Origin: Pandoraea capi
Lineage (GTDB): Bacteria; Pseudomonadota; Gammaproteobacteria; Burkholderiales; Burkholderiaceae
DNA length: 64,000 bases
Assembly (NCBI RefSeq): GCF_902459735.1
Contig: NZ_CABPRV010000006.1
Location: 124,001 to 188,000, forward strand
Reading direction: 5' to 3'
Shown: one piece after another, positions 1-64,000 of the stretch
Layout of the letters: each line of letters opens with the position of its first letter
How positions within the stretch are numbered: position 1 is the stretch's first letter
The notes under the pieces: model-generated
What the model saw: only the letters and a program-made list of their open reading frames with translations
The model's database searches: none
What the model was told of the DNA's origin: nothing
Program-made: the position numbers and the translations under genes

Positions 1-3000
1 GGCACGCCCACGCTGGGCTGGCGCTTCGACGCGACGCGTTGTTCGGACGCACTGGCGACACGGCTGCGTCGCGAGTACCTGACGTTGCTGAATGCGTTGG
101 CCGACGCCCCGGCGACCGGCCAGCGCGTGGTTGACGCACTGACCCCGAACGCCGACACGACGAACGCACTCGCGGCGTTGGGCGAGGCCGTGGCGACCGA
201 CGTCGCGACGACCCTGGTGGCCGCACGCATCGCGGCGCAGGCGCGACGCACCCCCGATGCCGTGGCGCTTGTCCTCGACGAGCGCAGCCTGAGCTTCGCT
301 GAACTCGACGCTGCGGCCAACAGGCTGGCACACCGCCTGATCGGCATGCATGTCACGCCGGAAGCGCGCGTCGGTGTCGCGATGCATCGCTCCATCGACA
401 TGGTGGTCGCGTTGCTGGCCGTCATGAAGGCAGGCGGCGCTTATGTGCCGCTCGATCCGGCTTATCCGGCGGCGCGCATCGCGCACATGATCGACGATAG
501 CGGGGTGCGCGTCGTGCTCTCACAGGCAGACGTCTCGCTGTCGTTGTCGGCGGGCGTGCAGCGTCTAGATATCGACGCGTCCGTTCTGGCCGACGGTCAG
601 CCGCTGCCGCCCGACGCGGCGTTGCACAGGGACAATCTGGCGTACGTCATTCACACGTCCGGCTCGACCGGCGTTCCGAAGGGCGTGGCGATCTCGCACG
701 GCGCGCTCACGGGCCACGTCGACGCCACCATTGCCTACGCGAAGCTCAGTGCCGCCGACCGGGTGCTGCAATTCTCGACGGTGAACTTCGACGGCTTCGT
801 CGAACAGCTTTTCCCGAGCCTGTGTGTCGGCGCGACGGTCGTGCTGCGCGGCCCGGATGTCTGGTCGAGCGACGAGTTTGTCGCGCGCGTACGCCATCAC
901 GGTGTGACGGTGGCGCACTTGCCGACGGCCTACTGGCACGCGCTGACGCAGGATCTGGCCGATAGCGCCGAATCCCTCGCGCCGCTGCGTGAATTCCACG
1001 CCGGGGGCGAAGCGATGTCCGCGCAGGCATTGCGCCGCACGCGCGCGAGCGCCGGGCTGGCGCCGGTCACGCTGATCAACACTTACGGCCCGACCGAGGC
1101 CACCATTACGGCGACGGTCTACGATGCGGCGGAGATCGGTGCCGACGCGCTGCCGTCGCTGTCGGCCTTCGTGCCCATCGGACGTGCGCTGCCGGGACGT
1201 CGGTTGTATGTCGTGTCGCCGGATCTGTCGCTCGTGGCGCGCGGTGCCCCGGGCGAACTCCTGATCGGTGGCGACCTGCTCGCGCGCGGGTATCTGAACC
1301 GCCCGGCACTCACCGCCGAACGCTTCGTACCGGACGCCTTCGAGAATGACGGCGCGCGCCTGTATCGCACCGGCGATCTGGTGCGCTGGCGTGACGATGG
1401 CGCGCTTGATTATCTCGGTCGCATTGACCATCAGATCAAACTGCGTGGCTACCGGATCGAACCGGGCGAAATCGAAGCCGCGCTGACGGCGCAGGCAGGC
1501 GTGCGGGAAGCCGCTGCGATCGTGCGCACGGACGGCGCCCGCACGCGTCTGATTGCCTATGTGGGCCGTGAGCCATCGCAAGCCGTGGACGGCGGCCGAC
1601 TGCGCGAGGCGCTCGCCAACGCGCTGCCCGACTACATGGTGCCCGAGACGGTCGTCGTGCTCGACGCCCTGCCGCTCACCCCGGGCGGCAAGGTCGATCG
1701 CGTGGCGCTGCCGGACCCCGGAGCCGCCGTCACGGCGTTTGAAGCCCCGCAGGGCGAGACCGAGCGCGTGCTTGCCGACTTGTGGCAAACGGTGCTGGGC
1801 GTCCCGCAAGTGGGGCGTCACGACAACTTCTTTGCACTGGGCGGCGATTCGATCCTGAGTCTGCAAGTCGTGGCGCGTGCCCGTCAGAAGGGGCTGTCGT
1901 TGTCGCCGAAGCAACTCTTCTCGGCGCCGACGCTCGCCGCGCTGGCCGCGGTGACGACACCGGCCGAGGCCGGTGCCGCACGCGTGACGACCGACGACGC
2001 GCCGGGCGACCTGCCGCTGTTGCCGATCCAGCGGGCGTTCTTCGCTACCGGCATGGCCAACGTGCATCACTGGCATCAGGCCTTGCTGCTCACGCCGGCG
2101 GAGCCGCTGGACGCGCAGGCGCTGCGTCAGGCGTTGGCAAGCGTCATCGCGCTTCATGCCTCGCTGCGTCTTCGCTTCACATCTGACCTCACACCTGACG
2201 CCGCACAGGCCAGCGGATGGCGTCAGTCGTATGCGGCGTTCGACCGCGAAGCCGCGCAGGCGGTGCTGTGGACGAGGACTGTCGCGAGCGCCGACGAGAT
2301 CGAAGCCGTCGGCAACGAAGCGCACGCCAGCATTCATCTTACGCACGGGCCGATCTTGCGCGCCGTGCTCATCACGCTGCCGGACGCCAGCCAGCGCCTG
2401 CTGCTCAGTGCGCATCACCTGGCGGTCGATGGGGTGTCCTGGCGCATCCTGCTTGGCGACCTGCGTGCGGCATACGACGCATGGCGCGCCGGGCGCGCAC
2501 CGGCGCTGCTCTCGGTGGGCACGAGCTATCGCTCGTGGGCCGAACGTCTGGCGCAAGGGGCGTCGCGCGAGGCGCAACGCGCCGAGCTGCCGTACTGGAC
2601 GGGCATTCGCGGTGCAACGCATCTGCCGGTGATGAACGACAGCGCCGTGGCGCTGGCGGCGGACCTGACCCGGGTCGAACGCCGATTCGATCGTGACGTG
2701 ACGCGACACCTTCTGCAAGACGCAGGCGTGGCCTATCGCACGCAGACGGCCGAGCTGCTGCTCGTTGCCGTGGCGCGTGCCCTGCACTCGTGGGTGGACG
2801 CCCCGGCGAATGTGTCGACGCAGGTGCCGACGCCTCTGTCGAACTACGTCATTGCACTCGAAGGGCATGGACGCGAGCCGTGGAGCGACGACGTCGATCT
2901 GTCGCGTACGGTCGGGTGGCATACGAGCCTGTACCCGTTTGCCGTTCAGGCGCAGGGTGAGCTTCGCGACGCCATTCTGCGTACGAAGTCGGCGTTGCGT

Positions 3001-6000
3001 GCAGTGCCGCAACGTGGTCTTGGCTTCGGCGTGATGCGCTGGCTGGGCGACGACGCGACCCGCGAGGCGCTCGCCGAAGTGCCGGTGCCGAGCGTTGTCT
3101 TCAACTATCTGGGGCGTTTCGACGGTGCGCTGGGGCAGGATTGGCAGCAAGCCGGGGAACCGCTCGGACAGACCGTCGCCGGCGATACGCCGCTCTCGCA
3201 TGACCTCAGCATCGACGCCAAGGTCGTGGACGGCGCGTTGAGCGTGGCCTTGTCGTTCAGCGCGCGACGTCTGGCGAAGGCGGACGTCGAAGCGCTGGCT
3301 GCTGCCATCGACCGCGAACTGTCGGCTGTCGTCGCACATTGTCTCGATGAGCACGCCGCCGGCGTGACGGCGGACGATTTCCCGCTCGCCGCACTGGACG
3401 AGGCAACGCTCGCAAGCCTGCCCCTGCCGTGGCGCGACGTCGACGATCTCTACCCGTTGGCGCCAATGCAGGCGGGCCTGCTGTTCCACGCCATGGTCGA
3501 CGGGCAGGGCGGGGCGTACCTGAATCAGATGCGTGTCGATATCGACGGACTCGATCCGGCGCGTTTCGAAGCGTCGTGGCAGGCCGTATGTGCGCGTCAC
3601 GAGATGTTGCGCACGGGCTTCGTGGCTACTGGCAGCACGCTGCTGCAATGGGTGGCCCGCAAGGCGCCCGTGCCGTTCCTGCATCACGACTGGCGTGAGC
3701 GTACGACGTCGCTGGCGGTCGCGCTGGATGCCCTGGCGCTCGCACAGCGCGAGCAGCCTTTCGATCTCGCCACGCCGCCGCTGCAACGTGTCGCCCTCGT
3801 GCGCACCGGCGCGTCGACGTATCACCTGATCTGGACCTGCCACCATCTGCTGCTCGACGGCTGGAGCACGTCGCGCCTGATCGGCGACGTCATGCGCCAC
3901 TATCGCGGCGAATCCGCAGCGGCTCAGACGGCCTCGTCAGCGACGTTCCGCGACTATGTCGCCTGGCTTGTCGCACAACGCCAGCACGATGCCGGTGGCG
4001 CGAATGCGTTCTGGCGCAAGACGCTCGGCGGCCTCGACAGCGCGACGCGTCTCGCACCTCGTGAATTGCCCGGTGCGCAGGCGCGCGAGGATTTCGCGAC
4101 GGAAGTCTCTGAACTCGATGCCGACACCGTCAGCCTGTTGAATGCGTTCGCCGCACGTGAACACATCACCGTCAACACGCTTGCGCAGGGCGCGTGGGCG
4201 TTGATGCTGCATCAGGCGACGGGGCATGCCAGCGTGGCGTTCGGCACGACCGTGGCGGGGCGTCCTGCGTCGCTGCCCGGCGCCGAGACCATCGTCGGTT
4301 TGTTCATCAACACGGTGCCGGTCGTGAGTCACCGCCCACTTCGCGATGCGGCGGGCGACTGGCTGCGTGACTTGCAGGCACGGCGTGCCGAGGCGGCCGA
4401 CTTCGAACACACGCCGCTGCACGACATTCAACGCGTGGCGCCGCTCAGCGGTTCGCTGTTCGACACGCTGTTCGTCTTCGAAAACTTCCCGGTCGACGGC
4501 GCGCTTGCGCAGGCGTCTTCGCACGGTCTGACGCTCTCGGGGGCAAGCACCGACGAATCGACGCATTACCCGCTCGCCGTTACGGTCGTGCCGGGCGCGG
4601 CGTGGCGCATTCGCTGGAGTTACCGCACGCAGGGGTTCTCGCGCGAGGAAGTGCTCACGCTCGCGACGCGCTTCGCCCGCACGTTGCGCGCGCTGGCCAG
4701 CGAAGGTTCGCAGGCGGCGGCCGATGCGCTGCGCCTGAGCGCCGACAAGGCCATGCAGATCGCGGCCCTCGGTGCGCCGCAGTCGCAAGCCGTGTCGACG
4801 TTGGCACAGCAGGCGTTGTGCCTGCACGAACGTATCGCGGCGAACGCGCGTCGTGCACCGCAGGCCCCGGCGCTGCGCGACGGCGAGACGGTCGTCACCT
4901 ACGGCGAGCTCGATGCGCAGGCGAATCGCCTCGCGCACCGCCTGCTCGCCGTGGGCATCGGCGCGGAGTCGCGCGTCGGTATCGGCATGACACGCTCGCC
5001 GCAGATGATCGTGGCCATGCTCGCAACGCTTAAAGCCGGTGCGGCCTACGTGCCGGTCGATCCGGCCTATCCGGCCGAGCGGCTGTCGTATCTGATGACC
5101 GACTCGGGCATGCGCTGCCTGCTGACCCGCGCGGGTGACCGCGAGCTGTTGCCGGTGCCGGACGGTTTGCCTGTGGTCGACATCGACCACGAGGCGGGTG
5201 ACACGGACACCGTGGAAGCGGCAGAAGCCCCGACGATCAAGGTCGATGCGCGGCAGCTTGCCTACGTGATCTACACGTCGGGCTCGACCGGCAGGCCGAA
5301 GGGGGCGCAGCTCACGCATGCCAACGTCATGCGATTGCTTGATCGCACGCAGGCGCGCTTCAGGTTCGGTGAGCAGGACGTCTGGACGCTGTTCCACTCC
5401 TTCGCCTTCGACTTCTCGGTGTGGGAAATCTTCGGCGCGCTGTGCTACGGCGGCAAGCTGGTCATCGTGCCGCACGCGGTCTCACGCTCGCCCGCCGAGT
5501 TCGCGACGTTATTGCGCGAGACCGGTGTGACGGTGCTGAACCAGACCCCGTCGGCGTTCCGTCAACTGCTGCAAGTGCCGTCGATGTATGGGGACGGCCT
5601 GCGCCTGCGCACGGTCATCTTCGGGGGCGAGGCGCTGGAAGTGCGCGCGCTCGCACCGTGGTTCGCGCATTACGGCGATCGCGGTCCGGCCATGGTCAAC
5701 ATGTACGGCATCACGGAGACGACGGTCCACGTCACGGCCCGTGAGATTACGTCCCGGGACATCGGGGCGGAACGCAGTCCTGTGGGGCGTCCGATCGACG
5801 ACCTCGGGCTGTACGTGCTCGACGCGTGGGGCGAACTCGCGCCGGTCGGCGTGCCCGGCGAGCTGCATGTCAGCGGTGAAGGGCTGGCGCGAGGCTATCT
5901 GGGCCGTGCAGCCCTCACGGCCGAGCGCTTCGTGCCGAATCCGTTTGCCCAGGACGGTGAGCGTCTCTATCGCACGGGCGATCTGGCAAGCTGGACCGAT

Positions 6001-9000
6001 GACGGCGAACTCGTCTACCTCGGTCGTATCGACCAGCAGGTCAAGATTCGCGGCTATCGCATCGAGCTTGGCGAGATCGAAGCACAACTGCTGCGCGTGC
6101 CGGGCGTGACGGATGCGGCGGTGATCGCCGTGGGCGGCACGGCGGACGCGCGTCTGCACGCTTATGTGTGCGGCGCGTCGGCGCTCGACGGGGCATCGGT
6201 CCGCACGGCGCTGGCGCAACATCTGCCCGACTACATGGTGCCTGCGAGCGTGAGCGTGCTCGCCACGCTGCCGCTGACCACCAACGGCAAGCTCGATCGC
6301 GCGGCGCTGCCTGCGCCCGAGGCGCAGCATGCGGGCGGTCCCGCACCGCAGGGACGGACCGAGCTGGCGCTGGCCGAAATCTGGGCCGACTTGCTTGGCG
6401 TGCCGACGGTCGGTCGCAACGACAACTTCTTTGATCTCGGCGGCGATTCAATTCTGGTGCTCAAGGTCGCGGCACGCGCCGCACAGGCGGGGATCGTCCT
6501 CACGGCGCGCCAGTGCTTCGAGGCCACGACGCTGGCGGCACTGGCCGCTGCGGCCGATGCGACGGACAGGTCCGAGGCGTTCGATGCGTCCGGTGCGCCA
6601 GTGGGGGACACCGCGCCTTCGCCGATCCTTCGTCTGACGGATCGTCATCATCTGCCGTTGTCTCACGCGCAGCAACGCTTGTGGTTCCTCTGGCAGTTGC
6701 AGCCGCAAAGCACGGCGTATCACGTGGGCGGCGCATTGCTCATGCGCGGCGCGTTCGACGCCGAGGCGGCGCGCAAGGCGTTTGGTTCGCTCGTCGAGCG
6801 GCATGAAGCCTTGCGGACGACGTTCGCGATGTCGCCGCGAGGTGAAGCCACGCAGGTCGTGCACGACACGCTGGCGTGCGCTTTCGAGCATCGCACCGGC
6901 GACGAAGCCAGTGCTCGTGCGTTTGCCTTGCAATGGATGGGCGAGCCGTTCGATCTCGTCAATGGCCCGCTGCTTCGCGTAGGTGTGGTGAGCATGGCGC
7001 AAGACGCGCACGTGCTCGTCGTGGGCATGCATCACATCGTGTCCGACGGCTGGTCGATGGATATCCTGCTGAGCGAGTTCGTCGACGCCTATCGCGCCGC
7101 CCTCGCGGGCGAAACGCCCGACTGGACGCCGTTGCCGGTGCAGTACGCCGACTATGCCGTCTGGCAGCGCGGCTGGCTCGAACACGGCGCGCGTGAGGCG
7201 CAACTGGCCTGGTGGCGCGATGCGCTCGACGCTGCGCCGGGCAAGCCGCAGCCGGTGCTTGATCTGCCGACCGACCGCGCGCGTCGCACGCTTGGCGACT
7301 ATCACGCGGCGCGTGTGTCGTTCGCACTGCCTGCGGACGTATCGACGGGGGTGCGGGCACTGGCCCGGCGCTTCGGTACCACGCCGTATGTGGTGTTGCT
7401 CGCCGCGTTCCAGGCGTTGCTGCATCGCCATACGCAGCAGGACGACATTCGCGTCGGAGTGCCGGTCGCCAACCGCGAGCGCACTGAGATGTCCGGCGTG
7501 ATCGGGTTGTTCGTCAATACGCAGGTCCTGCGTGCGCAACTTGGCCCGCGCGTCACGGCGGCCGAACTGATTGCGCAGATCGACGAGCGCGCCCGTCAGG
7601 CACGCCTGCATCAGGATTTGCCGTTCGACGCGCTGGTCGACGCGCTTCAGCCGGAACGCAGTCTGTCGCACACACCGCTGTTCCAGGTCATGTTCAATCA
7701 CGAGCGCGACGACCGGCGGGCACTGGCGCAACTGCCGGGCGTGCGGGTGGAGCCGTTTGCGCTGGACATGGGCGAAGCGCAGTTCGAACTCTCGCTCACG
7801 ACCAGCGAGTCGCCCGAAGGGGCGATCCACGCCGACCTCGACTACGTGCGCGAGCTGTTCGACGCGGCGAGCGCGCAGCGACTGGCCGACCAGTACGCGC
7901 GACTGGTGTCCGGCTTTGTCCAGACCCCGGATTGCGCCATCGGCGAGATCGCGCTGCACGATGCGCAGGGTCTTGACGCGCTGATCGGCTGGGGGCGTAA
8001 CGGTGACGGCCAGACGCACGCGGCCCCGGTGCATGAAACGATTGCCCGTCAGGCGGCGGCAACGCCGCACGCGCTCGCCGTCATTCTCGACGACGCGCGT
8101 CTGACATACGGCGAGCTGGACGCGAGAGCGAATCGTCTTGCCCAGCATCTGATCGCCGTGCATCAGGGCCGGGGCGAAGCGCGCGTGGGCATTGCCATGC
8201 GTCGCTCGCTCGACCTCGTGGTCGCGGTCCTTGCCGTGTTCAAGTCGGGGGCGGCCTACGTGCCGCTTGACCCGGACTATCCGGCATCGCGACTGGCGGA
8301 CATCGTCACGGACAGCCGTCTGGCGGCGATTCTCGCCCATGCCGATGTGCTCGACCGGCTGCCCGCGGATCTCGCATTGCCGGTGTTGTGTGTCGACACG
8401 CTGGATCTCGATGCGCGCGACGGTGTAGCGACGAGCGCGCCGGACGTGCGCATTCATCCCGAGCAACTGGCCTACGTGATTCACACGTCGGGATCGACCG
8501 GCAAGCCGAAGGGCGTGGCGATATCGCACGGCGTACTTGCGCGTCACGTGGACGTCTCGGCGCGTTTTGCCGGAATCACGGCAGCCGATCGCGTGCTCCA
8601 GTTCTCGACGATCAACTTCGATCCGTTCGTGGAGCAACTGCTGCCCTCGCTCTGTCTGGGCGGGACGGTGGTGCTGCGCGGGCCTTCCGTATGGAGCGCT
8701 GCGGAATTCCGCGCGCAGGTCCGGCAGCACGGCATCACCGTGGCCGATCTGCCGACGGCCTACTGGCAGATGGTCACGCGGGAACTGGGCGATGACGACG
8801 CGTTTGCCGGGCTTCGCGAAGTGCATGCGATGGGCGAGGCCATGCCGCTGGAGGCGTTGCGGCAATGGCGCGCGAGCCGCGCGTTCGGCGGCGTGCGTCT
8901 GCTCAATACCTATGGCCCCACGGAAGCGGCGGTGACGGCGACGCTGTTCGACGCGTCTGCCGCCGAAATCGATTCGCTGCCCGCGCTGGTGCCGATCGGC

Positions 9001-12000
9001 GTGCCGCTGGGGCAGCGCGCGTTGTATGTGGTCGACGCCGATTTCCAACTGGTGCCGGCCGGCGCCATCGGCGAACTGATGATCGGGGGCGACCTGCTGG
9101 CGCGAGGCTACCTGAATCGTCCGGATCTGACGGCCGATCGTTTCGTGCCCGATCCGTTCGGTGAGCACGGTGCACGGCTGTATCGCACCGGCGACCGGGT
9201 GCGCTGGCGCGCCGATGGCCAGCTCGAATACCTGGGACGCACCGATCATCAGATCAAGATTCGCGGGTTCCGGATCGAGCCGGGCGAGATCGAGGCGGCG
9301 CTGCTCGCGCAGCCCGGTGTCGGTCAGGCGGTGGTGCTGGCGCGCGACGTCGACGGTGTGACACGTCTGATCGGCTATATCACGCCGGTGGCCGGTTGTA
9401 CCCGTGATACGGAGCCGATGCTCGACGCCGAGGCGCTGCGTCTGGCATTGGGCACGACGCTCCCGGACTATATGGTGCCGTCCGCCCTCATGGTGCTGGA
9501 GACGATGCCGCAGTTGCCCAACGGCAAGCTCGACCGTCATCGGTTGCCGGTGCCGTCGTTCGCAGCGCAGGCATTTGAAGTGCCGCAAACGGCGCTCGAA
9601 CAAACGTTGGCGGATCTCTGGCAGGAGGTGCTCGCTGAAGGGCGTGCCGACACCGCGAGCGCATTGCGCGTAGGCCGTCACGACAACTTCTTCGCCATCG
9701 GCGGCGATTCGATTCAGATTCTCAAGATCGTGGCACGTGCGGCAGGGCGCGGGATCTCGCTTTCCCCGCGTCAGATGTTCGAGTCGCAGACGGTGGCGGC
9801 GCTGGCGACGTCCGTATCGAGCATGCAGGGCGGCGCACTGACTCCGGTCAGGCCACTTGCGCCACTCGCAGACCGCTCGTCGTTGCCCCTTCCGCTTCCC
9901 GCGTCGCATGCACAACGTCGCATGTGGGTGCTCTGGCATCTCGATCCGCAAAGCAGCGCATATCACATTGCCGACACTGTCCGGATTCGTGGCGCGCTCG
10001 ACATGGCGGCGCTCCAGACGACGTTCGACGCCATCGTGGCTCGCCACGAGAGCCTGCGAACGACGTTCGGACAGGGGGCAGGGGACGATGTGCTCCAAAT
10101 CGTGCACGCGGCCGCGCCGGTGACGATCGAGCGCACGACGCTCGACGTGGACGCGGCGCGCGAGTGGGCGGCGGCGTTCATGGCGCAGCCGTTCGATCTC
10201 ACGCAGGGGCCGTTGCTGCGCCTCGCGCTGGTCTCGCTCGGCGAGCAGGATCATCTGCTGGTTGTGGCGATGCATCACATCGTCTCGGACGGCTGGTCGA
10301 TCGACGTCATGCTCGACGAGTTCACGACGGGCTATGCCGCCGCGCTCGCAGGCGACGCCCCGGCGTGGCGCGCCTTGCCGGTGCAGTACGCCGACTATGC
10401 GACGTGGCAGCGCGACGTGCTGAACGACACCGAGCGCGAGCGCCAACTGGCTTACTGGCGTGAAGCGCTCGACGACCGCGCGCAGGTGCTGGCGTTGCCG
10501 ACGGATCGTCCGCGAAACACGAGCGGGCGCTATCGCGCGGCGCGTCTGCCGGTGGCATTGCCGCCGGCGCTCGCGGCGCAGGTCGCCGCGTTGGCGCGTC
10601 GCCATGAGACGACCGTGTTCACGGTGCTGCTGGCGGCGTTCCAGACGATGCTGCATCGCTATACCGGTCAGCAAGCGATTCGGGTCGGGGTGCCGGTGGC
10701 GAATCGGGAACACGCCGAAGTGCAGGGCCTCATCGGTCTGTTCGTCAACACGCAGGTGCTGGGCGTGCAGATCGACCCGCGCATGACGCTCGAAGCGCTG
10801 CTGGTGCAGGCGCGTGAGCGCGTGAGCGGTGCGCAACGGCATCGCGATCTGCCTTTCGACGCGCTGGTCGAAGCGCTGCAACCCGAGCGCAGCCTCGTGC
10901 ACGCGCCGCTGTTCCAGGTGATGTTCAACTTCGAGCAGGAGAGCCGCCGTGCGCTGCAATCGCTGCCGGGGCTGATCACGGAGCGCTTCGACGCGGTCGA
11001 GCAGGCCGCGCAGTTCGATCTGACGCTGAACTTGCGCAGCGCGCCGGATGGCCTCATCGACGGCAGCTTCCAGTACGCACGGGAGTTGTTCGATGAGGCA
11101 AGCGTCGCGCGCTTCATGACGCATTACCTTGCGGTGCTGACGGCGTTCGTCACGTCGACGGGCGCGGCGGTGGGGGACATCACGCTGGCCGACGACTCGG
11201 AAGTCGAACGCCTGCGTCGCTGGGGCGAAGGCGACAGCACGGCATCGGGTGCGTTCGCGCAGACGGCCGTGCACGCCGCCATCGCCGCGCAGGCCGCGCG
11301 TACGCCGTCGGCGCTGGCGCTGATGCTCGACGACGCGCACCTGACCTATGCCGAGCTGGACGCCAGAGCGAACCGTCTCGCGCAACGTCTGGGCCACGCG
11401 GGCGTGAAGCCCGACACGTGCGTGGGCATTGCCATGACGCGCTCGCTCGACATGATCGTCGCCATGCTGGCCATCCTCAAGGCCGGTGCGGCGTATGTGC
11501 CGCTGGACCCGGATTACCCGATGGCGCGCCTGACGTACATGATTGAAGACAGCGGCATCCACCTGCTGGTGACTGACGCCGCCGTCGCGGGCAAGTTGCC
11601 CGCACTGACGCGGTTGCCGGGCGTCGCGGTGGTGAACGTCGATATCGCTGAGTCGTCGGCAAGCGCTGTGACGTCTGACGCCCCGTCGGTGTCGGACCTC
11701 CCGCAACGCCTGGCGTACGTGATCTACACGTCGGGGTCGACCGGGCAGCCGAAGGGCGTGGGTATCGCGCACGCAGCGCTTTCCGGCCATATCGATGCGA
11801 CGATTCGCTACGCGCGTCTGACGCCGTCGGATCGCGTGCTGCAATTCTCGACCGTGAACTTCGACGGCTTTGTGGAGCAGCTTTTCCCGCCGCTGTGTCT
11901 GGGCGCGACGGTGGTCATGCGGGGCCCCGACCTCTGGACGACCGATGAATTCGTCGCCCGGGTGGCCCGTCATGGTCTGACGGTGGCGCACTTGCCCACG

Positions 12001-15000
12001 GCCTACTGGCACGTGCTCACGCAGGATCTTGCCGATCGCGGCGCCTCGCTTGCACCGTTGCGGGAGTTCCACGCGGGCGGCGAAGCGATGTCCGCACAGG
12101 GCTGGCGGCGCACGCAGGCAAGCCCGGCGCTCGCCCCGGTCACGCTGATCAACACCTATGGGCCGACCGAAGCGACCATCACCGCAACCGTCTACGACAC
12201 AACGTCGGTGACCGAAGCGACCGCTGCGACGTTCCCGGGCACGGTGCCGATCGGGCGTCCGTTGCCGGGGCGCAGCGTGCAGGTCGTCGCACCGGACATG
12301 ACGGCGGTGCCGCAGGGCGCTGTCGGCGAACTGGTCATCGGCGGCGATCTGCTGGCGCGTGGTTATCTGGGCCGTGCGGCGTTGACGGCCGAGCGCTTCG
12401 TGCCGGACCCGTCGCGTACCGACGGGGGCCGCTGCTATCGCACCGGTGACCTCGTGCGCTGGCGTGCCGACGGTCAGCTCGACTATCTGGGACGTATCGA
12501 CCAGCAGGTCAAGATTCGCGGCCTGCGTATCGAACTTGGCGAAGTGGAAGCCGCCTTGCTGGCGCTCACGGGCGTTCGCGAGGCGGTGGCGTCGGCGCTC
12601 GCAACCCTCGCCGGTGAAGACAAGCGACTCGTGGCATGGGCTACGGCGGAGGCCGGTGCCGTGCTGGACGTGCCCGCGTTGCGCTCGGCCCTCGCCGCCA
12701 CGCTGCCGGCCTACATGGTGCCGGAGGTGCTCGTCGTTCTTGATGCGCTGCCCATGACACCGGGCGGCAAGGTCGATCGCCGGGCGCTGGTGCTGCCGTC
12801 GGCTGATACTGCACCAGATGCTCAGGCGGCGCACGTCGCGGCGCCCGTGGGCGAGACGGAAATCGCGCTGGCGGCGCTGTGGCAATCGCTGCTCGATGTG
12901 CCGACGGTCGGTCGCGACGACAACTTCTTCGCGCTCGGCGGTCACTCGCTCAAGGCGTTGCAGCTCGTCTCGCGTGTGAAGTCGACGCTGGGTCGTGAGA
13001 TGGCGCTGCGCGACGTCTTCGCCACGCCGACGCTCAGCGCGCTCGCGCAGCAGTTGGCGCGTGCGCCGCGTATCGCGGCTGAAACCCCGACTCTCGTTCG
13101 TGTGCCGCGCACCTCGCGCATGCCGCTGTCGCCCACGCAGTACCGTCTTTGGCTGGCCGACAAGCTCGCCAGCCCGGATGACGCGGCGTCGTACACGCTG
13201 GCAACAGCCATGCGGGTGCAGGGCGCGTTCGATGTCGACACCGCGCGTGCCGCCATGGCGTGGCTCGTCGCTCGCCATGAGGTGCTGCGCACGAGCTATC
13301 CGGACGACGACGGCGTGCCGTATGCACGCATCGCGTCGCAGGGTGAAGCGGACATCGATGTCGTCGATCTGGAAGGACGAACCGCATCGGCGCAGGAAGC
13401 CGCTGTGGCCGAGGCCATCGCTGCGCAGTCTCGGCATCGCTTTGGACTGGCGAGCGGCCCGCTTGCCCGGATTCGCCTGCTGCGTCTGTCGTCGAACGAC
13501 CATGTCGTGCTGTTCGCCGTGCATCACATCATTGCCGACGGCTGGGCCATGAGCGTGCTGGTGAGCGAGTTCGCCTCCGCTTACTCGGCGGTGCGTGATG
13601 GACAGGTATCCGGGAAAGCACCGGTTTTCTCGACGACGTCGGAGCTGTCCGCGCCGCAGACGAATCGCGTGGAGTACGTGGACTACGCGGACTGGCAGCG
13701 CAAGGCACTGGACGGGGCGTCCGGCGAGGCGTTGCGCACGTACTGGCGCGATGCACTGCGCGATGCGCCGGCAGCGCTGCGTCTGGACACCGATCACGCG
13801 CGCCCGGAGGCGACGTCTACCGCAGGCGCGGGTGTGCCATTCACCCTGCCGAAGCATCTCGACGCGCCGCTGCGCACATTTGCGCAGCGTCACGGGACGA
13901 CGGCGTCGAGCGTGCTGCTCGCGAGCTATCAGGCGTTCCTGCATCGACTGACCGGCATGGACGATCTGGTGGTGGGCGTGGATTCGGCAGGGCGAAACGA
14001 CGTCGCGCTCGAATCGATGCTGGGCTTTTTCGTCAACGTGCTGCCGGTGCGCTCGCGCTTCGCGGCGAATGGCGCGTCGTTCGCGGCGCTCACCCGCCGC
14101 ACGCATGACGCCATGCTCGGCGCCATCGCTCACGAGGCGCTGCCGTTCGAGCGCATCGTCGAGGCCAGCGGCGTGGCGCGCGAGCCGGGCCGTAGTCCGC
14201 TGGTGCAAACCCTCTTCGTCATGCAGAACACGCCGCGCGGCGCGCTCGCCATCGACGGTCTGCGTATCGACCCGATCGGCCAGCCTACCGCGTCGTCGAA
14301 ATTCGACATGGCGCTGTTCATGCATGAAACCCCGCTCGGCTTTGCCGGCGAATGGGTGTTCGCAACCGATCTGTTCGTGCACGCAAGCATCGAACGCTTC
14401 GTTGCCACCTGGCTCAAGCTTCTGGAGACCTATCTCATGGAACCCGACAATCCGACGAACGAGACCACGCCGGTGTCCGACGCCGCGCGAACGCGAGACG
14501 CCGCCCGCGCCGCGAAGCTGGAAAAACTCGACAAGCTGGGTGCCCTCGGTGGCGCACGCCGCACGGCGCGTGCAGCCTCCGGCGCTGCGGTTGGTCGGGA
14601 CGGCACTACCGCCGCGCCGGACTTTCAGGTCCGCGTCACGCCGATGCAGGCGGGCACGGGCTTCCCGGCGTTGATCGAGCCGTTGCACGCCGATCTCGAC
14701 CCGTTCGTCTGGGCGGCACGCCATCGCGAACAGATTGACCTCTGGCTCGCCCGACACGGCGGTCTGTTGCTGCGTGGCTTCGCCATCGAGGGGCCGCGTC
14801 AGTTCGAGCGCTTCGTTGAGGCGATCGTGCCGGAGCTTTACGGCGATTACGGCGATCTGCCGAAGAAGGAGGAGGGTGAGAGGACGTACCGCTCCACGCC
14901 CTATCCCGAAAAGGAAATGATCCTCTTCCACAACGAAAGCTCGCATCTGGAGCAATGGCCGCGCAAGCAGTGGTTCTTCTGCGAATTGCCTTCGCAGGTC

Positions 15001-15669
15001 GGTGGCGCAACGCCGATCGTCGACGGCCGCGAGATGCTGCGCCGGTTGCCCGCCGAGGTCGTGGATCGCTTCGCACGTCTGGGGCTGTGCTACGTGCGCA
15101 CGTTCATCGAAGGGCTCGACGTGCCGTGGCGGCAGTTCTTCCATACCGACAGCCGTGAGGAAGTCGAGGCGCGTTGCCGGGCGGTGGGCACCGAAGTGCG
15201 CTGGTTCGGCGACACGTTGCAGACCGTCTCTCGCGGACCCGGCGTGATCCGGCATCCGGCGACGGGCGACATGGCGTTCTTCAATCAGGTGCAACTGCAT
15301 CACCCGTATTTTCTGGCGCCGGACGTGCGGCAACACTTGCTCGACATCGCCGGTGAGGACCGTCTGCCGCGCAATGTGCTGTACGGCGACGGCACGCCGA
15401 TCGACGACGAAACGATGGCTCTGGTCGGTCGCGCGTACGACGCCTGCGCGTTCCGCTTCGACTGGCAGCGCGGCGACGTGGTCATGCTCGACAACCTGCT
15501 CGTGGCCCACGCGCGTGACCCCTATCAGGAGCCGCGCAAGATCGTGGTGGCCATGGCGCAGATGATGTCGCGCGACAGCGTGCCGCTCGTGCAGCCCGCT
15601 TCACCGTCTGCCTCACAGGCCGCCGACCCGGTTGCGGGTCCGATGACACAGAACGACGACCATGCGTGA
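1..15669 (+). CDS. NRPS-1, multimodular siderophore peptide synthetase with C-terminal Asp beta-hydroxylase domain (5' partial)
   Basis: The frame is open from base 1, so the N-terminus lies outside the window. Order by nucleotide: C-domain tail (1-~130); A1 ~220-1740 and carrier GGDSI (~1849); epimerase ~2000-3330 (HHLAVDGVSW); C ~3430-4790 (HHLLLDGWS); A2 ~4820-6340 and GGDSI carrier; C ~6640-8000 (HHIVSDGWS); A3 ~8010-9590 and GGDSI carrier; C ~9890-11220; A4 ~11260-12840 and GGHSL carrier; C ~13110-14440 (HHIIADGWA); linker; Fe(II)/2-oxoglutarate hydroxylase ~14630-15580. Specificity codes read by eye: A1 DGEHHGTITK, A2 DFWNIGMVHK (the Thr code), A3 DPEDHMTVTK, A4 DGEHHGTITK. A1, A3 and A4 share a D-x-E core that I associate with basic residues. 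The hydroxylase has the HxE pair (HNE, codon 14929) and distal His (15508) followed by an Arg. SyrP-like enzymes hydroxylate carrier-bound Asp, which is loaded by the next gene. There is no stand-alone A-T after the last C domain, so that C must act on NRPS-2. Confidence 0.96.
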   Translation, partial: GTPTLGWRFDATRCSDALATRLRREYLTLLNALADAPATGQRVVDALTPNADTTNALAALGEAVATDVATTLVAARIAAQARRTPDAVALVLDERSLSFAELDAAANRLAHRLIGMHVTPEARVGVAMHRSIDMVVALLAVMKAGGAYVPLDPAYPAARIAHMIDDSGVRVVLSQADVSLSLSAGVQRLDIDASVLADGQPLPPDAALHRDNLAYVIHTSGSTGVPKGVAISHGALTGHVDATIAYAKLSAADRVLQFSTVNFDGFVEQLFPSLCVGATVVLRGPDVWSSDEFVARVRHHGVTVAHLPTAYWHALTQDLADSAESLAPLREFHAGGEAMSAQALRRTRASAGLAPVTLINTYGPTEATITATVYDAAEIGADALPSLSAFVPIGRALPGRRLYVVSPDLSLVARGAPGELLIGGDLLARGYLNRPALTAERFVPDAFENDGARLYRTGDLVRWRDDGALDYLGRIDHQIKLRGYRIEPGEIEAALTAQAGVREAAAIVRTDGARTRLIAYVGREPSQAVDGGRLREALANALPDYMVPETVVVLDALPLTPGGKVDRVALPDPGAAVTAFEAPQGETERVLADLWQTVLGVPQVGRHDNFFALGGDSILSLQVVARARQKGLSLSPKQLFSAPTLAALAAVTTPAEAGAARVTTDDAPGDLPLLPIQRAFFATGMANVHHWHQALLLTPAEPLDAQALRQALASVIALHASLRLRFTSDLTPDAAQASGWRQSYAAFDREAAQAVLWTRTVASADEIEAVGNEAHASIHLTHGPILRAVLITLPDASQRLLLSAHHLAVDGVSWRILLGDLRAAYDAWRAGRAPALLSVGTSYRSWAERLAQGASREAQRAELPYWTGIRGATHLPVMNDSAVALAADLTRVERRFDRDVTRHLLQDAGVAYRTQTAELLLVAVARALHSWVDAPANVSTQVPTPLSNYVIALEGHGREPWSDDVDLSRTVGWHTSLYPFAVQAQGELRDAILRTKSALRAVPQRGLGFGVMRWLGDDATREALAEVPVPSVVFNYLGRFDGALGQDWQQAGEPLGQTVAGDTPLSHDLSIDAKVVDGALSVALSFSARRLAKADVEALAAAIDRELSAVVAHCLDEHAAGVTADDFPLAALDEATLASLPLPWRDVDDLYPLAPMQAGLLFHAMVDGQGGAYLNQMRVDIDGLDPARFEASWQAVCARHEMLRTGFVATGSTLLQWVARKAPVPFLHHDWRERTTSLAVALDALALAQREQPFDLATPPLQRVALVRTGASTYHLIWTCHHLLLDGWSTSRLIGDVMRHYRGESAAAQTASSATFRDYVAWLVAQRQHDAGGANAFWRKTLGGLDSATRLAPRELPGAQAREDFATEVSELDADTVSLLNAFAAREHITVNTLAQGAWALMLHQATGHASVAFGTTVAGRPASLPGAETIVGLFINTVPVVSHRPLRDAAGDWLRDLQARRAEAADFEHTPLHDIQRVAPLSGSLFDTLFVFENFPVDGALAQASSHGLTLSGASTDESTHYPLAVTVVPGAAWRIRWSYRTQGFSREEVLTLATRFARTLRALASEGSQAAADALRLSADKAMQIAALGAPQSQAVSTLAQQALCLHERIAANARRAPQAPALRDGETVVTYGELDAQANRLAHRLLAVGIGAESRVGIGMTRSPQMIVAMLATLKAGAAYVPVDPAYPAERLSYLMTDSGMRCLLTRAGDRELLPVPDGLPVVDIDHEAGDTDTVEAAEAPTIKVDARQLAYVIYTSGSTGRPKGAQLTHANVMRLLDRTQARFRFGEQDVWTLFHSFAFDFSVWEIFGALCYGGKLVIVPHAVSRSPAEFATLLRETGVTVLNQTPSAFRQLLQVPSMYGDGLRLRTVIFGGEALEVRALAPWFAHYGDRGPAMVNMYGITETTVHVTAREITSRDIGAERSPVGRPIDDLGLYVLDAWGELAPVGVPGELHVSGEGLARGYLGRAALTAERFVPNPFAQDGERLYRTGDLASWTDDGELVYLGRIDQQVKIRGYRIELGEIEAQLLRVPGVTDAAVIAVGGTADARLHAYVCGASALDGASVRTALAQHLPDYMVPASVSVLATLPLTTNGKLDRAALPAPEAQHAGGPAPQGRTELALAEIWADLLGVPTVGRNDNFFDLGGDSILVLKVAARAAQAGIVLTARQCFEATTLAALAAAADATDRSEAFDASGAPVGDTAPSPILRLTDRHHLPLSHAQQRLWFLWQLQPQSTAYHVGGALLMRGAFDAEAARKAFGSLVERHEALRTTFAMSPRGEATQVVHDTLACAFEHRTGDEASARAFALQWMGEPFDLVNGPLLRVGVVSMAQDAHVLVVGMHHIVSDGWSMDILLSEFVDAYRAALAGETPDWTPLPVQYADYAVWQRGWLEHGAREAQLAWWRDALDAAPGKPQPVLDLPTDRARRTLGDYHAARVSFALPADVSTGVRALARRFGTTPYVVLLAAFQALLHRHTQQDDIRVGVPVANRERTEMSGVIGLFVNTQVLRAQLGPRVTAAELIAQIDERARQARLHQDLPFDALVDALQPERSLSHTPLFQVMFNHERDDRRALAQLPGVRVEPFALDMGEAQFELSLTTSESPEGAIHADLDYVRELFDAASAQRLADQYARLVSGFVQTPDCAIGEIALHDAQGLDALIGWGRNGDGQTHAAPVHETIARQAAATPHALAVILDDARLTYGELDARANRLAQHLIAVHQGRGEARVGIAMRRSLDLVVAVLAVFKSGAAYVPLDPDYPASRLADIVTDSRLAAILAHADVLDRLPADLALPVLCVDTLDLDARDGVATSAPDVRIHPEQLAYVIHTSGSTGKPKGVAISHGVLARHVDVSARFAGITAADRVLQFSTINFDPFVEQLLPSLCLGGTVVLRGPSVWSAAEFRAQVRQHGITVADLPTAYWQMVTRELGDDDAFAGLREVHAMGEAMPLEALRQWRASRAFGGVRLLNTYGPTEAAVTATLFDASAAEIDSLPALVPIGVPLGQRALYVVDADFQLVPAGAIGELMIGGDLLARGYLNRPDLTADRFVPDPFGEHGARLYRTGDRVRWRADGQLEYLGRTDHQIKIRGFRIEPGEIEAALLAQPGVGQAVVLARDVDGVTRLIGYITPVAGCTRDTEPMLDAEALRLALGTTLPDYMVPSALMVLETMPQLPNGKLDRHRLPVPSFAAQAFEVPQTALEQTLADLWQEVLAEGRADTASALRVGRHDNFFAIGGDSIQILKIVARAAGRGISLSPRQMFESQTVAALATSVSSMQGGALTPVRPLAPLADRSSLPLPLPASHAQRRMWVLWHLDPQSSAYHIADTVRIRGALDMAALQTTFDAIVARHESLRTTFGQGAGDDVLQIVHAAAPVTIERTTLDVDAAREWAAAFMAQPFDLTQGPLLRLALVSLGEQDHLLVVAMHHIVSDGWSIDVMLDEFTTGYAAALAGDAPAWRALPVQYADYATWQRDVLNDTERERQLAYWREALDDRAQVLALPTDRPRNTSGRYRAARLPVALPPALAAQVAALARRHETTVFTVLLAAFQTMLHRYTGQQAIRVGVPVANREHAEVQGLIGLFVNTQVLGVQIDPRMTLEALLVQARERVSGAQRHRDLPFDALVEALQPERSLVHAPLFQVMFNFEQESRRALQSLPGLITERFDAVEQAAQFDLTLNLRSAPDGLIDGSFQYARELFDEASVARFMTHYLAVLTAFVTSTGAAVGDITLADDSEVERLRRWGEGDSTASGAFAQTAVHAAIAAQAARTPSALALMLDDAHLTYAELDARANRLAQRLGHAGVKPDTCVGIAMTRSLDMIVAMLAILKAGAAYVPLDPDYPMARLTYMIEDSGIHLLVTDAAVAGKLPALTRLPGVAVVNVDIAESSASAVTSDAPSVSDLPQRLAYVIYTSGSTGQPKGVGIAHAALSGHIDATIRYARLTPSDRVLQFSTVNFDGFVEQLFPPLCLGATVVMRGPDLWTTDEFVARVARHGLTVAHLPTAYWHVLTQDLADRGASLAPLREFHAGGEAMSAQGWRRTQASPALAPVTLINTYGPTEATITATVYDTTSVTEATAATFPGTVPIGRPLPGRSVQVVAPDMTAVPQGAVGELVIGGDLLARGYLGRAALTAERFVPDPSRTDGGRCYRTGDLVRWRADGQLDYLGRIDQQVKIRGLRIELGEVEAALLALTGVREAVASALATLAGEDKRLVAWATAEAGAVLDVPALRSALAATLPAYMVPEVLVVLDALPMTPGGKVDRRALVLPSADTAPDAQAAHVAAPVGETEIALAALWQSLLDVPTVGRDDNFFALGGHSLKALQLVSRVKSTLGREMALRDVFATPTLSALAQQLARAPRIAAETPTLVRVPRTSRMPLSPTQYRLWLADKLASPDDAASYTLATAMRVQGAFDVDTARAAMAWLVARHEVLRTSYPDDDGVPYARIASQGEADIDVVDLEGRTASAQEAAVAEAIAAQSRHRFGLASGPLARIRLLRLSSNDHVVLFAVHHIIADGWAMSVLVSEFASAYSAVRDGQVSGKAPVFSTTSELSAPQTNRVEYVDYADWQRKALDGASGEALRTYWRDALRDAPAALRLDTDHARPEATSTAGAGVPFTLPKHLDAPLRTFAQRHGTTASSVLLASYQAFLHRLTGMDDLVVGVDSAGRNDVALESMLGFFVNVLPVRSRFAANGASFAALTRRTHDAMLGAIAHEALPFERIVEASGVAREPGRSPLVQTLFVMQNTPRGALAIDGLRIDPIGQPTASSKFDMALFMHETPLGFAGEWVFATDLFVHASIERFVATWLKLLETYLMEPDNPTNETTPVSDAARTRDAARAAKLEKLDKLGALGGARRTARAASGAAVGRDGTTAAPDFQVRVTPMQAGTGFPALIEPLHADLDPFVWAARHREQIDLWLARHGGLLLRGFAIEGPRQFERFVEAIVPELYGDYGDLPKKEEGERTYRSTPYPEKEMILFHNESSHLEQWPRKQWFFCELPSQVGGATPIVDGREMLRRLPAEVVDRFARLGLCYVRTFIEGLDVPWRQFFHTDSREEVEARCRAVGTEVRWFGDTLQTVSRGPGVIRHPATGDMAFFNQVQLHHPYFLAPDVRQHLLDIAGEDRLPRNVLYGDGTPIDDETMALVGRAYDACAFRFDWQRGDVVMLDNLLVAHARDPYQEPRKIVVAMAQMMSRDSVPLVQPASPSASQAADPVAGPMTQNDDHA

Positions 15670-18600
15670 CGCATCGTCACACCCGACAGAGCCTCAAACG
15701 ATGACCGATACCGGATTTGCATTGACGCCGGAGCAACGCACGCGCGTGGCTCTCGGCATGGAGGCGGCCAGTGTGGCCGTCGTGGTGGCGCCCGATGCGG
15801 CGCTTTCCCCGGACGCGGTGCGTCAGGCGTGGGCGATGCTGTCCGAACGCCATGAACTGCTCACGATGGCGACCGGACAGGTCGAAGGCTTTCGCGGCGT
15901 GCGGCACCTCCCGCAGACGCCTGCGCTGGGCTTGCCGTGGATTGCGCGGCGCGTGAACCACACGTCGGCAGATGCCGCTGCGCTGGCCGCCGCGGCCGGC
16001 CCGATGCCCGAAGACGCCGCCTCGCAACGCGCCAACGCCTGTGCGATCTGGCTCACCTGCGATGGCGTGCTCGACGCCGCACAGGGCGACACCCGTCTGA
16101 TCCTCATGGCGCGGGCCTGGCTGTTCGACGAAGCCAGCCTCGTCGCGCTCGCGCAGGAACTGATCGCTCTGGCATCGGATGTGCCGGGGCAGGCCGGCGC
16201 CGATGACGATGCGCCGTTGCGATACGAGGACTTCGCTTCGTGGCGCGACAGTCTCGTCGAAGGTACCGAAGGACTCGACGGCAAGGCCTACTGGCGTCGG
16301 TACCTCGACGAAGCCGGCTCGCCACGCACGGGCGTGCGGCTTGCAGCGCACCGTCGGCTGCCCGGCAGTGGCGAGGCGACACAGGATACGGTGGCGCATG
16401 GGGTGCGACGCGTCGTGCCCGGCGAGACCGGCGCGGCGCTCGTCGCGATGGCGCAGGCGCGCGGCATTGCGCCGGACCTGCTGTTGCAGGCGGCGTGGTG
16501 GGCGCTGCTGGCCCGCATCGGCGGGCAGTCGCCGGTCGATGGCACCGTGTGCCACGACTGTCGCGCTGACTACGGCCCGCTGGCCGGTTCGCTTGGTGTG
16601 TTCGAGCGGCGCATGCCGGTGCGTGTGTTCCTCGACGACACGCTCTCGCTCGTCGATATCGCCTGCCGACTGGGCGAGACCATCGACGAACATCGCAACT
16701 GGCAGGAATCCGTGCCCGCCGACATCGGCAATCATGGTCTGACATCGCTGCGCATCGTCGTGTGGGATTCGCCTTCTGCGCGCGCGCGTCTGGTCGGCGT
16801 GACGGCACCGGTGGGCAAAGCGGAATGCCATCTGGATCTGGTCACGGATGCTCGCGGCGCCGTGACTCAACTCGCGTTGACGGGCGACGCCCGTGCCTAT
16901 CCGGCCGATGCCCTCGACGTGCTCGCGGATCAGTATCTGACGTTGCTGGGATCGCTCACGGCGCCGGCCAGCGCCGACAGGGCGTGGCGTCAGATCGAGG
17001 TGACGTCCGAACTCCATAAGTCGCGCTATCTGGGCTGGGCAGGACCGGCGCTGACGGTGGCCGACCAAACGGTCGTCCACGCGTTGTTGCGTCACGCGCA
17101 GGAGCGGCCTGATGCCCCGGCGCTGGAGGGCGACGGAAAACGCTTCACGTGGTCGGAGCTCACGAGCGAGATGTTGAAGGTCTCGGCGCACCTGCAAGCG
17201 AAGGGCGTCCGCACGGGCGACACGGTCGCGCTTGCCATGCCGCGCAGCGTCGACATGGTGATCGCATTGCTGGCGACGATGCGCGCGGGGGCGGCCTATG
17301 TGCCGCTCGATCCGTCGTGGCCGGTGTCGCGCGTGCATGCGGTGCTGTCGCAGGCCACACCGGTGCTGGCGATCGTGGCCCCACCGTTCGATGCCTCGGC
17401 ACCGGTGCCGTCGGTGCCGCTCGTATCGTTTTCCGAACTGATGCAGCCGATGGTCGGCGACGCGACCCTGCCAGCGCCGCGTGCGACGGATCGCGCGTAC
17501 GTCGTCTTCACTTCTGGGTCGACCGGCACGCCCAAGGGGGTGCCGATTGGTCATCGTCAGTTGGCGAACTACGCGCATGCCATCTCGAACGTGCTGTGGC
17601 TCTCGTCTAAGCATCGGGTCGCGCTGACCTCGACGGTGGCGGCCGATCTCGGCAATACGGCGCTGTTCGGCGCAATGGCCGCCGGGGCTTGTCTGGTGGT
17701 CGCCAACGAGGCCGACATGGCGGACGGCGCGGCGTTTGCCCGTTTCGTCGGCAGCAATGCCATCGATATCGTGAAGATCACGCCGTCGCATCTCGACGCG
17801 CTGGTGCAGGTGCCGACTGCGATCCTGCCCAGCACCGTCGTGCTCGGCGGGGAGGCGACGCAGCCGTCGCTGGTGGAGGCATTGCGCCGCATTCGCCCGG
17901 ACGTCCGGATCGTCAATCACTACGGGCCGACGGAGACGACTGTGGGGGTGCTGACCCATCTCTGCGAGGCAGCGGGCGACAGCAATGATGCCAATGGCGC
18001 GCTGCCGCTGACACAGCCGCTGGCGAACTGCTACGTGCGGGTGCTCGACGACGACCTCTCGTTCACGCCGGTCGGCGCGCGCGGCATGCTCTACATCGGC
18101 GGTGAGCAACTCACGCAGGGCTACCTCGGACGCGACGCTCGCGAAGGGTTCGTCGACGATCCGTTCCAGCCGGGCGCACGACTCTACCGCACCGGAGACG
18201 TCGCGCGTTGGTTGCCGCAGGGCGGCATTCAATGGCTTGGCCGCGCCGACGAGCAGGTCAAGATTCGCGGCCACCGGGTGGAGCCGGCGGAAATCGAAGC
18301 CGTGTGCCGCGACATTCCGGGGGTGACGCAGGCGGCGGTGCGAACGTGGGGCAGCGGCACGCAGGCGCAGCTCGCCGCTTACGTGGTCGCGCCCGAGATG
18401 GCCGATCCCGTCAAGCTGGTGCGTGACGCGCTGGCCGAGCGTCTGCCTGCCGCATGGATCCCCGCGTTCGTGCTCACGCTGGCCTCAATGCCGCGTCTGG
18501 CGAACGGCAAGGTCGACCGTCAGGCATTGCCGGACCCGAGAGACGGCGCCATGGCGGGCGAGGGCGGTGCGGCCGACGTCGCCCCGCAGACTCCGCTCGA

Positions 18601-18928
18601 AACCTGGCTCGCGAAGCGTCTCGAAGACCTGCTGGGCCGAGCCCCGGTCGGCGTGACGCGAAGCCTGTTCGACCTCGGCGGGGATTCGCTCACGGTGATT
18701 CGTTTCGTTGCCCGGATCGGCGAAGGGCTGCACATCGAAGTGCTGCCGGGACTGGTCTTTGCCAACCCCACGGTGCGTGCGCTGGCGAATGCCTTGCTGG
18801 CGCGCCCCGACGGGGGCGAGGCGCTGGCGCGGCGCGCGCAGGCGCGACTCACGTTCGACGCCTTGTCACCCGAGGCGCAGGCGGCGCTATTGGCACGGGC
18901 GCGTCAGGCGAGCGGCGCGGCGTCCTGA
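15662..18928 (+). CDS. NRPS-2: degenerate C-like (interface?) domain, Asp adenylation domain, carrier domain
   Basis: A 1088-residue single module. Residues ~1-440 align to the condensation fold, but the HHxxxDG active-site motif is absent; the equivalent stretch reads ARAWLFDEAS. The A domain (~460-960) has the code DLTKVGHVGK, one conservative change from the Asp code DLTKVGHIGK (A4-region codons near 17645, Lys near 17777, His near 17917). The carrier has GGDSL near residue 1010. The start overlaps the NRPS-1 stop by 8 nt, implying coupled translation; an in-frame ATG at 15701 is an alternative. In beta-hydroxyaspartate siderophore systems an inactive C-like interface domain recruits the SyrP/TauD hydroxylase to the Asp-loaded carrier. 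Here that hydroxylase is fused to the end of NRPS-1, so I infer this module installs beta-hydroxy-Asp, an alpha-hydroxycarboxylate iron ligand. Confidence 0.93.
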   Translation: MRDASSHPTEPQTMTDTGFALTPEQRTRVALGMEAASVAVVVAPDAALSPDAVRQAWAMLSERHELLTMATGQVEGFRGVRHLPQTPALGLPWIARRVNHTSADAAALAAAAGPMPEDAASQRANACAIWLTCDGVLDAAQGDTRLILMARAWLFDEASLVALAQELIALASDVPGQAGADDDAPLRYEDFASWRDSLVEGTEGLDGKAYWRRYLDEAGSPRTGVRLAAHRRLPGSGEATQDTVAHGVRRVVPGETGAALVAMAQARGIAPDLLLQAAWWALLARIGGQSPVDGTVCHDCRADYGPLAGSLGVFERRMPVRVFLDDTLSLVDIACRLGETIDEHRNWQESVPADIGNHGLTSLRIVVWDSPSARARLVGVTAPVGKAECHLDLVTDARGAVTQLALTGDARAYPADALDVLADQYLTLLGSLTAPASADRAWRQIEVTSELHKSRYLGWAGPALTVADQTVVHALLRHAQERPDAPALEGDGKRFTWSELTSEMLKVSAHLQAKGVRTGDTVALAMPRSVDMVIALLATMRAGAAYVPLDPSWPVSRVHAVLSQATPVLAIVAPPFDASAPVPSVPLVSFSELMQPMVGDATLPAPRATDRAYVVFTSGSTGTPKGVPIGHRQLANYAHAISNVLWLSSKHRVALTSTVAADLGNTALFGAMAAGACLVVANEADMADGAAFARFVGSNAIDIVKITPSHLDALVQVPTAILPSTVVLGGEATQPSLVEALRRIRPDVRIVNHYGPTETTVGVLTHLCEAAGDSNDANGALPLTQPLANCYVRVLDDDLSFTPVGARGMLYIGGEQLTQGYLGRDAREGFVDDPFQPGARLYRTGDVARWLPQGGIQWLGRADEQVKIRGHRVEPAEIEAVCRDIPGVTQAAVRTWGSGTQAQLAAYVVAPEMADPVKLVRDALAERLPAAWIPAFVLTLASMPRLANGKVDRQALPDPRDGAMAGEGGAADVAPQTPLETWLAKRLEDLLGRAPVGVTRSLFDLGGDSLTVIRFVARIGEGLHIEVLPGLVFANPTVRALANALLARPDGGEALARRAQARLTFDALSPEAQAALLARARQASGAAS

Positions 18929-18954
18929 ACCATCGCACACCGACATTTCGGCCG

Positions 18955-18991
18955 CATCCCGGTGAGATTGACGACGCAATCTCCCGGGATG
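18955..18991 (+). terminator. Long hairpin just after NRPS-2
   Basis: CATCCCGGtGAGATTG pairs with CAATCTCCCGGGATG across a 6-base loop (ACGACG). This gives about 15 base pairs with one bulged base, starting 27 nt after the NRPS-2 stop. No T-run follows directly (TTGCTGAAATC), so it may be a terminator, an mRNA-stabilising hairpin or an operon boundary element. The inverted repeat is certain; its function is not. Confidence 0.5.
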
Positions 18992-19042
18992 TTGCTGAAA
19001 TCGCTTAGTTGTCATCACCGATTCGTCATTTCAATTGTGAAT

Positions 19043-19061
19043 GGTAATGAGAACGGTTATT
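19043..19061 (+). promoter_or_regulatory. Fur-box-like site upstream of siderophore receptor
   Basis: GGTAATGAGAACGGTTATT matches the 19-bp Fur consensus GATAATGATAATCATTATC at 13 of 19 positions by eye. It sits about 107 bases before the receptor start, in the only AT-rich stretch between NRPS-2 and the receptor. Iron-dependent repression would be expected for such a gene. Confidence 0.5.
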
Positions 19062-19167
19062 ATTTCCGAGATTTTCTTCCGATTCTTACATCGGGCGTCT
19101 CTCCGAATCCCGATGCAGCATGCGCCGCTGAGAGCGCGCCACTACACGTCATAGGGGAAGGTTGCAC

Positions 19168-21411
19168 ATGAAGTCGATTCACGGGCAGGGCCGGTCAACA
19201 AGGAGGGGCGTACTCACACCGAGTCGCATGAGTCTGGCGGTCATGCTGCTGATCCTTGGGCAGGCTGCCGCAGCACAGGCACAGTCGCAGACTGCACAGA
19301 ACAATGCCGGCGGTGACGCCACGTCATCTCCGGCGGCCGGCACTCCCGCCGCATCGCTACCCGCGACGAATGTCGAAGACCGCCGTGATCCGGTGGCCGA
19401 CGCACTCAATCCGGCCACGACGGTCGGCTCGAAGATCCCGATGACTGCGCGCGAGATCCCGCAGAGCGTGTCGGTGATCACGCAGGAACAGATCAGGGAA
19501 CAGAACTTCCAGACGCTCAAGGATGCGATGCAGTACGCACCGGGCATCACGACGCTGCAAAGCGATTCGGACCGCGTGCAGTACTACGCGCGCGGCTTCC
19601 CGATCACGTCGTTCCTCGTGGACGGCACACCGTCCTTCGTGAACAGCAGCATTTCCGTGACGGCGGACACCTTCCAGCCGAGCCTTGCGATCTACGATCG
19701 TGTGGAGGTGCTGACCGGCCCAAGCGGGCTGCTCAACGGTTTCGGCGCACCGGGCGGCGCCGTGAACCTCGTGCGCAAGCACGCGCAGAAAGAGTTCGAA
19801 GCGAGCGCAACGCTCTCGGGCGGCACGCGCGGCAACAGCGGCGCGACTCTCGACGTGGGCGGTCCGCTCAATCCGTCGGGCTCGCTGCGCGGTCGCGCAG
19901 TCGTGTCGTACACCGGCGCCAATGGCGTGCAGGACACCACGAACACGCGTAACAAGGTGCTGTACGGCACGCTGGAAGCGGATCTGACGTCCACGACGCT
20001 GCTGCGCGTGGGGGCGAGCTACAACGAGTACACCTCGAACGAGCCGTGGATCTGGGGCATCTACACCAACGGCACCTACGGCGATCTGCCGCGCGGCCAC
20101 TACTACGGCGCAGGCTGGAACCGTGACACGTTCCGCACGACGGACTTTTTCGCCGAGCTGCACCAGAAGCTGGGTGGCGGCTGGACTGCCAAGGCCGTGC
20201 TCGATTACGTCTACTCGCGCTCGACCACGCTGCAAGCCAGCCAGTTCAATGCCTGGGACCCGGTCACGTACACGGGCGATATCAGCGCAACGAACAACGT
20301 GGTGAGCGAAGGCAAGACGAACATCGACGTGTCGGCAACGGGTCCGTTCACGCTGTTCGGCCGCACGCATCAGGCGACCATCGGCGCGAACTACATGCGC
20401 ATGGTCGAACACCAGTCGCAATATTACGGCGACCCGAGCAATCTGTTCAGCGTGACGAACGTCAACTTGCTGGACATTCTGTATCCGATGCCGGTGTTCC
20501 CGGGCACCCCGGACACTACCAGCCGCAACAACACGTACGCCAAGCAGTATGGTTTTTATGGTCAGACGCGTCTCTCGCTGCTCGATCAGCTGACCCTGAT
20601 TCTCGGCGGGCGCGTGAGCTGGTATCAGTCGCGTTTCGCCGTCGATCCGACGTACAACGTCTTCGGCATGACGGGCAATTCGCTGGGCAATGCCGGTAAG
20701 TTCACGGGCTACGCCGGGCTGGTGTACGACCTGAACAAGACGTGGTCGGTCTACACGAGCTACACGAGCATCTTCCAGCCGCAGGACAACCTGCTCACGA
20801 CCTCCGGCACGCTGATCAAGCCGATTACGGGCGATCAGTACGAGGCGGGGATCAAGGGCGAGTTCATGGACGGCCGTTTCACGACGGCGTTCGCGGTGTA
20901 TCAGATCAACCAGAAGAATCGCGCCATGGTGGATCCGAATGATCCGACCTCGTCGCACTACATCGGACTGGGCAAGGCGCGCACGCGCGGCTTCGAACTG
21001 TCGGGGACCGGAGAACTGACGCCGGGCTGGAAGTTGTTCGGCAGCTACACGTACAACAACAGCCAACTGGAAGATTCGAACAGCTTCGACACGATCGCGT
21101 CGCCGTTCGCGTCGATCTCGCCGCACAACATCTTCAAGCTCTGGACCAGCTATCGCCTGCCGGGCATGTTGCATGGCCTCACGCTGGGCGGTGGCGTCAC
21201 GGCGGTGAGCGAAACGTCGGCCTCGCGTAACGGCTATACCGCCACGCAGGGCTTCTACGCGGTGGTCGATGCGTCGATCAGCTATGCCTTCACGAAGAAG
21301 ACGTCGCTGTCGCTCAACGCCAACAACCTGTTCGATCGCGACTACTTTGCCGCGGCTTACGCACGCGGACAGCCGCGCACCGTGATGTTGACGTTGCGCA
21401 CGGCCTACTGA
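19168..21411 (+). CDS. TonB-dependent siderophore receptor
   Basis: A 747-residue outer-membrane receptor for ferric siderophore, placed between two NRPS genes and therefore probably the cognate uptake receptor. It has a signal peptide with the hydrophobic stretch SLAVMLLILGQAAAAQA, then a plug domain (EIPQSVSVITQEQI, QYYARGFPI, RVEVLTGPSGLLNG, APGGAVNLV), then the beta-barrel, ending LTLRTAY. The ATG at 19168 is chosen over a TTG at 19162 because AGGGGAAGG (19152-19160) is well spaced from it. The space between signal peptide and plug (~35 residues) is too short for an STN signalling domain, so FecI/FecR-type surface signalling through this receptor is unlikely. A Fur-box-like site lies upstream. 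Confidence 0.95.
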   Translation: MKSIHGQGRSTRRGVLTPSRMSLAVMLLILGQAAAAQAQSQTAQNNAGGDATSSPAAGTPAASLPATNVEDRRDPVADALNPATTVGSKIPMTAREIPQSVSVITQEQIREQNFQTLKDAMQYAPGITTLQSDSDRVQYYARGFPITSFLVDGTPSFVNSSISVTADTFQPSLAIYDRVEVLTGPSGLLNGFGAPGGAVNLVRKHAQKEFEASATLSGGTRGNSGATLDVGGPLNPSGSLRGRAVVSYTGANGVQDTTNTRNKVLYGTLEADLTSTTLLRVGASYNEYTSNEPWIWGIYTNGTYGDLPRGHYYGAGWNRDTFRTTDFFAELHQKLGGGWTAKAVLDYVYSRSTTLQASQFNAWDPVTYTGDISATNNVVSEGKTNIDVSATGPFTLFGRTHQATIGANYMRMVEHQSQYYGDPSNLFSVTNVNLLDILYPMPVFPGTPDTTSRNNTYAKQYGFYGQTRLSLLDQLTLILGGRVSWYQSRFAVDPTYNVFGMTGNSLGNAGKFTGYAGLVYDLNKTWSVYTSYTSIFQPQDNLLTTSGTLIKPITGDQYEAGIKGEFMDGRFTTAFAVYQINQKNRAMVDPNDPTSSHYIGLGKARTRGFELSGTGELTPGWKLFGSYTYNNSQLEDSNSFDTIASPFASISPHNIFKLWTSYRLPGMLHGLTLGGGVTAVSETSASRNGYTATQGFYAVVDASISYAFTKKTSLSLNANNLFDRDYFAAAYARGQPRTVMLTLRTAY

Positions 21412-21439
21412 TCGGTTCGATCTGGGCGCTTGCATGACC

Positions 21440-21473
21440 TCTGGCGCGCGCCGTCGTGCGCCAGATTGCTTTT
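21440..21473 (+). terminator. Terminator-like hairpin between receptor and NRPS-3
   Basis: TCTGGCGC (21440-21447) pairs perfectly with GCGCCAGA (21458-21465) and is followed by TTGCTTTT. This is a plausible weak intrinsic terminator after the receptor stop at 21411. NRPS-3 starts 46 nt after it with no obvious promoter between, so it may attenuate rather than end transcription. Confidence 0.45.
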
Positions 21474-21518
21474 CCGGCCCGGGCAAGTGCACGGGCCGTT
21501 TCACCGGAGGATGCTGGA

Positions 21519-35266
<13,748 letters not shown>

Positions 35267-35270
<4 letters not shown>

Positions 35271-38200
35271 CACTTCGTATTTCACGTACCGTGAACCCTC
35301 GTAAATTCCTCACCCTTTCAGTGTCCGGCGCCTTGTGTCTGGCGATACTCGGCGCTTGTGCGACGGATACGTCGCACTCGCCCGGCAGCGCCAGCGAGGG
35401 CAGCGCGCAGTCCTATCGCGCCCGGATCGAACGGACCGCCGACGGCGTGCCGCATGTGGTCGCCAACGACTGGGGCAGCCTCGGCTGGGGCGCCGCGTAC
35501 GTGCAGGCGCAGGACGATCTGTGCACCATGGCGCAGGCGTTTGTCACGTACCGTGGTGAGCGCTCGCGCTACTTCGGCGCGCAGGGCCAGCAGCCGACGG
35601 CCAGCACGCTTGGCGAACTCGACAATCTCGATTCCGACTTTTTCTTCCGCTTCGTCGCTGACGACGCTCGGCTGCAAGCCTATCGTGACGCCCAGACGCC
35701 GCAGTTTCGTGCGCTGGTCGACGGGTTCGCTGCCGGTTACAACCGCTACCTGAACGACTGGCAACGCGGCGGGGCGAGCGGTGTCGGCCCGGCGCATGCC
35801 GCGTGCCGCAACACACCGTGGGTGACGACGATCTCGCCGGAGGATGTCTATCGACGGCTTTTCGCAGCGAACCTTGCCGGAGGCATGGCTCGCTTCGCCG
35901 GACGTGTCGTGAGCGCCAAGCCGCCCGGCAACGCGCCCGCTTCGCCCCAAGCGCAAGACGGTGCGGCGTCGACAGACAAGCTTGCGTTGCGCCCCGGCGC
36001 ATTCGACGTGGGCGGTGGGCGGGGCATCGGCAGCAACGCACTGGCGTTCGGTGCGCAAGGCAGCGCTCGCGGGACTTCCGGTCAAGGTGGCGCGTCGGTG
36101 TTGCTCGGCAATCCGCACTGGTTTCTCGAAGGACCTGACCGCTTCTATCAGATGCGCCTGACGTTGCCCGGCCAGCTCGACGTCAGCGGCGTGTCGTTCC
36201 TCGGCGTGCCGGTCGTCATGATCGGCTTCAACCACAATGTCGCGTGGACGCATACCGTGTCGGCGGCGCGCCGGTTCGGTCTGTTTCAGTTATCCCTCGC
36301 CCCCGATAGCGATACCACGTATCGGGTCGACGGCAAGCCGGTGGCCATGACACCCGTTGTCGTCACGGTGCCCGTGCGCGAGAGCGACGGCACGGTGCGC
36401 CCGCATACCCGCACGTTGTATCGCACGGCGCTGGGGCCGGTCGTGAATCTCGCGTCGCTTTCGCCCGCGTTGCAATGGCGTGCCACGGCACCGGGCAATC
36501 CGGGGCTGGCGTTCGTGATCCGCGACATCAACGCTGAGAACTACCGGGTCTTTGCGAACTTCCTCGCGTGGGGCCGCGCATCGTCACTGGACGAATTCGT
36601 CGGCATCGCGCGCCGCGAGGCGGCAACCCCCTGGGTGAACACGGTCGCGATCGGTCGCGACGATCCGCGCGTGTGGTTCGGCGACGTGGGCGCCATGCCC
36701 AACGTGCCGGACTCTCTGGCCGCCCGATGCACGCCGCCACTGGGCAAGGCGCTCGCCTCGCAGGTGCCGGGCGTGCCTTTCCTCGACGGCTCGCGCTCGA
36801 CGTGCGACTGGCAAACCAGTCCCGGCGCGGCACAGGCCGGCGCGTTGCCCGCCGATGCCATGCCGCAGATGTTTCGCAACGATTACGTTGCGAACATGAA
36901 CAACACGCACTGGATCGTCAATCCGGCGCAACCGCTCACCGGCTTCGCCGCGGTCACGGGGCAGGAGCGCACGGAGATGGGGTTGCGTCCGCGTCTGGGC
37001 TTTCGCATTGCTGAGCAGCGCATGCGGGGCAGCGACGGCCTCGGTGCGCCGGGCGCGAGCGTCGACACAGTCGCGCGCGCGGCGCTCGATGCCAGAGCGA
37101 TGTCCGCATTGCTGTTCAAGTCGCAGGCGCTGGCGAGCGCCTGTCGTGCCGACGGGCGTCGGCAGATCGTGACGGTGGAGCCGTCCGGCGACCCGCAGGG
37201 TGATCAGCCGGGCAAGACGGCAGCGCCGCGCGACGTCGACATTGCACCGGCATGCGCGGTGTTGAAGAAATGGGACGACAAGGGCGGACCCTTCGCGCAG
37301 GGGGCGGTGCTGTGGAACGCCTGGTGGGCACAGATCAAAGCGGTACCGGAAGACAAGCGGTTTGCCGTGCCGTTCGATCCGCAACGTCCGCTGGACACGC
37401 CTGCGACGCTGAAGCTCGACGGCAAGACGCTCGCCAATGGGCTCGGTGTCGCCGTGCTGCGCCTGCGTGAAGGTGGATTTACGCCGGACGTCGAAACAGG
37501 CTCGGCCATGTACGCCACGCGCAATGGCGTCAGAATCCCGTGGTTCGGCGGATGCGACGACGAAGGCTACTTCACCTCGGGTTGCAATAGCGACGCCCGC
37601 ATCGAGGACGGCGCATTGAAGATCGACGCCCACGCGTTCTCGAACAGCTACATGCAGATCGTGACGTTCGGGGCGAACGGCGGCCCCGTCGACGCACGTA
37701 CGCTCATGGCCGGTTCGCAGGCCGACGATCCGGCGTCGCCGCATTTTGCCGACGGCACGCTGCGCTACAGCAAGCAGGCATGGGTGGCGCGTCCGCTCGA
37801 TGCCGTCACCTCGGCAACGTCAGCGAAGCCGGATAGTGGCGGCGCATGGCTCGACAGTGCACAGGCGACGCCGTTCGTGCTGTCCGATGTCGGCGCTTCG
37901 GCGACGCTCCCGGCACGGTGGCAGGCGTTGGCGTCGCAAGGCGTCCCGGCACGCGAAGCCAGCGAACTGCTGGGGACGTCCGAGGCGGCGCTCGTGGCAA
38001 CGGAGCAGGGCAGCCTGATCGTGCCGCTGCGCATGGGGCGCGAGGACTTCCCCGCGATGCTTGCCAACCTTCACCGGTTGGGAGGTCTAGAAGTGATGGT
38101 GCGAACGGAGCAGGGTATCGGCGAAAAAATCGTGCGGTCGTCCAAACCGCTCTTCGATGCGAACGGCCACGCGACGTCGGCGCTGGGAATGACACTGGAC

Positions 38201-38878
38201 GTCTCGCGCTGGCAGTCCGCGTATGCGGTCACACGGTACTACGGCCCGAAGCGCGAACCGTACCGCCAGTTGCAGTTCTTCGACGCACAGGGTCGGAATA
38301 TCGCTAAGATGACGGTCCTGGACTCGAAACCGGCGGCGCACGTGATGGACTACGATGCATTTGTCGCGTCTTATCGCGCGGGCCCGCAGGACATCGCTTC
38401 GATAAAGGGGGCGACGCCCAAGCCCGTGGCTGCGCAGGTGCCGGTAACGCAAGGCCGCTGTGCGCTGGCTAGCGATGACGGCCGCCGTGCCCGCATGGCG
38501 CTGGCCGACGCATTGGACGCCGCCCGAACGAACGGCTGGCCGGTGCGCCTTGGCGTGAACAACGGCGCAGCATCGCTGGCGCAGGACGGGCGCATCGAGA
38601 AGATCGAGAATATCGGCGGCGGATGGCTCAGCGTGCAGATCCGCCACTTCACCCTGCATGTGCGGGCATCCGGTATCGCCGCGCAGTGCGCCGACATCAG
38701 TGCGCAGGACGAAGCGAACCGTAAGTCGGAAGACATCACGTGGTTCGACAGCTTTGGTGCGCCGGTCGTCTCTCTGGCGCTCGCGCCGCAAGCTACCGCG
38801 CAACAACGTGAGCGCTGGCTCGCGATGTGGCAAAAGGGCGATGCGCCGGCGCTGGCGGTGTCGCGCCGATCTCCCTGA
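35267..38878 (+). CDS. Exported PvdQ-like Ntn-hydrolase acylase fused to a HemS-like C-terminal domain
   Basis: A 1203-residue lipoprotein. The signal peptide ends in the lipobox LGAC (Cys31). The acylase part spans ~45-860: penicillin-acylase features GVPHVVANDWGSLGWGAAYVQAQDDL, given here as positions ~58-84, and a G|SNA autocleavage site with Ser256 as the expected nucleophile of the beta subunit. PvdQ removes the fatty acid from acylated pyoverdine precursors in the periplasm; I infer the same job here. PvdQ is only ~760 residues. The surplus C-terminus (~875-1195) resembles HemS/HmuS haem proteins: LGTSEAAL near 902, an R..LQFFDAQG segment near 1000, LGVNNG, and GGGWLSVQIRHFTLHVR near 1117. 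HemS proteins are normally cytoplasmic, so an exported, lipid-anchored copy is odd. Translationally coupled to NRPS-3 (ATGA overlap). Confidence 0.9.
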
Positions 38879-38941
38879 CGACCTTACCGCTCGCGTGCGC
38901 CGACACCGGCGACGCGCGGGCGAGAACCCTCGGAAAGTTGC

Positions 38942-39862
38942 ATGAAACGTCGTAGTTTTTGTGCCGGTGCCGCCGCCATGCTGGCGGGGGCCGGTTCTCT
39001 GGTCCAGGCAGCCGGACGCCCGCCGACGGGGTCCGCGCTGCGCATTCTTGCGCCCGATCGCGGCGCGGTGTCGTCGCTGCTCGCCCTCGGCGTCGAACCC
39101 ATTGCCGGTGCCGATCGCGCTTTCTACGACTCGATGGGCGCCGAGCCTCGCATGCCGCCGGGCATGAATATCGTCAACAGCGGCGACCCCATCGAGCCGA
39201 ATCTCGAACTGATGATCGAGCTGGGCATCAACTGGTGCGTGACCGTCACCACGCCGCAAATCGCCCGCGAGCGCATGAGCGTGGTCGCCCCGGTCACCCA
39301 TCTGGACATCTTCACCGGCCAGATCGGCGCGCTCGACCGGGCGGCCGATGGTCTGCGCACGCTGGCGCGCCTGACCGGTCGTGAAGCGCAGGCCGCCGCG
39401 TATATCGGGCAGGTCGAAGCGCGCATGGCTGAGGTCGCCCACACGCTCGCGCAAAGCGGCCGTCCCCCGCAACGTCAGACCTATCTCGTCACGCTCAACG
39501 ACGGCGGACGCTCCATGGTCGCGTATGGCCGCAACAGCATCATGTGGGACGTCATGACGCGTGTGGGGCTTCGCAATGCCTGGACGCGCAGCACTAATGA
39601 GTATGGATTCAGCGTCGGCGGCGTGGAATTGCTGGCCGAAGCGCCGGATGCCGACATCGTGGTCGTCGACTTCGGTGCGTCGACGACGGCCGCGCTGCGT
39701 CAGCTCGCCGTCAGCCCATTCTGGAACCGGCTCGCTTCCGTCCGTGCGGGGCGTGTCTACCGGATTCCGCTCATCGATCTTTTCAATTCGTATCCTTCTG
39801 CCATGACGCTGCTGAGCGGGCTCGACGGACTCGTTCGCCGTGAGGATTTTCGCCATGTCTAG
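38942..39862 (+). CDS. Periplasmic iron-siderophore binding protein, FhuD/FecB type
   Basis: 306 residues. The N-terminus MKRRSFCAGAAAMLAGAG has a twin-arginine-like pair and a short hydrophobic core ending near VQAAG. The body follows the helical-backbone binding fold of cluster-8 binding proteins: SLLALGVEPIAGAD, NLELMIELGINW, an RM..VAPVTHLDIF stretch, and the late PDADIVVVDFG and RVYRIP segments. It delivers ferric siderophore from the periplasm to the downstream permease. The start is preceded by GGAAAG. Its end overlaps the permease start. Confidence 0.92.
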   Translation: MKRRSFCAGAAAMLAGAGSLVQAAGRPPTGSALRILAPDRGAVSSLLALGVEPIAGADRAFYDSMGAEPRMPPGMNIVNSGDPIEPNLELMIELGINWCVTVTTPQIARERMSVVAPVTHLDIFTGQIGALDRAADGLRTLARLTGREAQAAAYIGQVEARMAEVAHTLAQSGRPPQRQTYLVTLNDGGRSMVAYGRNSIMWDVMTRVGLRNAWTRSTNEYGFSVGGVELLAEAPDADIVVVDFGASTTAALRQLAVSPFWNRLASVRAGRVYRIPLIDLFNSYPSAMTLLSGLDGLVRREDFRHV

Positions 39863-41864
39863 CGCGGTCATTCCGACGCCGATGCCGCCGCGCGAGACGT
39901 CGCCGCTGTCGTTCGTTCTCCTCCTGTTCGTGCTGGCGCTCGGACTCACGTGGCTGAATCTGCACAATGCGCTGCCCGCCACGGGCTGGCGCGGTTTGCT
40001 GCCCGCCGCCGATCCCGACGACATGAAGCGCGTGGTGATCGAGTATTCGTTTGCACCGCGTCTGGCGGTCTCGCTGCTGGCGGGCGTGGCGTTGTCGCTC
40101 GCGGGCGGGCTGTTTCAGCATGTCCTGCGCAATCCACTCGCCGAGCCGACGACGCTGGGCGTGGCTGCCGGGGCCAATCTGGCGATGACGCTCACGACAC
40201 TGTGGATGCCGTCGCTGCTCATCGAGCATCGCGACGCCGTCGCGCTCGGCGGTGCCGTCGCCGCATTCACGTTGGTGTTCGTCATCGCGTGGGCGCACTC
40301 GCTCTCGCCGTTGGTGCTGATTCTGTGCGGGCTGGTCGTCACGCTTTGCGCGGGGTCCATCGGCTCGGTGCTGTCGTTGTTCTTCCACGAAGGATTGCTC
40401 GGTGTGTTCGTCTGGCAATCCGGCGCGCTCAACCAGAATAGCTGGACGATCGCGCAGCAGTTGCTGCCACGCATTGCGCTCGGTGCGGTAGCGACGGCGT
40501 TGCTGGTGCGCCCGCTCTCGGTCATGTCCGTGGGGGACGAGGCCTCGCGTGCCCTCGGGGTATCGCTGCGCGGGTTGCGTCTATGCGCGCTTTTCGTCGG
40601 CACATTGCTGTGCGCATGGATCGTCAGCGCATTGGGCGTGATCGGGTTCGTGGGACTGGCCGGGCCTGCACTGGCGCGTCTGGCCGGCGCGCGTACGCTC
40701 GGCCGGCGCCTGACCTGGGGCGCGATCATTGGCGCATTGCTGCTGTGGCTGGCGGATCAACTGGTGCAGTGGCTCGGTCAGTGGATTCCGGAGATTCCCA
40801 CGGGGATCGCGACAGCGCTGCTCGGGGCGCCCCTGTTGCTGTGGCTGCTGCCGCAATTGCACGACAGCGCGCATGTGCATCGACCCGAAGGGCCGGTCGT
40901 GCAGCGCGAGCCGCGCAATCTCTGGGTCGTGGTCATCGGCGCGCTCGTCGTGCTCGTCGCCATGACGGTGGCCGCCGTGCTCGTCTCGCAAGGGTTGTCG
41001 GGATGGCGGGTGGATACGTTTGCATCGCTCGGCCAATTGACGTCGCTGCGGGTGCCGCGTGTGGTCGGTGCGCTGGCGGCGGGGGCCATGCTCTCGGTCG
41101 CGGGCATTCTGATTCAGCGTCTGACGGCCAATCCGATGGCGAGTCCGGAAGTGCTGGGGATCTCGTCGGGCGCGTCGCTCGGATTGATCGTGCTGCTGTT
41201 CGCGGTGAATTCGCCGTCGCAGACCATGCAGCTTGCGGCCGCGTCGGCCGGGTCGTTTCTCGCGCTCGGTGCGATGTTCCTGCTCGCGCGCCGGAGCGGC
41301 TTCTCGCCGGAGCGCCTGATTCTCACCGGCATCGGTATCAGCACCGTGTTCAGCGGCCTCGCGTCACTGATGATGGCCAGCGGCGACCCGCGCATGGCGA
41401 TGCTGCTGGCGTGGATGGCGGGGTCGACGTACGGGGTCGGGGTGACGCAGGCGAGCGTGGCGTTGATGATCGCGGTGGTGCTGTTGCCGCTGGTGCTCTT
41501 CGCCGCACGTGCGCTCGACATCCTGCCGCTGGGCGAAGCCGTCGCCCGGTCGGTCGGCGTGAACGTCGGACGCGCCCGCTTCGGGCTGCTGCTCGCAGCC
41601 GCCGTGCTCAGTGCTGCGGCCACGCTCATCATCGGCCCGATTTCGTTCGTCGGCCTGATGGGACCGCATATCGCACGACTGCTGGGCCTGCAACGCCCGG
41701 TGTCGCAGATTTTCGGCGGTGCCTTCGTGGGCGCGGCCATGCTGGTGCTGGCGGACTGGATCGGGCGCAATGCGCTATTCCCCGACCAGATGCCGGCGGG
41801 GCTGCTGGCGACGTTCGTCGGCGGCCCGTATTTCCTGATGCTGATCTGGCGCGATCGGACCTGA
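39855..41864 (+). CDS. fhuB: Fused two-half FecCD/FhuB-type siderophore permease
   Basis: 669 residues, the usual length of FhuB, with two homologous FecCD halves (~1-335 and ~350-669), each with about ten hydrophobic helices. Each half shows the family signatures: LSLAGGLFQHVLRNPLAEP in the first, LSVAGILIQRLTANPMASP in the second, then GFVGLAGP and SFVGLMGPHIARLL. The ATG at 39855 is chosen because GAGGA lies 8 nt before it; an in-frame ATG at 39840 is less well placed. It overlaps the binding-protein gene by 8 nt, so the two are probably coupled. It moves the siderophore across the inner membrane with the FhuC-type ATPase. Confidence 0.94.
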   Translation: MSSAVIPTPMPPRETSPLSFVLLLFVLALGLTWLNLHNALPATGWRGLLPAADPDDMKRVVIEYSFAPRLAVSLLAGVALSLAGGLFQHVLRNPLAEPTTLGVAAGANLAMTLTTLWMPSLLIEHRDAVALGGAVAAFTLVFVIAWAHSLSPLVLILCGLVVTLCAGSIGSVLSLFFHEGLLGVFVWQSGALNQNSWTIAQQLLPRIALGAVATALLVRPLSVMSVGDEASRALGVSLRGLRLCALFVGTLLCAWIVSALGVIGFVGLAGPALARLAGARTLGRRLTWGAIIGALLLWLADQLVQWLGQWIPEIPTGIATALLGAPLLLWLLPQLHDSAHVHRPEGPVVQREPRNLWVVVIGALVVLVAMTVAAVLVSQGLSGWRVDTFASLGQLTSLRVPRVVGALAAGAMLSVAGILIQRLTANPMASPEVLGISSGASLGLIVLLFAVNSPSQTMQLAAASAGSFLALGAMFLLARRSGFSPERLILTGIGISTVFSGLASLMMASGDPRMAMLLAWMAGSTYGVGVTQASVALMIAVVLLPLVLFAARALDILPLGEAVARSVGVNVGRARFGLLLAAAVLSAAATLIIGPISFVGLMGPHIARLLGLQRPVSQIFGGAFVGAAMLVLADWIGRNALFPDQMPAGLLATFVGGPYFLMLIWRDRT

Positions 41865-41902
41865 CTTGACCTGCCATGACATGAGGGCCCGGAGCGACAG
41901 CG

Positions 41903-42802
41903 ATGACACAACACACAGCAAGACCGAGTGACACGATGATGGAAGACACAGAATTCGCCGCCACACCTTCGGCGGCGGTCGGAACGGGGACTGACCCGCA
42001 CGCAGCGCATGCCGCTCACGATGTGCCCTCGCCGATGTACGACCTGCGCGACGTGTCGTTCAAGGTCGGAGACCGCACCTTGTTGCAACCGCTCACGCTC
42101 ACGCTCGCACCACGCCGCGTAATCGGGCTGATCGGGCACAACGGGTCGGGCAAATCGACGCTGATCAAGCTGCTGGCCCGTCAGCAGGCGCCCGCCGGGG
42201 GAGAGATTCGCTTCGAAAACAAGCGGCTGGACGACTGGCAGGGCCGGGCGCTGGCACGCAAGATTGCCTATCTGCCGCAACACACGCCGCCTGCGGCCGG
42301 TCTGCGGGTGCGGGAACTGGTGCGCTTCGGTCGGTATCCGTGGCATGGGCCGCTGGGTCGTTTTTCCGCGCAGGATCTGGCGCGGGTCGATGAGGCGATG
42401 GAGCTGACCGGCGTCGCGCGATTCGCCGACCGGCTGGTCGATACGCTCTCAGGCGGCGAGCGTCAGCGCGTGTGGCTGGCCATGCTCGTCGCGCAGGATG
42501 CCGACTGCCTCTTGCTCGACGAGCCCATTGCCGCGCTCGACGTCGCGCATCAGGTGGAAGTGCTCTCGCTAGTTCAGTCGCTCTCACGCACACGTGGGCT
42601 GGGTGTGGTGGTGGTGCTTCACGACATCAACATGGCCGCACGGTTTTGCGACGAGATCGTGGCGTTGCGCGGCGGGCGTCTGTGTGCCCGGGGCACGCCG
42701 GCCGACCTGATGACGAGTGAGCGTCTGGAAGAGATCTACGACATCGCAATGGTGGTGATGTCGCATCCGCAAACCGGTGAGCCGGTTTGCGTCGTCCGTT
42801 AA
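41903..42802 (+). CDS. fhuC: FhuC-type ATPase of the siderophore ABC importer
   Basis: 299 residues. Walker A GHNGSGKST, Q-loop YLPQHTPP, signature LSGGERQR, Walker B CLLLDEPIAALD, switch His in LHDINMAARFCDEI. The N-terminus carries a ~45-residue low-complexity, His/Ala-rich extension before the ATPase domain; a later start near MYDLRDVSF is possible but has no better ribosome site. It follows the permease by 38 nt and powers it. Confidence 0.93.
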   Translation: MTQHTARPSDTMMEDTEFAATPSAAVGTGTDPHAAHAAHDVPSPMYDLRDVSFKVGDRTLLQPLTLTLAPRRVIGLIGHNGSGKSTLIKLLARQQAPAGGEIRFENKRLDDWQGRALARKIAYLPQHTPPAAGLRVRELVRFGRYPWHGPLGRFSAQDLARVDEAMELTGVARFADRLVDTLSGGERQRVWLAMLVAQDADCLLLDEPIAALDVAHQVEVLSLVQSLSRTRGLGVVVVLHDINMAARFCDEIVALRGGRLCARGTPADLMTSERLEEIYDIAMVVMSHPQTGEPVCVVR

Positions 42803-42826
42803 GTTTCACGATTGGGGAAAATTGCC

Positions 42827-44551
42827 ATGACCGACCGTTCCACTGGTCAATCGCCTGACAAGACGCGCATCGGGCACGAGCTGTTCCGGCTGTTCCGGCC
42901 CTTCCTCCCGATGAGCCTGTTCTCTACGGTCATGGGCGTGGTCGCAGGTCTCACCACGGCGTGGCTGCTCGCGACGATTAACGACGGCCTGCATGCGCCC
43001 GACGGCATCACCGGCAAGACAGTCGTGACGTTCGTCGTGCTTTGCGCGGTCACCCTTGCCGGCAATGCGATTTCCGGCGTGGGCAACAGCGTGATCGGCC
43101 AGAAGATCATTGCGGCACTGCGCAAGGACATCTCGGCGCGTATCGTCTGCGCGCCTATCGCCGAAGTCGAGCGCTATCGCGTGCACCGGTTGCTCGCCAC
43201 GCTCAACAGCGACGTCGACACCGTCAGCGCCGTGACCTTCAATTTCCCTGGCTTCATGGTGGCCGTGGCGATCGCGCTCGGATGCGTGGTCTATATGGTG
43301 GTGCTCTCGCCGCTGTTGTTCCTCTTCGCGTTGGCCGCCATCCTGATCGGTCTGGGGATCAATCACTACGCGTCGTTGCGTTGGGATTTCCACTATCAGG
43401 GGGTGCGCGGCGCACAGGACGATCTTCAGAAGCAGTACCGCGCGATTACCGAAGGTGCCAAAGAATTGCGCCTGAACCGCGCCCGTCGTCAACGTGTGTA
43501 CGGCGAGCAACTCTCGGGCGCCGCTGATCTGATCAGTGAGCTAAAGAGCCGCGCCATGCGTCTTTACTACGCGGCCAACGCGATGGGCAGCATGCTGTTC
43601 TTCGTCGTGATCGGGTTGATTCTTCTGTTGCAGTCGAGCCTTGGCGTGGATTCGCGCGCCGTCAGCGGCTTCGTGATCGTGCTGCTCTATATTCGCGGGC
43701 CCATCGAGATGATTGCCGGTGGCCTGCCGACCTTGATTCAGGCGCGTGTCTCGTTCCAGCGCATTGCCGAACTCACGAGTCAGTTCCGCAATCAGGAACC
43801 GCGTCTGATCGACGGCCCGGCGCCCGGCGAACCGGCCTTTCCTACGATGCACACGCTCGCGCTGAAAAAGGCGACGCACGTGTTTCCTGCCGTGGGCGAC
43901 AGCACGCAGTTTCAGCTCGGGCCGATCGATCTCGAGATCCGTCGCGGCGAAACACTGTTTATCGTGGGCGAGAACGGTTGCGGCAAGACCACGCTGATCA
44001 AGACACTGCTCTCGCTCTATAGCCCGGGCGACGGCGAGTTGCTCGTCGACGGCAAGCCGGTGCCGGCCGAGCGGCTCGACGATTTTCGTCAGCAGTTCTC
44101 GGCGGTGTTCTCCGACTATCATCTGTTCGACGATCTCGTGGCGAGCGATCCGCAAACGCTGGCGCATGCGCAGGCCTATCTGGAGCAACTCGGGTTGGCG
44201 CACAAGGTGAGCATCGTCGACCGGGCGTTCTCCACTATCGATTTGTCGGCCGGGCAGCGCAAGCGGCTGGCGCTGGTGCATGCGTACCTGGAAAACCGTC
44301 CGTGGATGGTGCTCGACGAATGGGCAGCCGATCAGGACCCGACGTTCCGTCGCTACTTCTATCAGGAGATGCTGCCGGACTTCAAGCGTCAGGGCAAAAC
44401 GCTGATCGTCATCTCGCACGACGATCGGTATTTCGGTCTGGCCGATCGCGTGGTGCGTCTGCATCAGGGGCGCATCGTCGAGGAAGCCGACGGCAGTACG
44501 TTCGCCTACGAGCCGAATGTGGATGCGCCGGTGAGTGCTTCAGTGGAGTGA
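42827..44551 (+). CDS. PvdE/SyrD-type cyclic-peptide/siderophore export ABC transporter
   Basis: 574 residues, with an N-terminal six-helix membrane domain (~15-290) fused to an ATPase domain (~330-570). Walker A GENGCGKTT; signature LSAGQRKRL; Walker B WMVLDEWAADQDP; switch His ISHDDRYF. The LS(A/T)GQRKR plus DEWAADQDP combination is characteristic of the family that includes PvdE and SyrD, which export acylated siderophore or lipopeptide precursors to the periplasm. The start at 42827 is preceded by GGGGAA at good spacing; a TTG at 42812 was rejected. Export followed by periplasmic deacylation fits the acylase in the same operon. Confidence 0.94.
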   Translation: MTDRSTGQSPDKTRIGHELFRLFRPFLPMSLFSTVMGVVAGLTTAWLLATINDGLHAPDGITGKTVVTFVVLCAVTLAGNAISGVGNSVIGQKIIAALRKDISARIVCAPIAEVERYRVHRLLATLNSDVDTVSAVTFNFPGFMVAVAIALGCVVYMVVLSPLLFLFALAAILIGLGINHYASLRWDFHYQGVRGAQDDLQKQYRAITEGAKELRLNRARRQRVYGEQLSGAADLISELKSRAMRLYYAANAMGSMLFFVVIGLILLLQSSLGVDSRAVSGFVIVLLYIRGPIEMIAGGLPTLIQARVSFQRIAELTSQFRNQEPRLIDGPAPGEPAFPTMHTLALKKATHVFPAVGDSTQFQLGPIDLEIRRGETLFIVGENGCGKTTLIKTLLSLYSPGDGELLVDGKPVPAERLDDFRQQFSAVFSDYHLFDDLVASDPQTLAHAQAYLEQLGLAHKVSIVDRAFSTIDLSAGQRKRLALVHAYLENRPWMVLDEWAADQDPTFRRYFYQEMLPDFKRQGKTLIVISHDDRYFGLADRVVRLHQGRIVEEADGSTFAYEPNVDAPVSASVE

Positions 44552-44573
44552 ACCGCGCTGCGGCGATGGCATG

Positions 44574-44601
44574 AAAAAGGGGCCGCCGAATTGGCGACCC
44601 C
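44574..44601 (-). terminator. Intrinsic terminator of the nitroreductase gene
   Basis: GGGGCCGCC-GAATT-GGCGACCCC is a 9-bp stem with one mismatch. On the minus strand it is followed by a run of five T, downstream of the nitroreductase stop. On the plus strand there is no T-run after it, but the hairpin lies right behind the exporter stop and could help there too. Confidence 0.65.
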
Positions 44602-44653
44602 GGTCAGGTCGAACCTGTGGGCGAGGGCAGCGGCGCGAGAGTCCGCTGCGGTG

Positions 44654-45271
44654 TCAGATGCTGGAACGGCCGAGCCACTCACGCACGTGGTCGCCGCGTT
44701 CGGCGCGAGGCGACACTTCGGTATTTTCCGGCGGCGTGCCGACGAACAGGAACCCGAGAATGCGCTCATGCGGTTCGAAATCCAGCGCTTCGTGCAGATC
44801 GCGGTCGTAGGCATCGGGCCCCGTGGCCCAGAAGCCGCCGTAGCCGAGTATATGCAGCGCATTGAGCACGTTCATGGTGGCAGCGCCCACGGACAGCAGT
44901 TGCTCGCCTTCCGGCACGCTGGTCCTGGTCGAGACCGACGCCGCGATGACAACGATGACCGGTGCCGCGAACGCCTTCTGGCGCCGTTGTTCGTGCGTCT
45001 CTGCCGGCTGATCGGGGGCACGTTTGGCGGCGATCTCCACGAGCACCTGACCCAGTTCGTCGCGCGCCTCGTCGCGGATCACCACGAAGCGCCACGGGCG
45101 CAGACGACCATGATCCGGTGCACGCAAGGCGGCGTCGAAGGCAAGATTGAGTTCTGCGTCGCCCGGCGCGGGCTCGACGAGCGGCCAGTGCGACTGGCGA
45201 CTGAGCAGAGCGTCCAGCGCGAGCTGGCGCGTAGCGTTGGCAGGAGCGACAAAATCAGTGTTCGAACCCAT
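44654..45271 (-). CDS. Nitroreductase family protein, YdjA-like
   Basis: 206 residues. The N-terminal LLSRQSHWPLVEPAPGDAEL and ALRAPDHGRLRPWRFVVIRD segments match the FMN-dependent YdjA subgroup of nitroreductases; GYGGFWATGPDAYD and LGFLFVGTPPE match its C-terminus. The start is taken at 45271 because GGAGG lies 9 nt upstream; an upstream ATG would add 17 basic residues of no likeness. It is transcribed toward the siderophore operon and shares its promoter region, which contains a Fur-like site, with the phosphopantetheinyl transferase gene. A role in reductive iron release is possible but unproven. Confidence 0.88.
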   Translation of the reverse strand: MGSNTDFVAPANATRQLALDALLSRQSHWPLVEPAPGDAELNLAFDAALRAPDHGRLRPWRFVVIRDEARDELGQVLVEIAAKRAPDQPAETHEQRRQKAFAAPVIVVIAASVSTRTSVPEGEQLLSVGAATMNVLNALHILGYGGFWATGPDAYDRDLHEALDFEPHERILGFLFVGTPPENTEVSPRAERGDHVREWLGRSSI

Positions 45272-45326
45272 CGGGAATTCCTCCAGTTTTCTGAATCCCA
45301 ATGATCGACGATTTTTTCTCAAAAAT

Positions 45327-45345
45327 CAAAATGATTCTCATTTAC
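45327..45345 (+). promoter_or_regulatory. Fur-box-like site between nitroreductase and phosphopantetheinyl transferase genes
   Basis: CAAAATGATTCTCATTTAC has 13 of 19 matches to the Fur consensus, and its core AATGATTCTCATT has 11 of 13. It sits 55 bases before the nitroreductase start (minus strand) and 53 bases before the transferase start (plus strand), so it could control both. Confidence 0.65.
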
Positions 45346-45398
45346 ATGATGTCTCACGATCGTGTCGGCGCGGCTGGAAACAGGACTGAGGTCGTTGC

Positions 45399-46151
45399 AT
45401 GACGGCGCGTGCACGACAACTGCATGGCGCTGGCAGGTGGCCCGCGGACCTCGACGTCTGGCATGTACCGCTGGGCGGCGCGCCGGCGGCTCAGGGGGGG
45501 GAGGCGGCTGACGCGACGCCGGACATCTATCGTTATCTCGATGCCGATGAACTGGCGCGCGCGCGACGGTTTCGCTACGACGTCGACCGGGAGCGCTTCG
45601 CGAAAACCCGCTCGGCGCTGCGGGTGCTGTTGAGCAAGTACACGGGAATACCACCCGAGTCGATTGGCTTCACGCAGGGCGAATTCGGCCGCCCGGAACT
45701 GGCGCCAGTGGGCGCGGAACCCGGTGCCAGTCTGTCTTTCAACGTCTCCCATACCGGGGGCGATGCGCTGATCGCCATTTCCCGAACGCGCAGCGTCGGC
45801 ATCGACCTTGAGGTGCAGCAGCGTGCGCTCAATTGGCAGGAGCTTGCGCCGCTCGTGTGCACGGCGCAGGAACGCGCCGACATCGACTCGCTGCCTTCAC
45901 CGGCCCGGTGCGACGCCTTCCTTCGGTGCTGGACCGCCAAGGAGGCCATTCTGAAAACGATTGGCCTGGGGATTGCCGAGGGGTTGTTGTGCCTGCGGGT
46001 CGATGTCGGCCATCTTGCCGTGCAACGCCCCATCGTCGCTGATGTCGCTGATGCCTCGCGCTTTCAGGCCGCCGGGCAGTTGAACTTCCTGTGGATCGAC
46101 GACGTGCCGGGGTGTCAGGCCTGTCTGGCGTGGCAGGCCCTGTCCGTCTGA
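45399..46151 (+). CDS. Sfp-type 4'-phosphopantetheinyl transferase
   Basis: 250 residues. It carries the three hallmark blocks: SFNVSHTGG (~120), VGIDLEVQ (~138, Mg-binding Asp and Glu) and RCWTAKEAILKTIGLG (~180). Such enzymes attach phosphopantetheine to the conserved Ser of carrier domains, here presumably all carriers of NRPS-1, -2 and -3. GAGG lies 7 nt before the ATG. The Fur-like site upstream would tie its expression to iron limitation. Confidence 0.93.
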   Translation: MTARARQLHGAGRWPADLDVWHVPLGGAPAAQGGEAADATPDIYRYLDADELARARRFRYDVDRERFAKTRSALRVLLSKYTGIPPESIGFTQGEFGRPELAPVGAEPGASLSFNVSHTGGDALIAISRTRSVGIDLEVQQRALNWQELAPLVCTAQERADIDSLPSPARCDAFLRCWTAKEAILKTIGLGIAEGLLCLRVDVGHLAVQRPIVADVADASRFQAAGQLNFLWIDDVPGCQACLAWQALSV

Positions 46152-46186
46152 ACGTCTGAAAGCGCACGCTGCCGTCTCTTCCCCGC

Positions 46187-46843
46187 TCAGGCGAAAGCCT
46201 CCACAACCATCCGCGCCGCAAGCGCCAGCAACACCGATCCCATGAACCATCGCTGCAACGTCATGAGGTGAGGGCGGGTGGCGAGGAACTTCGCGGTGCT
46301 GCCCGCGCCGATGGCGACGGTCCCGTTCACCAGCGCGAACGCCAGAATCATGATCGATCCGAGTCGCATCGACGTTTCCAGAATGCTGCCGCCCTGATCG
46401 CGCGCGAACTGCGGCACGAGGGTCAGGAAGATCATGGCGAGCTTGGGGTTCAGCAGGCTTGTCGTTGCCCCCATCATGAATAACCGCCGGGGCGGTTCGT
46501 ATGTGAGCGCTCTCACTTCGAACGGCGACCGTCCGCCCGGCTTCAGCGCCTGCCAGGCGAGATACGCGATATAGGCCGCTCCCGCGATGCTCAGTCCGAG
46601 CATCGCGAAAGGCATCCTGACGAAGAGTGCCGTGATCCCGAACGCTGCCGCAAACATGTAGAACAGGTAGCCGACCATGACCCCTGCGAGCGACGTGAGA
46701 CCCGCCGTGCGGCCCTGCGCAATCGAGCGCGACATGATGTAGACCATGTTCGGCCCGGGGGTGATGGCGAGCAGGCTGCACACCGCGAGGAAGGCGTAAA
46801 ACGAGGAAGCGCTGGCGGCGGAAGTCAGGGCGGGGTCAGGCAT
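46187..46843 (-). CDS. LysE/RhtB-family amino acid exporter
   Basis: About 218 residues with roughly six hydrophobic helices. The family signature is clear: LAVCSLLAITPGPNMVYI near the N-terminus, then GVMVGYLFYMFAAAFGI, and SLLNPKLAMIFLTLVPQF in the middle. The start is set at 46843 (16 residues before the signature, as in most relatives); an ATG at 46873 adds ten residues and cannot be excluded. It is divergent from the LysR gene at 46944, a common arrangement in which the regulator controls the exporter. Confidence 0.9.
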   Translation of the reverse strand: MPDPALTSAASASSFYAFLAVCSLLAITPGPNMVYIMSRSIAQGRTAGLTSLAGVMVGYLFYMFAAAFGITALFVRMPFAMLGLSIAGAAYIAYLAWQALKPGGRSPFEVRALTYEPPRRLFMMGATTSLLNPKLAMIFLTLVPQFARDQGGSILETSMRLGSIMILAFALVNGTVAIGAGSTAKFLATRPHLMTLQRWFMGSVLLALAARMVVEAFA

Positions 46844-46943
46844 GTTGGTGCTCGATGTGGCGGAGGTTTGCACCAGTATCCGGCGGCACCTGTCGTCGGT
46901 AAAGCAATATAATCTGAGTCAATTCATCAGAATTTCTGAGCAA

Positions 46944-47792
46944 ATGAAAAGACTCGATTTCGATGTGCTCGAGATGGTCGTGGCGGTCGCCGAGACCGGC
47001 TCGTTCGCGCGCGGGGCGGAAGTCGTGCATCGCTCGCCTTCCGCGCTGAGCATGCAGATCAAGGCGCTCGAAGACGACCTCGGCAAGCCGCTGTTCGTGC
47101 GCAGCACGCGCCATGTGGTCATCACGCCGGAGGGGCAGACGCTGCTCGATTACGGGCGGCGGATGCTGGAGATGCGGGCCGAAGCGTGGGCGTCGATCGT
47201 GCGCCCGGAGATGACCGGGCGCGTAACGATCGGTATCCCTGACGACTACGCCTCGACGCTGCTGCCGCAGGTGCTGCGCAAGTTCGCGGTGGCGCATCCG
47301 CGTGTCGAAATCCGCGTGTTGGGACTGCCCAGCAGCGCACTCGCGCCACTGCTCAAGGACAACACGCTCGATCTCGCCTGCCTCACGAAGTCGAAAGGCG
47401 TGACGGGGACGTTCATTCGCGTGGAGCCGATGGTGTGGGTCGGCACGTCGACACGGCCCGTGTGGAAGGAGCGTCCGTTGCCGGTGGCGTTGTTCGCGCC
47501 GGGGAGCAACGCGCGAGCGCGGGCGATCAGCGCGCTCCAGCGTGAGAACATCCCGTATCGCATGTCTTACGAGAGCCCGAGCCTGCTGGGGCTCATCAGC
47601 ATGGTCGAGGCGGGATTGGCGGTTGCGCCACTGGCGCGATGCAGCGTACCGTCACATCTTTTGCAGCTCTCTCAGAGCGACGGTCTGCCGCCGCTCGATG
47701 ACCTGGAAGTCGTGCTGGCACGCAGCGCCACGTCCAATCGTCCGCCCTGCGACTTTCTGGCCGAGCAGATCCTGAGCGAGCTGCGCGCTTAA
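46944..47792 (+). CDS. LysR-family transcriptional regulator
   Basis: 282 residues. The N-terminal winged helix-turn-helix is typical (DVLEMVVAVAETGSFARGAEVVHRSPSALS falls within residues ~4-35), followed by the substrate-binding domain with GRVTIGIPDDYAS. The ATG at 46944 is preferred because it gives the canonical LysR N-terminus; an upstream ATG at 46842 would add 34 unrelated residues. The divergent exporter gene is its likely target, through the AT-rich 100-base gap (46844-46943). Confidence 0.9.
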   Translation: MKRLDFDVLEMVVAVAETGSFARGAEVVHRSPSALSMQIKALEDDLGKPLFVRSTRHVVITPEGQTLLDYGRRMLEMRAEAWASIVRPEMTGRVTIGIPDDYASTLLPQVLRKFAVAHPRVEIRVLGLPSSALAPLLKDNTLDLACLTKSKGVTGTFIRVEPMVWVGTSTRPVWKERPLPVALFAPGSNARARAISALQRENIPYRMSYESPSLLGLISMVEAGLAVAPLARCSVPSHLLQLSQSDGLPPLDDLEVVLARSATSNRPPCDFLAEQILSELRA

Positions 47793-47796
47793 CTAT

Positions 47797-47817
47797 CGAA
47801 CCGCGAACCGCGAACCG
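47797..47817 (+). repeat. Three tandem copies of the heptamer CGAACCG next to a start codon
   Basis: CGAACCG occurs at 47797-47803, 47804-47810 and 47811-47817, directly before the ATG at 47820. It fills the space where a ribosome-binding site should be, and no purine-rich site is visible. Between two LysR genes read in the same direction. Confidence 0.85.
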
Positions 47818-47819
47818 CT

Positions 47820-48740
47820 ATGACACTGAGCCGATTGAATGCCCGACAACTGGAGACGTTTCTCGCGATTGCAGACTGCGGGAGTATCGCGCGCGCGGCA
47901 GACCGGGTGTGTCTCACGCCGTCTGCAGTGAGCCAGTTGCTGAGCGAGCTGGAGCGCGAAGTGGGATTCCGGCTCTTCGACCGGACCACGCGTCGCGTGT
48001 CGCTCACGGTGGCCGGTGCGGATTTCCTGCCAGCGGCTGCCGCGGCGATGACGCAACTCCATGCTGCCGAACGATCGGCCAAGCACATTCGCGAGCGCGC
48101 ATCGGGCGTGATCCGCGTGGGCGCGCCGCTCGTGCTCTGCGCCGCCGTGTTGCCCGACGCCATTGCCGCTTACCGTCAGCACCATCCGAACGTGACGATC
48201 CGTCCGTCGGACGTCGAAGTCGAGAAACTTGTGGCATCGGTCGCGGACGGGCAGATCGACATCGCGCTCGGGCCAAACCAGCCGCTCGGTGAGCGAGTGA
48301 GCGCGACGCCCCTGTTCGATAGTCCGTGGGTGGTCTGGTGTTCACCGCAGCACGCGCTCGCGCGCTACGACATCGTGCCGTGGGAGGCGTTGCGAGAGAC
48401 GTCCATCGTCGCCACCGGGCGCGATCACGAATACAGCGTCACGCGCATGCTCAGCGACCAGCCGGAAGGGCACCGCGTGCTGCCCGTCGAAATTGTCGAG
48501 AACGTCACCACGGCGTTCGGTCTCGCCCGCGCCGGGCTCGCCGTGACGCTGGCGCCCGACTATGTGCAGGGCTTCGCACGCAGTCAGGGGCTCGTGATGC
48601 GCCGCACCGGAAAGCCGGAGACGATTCGCCAGATTTGCCTTTATCACGCCAAAGAGCGCGAATTGTCGCCAGCGGCCGCAGGGTTTCATGCCTTTCTGGA
48701 GCAATGGGTCGGCGATTGGTATCGGACGTTGGAGGGATGA
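47820..48740 (+). CDS. LysR-family transcriptional regulator
   Basis: 306 residues with the helix-turn-helix at ~5-60 (QLETFLAIADCGSIARAADR, LTPSAVSQLL) and a periplasmic-binding-like effector domain from ~95 (GVIRVGAPLVLCAAVLPDAI). It starts 27 nt after the previous LysR gene and is read in the same direction. The next gene, a class II aldolase, begins 106 nt later and may be its target. The effector is unknown. Confidence 0.9.
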   Translation: MTLSRLNARQLETFLAIADCGSIARAADRVCLTPSAVSQLLSELEREVGFRLFDRTTRRVSLTVAGADFLPAAAAAMTQLHAAERSAKHIRERASGVIRVGAPLVLCAAVLPDAIAAYRQHHPNVTIRPSDVEVEKLVASVADGQIDIALGPNQPLGERVSATPLFDSPWVVWCSPQHALARYDIVPWEALRETSIVATGRDHEYSVTRMLSDQPEGHRVLPVEIVENVTTAFGLARAGLAVTLAPDYVQGFARSQGLVMRRTGKPETIRQICLYHAKERELSPAAAGFHAFLEQWVGDWYRTLEG

Positions 48741-48846
48741 GGTGTCGACGGTATTCGTAAGCGTTCTTTAGGAATCGATCAACAGAAGTCGCGATATGAC
48801 ACGCCGGGCCGCGTAGACTCTTTCGGGTAATGAGGAGACACGCAAC

Positions 48847-49617
48847 ATGACAACAATTTCCGGATGCCACATATTTGATGACTTCACCCAGCCCGAGGGG
48901 ATGAGCGATAGCGAATGGGCGGCACGATGCGAACTCGCCGCCTGTTATCGGGTATTCGACGATCTCGGCTGGACGGAGCTGATTTACAACCACATCACGC
49001 TTCGCCTGGTTGACGCCACCCCGCCTGCCTTTCTCATCAATCCGTTCGGTCTGCATTATTCCGAGGTCACGCCGCTCAATCTCGTCAAGGTGGATGGCGA
49101 CGGCAATATCCTCGGCAATCGCGACTATCCGATCAATCCGGCCGGTTTTACGGTGCATGCCGCGTTGCATCACGGGTTGCCCGGGGCGCACTGCGTGATG
49201 CACACGCATACGACAGCGGGTGTGGCGGTGGCCTGTTCCGCCGCTGGATTGCGCAGCGATAATTTCTACAGCGCCCAATTGCAGACACGTGTCGCGTATC
49301 ACGATTTCGAAGGGGTGACGGTCAACCCGGAGGAGGGGCCACGGCTGATTCGCAGCATCGATGGAAAAAAGGCCGTCATTCTGAGAAACCACGGCCTGCT
49401 TTCCTGGGGCGGCAGCATTCCCGAAGCCTTCACCTATCTCTGGACGTTAAATCGCGCCTGTGAAATTCAGCTTGCCACGAGCATGATGGGGCCGTCGTTG
49501 GCCATTGCGCCGGAAATTACGGAGAAGTGCGCACGTGATGCGCTGCAATTCGATCCGGCATTCGGCGCCGGACGCGATGTCTTCGATGCGTTGGTGCGCG
49601 TCGCTTTTAAACGGTGA
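48847..49617 (+). CDS. Class II aldolase/adducin family protein
   Basis: 256 residues. It shows the class II aldolase zinc site HTHT (~117-120) and the later RNHGLLSWG segment; YNHITLRL near 48 is the usual early motif. A GAGGAG ribosome site lies before the ATG. Members include fuculose-phosphate aldolase and L-ribulose-5-phosphate epimerase, but many stand-alone copies have no known substrate, and nothing here identifies one. Confidence 0.88.
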   Translation: MTTISGCHIFDDFTQPEGMSDSEWAARCELAACYRVFDDLGWTELIYNHITLRLVDATPPAFLINPFGLHYSEVTPLNLVKVDGDGNILGNRDYPINPAGFTVHAALHHGLPGAHCVMHTHTTAGVAVACSAAGLRSDNFYSAQLQTRVAYHDFEGVTVNPEEGPRLIRSIDGKKAVILRNHGLLSWGGSIPEAFTYLWTLNRACEIQLATSMMGPSLAIAPEITEKCARDALQFDPAFGAGRDVFDALVRVAFKR

Positions 49618-49739
49618 TTAAAAGTTAACTACTAAATTATCGAGGTGTTCACAAAAATCTCGAAAACTTAGATATATTTCGAGACGTCGTTTGCGTGTCA
49701 TGTTTCGTTTAACTAATAAAACAAGAGTGAGCGAAATGC

Positions 49740-50693
49740 ATGTCCCCCAATTTCTGGCGTCTCTATTGGGCCACGTGGCTGGCCAATATTTCGTTGATCG
49801 TTGTGGATGTTGCGTGGGGCGGGCGTGCGGGAATGTCCGTTCTACGAAGTGATATCGAATGGATGATCGTGCGCTGCGGTCTGGGCGTATTGCTGGCGTC
49901 GGTGCTAATGCGTGCAGCGGTTTCCCGTCGGTTGCTGGCGACGGCGCGTGGCAATGCCTACAGGGAAGCCGGGGTTGGCGTGCTGTGGGTGACGACGCTG
50001 GCATGCTTTAGCGGCGCGGCCATGTTTTTCCAATACCTGTCGGTCTCCGTTTCCGCTCCCGATATCGCCAACTGGCTGGTGTCTGCCGACGCGCGTCTTG
50101 GCATCGACTGGCCATCGCTTTATCACGCGATGCGCGCGCGGCCATGGCTGGATGTCACGCTTTCCATTGCGTACCAATCGGTGTTTCCGCAATTGGCGTT
50201 ATTGCCGCTGGTGCTTATTTACACCCGAAACATCGCCAGTTATGCCGAGTTCGTTGCGCAATTCATGGTGGCCAGTGCGATTGTGATGTTGATTGCAACG
50301 CTGTTCCCGGCGGAGAGCGCCTTCGTTCATTTTCACATTCAGGATCCGAACACCGTTTCGACGGTATCGGATTTCATGGCCTTTCGAACCGGCAAGATGC
50401 GGGAGCTTTCGATCTGGACCGCGCAGGGACTGATCTCCTTTCCGTCGTTTCACGCAGTACTGGGCGTGCTGTTCACCTACGCAACGCGTAAGGTCGAGCG
50501 CCTGTTCCCTTTCGTTTTCGGGTGGAACGCCCTCATGATCGTGTCCACGCCGACGCACGGCGGACATTACGTCTGGGACGTCATCATGGGACTCGTGGTT
50601 GCCGCGATCGCCATCGCGATCGGCCGTGTGCTGGCGGGCGTGCGTCGCGACGTAAGTGCGCCGGCGCCGGTCATTGGCTCCCGGGGCACGTGA
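49740..50693 (+). CDS. PAP2-superfamily membrane phosphatase
   Basis: 317 residues with about seven hydrophobic helices. The C-terminal half carries the PAP2 motifs SFPSFHAVLGVLF (~238) and THGGHYVWDVIMG (~275), with catalytic His residues; the first motif, near KMRELS, is weak. This is the PAP2_3 or inositolphosphotransferase-like branch. The likely role is dephosphorylation or transfer on a lipid or isoprenoid phosphate at the membrane. It is preceded by an unusually AT-rich 120-base gap and is convergent with the AraC gene. Confidence 0.82.
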   Translation: MSPNFWRLYWATWLANISLIVVDVAWGGRAGMSVLRSDIEWMIVRCGLGVLLASVLMRAAVSRRLLATARGNAYREAGVGVLWVTTLACFSGAAMFFQYLSVSVSAPDIANWLVSADARLGIDWPSLYHAMRARPWLDVTLSIAYQSVFPQLALLPLVLIYTRNIASYAEFVAQFMVASAIVMLIATLFPAESAFVHFHIQDPNTVSTVSDFMAFRTGKMRELSIWTAQGLISFPSFHAVLGVLFTYATRKVERLFPFVFGWNALMIVSTPTHGGHYVWDVIMGLVVAAIAIAIGRVLAGVRRDVSAPAPVIGSRGT

Positions 50694-50735
50694 GGGAGGC
50701 TTTATACGGCCTGCATCCGGCCTCGCATGCGGACT

Positions 50736-51650
50736 TCATACGCCCGCATTTCTGAACGCTTTCGGCGAGCTTCCGGTGACCCGCTTGAACGCATTGCTGA
50801 AGGCGCTTTCCGAGGCGTACCCCAGCGATTGGGCGAGCGTTGCCACCGGTGTCTTGCCTTCGCGCAACGTCTTCTCGGCAAGCCGCATGCGCCATTCGGT
50901 GAGATAGGTGAGGGGCGCGACGCCCGCAATCTTCTTGAAGTGGAACGCGAACGTGGTGCGCGACATGGCGCAGGCCTGCGCCAGATCTTCAAGATGCCAG
51001 TCACGCGCCGGATCGTCGTGCATGAGCCGCAACGCGGGCGCGAGGCGGGGATTTGCCAGTGCGCGCAGCCATCCTGCGGGCATCGGGCTCGACGTCTCCA
51101 GATGCGCCCGCAAAATCTGGATGAACAGCATTTGCGCCAGTTGCCCTGCCACGAGCGAGGCGCCGGGCAGATCGTTTGCCCGTTCCTCGACCAATTGCGT
51201 GAGCAGCCACCGGAAGCTCGTCGCCTGAGGCGACGCCGCGGGCACGTGAATCCACGGCGGCAGGACGTCCGCCAGCAGGCGGCCACTCGTCGGATCCAGC
51301 AGCACGTGTCCGCCTAGCTGCGAGAAGTCCTTGCCGTCGCCAAGCGTGGTGATGCCACTGCGCGCACCGGTAAAGACGCTCATCGCATCGACCGGCGTCG
51401 TCTCCAGATCGCCCGCCAGCACGAACGAGCGCTTGGCCGTCAGCAGTCCCACGTCGCCGGTTCGGAAGTGTGTCGGCTCGGACACGCCGTCGATCACGAC
51501 CCAGCACTCGCCTTTGAGCACGGCAAAGAACTTGATCTTGTCGGGCGCGGGAAAGCGCAGCGCCCATGGTCCGCCTGCGTTGAAACCGCCGGTCACGATC
51601 GATTCCGCGTTCGTGAATTTCAGGATGTCGGAGAAAGGATCTGATCTCAT
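50736..51650 (-). CDS. AraC-family transcriptional regulator with N-terminal cupin
   Basis: About 304 residues. The N-terminal cupin-like sensor (~1-190) is of the AraC_binding_2 type (ALRFPAPDKIKFFAVLKGEC). The C-terminal pair of helix-turn-helix motifs (~205-300) is clear: WHLEDLAQACAMSRTTFAFH and VATLAQSLGYASESAFSNAF. The start at 51650 gives the usual MRSDPFSDIL opening; an ATG at 51689 is possible. It is divergent from the SDR gene, which is its likely target. Confidence 0.88.
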   Translation of the reverse strand: MRSDPFSDILKFTNAESIVTGGFNAGGPWALRFPAPDKIKFFAVLKGECWVVIDGVSEPTHFRTGDVGLLTAKRSFVLAGDLETTPVDAMSVFTGARSGITTLGDGKDFSQLGGHVLLDPTSGRLLADVLPPWIHVPAASPQATSFRWLLTQLVEERANDLPGASLVAGQLAQMLFIQILRAHLETSSPMPAGWLRALANPRLAPALRLMHDDPARDWHLEDLAQACAMSRTTFAFHFKKIAGVAPLTYLTEWRMRLAEKTLREGKTPVATLAQSLGYASESAFSNAFKRVTGSSPKAFRNAGV

Positions 51651-51825
51651 ATTCGTACGATTGCGCAAGTAAGTCGAACTATAGAGCATTCACAGTCCGA
51701 GTGCCGGGCCGTAATCTTCTCGCATGTTCAGACATTGGGACATCCCACTTTCTCGCCGCGACGTGTCGGCGAACAACCCTTCCTCTCGCCGTGATTCCCC
51801 GGCGCTTCAGGGCCTTCAGAGATTC

Positions 51826-52863
51826 ATGATGAAAAACGAACTGGTTTTGGTGACCGGCGGCACTGGCTTCATTGCCCAACACTGCATCATCGCGCTGCTG
51901 GGCGATGGCTACCGCGTGCGGACCACCGTGCGCTCGCTCTCGCGCGAAGCTGAAGTGCGCGAGCAATTGAAGACCGGCGGTGTCGACGCGGGCGACCGCC
52001 TGTCGTTCGTCGTGGCCGATCTGGCGTCCGACGACGGCTGGCATGAGGCGGCGGCGGGGTGCACGTATGTGCTGCATGGCGCTTCGCCCACACCGACCGG
52101 CGAAAAGGCCGGCGAGGACGATTGGGTCAAGCCGGCGGTCGACGGCAACCTGCGCGTTCTGCGCGCGGCGCGAGCCGCAGGCGTGAAGCGCGTCGTGCTG
52201 ACGTCGGCCTTCGGCGCCATCTGCGCCGGGCACAAGAAGCCGAAAAACCGCCCGTTCGACGAAACGGACTGGTCCGATCTGTCGGGTGACGTGTGGCTCT
52301 ATCAAAAGTCGAAAACGCTTTCGGAGCGCGCCGCGTGGAACTTTATTGCCCGCGAAGGCGGTGATCTCGAGTTGTCCGCCGTCAACCCGGTCGCCGTCGT
52401 CGGCCCGGCGCTCGGCAAGGATTACTCGCACTCGATTCGCCTGATCAAGAACCTGATGGATGGACAGCCCGGCAGCCCGAAAGTGAATTGCGGTTTCGTC
52501 GACGTGCGCGATGTCGCCGACTTGCATGTGCGGGCCATGACGTCCCCGGCAGCGAAGGGGGAACGCTTCCTGGCGATTTCCGGGGACAGCATGTGGATCG
52601 CCGATGTCGCCAAGGTGTTGCGCGATCGGATGGGCGCCGCCGCGAGCAAGGTGCCTACGCGCGTGCTGCCCAACTGGGTCGTGCGTCTTGGTGCGCTGAA
52701 AGACCCGACCATGCGCGGCGTCGTGCCATTGCTAGGCGTGGATATGAACGCCACGGGCGAGAAAGCGCGGCGACTGTTGGGCTGGACACCGCGTCCGCGA
52801 GAGGAGGCGATTGTCGCGACGGCCGAAAGCCTGATCCGGTTGGGGTTGCTGAAGGACGCATGA
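51826..52863 (+). CDS. NAD(P)-dependent reductase/epimerase, dihydroflavonol-reductase-like SDR
   Basis: 345 residues. It is an extended SDR with the cofactor loop VTGGTGFIAQHCI at the N-terminus, LHGASPTP (~85) and a YxxxK catalytic pair within VWLYQKSKTLSE. The later NPVAVVGPALGKDYS block is typical of the dihydroflavonol-4-reductase/cinnamoyl-CoA-reductase branch, which in bacteria reduces assorted aldehydes or ketones. The ATG at 51826 is used because the upstream extension has no SDR likeness. It is divergent from the AraC regulator. Confidence 0.9.
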   Translation: MMKNELVLVTGGTGFIAQHCIIALLGDGYRVRTTVRSLSREAEVREQLKTGGVDAGDRLSFVVADLASDDGWHEAAAGCTYVLHGASPTPTGEKAGEDDWVKPAVDGNLRVLRAARAAGVKRVVLTSAFGAICAGHKKPKNRPFDETDWSDLSGDVWLYQKSKTLSERAAWNFIAREGGDLELSAVNPVAVVGPALGKDYSHSIRLIKNLMDGQPGSPKVNCGFVDVRDVADLHVRAMTSPAAKGERFLAISGDSMWIADVAKVLRDRMGAAASKVPTRVLPNWVVRLGALKDPTMRGVVPLLGVDMNATGEKARRLLGWTPRPREEAIVATAESLIRLGLLKDA

Positions 52864-53004
52864 GCATCCTCGATCATTCATCTATCTCATAGATCGATGA
52901 CATCAAAAATCGGAACTTAAAAAATCAATCGGTTATCGTCAAACTAGGCTCACGATCGGTTGAGGCGACTCGACTGGGTTTCTGCAAATTTGTGAGCCGA
53001 CCTC

Positions 53005-53157
53005 GTGCTGACAGCCGACCAGGTTGCCCGTATCGAAGCCGTGGGACGTCCGCTACCCATCTATCCGTTCTGGCACCGCGCCATGTGGGCCATGGACCGT
53101 ACGACGTCCGCTGAACAAGGTTATCTCGCGTCATATCGCAATACCATCGGCATCTGA
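53005..53157 (+). CDS. Possible small protein of 50 residues (unknown)
   Basis: A GTG-started frame ending 16 nt before the cupin gene. Its product reads [20 protein letters not shown] followed by a Trp/Met-rich segment and [10 protein letters not shown], with a natural-looking composition. There is no strong ribosome site, and a stop codon lies just upstream at 52993. It could be a small gene co-transcribed with the cupin gene or the tail of a lost gene. The rest of the 310-base gap (52864-53004) holds nothing I recognise. Confidence 0.3.
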
Positions 53158-53173
53158 CGGCCGGGGAGTCATC

Positions 53174-53782
53174 ATGTCTGAATTCGACCGCCGCAATTTC
53201 ATGCGCACACTGTCCGTGCTGGGGCTGACGGGCCTCGGTGCAGCGTTTCCCGAACTTGCCGCCCGTGCAGCGACCTTGGAGCCCGACAGCTTCATTCTCC
53301 AGCGCAATGGGTGGGTTCCGAATAATCCGCAGTTGCCGGTGCTGCACTATCGTCAGGTGATGACCCCGGACGAAGCCAGGTCGTCGGCGGACAGGTTCGA
53401 GCGTCTGGTCGGTGAGCATGGCTGGCCCGCGCAATGGCGCGCAGGCATCTACGATTACCACCACTATCACTCGACGGCGCATGAAGTGTTGTTCTTCGTG
53501 CGCGGCAGCGTCGAACTCGTGCTGGGTGGTCCCGGCGGGCGCCGCGTATCACCGTTAAGCGGCGACGTCGTGGTGCTGCCGACCGGTACCGGCCACATGC
53601 GCGTCTCGGCGAGCAACGACTTGCTCGTCGTCGGCGCGTATCCGCGCGGTCAGCAATGGGACGTCTGCACCTCCGCGCCCACGGCCGAGATGAGCCAGCG
53701 CATGCAGTCGCTACCGTTTCCCCAAATCGATCCGGTCACGGGGACCGGCGGGCCGTTGACGCGTCTTTGGACACGCGCCTGA
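53174..53782 (+). CDS. Tat-exported cupin-domain protein
   Basis: 202 residues. The N-terminus has a twin-arginine signal, DRRNFMRTLSVLGLTGLG, cleaved near ARAA. The body is a single cupin barrel: HHYHSTAHEVLFFVRGSVEL (first motif) and LSGDVVVLPTGTGHMRV (second motif), with His residues that could bind a metal. GGGGAG precedes the ATG at 53174; earlier in-frame starts lack one. Relatives are annotated only as cupin proteins, so no reaction is proposed. Confidence 0.85.
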   Translation: MSEFDRRNFMRTLSVLGLTGLGAAFPELAARAATLEPDSFILQRNGWVPNNPQLPVLHYRQVMTPDEARSSADRFERLVGEHGWPAQWRAGIYDYHHYHSTAHEVLFFVRGSVELVLGGPGGRRVSPLSGDVVVLPTGTGHMRVSASNDLLVVGAYPRGQQWDVCTSAPTAEMSQRMQSLPFPQIDPVTGTGGPLTRLWTRA

Positions 53783-53876
53783 TATTCGCCGCGTCTCCTG
53801 TATCGTCTTTGCATGCGGTGTACCCGCGTCGTGTGCAAGGCGTTCCGACTTTTGAGCTTTTTCCAAGGAGAATTCC

Positions 53877-54914
53877 ATGCTTTATCAACCCGAAAGCACG
53901 CGCTACGACGCTCAGATGCCTTATCGCCGCGTCGGCCGCAGCGGCATCAAATTGCCGGCAATCTCGCTGGGCCTGTGGCAAAACTTTGGTGGCGTCGATG
54001 TGTATGAAACGGGCCGCGCGATGCTGCGTCGCGCCTTCGACCGTGGCGTGACGCACTTCGACCTCGCCAACAACTACGGCCCGCCCGCAGGCTCGGCAGA
54101 AGAGAACTTCGGCCGCTGGATGGCGCAGGACTTCAAGCCGTTTCGTGACGAGCTGATCATCTCGTCCAAGGCTGGCTGGCAGATGTGGCCCGGCCCCTAC
54201 GGCGGCCCGAACGGCTCGCGCAAGCATCTGATCGCCAGTTGCGAGCAGAGCCTCAAGCGCATGGGGCTGGATTACGTCGACATCTTCTATTCGCACCGGG
54301 TGGACCCGGACACGCCGCTGGAAGAGACGATGGGCGCGCTCGTGCAACTGCATCGTCAGGGCAAGGCGCTGTACGTGGGCATTTCGTCGTACTCGCCGGA
54401 ACTCACGCGTAAAGCGGCGCAGATCCTGGCCGACGAGCGTGTGCCCTTATTCATCCATCAGCCGAACTACTCGATGCTCAATCGCCGTATCGAGAAGGGG
54501 CTGCTGAGCACGCTGGACGATCTCGGCACCGGATGCATTGCGTTCTCGCCGTTGGCGCAGGGGCTGCTGACGTCCAAGTACCTGTCGACTTCCAGCGCCG
54601 AGGGCAGCCGTGTCACACGAGGCACCTCGTTCCGCCAGAGCATGCTCAGCGAAGACAATCTGGCCCGTATTCGCGCGCTCAACGACATCGCGCAGGGGCG
54701 TGGTCAGACGCTGGCCCAGATGGCGATTGCGTGGGCGCTTCGCGACGAACGCGTCACGTCAGCGCTGATCGGTGCACGCACCGTGGCGCAGCTCGACGAC
54801 TCGCTCGATGCCGTGAAGCGCCTCGACTTTACTGCTGACGAACTTGCACAGATTGATCGATACGCGCAAGACGGCGATGTGGATCTCTGGAAGGTCTCGT
54901 CGCAGATCGAGTGA
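53877..54914 (+). CDS. Aldo/keto reductase, YghZ-like
   Basis: 345 residues, the length of E. coli YghZ (L-glyceraldehyde-3-phosphate reductase). The AKR tetrad is visible: Asp and Tyr in FDLANNYGPPAGSAEE, Lys in ISSKAGWQMWPGPYG, His in IFYSHRVDPDTP. The NADP-binding end has ALIGARTVAQLDD. AAGGAG lies 7 nt before the ATG. The physiological substrate is uncertain; this branch reduces small aldehydes and methylglyoxal. Confidence 0.92.
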   Translation: MLYQPESTRYDAQMPYRRVGRSGIKLPAISLGLWQNFGGVDVYETGRAMLRRAFDRGVTHFDLANNYGPPAGSAEENFGRWMAQDFKPFRDELIISSKAGWQMWPGPYGGPNGSRKHLIASCEQSLKRMGLDYVDIFYSHRVDPDTPLEETMGALVQLHRQGKALYVGISSYSPELTRKAAQILADERVPLFIHQPNYSMLNRRIEKGLLSTLDDLGTGCIAFSPLAQGLLTSKYLSTSSAEGSRVTRGTSFRQSMLSEDNLARIRALNDIAQGRGQTLAQMAIAWALRDERVTSALIGARTVAQLDDSLDAVKRLDFTADELAQIDRYAQDGDVDLWKVSSQIE

Positions 54915-55112
54915 TAGGAATCGATGGATGCCGCGCCCCGTCATGCCCGTCAGCCGACGACGGCCGAGGGGCAGGTGCGGGCGATTTTCCGGGCAGTAAA
55001 GCGTGACAAGACACCGATGACATCACCGTCGATGCGACGATTCGTTTGATCTGATAAGTTTCGTTAATTGTCGGAATTAATCTATCAAAGCGATGGATCG
55101 CGGGAGTCGCGT

Positions 55113-56027
55113 ATGGAATTGAGGCAGTTGCGCCATTTCATTGCCGTGGCGGAAGAGGGCAATTTCACGCGCGCGGCTGAGCGGTGTCACATCGTACAGT
55201 CTGCACTCTCGACGTCGATTCGCTCACTGGAGGACGAACTCGGCGCGAAGCTGTTCGTGCGCACGACTCGTCACGTGAGTCTGTCGGCGGCCGGGCAGGC
55301 GTTTCTCGATCAGGTCAGACGTGCACTCGATGTGCTGGACCGGGCCTCGGGCGACGTCGCCGATATCCACGCCATTCGCAAGGGCCGCCTGTCCATCGGC
55401 ACGGTGCAAAGCCTGCCGCCGTTTCTCGACCTGTCGAACCTGATGTCGCGCTTTTACGAGCGCTATCCGCAGATTGAAATTCGTCTGGTGCAGGGCGGCG
55501 CTCACGATCTGAACGACAAGATCGCGGCGCGTGAAATCGATCTGGCAATTCTCCCGATCGAAGAGCGTAGCGAGAAACTCACGTCGCACATTGTCGCGTG
55601 CGACGACATGGTGCTCGCGTGCGGCCACCGCCATTCGCTGGCGGCCAGACGAAACATCCAGCTCACACAGCTCGCGGATGAGCCATTCGTGGACTTCGTC
55701 CCGGGACATGGCACGCGGCGCCTGGTGGATCGCGGGTTCGCCGAGGCGGACGTGCGGCGCCGCGTGGCGTTCGAGATCGGCGATCTCGATACGCTGATGA
55801 GTCTGGTGGAGCAGGGGCTGGGCGTGGCGTTTCTGCCGGCCGATCTGGTGTCGCGGCGCGCTGAGCGGCTGGTGCAGGTGCCGCTCAAAGGCAAGACGCT
55901 CTGCTGGGAACTGGTCGTCACGCATCTGCCTGCCTCGTCGGAAGACGCGGTGCCGCCGCTCGACCCCGCGCCGCTGGCGTTTCTCGAGATGTTGCTCCAG
56001 GAGACGGTCGCGGCGCGCGAGGATTGA
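55113..56027 (+). CDS. LysR-family transcriptional regulator
   Basis: 304 residues. The start is placed at MELRQLRHFIAVAEEGNF, the canonical LysR N-terminus, rather than at an upstream ATG (55068). The winged helix (~1-60) is followed by an effector domain (GRLSIGTVQSLPPFLDLSNL). It follows the aldo/keto reductase in the same orientation with a 198-base gap, so it is probably transcribed separately. Confidence 0.9.
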   Translation: MELRQLRHFIAVAEEGNFTRAAERCHIVQSALSTSIRSLEDELGAKLFVRTTRHVSLSAAGQAFLDQVRRALDVLDRASGDVADIHAIRKGRLSIGTVQSLPPFLDLSNLMSRFYERYPQIEIRLVQGGAHDLNDKIAAREIDLAILPIEERSEKLTSHIVACDDMVLACGHRHSLAARRNIQLTQLADEPFVDFVPGHGTRRLVDRGFAEADVRRRVAFEIGDLDTLMSLVEQGLGVAFLPADLVSRRAERLVQVPLKGKTLCWELVVTHLPASSEDAVPPLDPAPLAFLEMLLQETVAARED

Positions 56028-56418
56028 CGTCTGCCCACGGCGACGGCGTTAGGCCTGCGCTCGCGGGGTTGCCTTGCGTGTGGCGCGACGTTTTGGCCGG
56101 GGTGCGCTCATATCGCCGTCCGGCGCGGCGGGCTGACCGTCGATCGTTGTCAGGGCGATGGGCGCGAGCGGGGTACCGGATTTGCACGACGCAAGTTTTC
56201 CCCTGCCTCAACGGGCTGGTGATTTCGTTTGCCGAAACGGCATTGTCCTAACATCGCGCTGACCCTTCACCCGCGCGGCGTTCACGGATTTTGACCGTGT
56301 GAAACGCCGGTGGGTCACACGCGACTTCCTCAACTTACTCAATTCGCACGATTGCGCGAATTCGTCGTGTTCAATCAGAATTTTCTGCGCCGCCTCCTTA
56401 TCGGTCATTTGATAAGGA
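56028..56418. other. Intergenic stretch without a recognisable gene
   Basis: No frame here resembles a known protein. The only structure I see is the inverted repeat AATTCGC/GCGAATT at 56341-56362. The region borders the decayed dehydrogenase/LysR locus and is likely non-functional or regulatory debris. Confidence 0.5.
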
Positions 56419-56540
56419 ATGCTTACAAATCATTTCGGATGATGGCGGGCGCATCGAAATTCAATCGAATCGAACCTCGATGCTTACAAATCATTTCGGA
56501 TGATGGCGGGCGCATCGAAATTCAATCGAATCGAACCTCG
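56419..56540. repeat. Perfect 61-bp tandem direct duplication
   Basis: Bases 56419-56479 and 56480-56540 are identical, head to tail, each starting ATGCTTACAAATC and ending CGAATCGAACCTCG. The flanking bases differ, so the unit is exactly 61 bp. It abuts the broken 3' end of the dehydrogenase pseudogene. There is no spacer between the copies, so it is not a CRISPR array. Confidence 0.97.
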
Positions 56541-56847
56541 CGAACAGTCCAAACACCTCCGCCAGCGCCGTCACTTGCACGCCCAGGAGCGTATTGGTCG
56601 CGAGCTTGGTCAATGCGCCACAGCCAATCGGGCCGACGTGCCGGATCACGGCGCCCATCGGCGTGAGGACCGCGCGGGCGGCATCCAGTGTCGCGTCGTC
56701 CCCGCCGATCAGTCGTGCGCACATGCGTCGCCCCATGTTGCCGAGGCTGAGGGCTAGCACTGCGGCGGCGCTTTTCGCCCGGGATGCACCGGGCCAGCGG
56801 GCGGCAGCGTCCGGCGTGCCGGCGGAAGAGGTTATGGCAGGTTCCAT
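56541..56847 (-). pseudogene. Remnant of a 3-hydroxyisobutyrate dehydrogenase-like gene
   Basis: The frame keeps a GNMGRRMCARL piece (end of the Rossmann glycine loop) joined directly to GGDDATLDAARAVL and HVGPIGCGALTKLATNTLLG. In full enzymes these blocks are about 110 residues apart, so a large in-frame segment is missing. The C-terminal half is also absent: after VFGLFARFD the frame runs into the 61-bp duplication. The catalytic region cannot be complete, so the product is not a working enzyme. Confidence 0.8.
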
Positions 56848-56952
56848 AGATCGATCCGAGAAGAAACAAGTGGAGACGGATCGGATTCTGACGCCGGGCG
56901 TTCATGAATTCGATTGCATGGAACGCATATGATTCTTGCATCCACGTCATCA

Positions 56953-57201
56953 ATGAAAACACTCAACTCGCAACTACTCGAAGGCGTCGACGTGCTCGCA
57001 GCGGTCGTCGACACGAAGCGCTTCGGTCGTGCCGCCGAGGCGCTCGACATGTCGCAGTCCGGGGTGAGTCGTGTGATCGCCCGGCTGGAGACGCGTCTGG
57101 GCATTCGCGTGTTCGAGCGCACGACCCGCAACGTCCGGCTAACCGAGGCGGGGCGTAACGTTTACCCGCAAATTCTCCCGCCCCACAGCTTTTGCCGTTG
57201 A
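56953..57201 (+). pseudogene. Truncated LysR-family regulator (DNA-binding domain only)
   Basis: From MKTLNSQLLEGVDVLAAVVD the frame gives a normal LysR winged helix (FGRAAEALDMSQSGVSRVIA, TTRNVRLTEAGRN). It then breaks into unrelated residues and stops at about 82 residues; the effector domain of some 200 residues is missing. It is divergent from the dehydrogenase remnant, the usual regulator/target layout, so the pair probably decayed together. The GntR gene starts right after. Confidence 0.8.
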
Positions 57202-57219
57202 CCGGCAAATTGTTTTTTG

Positions 57220-57231
57220 CTGGTATACCAG
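57220..57231. promoter_or_regulatory. Palindromic GntR-type operator
   Basis: CTGGTATACCAG is a perfect 12-bp palindrome containing TGGTATACCA, the form bound by many FadR/FCD-branch GntR proteins (TGGTnnACCA). It ends 2 nt before the GntR start codon and occupies the ribosome-binding position, so autoregulation is likely. Confidence 0.65.
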
Positions 57232-57233
57232 TT

Positions 57234-57944
57234 ATGAACCAGACCCAACGCACCCCGGCCCTGAGCGATTCGGCTTACAACGCCATTCGCAATCTGATCG
57301 TTTCCGGCGAGATCCGTGCAGGCGAAGCGCTGTCCGAGCGCGCGCTCTCGGAGCGCTTCGGCATCAGCCGCACGCCCGTGCGCGAGGCGATTCGTGCCCT
57401 CGCGAACGACGGCCTGCTGGAGATCGTGCCGATGCGCGGCACCTTCGTGCGTCAGTTGTCGGTGCGGGATTTGAGCGAGATTCACGAGGTGCGCCTTGCC
57501 CTCGAGGGCATGGCCGCATGGCTGGCCGCGCAAAAAGGCGTGACGCCCGCGCTCGAAGAAGTGGCCGTGCGACTGCGCGCGCTCGACGCGCAGGGCGCCG
57601 AGGGCATCGAACTCGACGTCGACATCACGCAACGCGTGGGCTGGCAGTTCCACGAGGCGATGTTCGCCGCTGCCGACAACGTTCGCCTCACCGAGACCTA
57701 TCACGCGTTGCGCACCCAGAACGGTCTGGCGCTGCAACGCATTCCGCATTACGACGCCGAGCGCACCCGCACCGCCGTTCGCGAGCATCTCGCGATCTTC
57801 GAGGCCATTGCCGCCGGGCGTCCCGAGGAGGCCCAGCGTCGTGTCTGGGACCACCTCACGCACGCCATGCAGGCTCGCTTGCAGGCACTCGTCCCCCCGG
57901 CTGTTCCGCCCGCTGCGAAAGCGGCGCCGGGTCGCAAGCGCTGA
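57234..57944 (+). CDS. GntR-family regulator, FCD branch
   Basis: 236 residues. The winged helix at ~10-75 (AYNAIRNLIVSGEIRAGEAL, SERALSERFGISRTPVREAI) and the all-helical FCD ligand domain (~85-220, with a VGWQFHEAMF segment and later EHLAIFEAI His) are both complete. The ATG at 57234 is used; an earlier ATG at 57192 lies in the truncated LysR gene. It heads an operon with a symporter and an aldolase and probably represses itself and them through the adjacent palindrome. The ligand may be the transported acid. Confidence 0.9.
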   Translation: MNQTQRTPALSDSAYNAIRNLIVSGEIRAGEALSERALSERFGISRTPVREAIRALANDGLLEIVPMRGTFVRQLSVRDLSEIHEVRLALEGMAAWLAAQKGVTPALEEVAVRLRALDAQGAEGIELDVDITQRVGWQFHEAMFAAADNVRLTETYHALRTQNGLALQRIPHYDAERTRTAVREHLAIFEAIAAGRPEEAQRRVWDHLTHAMQARLQALVPPAVPPAAKAAPGRKR

Positions 57945-58027
57945 CCGTCTGCCATACCCGGAAGGCCCGGGTACCGCCTACGTCGAGCGCGAGCGGTGTC
58001 GTCTCGTTCAATCCGGAGATTGTCGTC

Positions 58028-59341
58028 ATGTCGTCAAGTACTGCCAGCAAGAAGAAGCGCCTCATTCCATTGCCCATCCAGATGCTGATCGGTCTGGCGC
58101 TGGGTATCGGTTGCGGCATGGTCGCCCCGGGGCTGGCCACGAAGCTCATGCCCGTGGGCACGGCGTTCGTGCAGGCCGTGAAGATGATCGTCGTGCCGCT
58201 CGTCTTTACGGCGATCACGCTCGGCATCTATCAGATGGGGCACAACGCGCGCTCGCTCGGACGCGTCTCCGCGATCAGCATGATCTACTTCTTCGTCGCG
58301 ACGCTCGTCTCGATCGTGATCGGCCTCGGCCTGAACGCGATCTTCCACCCGGGCCTCGGCGCGAATCTTGCGACGGCGCACGCGTCGGCCAAGCCGATTG
58401 CGGCGTCGGTCGACTGGACCAAGTTCTTCCTGGACATGATCCCGTCGAACATCGTGGCGGCGATGAGCGGCAGCAATCTGCTGCCGGTGCTGGTCTTCGC
58501 GGTGCTGCTGGGTATGGCGCTGTCGGCCATCGGCGAGCGCGCCAAGCCGCTCGTGGGCGTGCTCGACGCGCTCATGGGCGCCGTGTTCAAACTGACCGAC
58601 TGGATCATCTCGCTCTCGCCGGTGGCGATCTTCGCGATCATTTCGTGGCTGTTCGCTACGCAAGGCATCGGCACGATTCTGTCGCTCGTGAAGCTCGTCG
58701 GCACGATGTACCTCGGCCTCGGCGTGCTGCTCGTGCTGTTCTGGATCGTGCTCAAGGCGATCGGCGAAAAGCCGATGGCGACCACGCGCGCGATCAGCGA
58801 GCCGGTGATTCTCGCCTTCGCCACGCGCTCGTCGGAAGCAACGTTGCCGCTGCATATGGAGAAGCTCATCGCGATGGGTGTCCCGAAGGCCATCGCATCG
58901 GTCGTGTTGCCGCTGGGTTATGCCTTCAACCGCGACGGCTCGATCATGTACTTCGCGCTGGCCGTGGGCTTCCTGGCCGATGCGTATCACGTGCCGCTCG
59001 ACATGCCGACGCTGCTGTCCATCGTGCTTGTCACCACACTCGCCAGCAAGGGCAGCGCGAACGTCCCGTCGGGCGGCCTCGTGGCCATCGCCATGGTGCT
59101 CACCACCATCGGTGTGCCCATCGAAGCCCTCGCCATCATCGCCGGTGTCGACGCTTTCCTCGACATGGGCCGTACCGCCATCAACGTTTTCAGCAATACC
59201 GTGGCCATCAAGCTCGTCATGAAGCTCGCCGGCATTCCGTACGAATCGCCCGAGGCCGTGCAGGCGGCGCTCGCGGCCGAATCGTCGCAAGGCGCGCAGG
59301 CAGGCACAGGCAGCCATGCCCACGGTCAGGAGTTTGCATGA
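58028..59341 (+). CDS. Dicarboxylate/amino acid:cation symporter (DAACS family)
   Basis: 437 residues with the DctA/GltP fold: the MIVVPLVFTAITLGI opening helix, an RSSEATLP segment in place of the usual serine-rich loop, DGSIMYFALAVGFLADAY, SKGSANVPSGG, and the late AGVDAFLDMGRTAINVFSN motif that holds cation and substrate ligands. Substrates of this family are C4-dicarboxylates, glutamate/aspartate or neutral amino acids. GGAGA precedes the ATG at 58028. It overlaps the aldolase gene by ATGA, so the two are coupled; uptake of a hydroxy-amino acid substrate for the aldolase is a reasonable guess. Confidence 0.92.
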   Translation: MSSSTASKKKRLIPLPIQMLIGLALGIGCGMVAPGLATKLMPVGTAFVQAVKMIVVPLVFTAITLGIYQMGHNARSLGRVSAISMIYFFVATLVSIVIGLGLNAIFHPGLGANLATAHASAKPIAASVDWTKFFLDMIPSNIVAAMSGSNLLPVLVFAVLLGMALSAIGERAKPLVGVLDALMGAVFKLTDWIISLSPVAIFAIISWLFATQGIGTILSLVKLVGTMYLGLGVLLVLFWIVLKAIGEKPMATTRAISEPVILAFATRSSEATLPLHMEKLIAMGVPKAIASVVLPLGYAFNRDGSIMYFALAVGFLADAYHVPLDMPTLLSIVLVTTLASKGSANVPSGGLVAIAMVLTTIGVPIEALAIIAGVDAFLDMGRTAINVFSNTVAIKLVMKLAGIPYESPEAVQAALAAESSQGAQAGTGSHAHGQEFA

Positions 59342-60429
59342 CCTCAGGCAATACCGAACGCGCCGTCGATCTGCGCAGCGATACCGTCACCCGTCCCACC
59401 GCGTTGATGTGGGAGGCGATGCAGACTGCATCGCTGGGTGACGACACGCTCGAAGGCGATCCGACCGTACGCGCACTGGAACATCTCGCGGCGGTCATGA
59501 CCGGCAAGGAGGAGGCGATGTACGTCGTCTCCGGTACGATGGGCAATCTGATCGCCTCGCTGTGTCACGCTACGCACGGCGGCGAAGCGGTGCTCGACGT
59601 GCAGGCCCACATGGCGAAGTCGGAAGCGGGCGGTATGTCGCGGCTCGCGCATCTGTTCCCGGTGCTGATTCCGTCAGTGCGTGGCGAAATGGATCTCGAT
59701 CAACTGGCCGGGGCGTTGCGTCCCGGCTTTTCGCGTTACGGCCAGCCGACGGCGATGGTTGCGGTCGAGTCGACACACAATCACTCGGGCGGTTACGTGC
59801 CGTCGCTGTCGTATCTGGCGGATGTGCATGCGCTCGCGTCGCGCGCCGGTGTGCCGGTCCATATGGACGGCGCGCGCGTGTTCAATGCGGCGGCGGCGCT
59901 CGGCGTGGACGTCTCGCAGATCACGGCGCATTGCGACAGCCTGACGTTCTGCCTGTCGAAGGGACTTTCGGCGCCGATGGGCGCGATGCTCGTCGGCTCG
60001 CACGCGATGATCGAGCAGGCGCGCACGTTCCGTCGCATGACGGGCGGCGGTCTGCGTCAGGCGGGCATCATGGCGGCGGCGGGGAAGGTGGCGCTGGAGA
60101 CGATGGTCACGCGACTGGCCGACGACAACCAGCGTGCGCAACGTCTGTGGGCGGGCCTGGCGCAAATCGATGCGCAACTGGTCGATGCCGTGCCGTCGAG
60201 GAGCAATATCGTGCGCCTGCGTGTCGGCGAGCAAGGCGAGGCGAATCCTCGTGCGTGGGAGGCGGCGCTGGCGGAGTACGGAATTCTGGCGCGGGCGAGC
60301 GGCACGTCGATGCTACGGCTCGTCACGCATCGTCACATCGGCGATGACGACATCGATGAGACGATTGCGGCGATTGCGTCGATTCGCGACACCTTCGCGT
60401 CCACGGCTTCGCCACTCGGCGTGCTTTGA
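59338..60429 (+). CDS. ltaE: Threonine aldolase-family PLP enzyme
   Basis: 363 residues. It opens with VDLRSDTVTRPT, has GDDTLEGDPTVRALE, the His of the EAVLDVQAHM segment, HMDGARVFNAAAALG, and the PLP Lys in FCLSKGLSAPMGAML, all standard for L-(allo-)threonine aldolases. These split beta-hydroxy amino acids into glycine and an aldehyde. Relatives can act on phenylserine or other beta-hydroxy amino acids, so the in vivo substrate is open. Coupled by ATGA overlap to the upstream symporter. Confidence 0.92.
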   Translation: MTSGNTERAVDLRSDTVTRPTALMWEAMQTASLGDDTLEGDPTVRALEHLAAVMTGKEEAMYVVSGTMGNLIASLCHATHGGEAVLDVQAHMAKSEAGGMSRLAHLFPVLIPSVRGEMDLDQLAGALRPGFSRYGQPTAMVAVESTHNHSGGYVPSLSYLADVHALASRAGVPVHMDGARVFNAAAALGVDVSQITAHCDSLTFCLSKGLSAPMGAMLVGSHAMIEQARTFRRMTGGGLRQAGIMAAAGKVALETMVTRLADDNQRAQRLWAGLAQIDAQLVDAVPSRSNIVRLRVGEQGEANPRAWEAALAEYGILARASGTSMLRLVTHRHIGDDDIDETIAAIASIRDTFASTASPLGVL

Positions 60430-60513
60430 TGCACGGGGCGTAGCCGGGGCGCGGCTTTATTCCTCAAGCCGGCGGCATCCGCCGATGCGAACGGTCGGCC
60501 GGGCAGGGCACCC

Positions 60514-61305
60514 TCAACGATCCGCCACCGCCAGATATTGTTGCGGCGCACGGCCGAACAATCGCTTGAACATCACGATGAACGCGCTCGGGCTTTGATA
60601 GCCGAGCGCGAGCGCGACATCGCCGACTGACGCGCCCAGCGCCAGCCGCGTGATCGCCTCCGACGCGCGCATGTGCTGACACCAGCGTCCGAACGTCATG
60701 CCCGTCTCGTCCTTGAAGCGGCGCGCCAGCGTCTTGCCGCTCGCGCCCAGTTCTTCACCCCATCGCTCCAGCGAGTAATCGGTCGCGGGCTCCATCATCA
60801 TGTGCTCGCAGATTGCCAATAGCTTCGCCGAACTGGGCAACGGCAAACCGTGCTCGCCGGGCGCGGCGGCTTCACGCAACAGGCGCAGCAGCAGGGGGAC
60901 GGACAGCGCTGTGCGGCTGTCCGGGGCGTAGTGGATGCCGTCGGGGAGGATGTCGACGGCGAGCTCGCGCAGCAGGGGGCCAACGGTGAGCGCGAGCGCG
61001 TTCGGCCACAACCACGACACGGTGCCCGGCTCGACGCTGATGGTGCAGAAGTGCATGCGCCCGACGGCGTGCAGTTCGTGCGGCGTGTTGGGCGGCAGCC
61101 ATAGTGCACGCGACGCCGGTAGCGTCCAGGTGTGCGCAGGCGTGAGCACTCGCACCACGCCACGCAGCGCCATCACCACGTGACCGTGCTGATGCTGGTG
61201 CCAGGGCTGGCGTTCGCCATCCTCGCACTCCATGCCCACAAGCGTGACGTCGCGCGCCAGATGTCGACGCGTTTCCGGGTAGCGGCGCAGCAGCAATTCC
61301 TTCAT
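60514..61305 (-). CDS. AraC-family transcriptional regulator
   Basis: 263 residues. The N-terminal cupin (HQHQHGHVVMALRGVVRVLT) and C-terminal double helix-turn-helix (YSLERWGEELGASGKTLARR, VGDVALALGYQSPSAFIVMF) are intact. The start at 61305 is chosen because GGGAAG lies just upstream; longer in-frame starts add unrelated residues. It is divergent from a siderophore receptor. AraC regulators next to receptors often sense the cognate siderophore, so this may be a PchR-like role, though the domain type here is the cupin one. Confidence 0.88.
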   Translation of the reverse strand: MKELLLRRYPETRRHLARDVTLVGMECEDGERQPWHQHQHGHVVMALRGVVRVLTPAHTWTLPASRALWLPPNTPHELHAVGRMHFCTISVEPGTVSWLWPNALALTVGPLLRELAVDILPDGIHYAPDSRTALSVPLLLRLLREAAAPGEHGLPLPSSAKLLAICEHMMMEPATDYSLERWGEELGASGKTLARRFKDETGMTFGRWCQHMRASEAITRLALGASVGDVALALGYQSPSAFIVMFKRLFGRAPQQYLAVADR

Positions 61306-61507
61306 GACGACTTCCCAACCGGACCGCTCGACACGGTCAGACGACGGCCGCGCGTTCAATTGCCCCTCGTGAGGACAACGCGCGGCGCGCCAAAGCATAG
61401 AGAAATGGACAAAAAATGTCCGTTTCTCAACATTTTTTGCGATTCACAGCAAAACGATCCCCGGTATTCTACCAACTGCCATCAGGGTTCAGGTGGCGGA
61501 TACAAGT

Positions 61508-61526
61508 GATAATAGTAATGCGTCTC
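61508..61526 (+). promoter_or_regulatory. Fur-box-like site upstream of second receptor
   Basis: GATAATAGTAATGCGTCTC has 13 of 19 matches to the Fur consensus. A second overlapping partial match, AATGCGTCTCATT, follows it. It lies 54 bases before the receptor start, in an AT-rich stretch. Confidence 0.55.
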
Positions 61527-61580
61527 ATTTATTTTAATTCATTCAGACAGAATGACACTGACGCGGGAAGCGGACGTAAA

Positions 61581-63755
61581 GTGAAACGAAATCACACGGG
61601 GAAGCCGACCCAGGCGCGGCGATTGACGATGCTCGCGGCCATGGTGGCGGGAACGGTCTTTGGGCAGCCGGCGGCGATGGCCGCCGATGCCGGCAGTGAC
61701 AATACAGCGGCCGGTGCCGCCGGCGGGGCGATGGTGTCGCTGCCCGCCACGCAGGTGAACGACTCGTCGCTCACCGAGAGCCCGAACGGGCCGGGACGCG
61801 GTTACGTGGCCAAGCGCATGAGGACCGCGACGAAGACCGACGCCGCGACGCTGACCACGCCACAGGCGACCTCGACGGTGACACGTCAGCAAATGGACGA
61901 TCAGGGCGCCATCACCATCGATCAGGCATTGCGCTACACCACCGGCGTCAATACGCAGGACGGCACCGACGTGCGCTTCGACCAGCTGCGTGCCCGCGGT
62001 TTCGATATCGACGCATACCTCGACGGTCTGAGCATCTTCCAGTCGCCGCGCTTTGCGACGGCGCGCGTGGACCCGTATCTGCTGGAGCGCATCGACGTGA
62101 TGTTCGGCCCGTCGTCAGTGCTCTATGGACAGGGCAACCCAGGCGGTCTGGTGAACTACAGCAGCAAGCTGCCCACGGATCAGCCGGTGCGCGAAGTCAT
62201 GCTTCAGATCGGCAATCACGACACCTATCAGGCGGGCTTCGATCTGGGCGGATCGCTCACCCCGGACGGCACGATCCTCTATCGCGTGGTCGGACTGGCG
62301 CGTGACGCCAGGACGCAGGTGAGCGCGATCAAGGACGAGCGTCTGGCGATCGCCCCGTCGATCACGTTCCGGCCGGACCGCGACACGTCGCTCACGCTGC
62401 TGGCAGGCTATCAGCGCGACCCGCAAGGCGGCCTGTTCAACCCGGTGCCGGCGAGCGGCACGTTGTTCGCGAACCCGAACGGTCACCTCGGCGCCGATCA
62501 ATACTTCGGTGACCCGACCCGCGACGGCATGCAGCGCACGCAGTACTGGTTCGGCTATCAGTTCGCGAAGCAACTGAACGACACGTGGCGCGTCTCGCAG
62601 AACGCGCGCTACCTGCATATCGACCAGAACTACTACCAGACGTCGGTTACAAGCGGCTTCGGCGCGGATCAGCGCTCGGTCTACATGTGGGGCAATGCAG
62701 ACAAAGAGCACGTCAGCCAGTGGCAGATCGATACGAATGCACAGGCGAAATTCTCGACCGGCCCCGTCGAGCACACGATGCTGTTCGGCTTCGACTATCG
62801 CCGCGTGCTCGAAGGCGATAACTACGGCGGCGCCGTCGTCGGGCAACTGGATCTGTTCAATCCCGACTACGCCGCGTTGGCGGGGGTGAACCAGAACACG
62901 CGGCTGGACTATTCGCTGAGTCAGGCCGGTCTGTATGCGCAGGACGAACTGCGGTACCACCGCTGGGTGCTCACGCTCGGCATGCGTGAGGACTGGGCGA
63001 CGACCCGTTCCAGCACGAACGGCAATACGCTGACGGCCGACAACCACGCCTTCACGTGGCGCACCGGGCTGGCCTACGCGTTCGATAATGGCATCGCGCC
63101 GTACGTGAGCTACGCGAAGTCGTTCGCGCCGGTGCTCGGCACGACCTTCTCCGGCGGGGCGTTGCAGCCCACGCAGGGCAAGCAGTACGAAATCGGCGTG
63201 CGTTATCAGCCGAAGCAATACGATGCCTCGTTGCGTCTGTCTGCCTTCGATCTTCGTCAGGAGAATGTGAGTGTGGTCGATCCGGCACACCCGACGTTCC
63301 CCACGCAGACCGGTGAAGTGCGCTCGCGCGGCTTCGAAGCCGAAGCGCGTGCCAACGTCACCCGCGATCTGAAGGTCATCGCGTCGTACACGTATGTCAA
63401 TCAGGTCAACCTGCAAAGCACGACGGCGCAAGGCAAGCGCCCGCCGATCACGCCGCGCAACAACCTCGCCCTGTGGGCCGACTACACGATGCACGAAGGC
63501 GTGTTGCGCAATCTCGGGTTCGGTGCCGGGGTGCGTTACATGAGTTCGTCGGCGGGAGACGCCGCCAATACGTTCGAAGTGCCGAGCCGGACGCTGGTCG
63601 ATGCCGCCGTGCATTACGACTGGCAGCAATGGCGGTTCGGCATCAACGTCAGTAACCTGTTCAATCGCGAATACCTCTCGTATTGCACGAACTCGTTCCT
63701 CTGCTACTACGGCGCAACACGAACCGTTCTGGGGACAGCCCGATATCAATGGTGA
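61581..63755 (+). CDS. TonB-dependent siderophore receptor (second)
   Basis: About 724 residues from a GTG at 61581, which gives a clean signal peptide (LTMLAAMVAGTVFGQPAAMA). ATG starts further up overlap the Fur-like site and were rejected. The plug has DQGAITIDQALRYTTGV, the QLRARGFDID segment, ERIDVMFGPSSVLYGQG and PGGLVNYSSK; the barrel ends in TARYQW, the usual aromatic terminus. It resembles FhuA/ferrioxamine-type receptors. There is no STN domain. The following binding-protein gene overlaps its stop, so the two form an uptake operon separate from the NRPS island. Confidence 0.94.
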   Translation: MKRNHTGKPTQARRLTMLAAMVAGTVFGQPAAMAADAGSDNTAAGAAGGAMVSLPATQVNDSSLTESPNGPGRGYVAKRMRTATKTDAATLTTPQATSTVTRQQMDDQGAITIDQALRYTTGVNTQDGTDVRFDQLRARGFDIDAYLDGLSIFQSPRFATARVDPYLLERIDVMFGPSSVLYGQGNPGGLVNYSSKLPTDQPVREVMLQIGNHDTYQAGFDLGGSLTPDGTILYRVVGLARDARTQVSAIKDERLAIAPSITFRPDRDTSLTLLAGYQRDPQGGLFNPVPASGTLFANPNGHLGADQYFGDPTRDGMQRTQYWFGYQFAKQLNDTWRVSQNARYLHIDQNYYQTSVTSGFGADQRSVYMWGNADKEHVSQWQIDTNAQAKFSTGPVEHTMLFGFDYRRVLEGDNYGGAVVGQLDLFNPDYAALAGVNQNTRLDYSLSQAGLYAQDELRYHRWVLTLGMREDWATTRSSTNGNTLTADNHAFTWRTGLAYAFDNGIAPYVSYAKSFAPVLGTTFSGGALQPTQGKQYEIGVRYQPKQYDASLRLSAFDLRQENVSVVDPAHPTFPTQTGEVRSRGFEAEARANVTRDLKVIASYTYVNQVNLQSTTAQGKRPPITPRNNLALWADYTMHEGVLRNLGFGAGVRYMSSSAGDAANTFEVPSRTLVDAAVHYDWQQWRFGINVSNLFNREYLSYCTNSFLCYYGATRTVLGTARYQW

Positions 63756-64000
63756 TGCAACGAAAATCGTTTGCCGTCCGGCGCCGCCTTCTGGCGGCGT
63801 TTGGCGTTGGTGCGGTGGCACCGTTCCTGCACGCTTCGCGTGCTTTTGCCGCTTCTGGCGGCTTATCTGGCGCCTTATCTGGCGGCGTATCGGGTGAGGC
63901 GGCGGCTTCGGGCCGCACGCCGCGTGTCGTCGTGCTCGACTGGGGACTCGCTGCGCAGGTGCTCGCGCTGGGCGTGGTCCCGGTGGGCGTCGCGCGTCCG
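63755..64000 (+). CDS. Iron-siderophore periplasmic binding protein, FhuD/FecB type (3' partial)
   Basis: The ATG at 63755 shares one base with the receptor stop (TGATG). The 82 codons in the window encode a signal peptide with a twin-arginine-like RRR and a hydrophobic stretch, a Gly/Ser-rich linker, then RVVVLDWGLAAQVLALGVVP, the typical opening of FecB/FhuD-type binding domains. The gene continues past the window end. Confidence 0.85.
   Translation, partial: MQRKSFAVRRRLLAAFGVGAVAPFLHASRAFAASGGLSGALSGGVSGEAAASGRTPRVVVLDWGLAAQVLALGVVPVGVARP

Follow-up and report, generated by a model that had tools for sequence, protein, structure and literature searches.

PvdQ and MacQ are Ntn hydrolases that act in pyoverdine maturation and in the cleavage of acyl-homoserine lactones. 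The HemS, HmuS, ChuS and PhuS proteins are made of two PF05171 repeats in tandem. For HmuS, the part of a review considered here ties His196 and Arg102 to haem degradation and states that replacing either residue abolished degradation only, while haem binding remained. For siderophores of the C-diazeniumdiolate type, excerpts of the published work give the A-domain code for graminine (Gra) as DVHRTGLVAK, place a tistrellabactin cluster with a grbD homologue on plasmid pTM2, and report such siderophores as NO donors. Further background was taken from parts of PMC6018153, PMC10391617, PMC6771848, PMC9679993 and PMC10587159.

The stretch of DNA analyzed here (the window) comprises 64,000 nucleotides of a Pandoraea capi contig (genome G000). 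Within a siderophore gene cluster it carries one open reading frame, with no internal stops, in which an acylase of the PvdQ/MacQ type is followed by a HemS-like C-terminal extension, the tail (Table 1). In the reading that we prefer, and to which we give about an even chance, the tail is a HemS-fold module that does not serve haem, and the fusion is a periplasmic maturation enzyme for an acylated, NRPS-made siderophore precursor of the graminine type.

Table 1. Features of the fusion gene and of the surrounding cluster (positions in the window)
Feature	Positions	Strand	Remarks
First NRPS, 3' part	1..15669	+	5' end lies before the window (G000:C6:111293) and codes for a fatty acyl-AMP ligase-like domain
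Second NRPS (C-A-T)	15662..18928	+	
TonB-dependent siderophore receptor	19162..21411	+	
Third NRPS	21456..35270	+	contains four A-domain motifs and ends in a thioesterase motif; last A domain with the graminine code
Whole fusion ORF, 1203 aa	35267..38878	+	lipoprotein signal, acylase and tandem HemS-like extension
Signal, residues 1-31	35267..35359	+	lipobox LGAC (residues 28-31), predicted lipidated Cys31
MacQ/PvdQ-type Ntn acylase domain, residues 52-845	35420..37801	+	Pfam
Ser256	36032..36034	+	predicted autocatalytic nucleophile (PvdQ beta-Ser1), from alignment
Linker, residues 846-901	37802..37969	+	variable; limits are Pfam edges
HemS-like half 1, residues 902-1035	37970..38371	+	Thr at the distal Arg position
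Between-halves segment, residues 1036-1072	38372..38482	+	HemS axial-His segment (DxHxF) absent
Cys1065	38459..38461	+	invariant, as is Cys1141; candidate for a disulfide
HemS-like half 2, residues 1073-1190	38483..38836	+	
Cys1141	38687..38689	+	second invariant cysteine; Trp in 30/31 HemS rows
FhuD-like periplasmic binding protein	38942..39862	+	model 124.6 of 252 bits, below cut-off
FhuB-like permease (FecCD)	39840..41864	+	
FhuC-like ATPase	41903..42802	+	ABC_tran match
PvdE-like cyclic peptide export ABC transporter	42812..44551	+	573 bits against a cut-off of 286
4'-phosphopantetheinyl transferase	45399..46151	+	

Domain layout and distribution of the fusion

The acylase domain gives a Penicil_amidase match in Pfam above the gathering cut-off (E 1.7e-102), and its closest solved chain is 5c9i (E 7.7e-205), which we take to be MacQ. 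Ser256, His284 and Asn545 align with beta-Ser1, His23 and Asn269 of PvdQ, Ser256 falling on residue 1 of PvdQ chain 5ubl, and all three are conserved; the catalytic roles of these PvdQ residues are assumed here. The NCBIfam equivalog model for PvdQ is matched with 483 bits where 950 are required, so that the domain is a relative of PvdQ and not PvdQ itself. A lipobox-like cysteine is predicted from the sequence in five of five fusions, including those at L042-L045. The preliminary description of a siderophore-cluster acylase with lipobox Cys31 and predicted nucleophile Ser256 is borne out by Pfam and by the PvdQ alignment. By analogy with PvdQ, the enzyme is predicted to deacylate a siderophore precursor, which is probably its function.

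The tail matches two related Pfam models above the gathering cut-off, ChuX_HutX (residues 902-1030, E 6.1e-14) and HemS (residues 904-1034, E 2e-13), each model with two stretches. Searched alone with phmmer, it finds 4cdp (E 2.4e-6) and 1u9t (E 4.1e-6; both whole-sequence values) with both halves in order, the single halves being weak when scored separately against these chains (i-E 0.09-0.6). With a profile built from five tails, PhuS (4mf9) is hit at E 1.4e-19 by a single stretch spanning both repeats, and each of the seven solved chains that this profile lists up to E 1 is of the HemS type. The QFFD..G block, a Trp and the F.LH.R block are retained in the alignment of five fusions. A HemS/ChuX-fold match to the tail had been set beforehand as the test of its assignment, and it was obtained with HHalign against stand-alone HemS (99.8%, E 9.8e-29, 304 columns). 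Pfam, phmmer, profile and HHalign thus concur with the earlier proposal that the residues after the acylase are both HemS/HmuS repeats in order.

The same two-domain architecture, sought in other genomes as had been suggested, is present in six genomes including the source: five of 32 Pandoraea (G000, G117, G168, G204 and G205) and Chitinasiproducens palmae (G006). An alignment-based contig search placed the fusion in P. horticolens, P. iniqua, Pandoraea sp. PE-S2T-3 and C. palmae, four matches where a single-protein search had given none. An assembly artefact is excluded by the occurrence of the same fusion in G117, G168, G204 and G205 of Pandoraea and in G006. Among 200 sampled genomes of the family, G000, G117 and G168 match most of the tail and G006 matches it in two pieces (42-43%), and the 36 other matching genomes show weaker HemS-type matches to one half. 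A separate stand-alone HemS is retained in all five fusion-bearing Pandoraea; for C. palmae none is present among the matches listed in the family-sample tail search.

An acylase of this kind occurs in 17 of 32 Pandoraea, fused in five (84-100% identity) and tail-less in 12 (46-48%). In a BLAST comparison of 43 acylase loci against the tail and against HemS, matches came solely from the five Pandoraea fusions (45 loci had been gathered and 44 read, L117 being unread and L125 showing a plain acylase end; C. palmae lay outside both searches). The nearest unfused acylase found, in G020, is located within a run of PvdE-, FhuB-, FhuD- and FhuC-like genes. No further fusion was found in the sampled genomes of the order (399), the class (321) and family f8 (145), of which up to 5, 6 and 14 candidates per genome, respectively, were scored, so that some may be missed. 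Among plasmid records, 48 have acylase matches, none with one place that covers 80% of the fusion.

Haem-site residues, cysteines and constraint in the tail

Judged from the alignments, the known HemS haem site is gone from the tail, since the axial His is absent, the distal Arg is mostly replaced by Thr, and Q274, N291 and D294 of HemS (L001 numbering; present in 31/31 stand-alone rows) are also lost from the fusions. The axial-His motif DxHxF is seen in 49 of 51 stand-alone HemS rows, the other two (L155 and L156, the latter with the column His) being distant and poorly aligned, and nowhere in the six fusion tails. The matching His (H216 of L001, in TDTHQF) is found in 31/31 stand-alone rows and in none of the five aligned fusions. 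At the distal position (column 403, equated with HemS Arg102 by counting along the alignment) Arg is present in 31/31 stand-alone rows and in C. palmae, and Thr in the other four aligned fusions. H1131 alone is an invariant His in the five aligned fusions; it is also found in 31/31 HemS rows and is not at the ligand position. The set of 31 rows comprises plus-strand loci only, with at least three repeats (L002, L051 and L057), and a later stand-alone set from both strands comprises 70 different rows. The G168 fusion was left out of the alignments for the His and Arg positions, the cysteines, dN/dS and the AU test, and its tail was read separately.

The statement that HemS proteins are cytoplasmic, made in the preliminary description, does not hold universally. 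Sixteen stand-alone rows, all of another Burkholderiales family (f8; L058, L074, L131-L142, L147 and L148), have predicted Sec or lipoprotein signals (by eye and hydropathy), and DxHxF with its His is retained in 16/16. In G470 the gene of an exported HemS begins 14 bases past that of a TonB-dependent receptor. In a tree that omitted L151, L157 and 17 near-copies, the exported rows form a single group (100/100 support) and the fusions lie on their own long branch. A tree joining the two is 1.13 log units worse in the AU test (p 0.467), and the HHalign score of the tail is 206.1 with exported HemS vs 205.5 with other HemS. The fused tail may derive from exported HemS, a common clade that the AU test neither supports nor rejects.

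A tail that binds or degrades haem in the periplasm through another ligand set, linking haem and siderophore iron, is improbable in our estimate. It would agree with the HemS type of every solved chain matched by the tail profile, with the existence of exported, His-bearing HemS proteins, one of them with its gene 14 bases downstream of that for a TonB-dependent receptor, and with the binding of haem that HmuS is said, in the part of the review considered, to keep even after loss of His196 or Arg102. What speaks against it is the absence of DxHxF from all six fusions and of the distal Arg from four of five aligned, the position of H1131 away from the ligand site, and the stand-alone HemS present elsewhere in all five Pandoraea; moreover, the gene lies in a siderophore cluster, and no haem-transport family is found among the seven neighbor genes scanned. 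The other role proposed earlier, that of a repurposed ligand-binding domain recognizing the siderophore, fits better than haem handling, its ligand role being one that we infer.

Each tail contains exactly two cysteines, in the identical two columns (residues 1065 and 1141 of the window's protein) in five of five aligned fusions; the G168 tail also has two, which extends the count to 6/6. Stand-alone HemS rows have Ala or Gly at the Cys1065 column, near which the alignment is uncertain, and Trp or Tyr at the Cys1141 column. Two invariant cysteines in a protein predicted to be exported suggest a candidate disulfide between Cys1065 and Cys1141. A narrower form of the preferred reading makes the tail the first HemS-fold domain to leave haem, an exported, disulfide-locked recognition arm specific for an acylated graminine siderophore; this we put forward tentatively and with more doubt than confidence.

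Both HemS halves look to be under constraint. In six pairs of four Pandoraea fusions dN/dS is 0.082-0.112 for the acylase, 0.138-0.268 for half 1 and 0.129-0.240 for half 2, and it is 0.277-0.745 for the between-halves segment, the former site of the His ligand and the loosest of these parts. These values are rough: they come from simple NG86, pS is mostly close to 0.5 or higher, and C. palmae pairs are near saturation. The tail might instead be a structural add-on that stabilizes, dimerizes or anchors the acylase and recognizes no ligand. Its faster evolution compared with the acylase (72-82% and 68-91% identity for the halves vs 84-95% among the four Pandoraea rows), the loss of the haem-ligand segment and the unfused acylases, which work with no tail, are all in line with such a role. 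The two-half pattern and many invariant residues are, however, kept from Pandoraea to C. palmae, and the dN/dS of the halves is well below 1 within Pandoraea; we consider a purely structural role rather unlikely.

The siderophore cluster and a possible maturation route

The first NRPS starts 12.7 kb ahead of the window, and its starter domain scores best, among specific NCBIfam models, with those for fatty acyl-AMP ligases, the scores staying under the cut-offs (top 410.6 of 600 bits). Two of the 11 A domains read D-V-H-R-T-G-L-V-A, which agrees with the published graminine code up to its last Lys, a position not read, under position rules that we presume to apply. The upstream genes encode a YqcI/YcgG protein, considered as a possible homologue of the arginine hydroxylase GrbE and giving a weak GntA match below cut-off, and a GrbD-like protein, which shares 51% identity over 95% with a protein of Tistrella mobilis pTM2 and has a Pfam cupin match below cut-off. 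The GrbD-like gene is present in exactly those five of 32 Pandoraea that have the fusion, and also in C. palmae. From the acyl starter, the GrbD-like gene and the two graminine-coded A domains, we predict an acylated peptide product containing two graminines, which the acylase would deacylate as for pyoverdine.

Downstream, the ATPase is named FhuC-like from its gene position. By BLAST, the genes that lead from the end of the NRPS to the phosphopantetheinyl transferase follow one another identically in six loci (L034, L036, L042, L043, L044 and L045, of which L034 and L042 represent one species), and the FhuD-like gene directly follows the fusion gene in all six loci checked. In L044 FhuB is found in two overlapping frames.

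In the preferred reading, the NRPS, with the ligase-like start and the code described above, would build the acylated two-graminine peptide, and the PvdE-like transporter encoded in the cluster would carry it into the periplasm. There the fusion enzyme, exported and probably lipid-anchored, would cleave itself at Gly255-Ser256, as its catalytic residues lead one to expect, and would then strip the acyl chain, a step known from PvdQ in pyoverdine maturation. The tandem HemS-fold domain, carried on the beta chain, has lost the haem-ligand segment, with both halves looking constrained, and would no longer be a haem protein of a known type; it may position the precursor, or dock the enzyme to the FhuD-like protein or to the exporter.

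Counting against the preferred reading, close unfused acylases in siderophore clusters manage without the tail, and an Arg remains at the distal column in C. palmae. The Tistrella acylase beside the cluster with the GrbD homologue is tail-less (and annotated in two pieces). Since tail-less acylases occur in such clusters, siderophores of this kind do not generally require the tail.

NO chemistry normally requires a haem or metal centre. A tail that handles NO or the photoreactive diazeniumdiolate of graminine, and so protects or senses the siderophore, is very improbable, given that the known haem ligand is lost from it and that the Tistrella cluster has a tail-less acylase. The co-occurrence of the fusion and the GrbD-like gene in five Pandoraea and C. 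palmae would be in its favor, as would the NO donation by such siderophores described in the excerpts mentioned at the outset.

If the preferred reading is true, a non-haem module of the periplasm can arise from the HemS/ChuX fold, of which all chains matched here are haem proteins, and a siderophore acylase can have a built-in recognition arm. The findings also suggest that Pandoraea makes a graminine-type siderophore and that exported HemS proteins form a clade.

Comparison with known systems

In agreement with the earlier remark that no described protein of this composition was known to its author, none was met in the open-licence literature that combines PvdQ, siderophore and HemS, which gave, in the portions available, only a gene-finding tool and is weak evidence of absence. 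Open-licence matches for periplasmic or lipoprotein HemS with a signal peptide were unrelated by title, and no open-licence paper joined graminine with Pandoraea, which is again weak evidence of absence.

The fusion resembles PvdQ and MacQ in the full-length acylase domain, the Ser/His/Asn residues, the export signal and the neighborhood of a siderophore NRPS with an acyl starter. It differs from them in ~358 additional C-terminal residues of HemS type and in a score below the PvdQ equivalog cut-off. With HemS, HmuS, ChuS and PhuS it shares the two halves in order and the QFFD..G and F.LH.R blocks. Unlike these proteins, it is fused, bears a lipobox (and is thus predicted to be non-cytoplasmic), has two new cysteines and no recognized haem locus, and has lost the axial-His motif in 6/6 fusions and the distal Arg in four of five. 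The exported HemS proteins of family f8 likewise have HemS domains behind an N-terminal Sec or lipoprotein signal, whereas they stand alone and keep DxHxF (16/16).

Among the C-diazeniumdiolate clusters, those of gramibactin and the tistrellabactins have in common with this locus a GrbD homologue and the graminine A-domain code. In contrast to the fusion, the Tistrella acylase stops within ~30 residues of the acylase match. The pandorabactin cluster (pan), as described in the sections of PMC12144892 considered here, is similar in its genus and in a siderophore NRPS started by a FAAL; pandorabactins keep the acyl chain, and the word "acylase" is absent from the main text of that paper. Unlike pan, which has six modules (PMC12144892), the cluster of the window has 11 A domains and a GrbD-like gene.

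Genes for a predicted graminine siderophore in Pandoraea

The co-occurrence of GrbD-like and YqcI/YcgG genes, found upstream of the window, with two graminine-coded A domains in the NRPS genes of the window cluster leads to the prediction, made from sequence, that the Pandoraea product is a graminine siderophore. A GrbD-like gene is present in 5 of the 32 Pandoraea genomes. In Pandoraea sp. PE-S2T-3 the FhuB-like gene is split over two overlapping frames, which reflects either genuine disruption or an error in the sequence.

Coordinates of the features (L numbers, loci in related genomes)
Feature	Location	Remark
Second TonB-dependent receptor gene	window 61416-63755	~22 kb downstream of fusion gene; Pfam
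AraC-type regulator	window 60514-61398	beside the second receptor gene, opposite strand; Pfam
GrbD-like and YqcI/YcgG genes	L040:4406-7191	
Split FhuB-like gene	L044:11973-14014	
Receptor and exported HemS genes	L130:7467-10900	
Unfused acylase region	L127:6291-15255	
Unfused acylase region	L128:4965-14087	

Exported stand-alone HemS-like proteins

Sixteen stand-alone HemS-like proteins with predicted Sec or lipoprotein signals form one clade (L058, L074, L131-L142, L147 and L148) in genomes of family f8, another Burkholderiales family, and all 16 retain the axial His motif. A search of open-licence papers for exported HemS yielded no relevant title. In G470, a genome of this family, a TonB-dependent receptor gene is followed after 14 bases by the start of an exported HemS gene; the pair looks like a putative haem-uptake operon.

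Unfused acylases and pandorabactin

In two further Pandoraea, an acylase lacking the HemS-like tail is flanked by TonB receptor and FhuCBD-like genes, and an NRPS adjoins this run. If these are pandorabactin clusters, the acylase is odd, because the acyl chain stays on pandorabactin.
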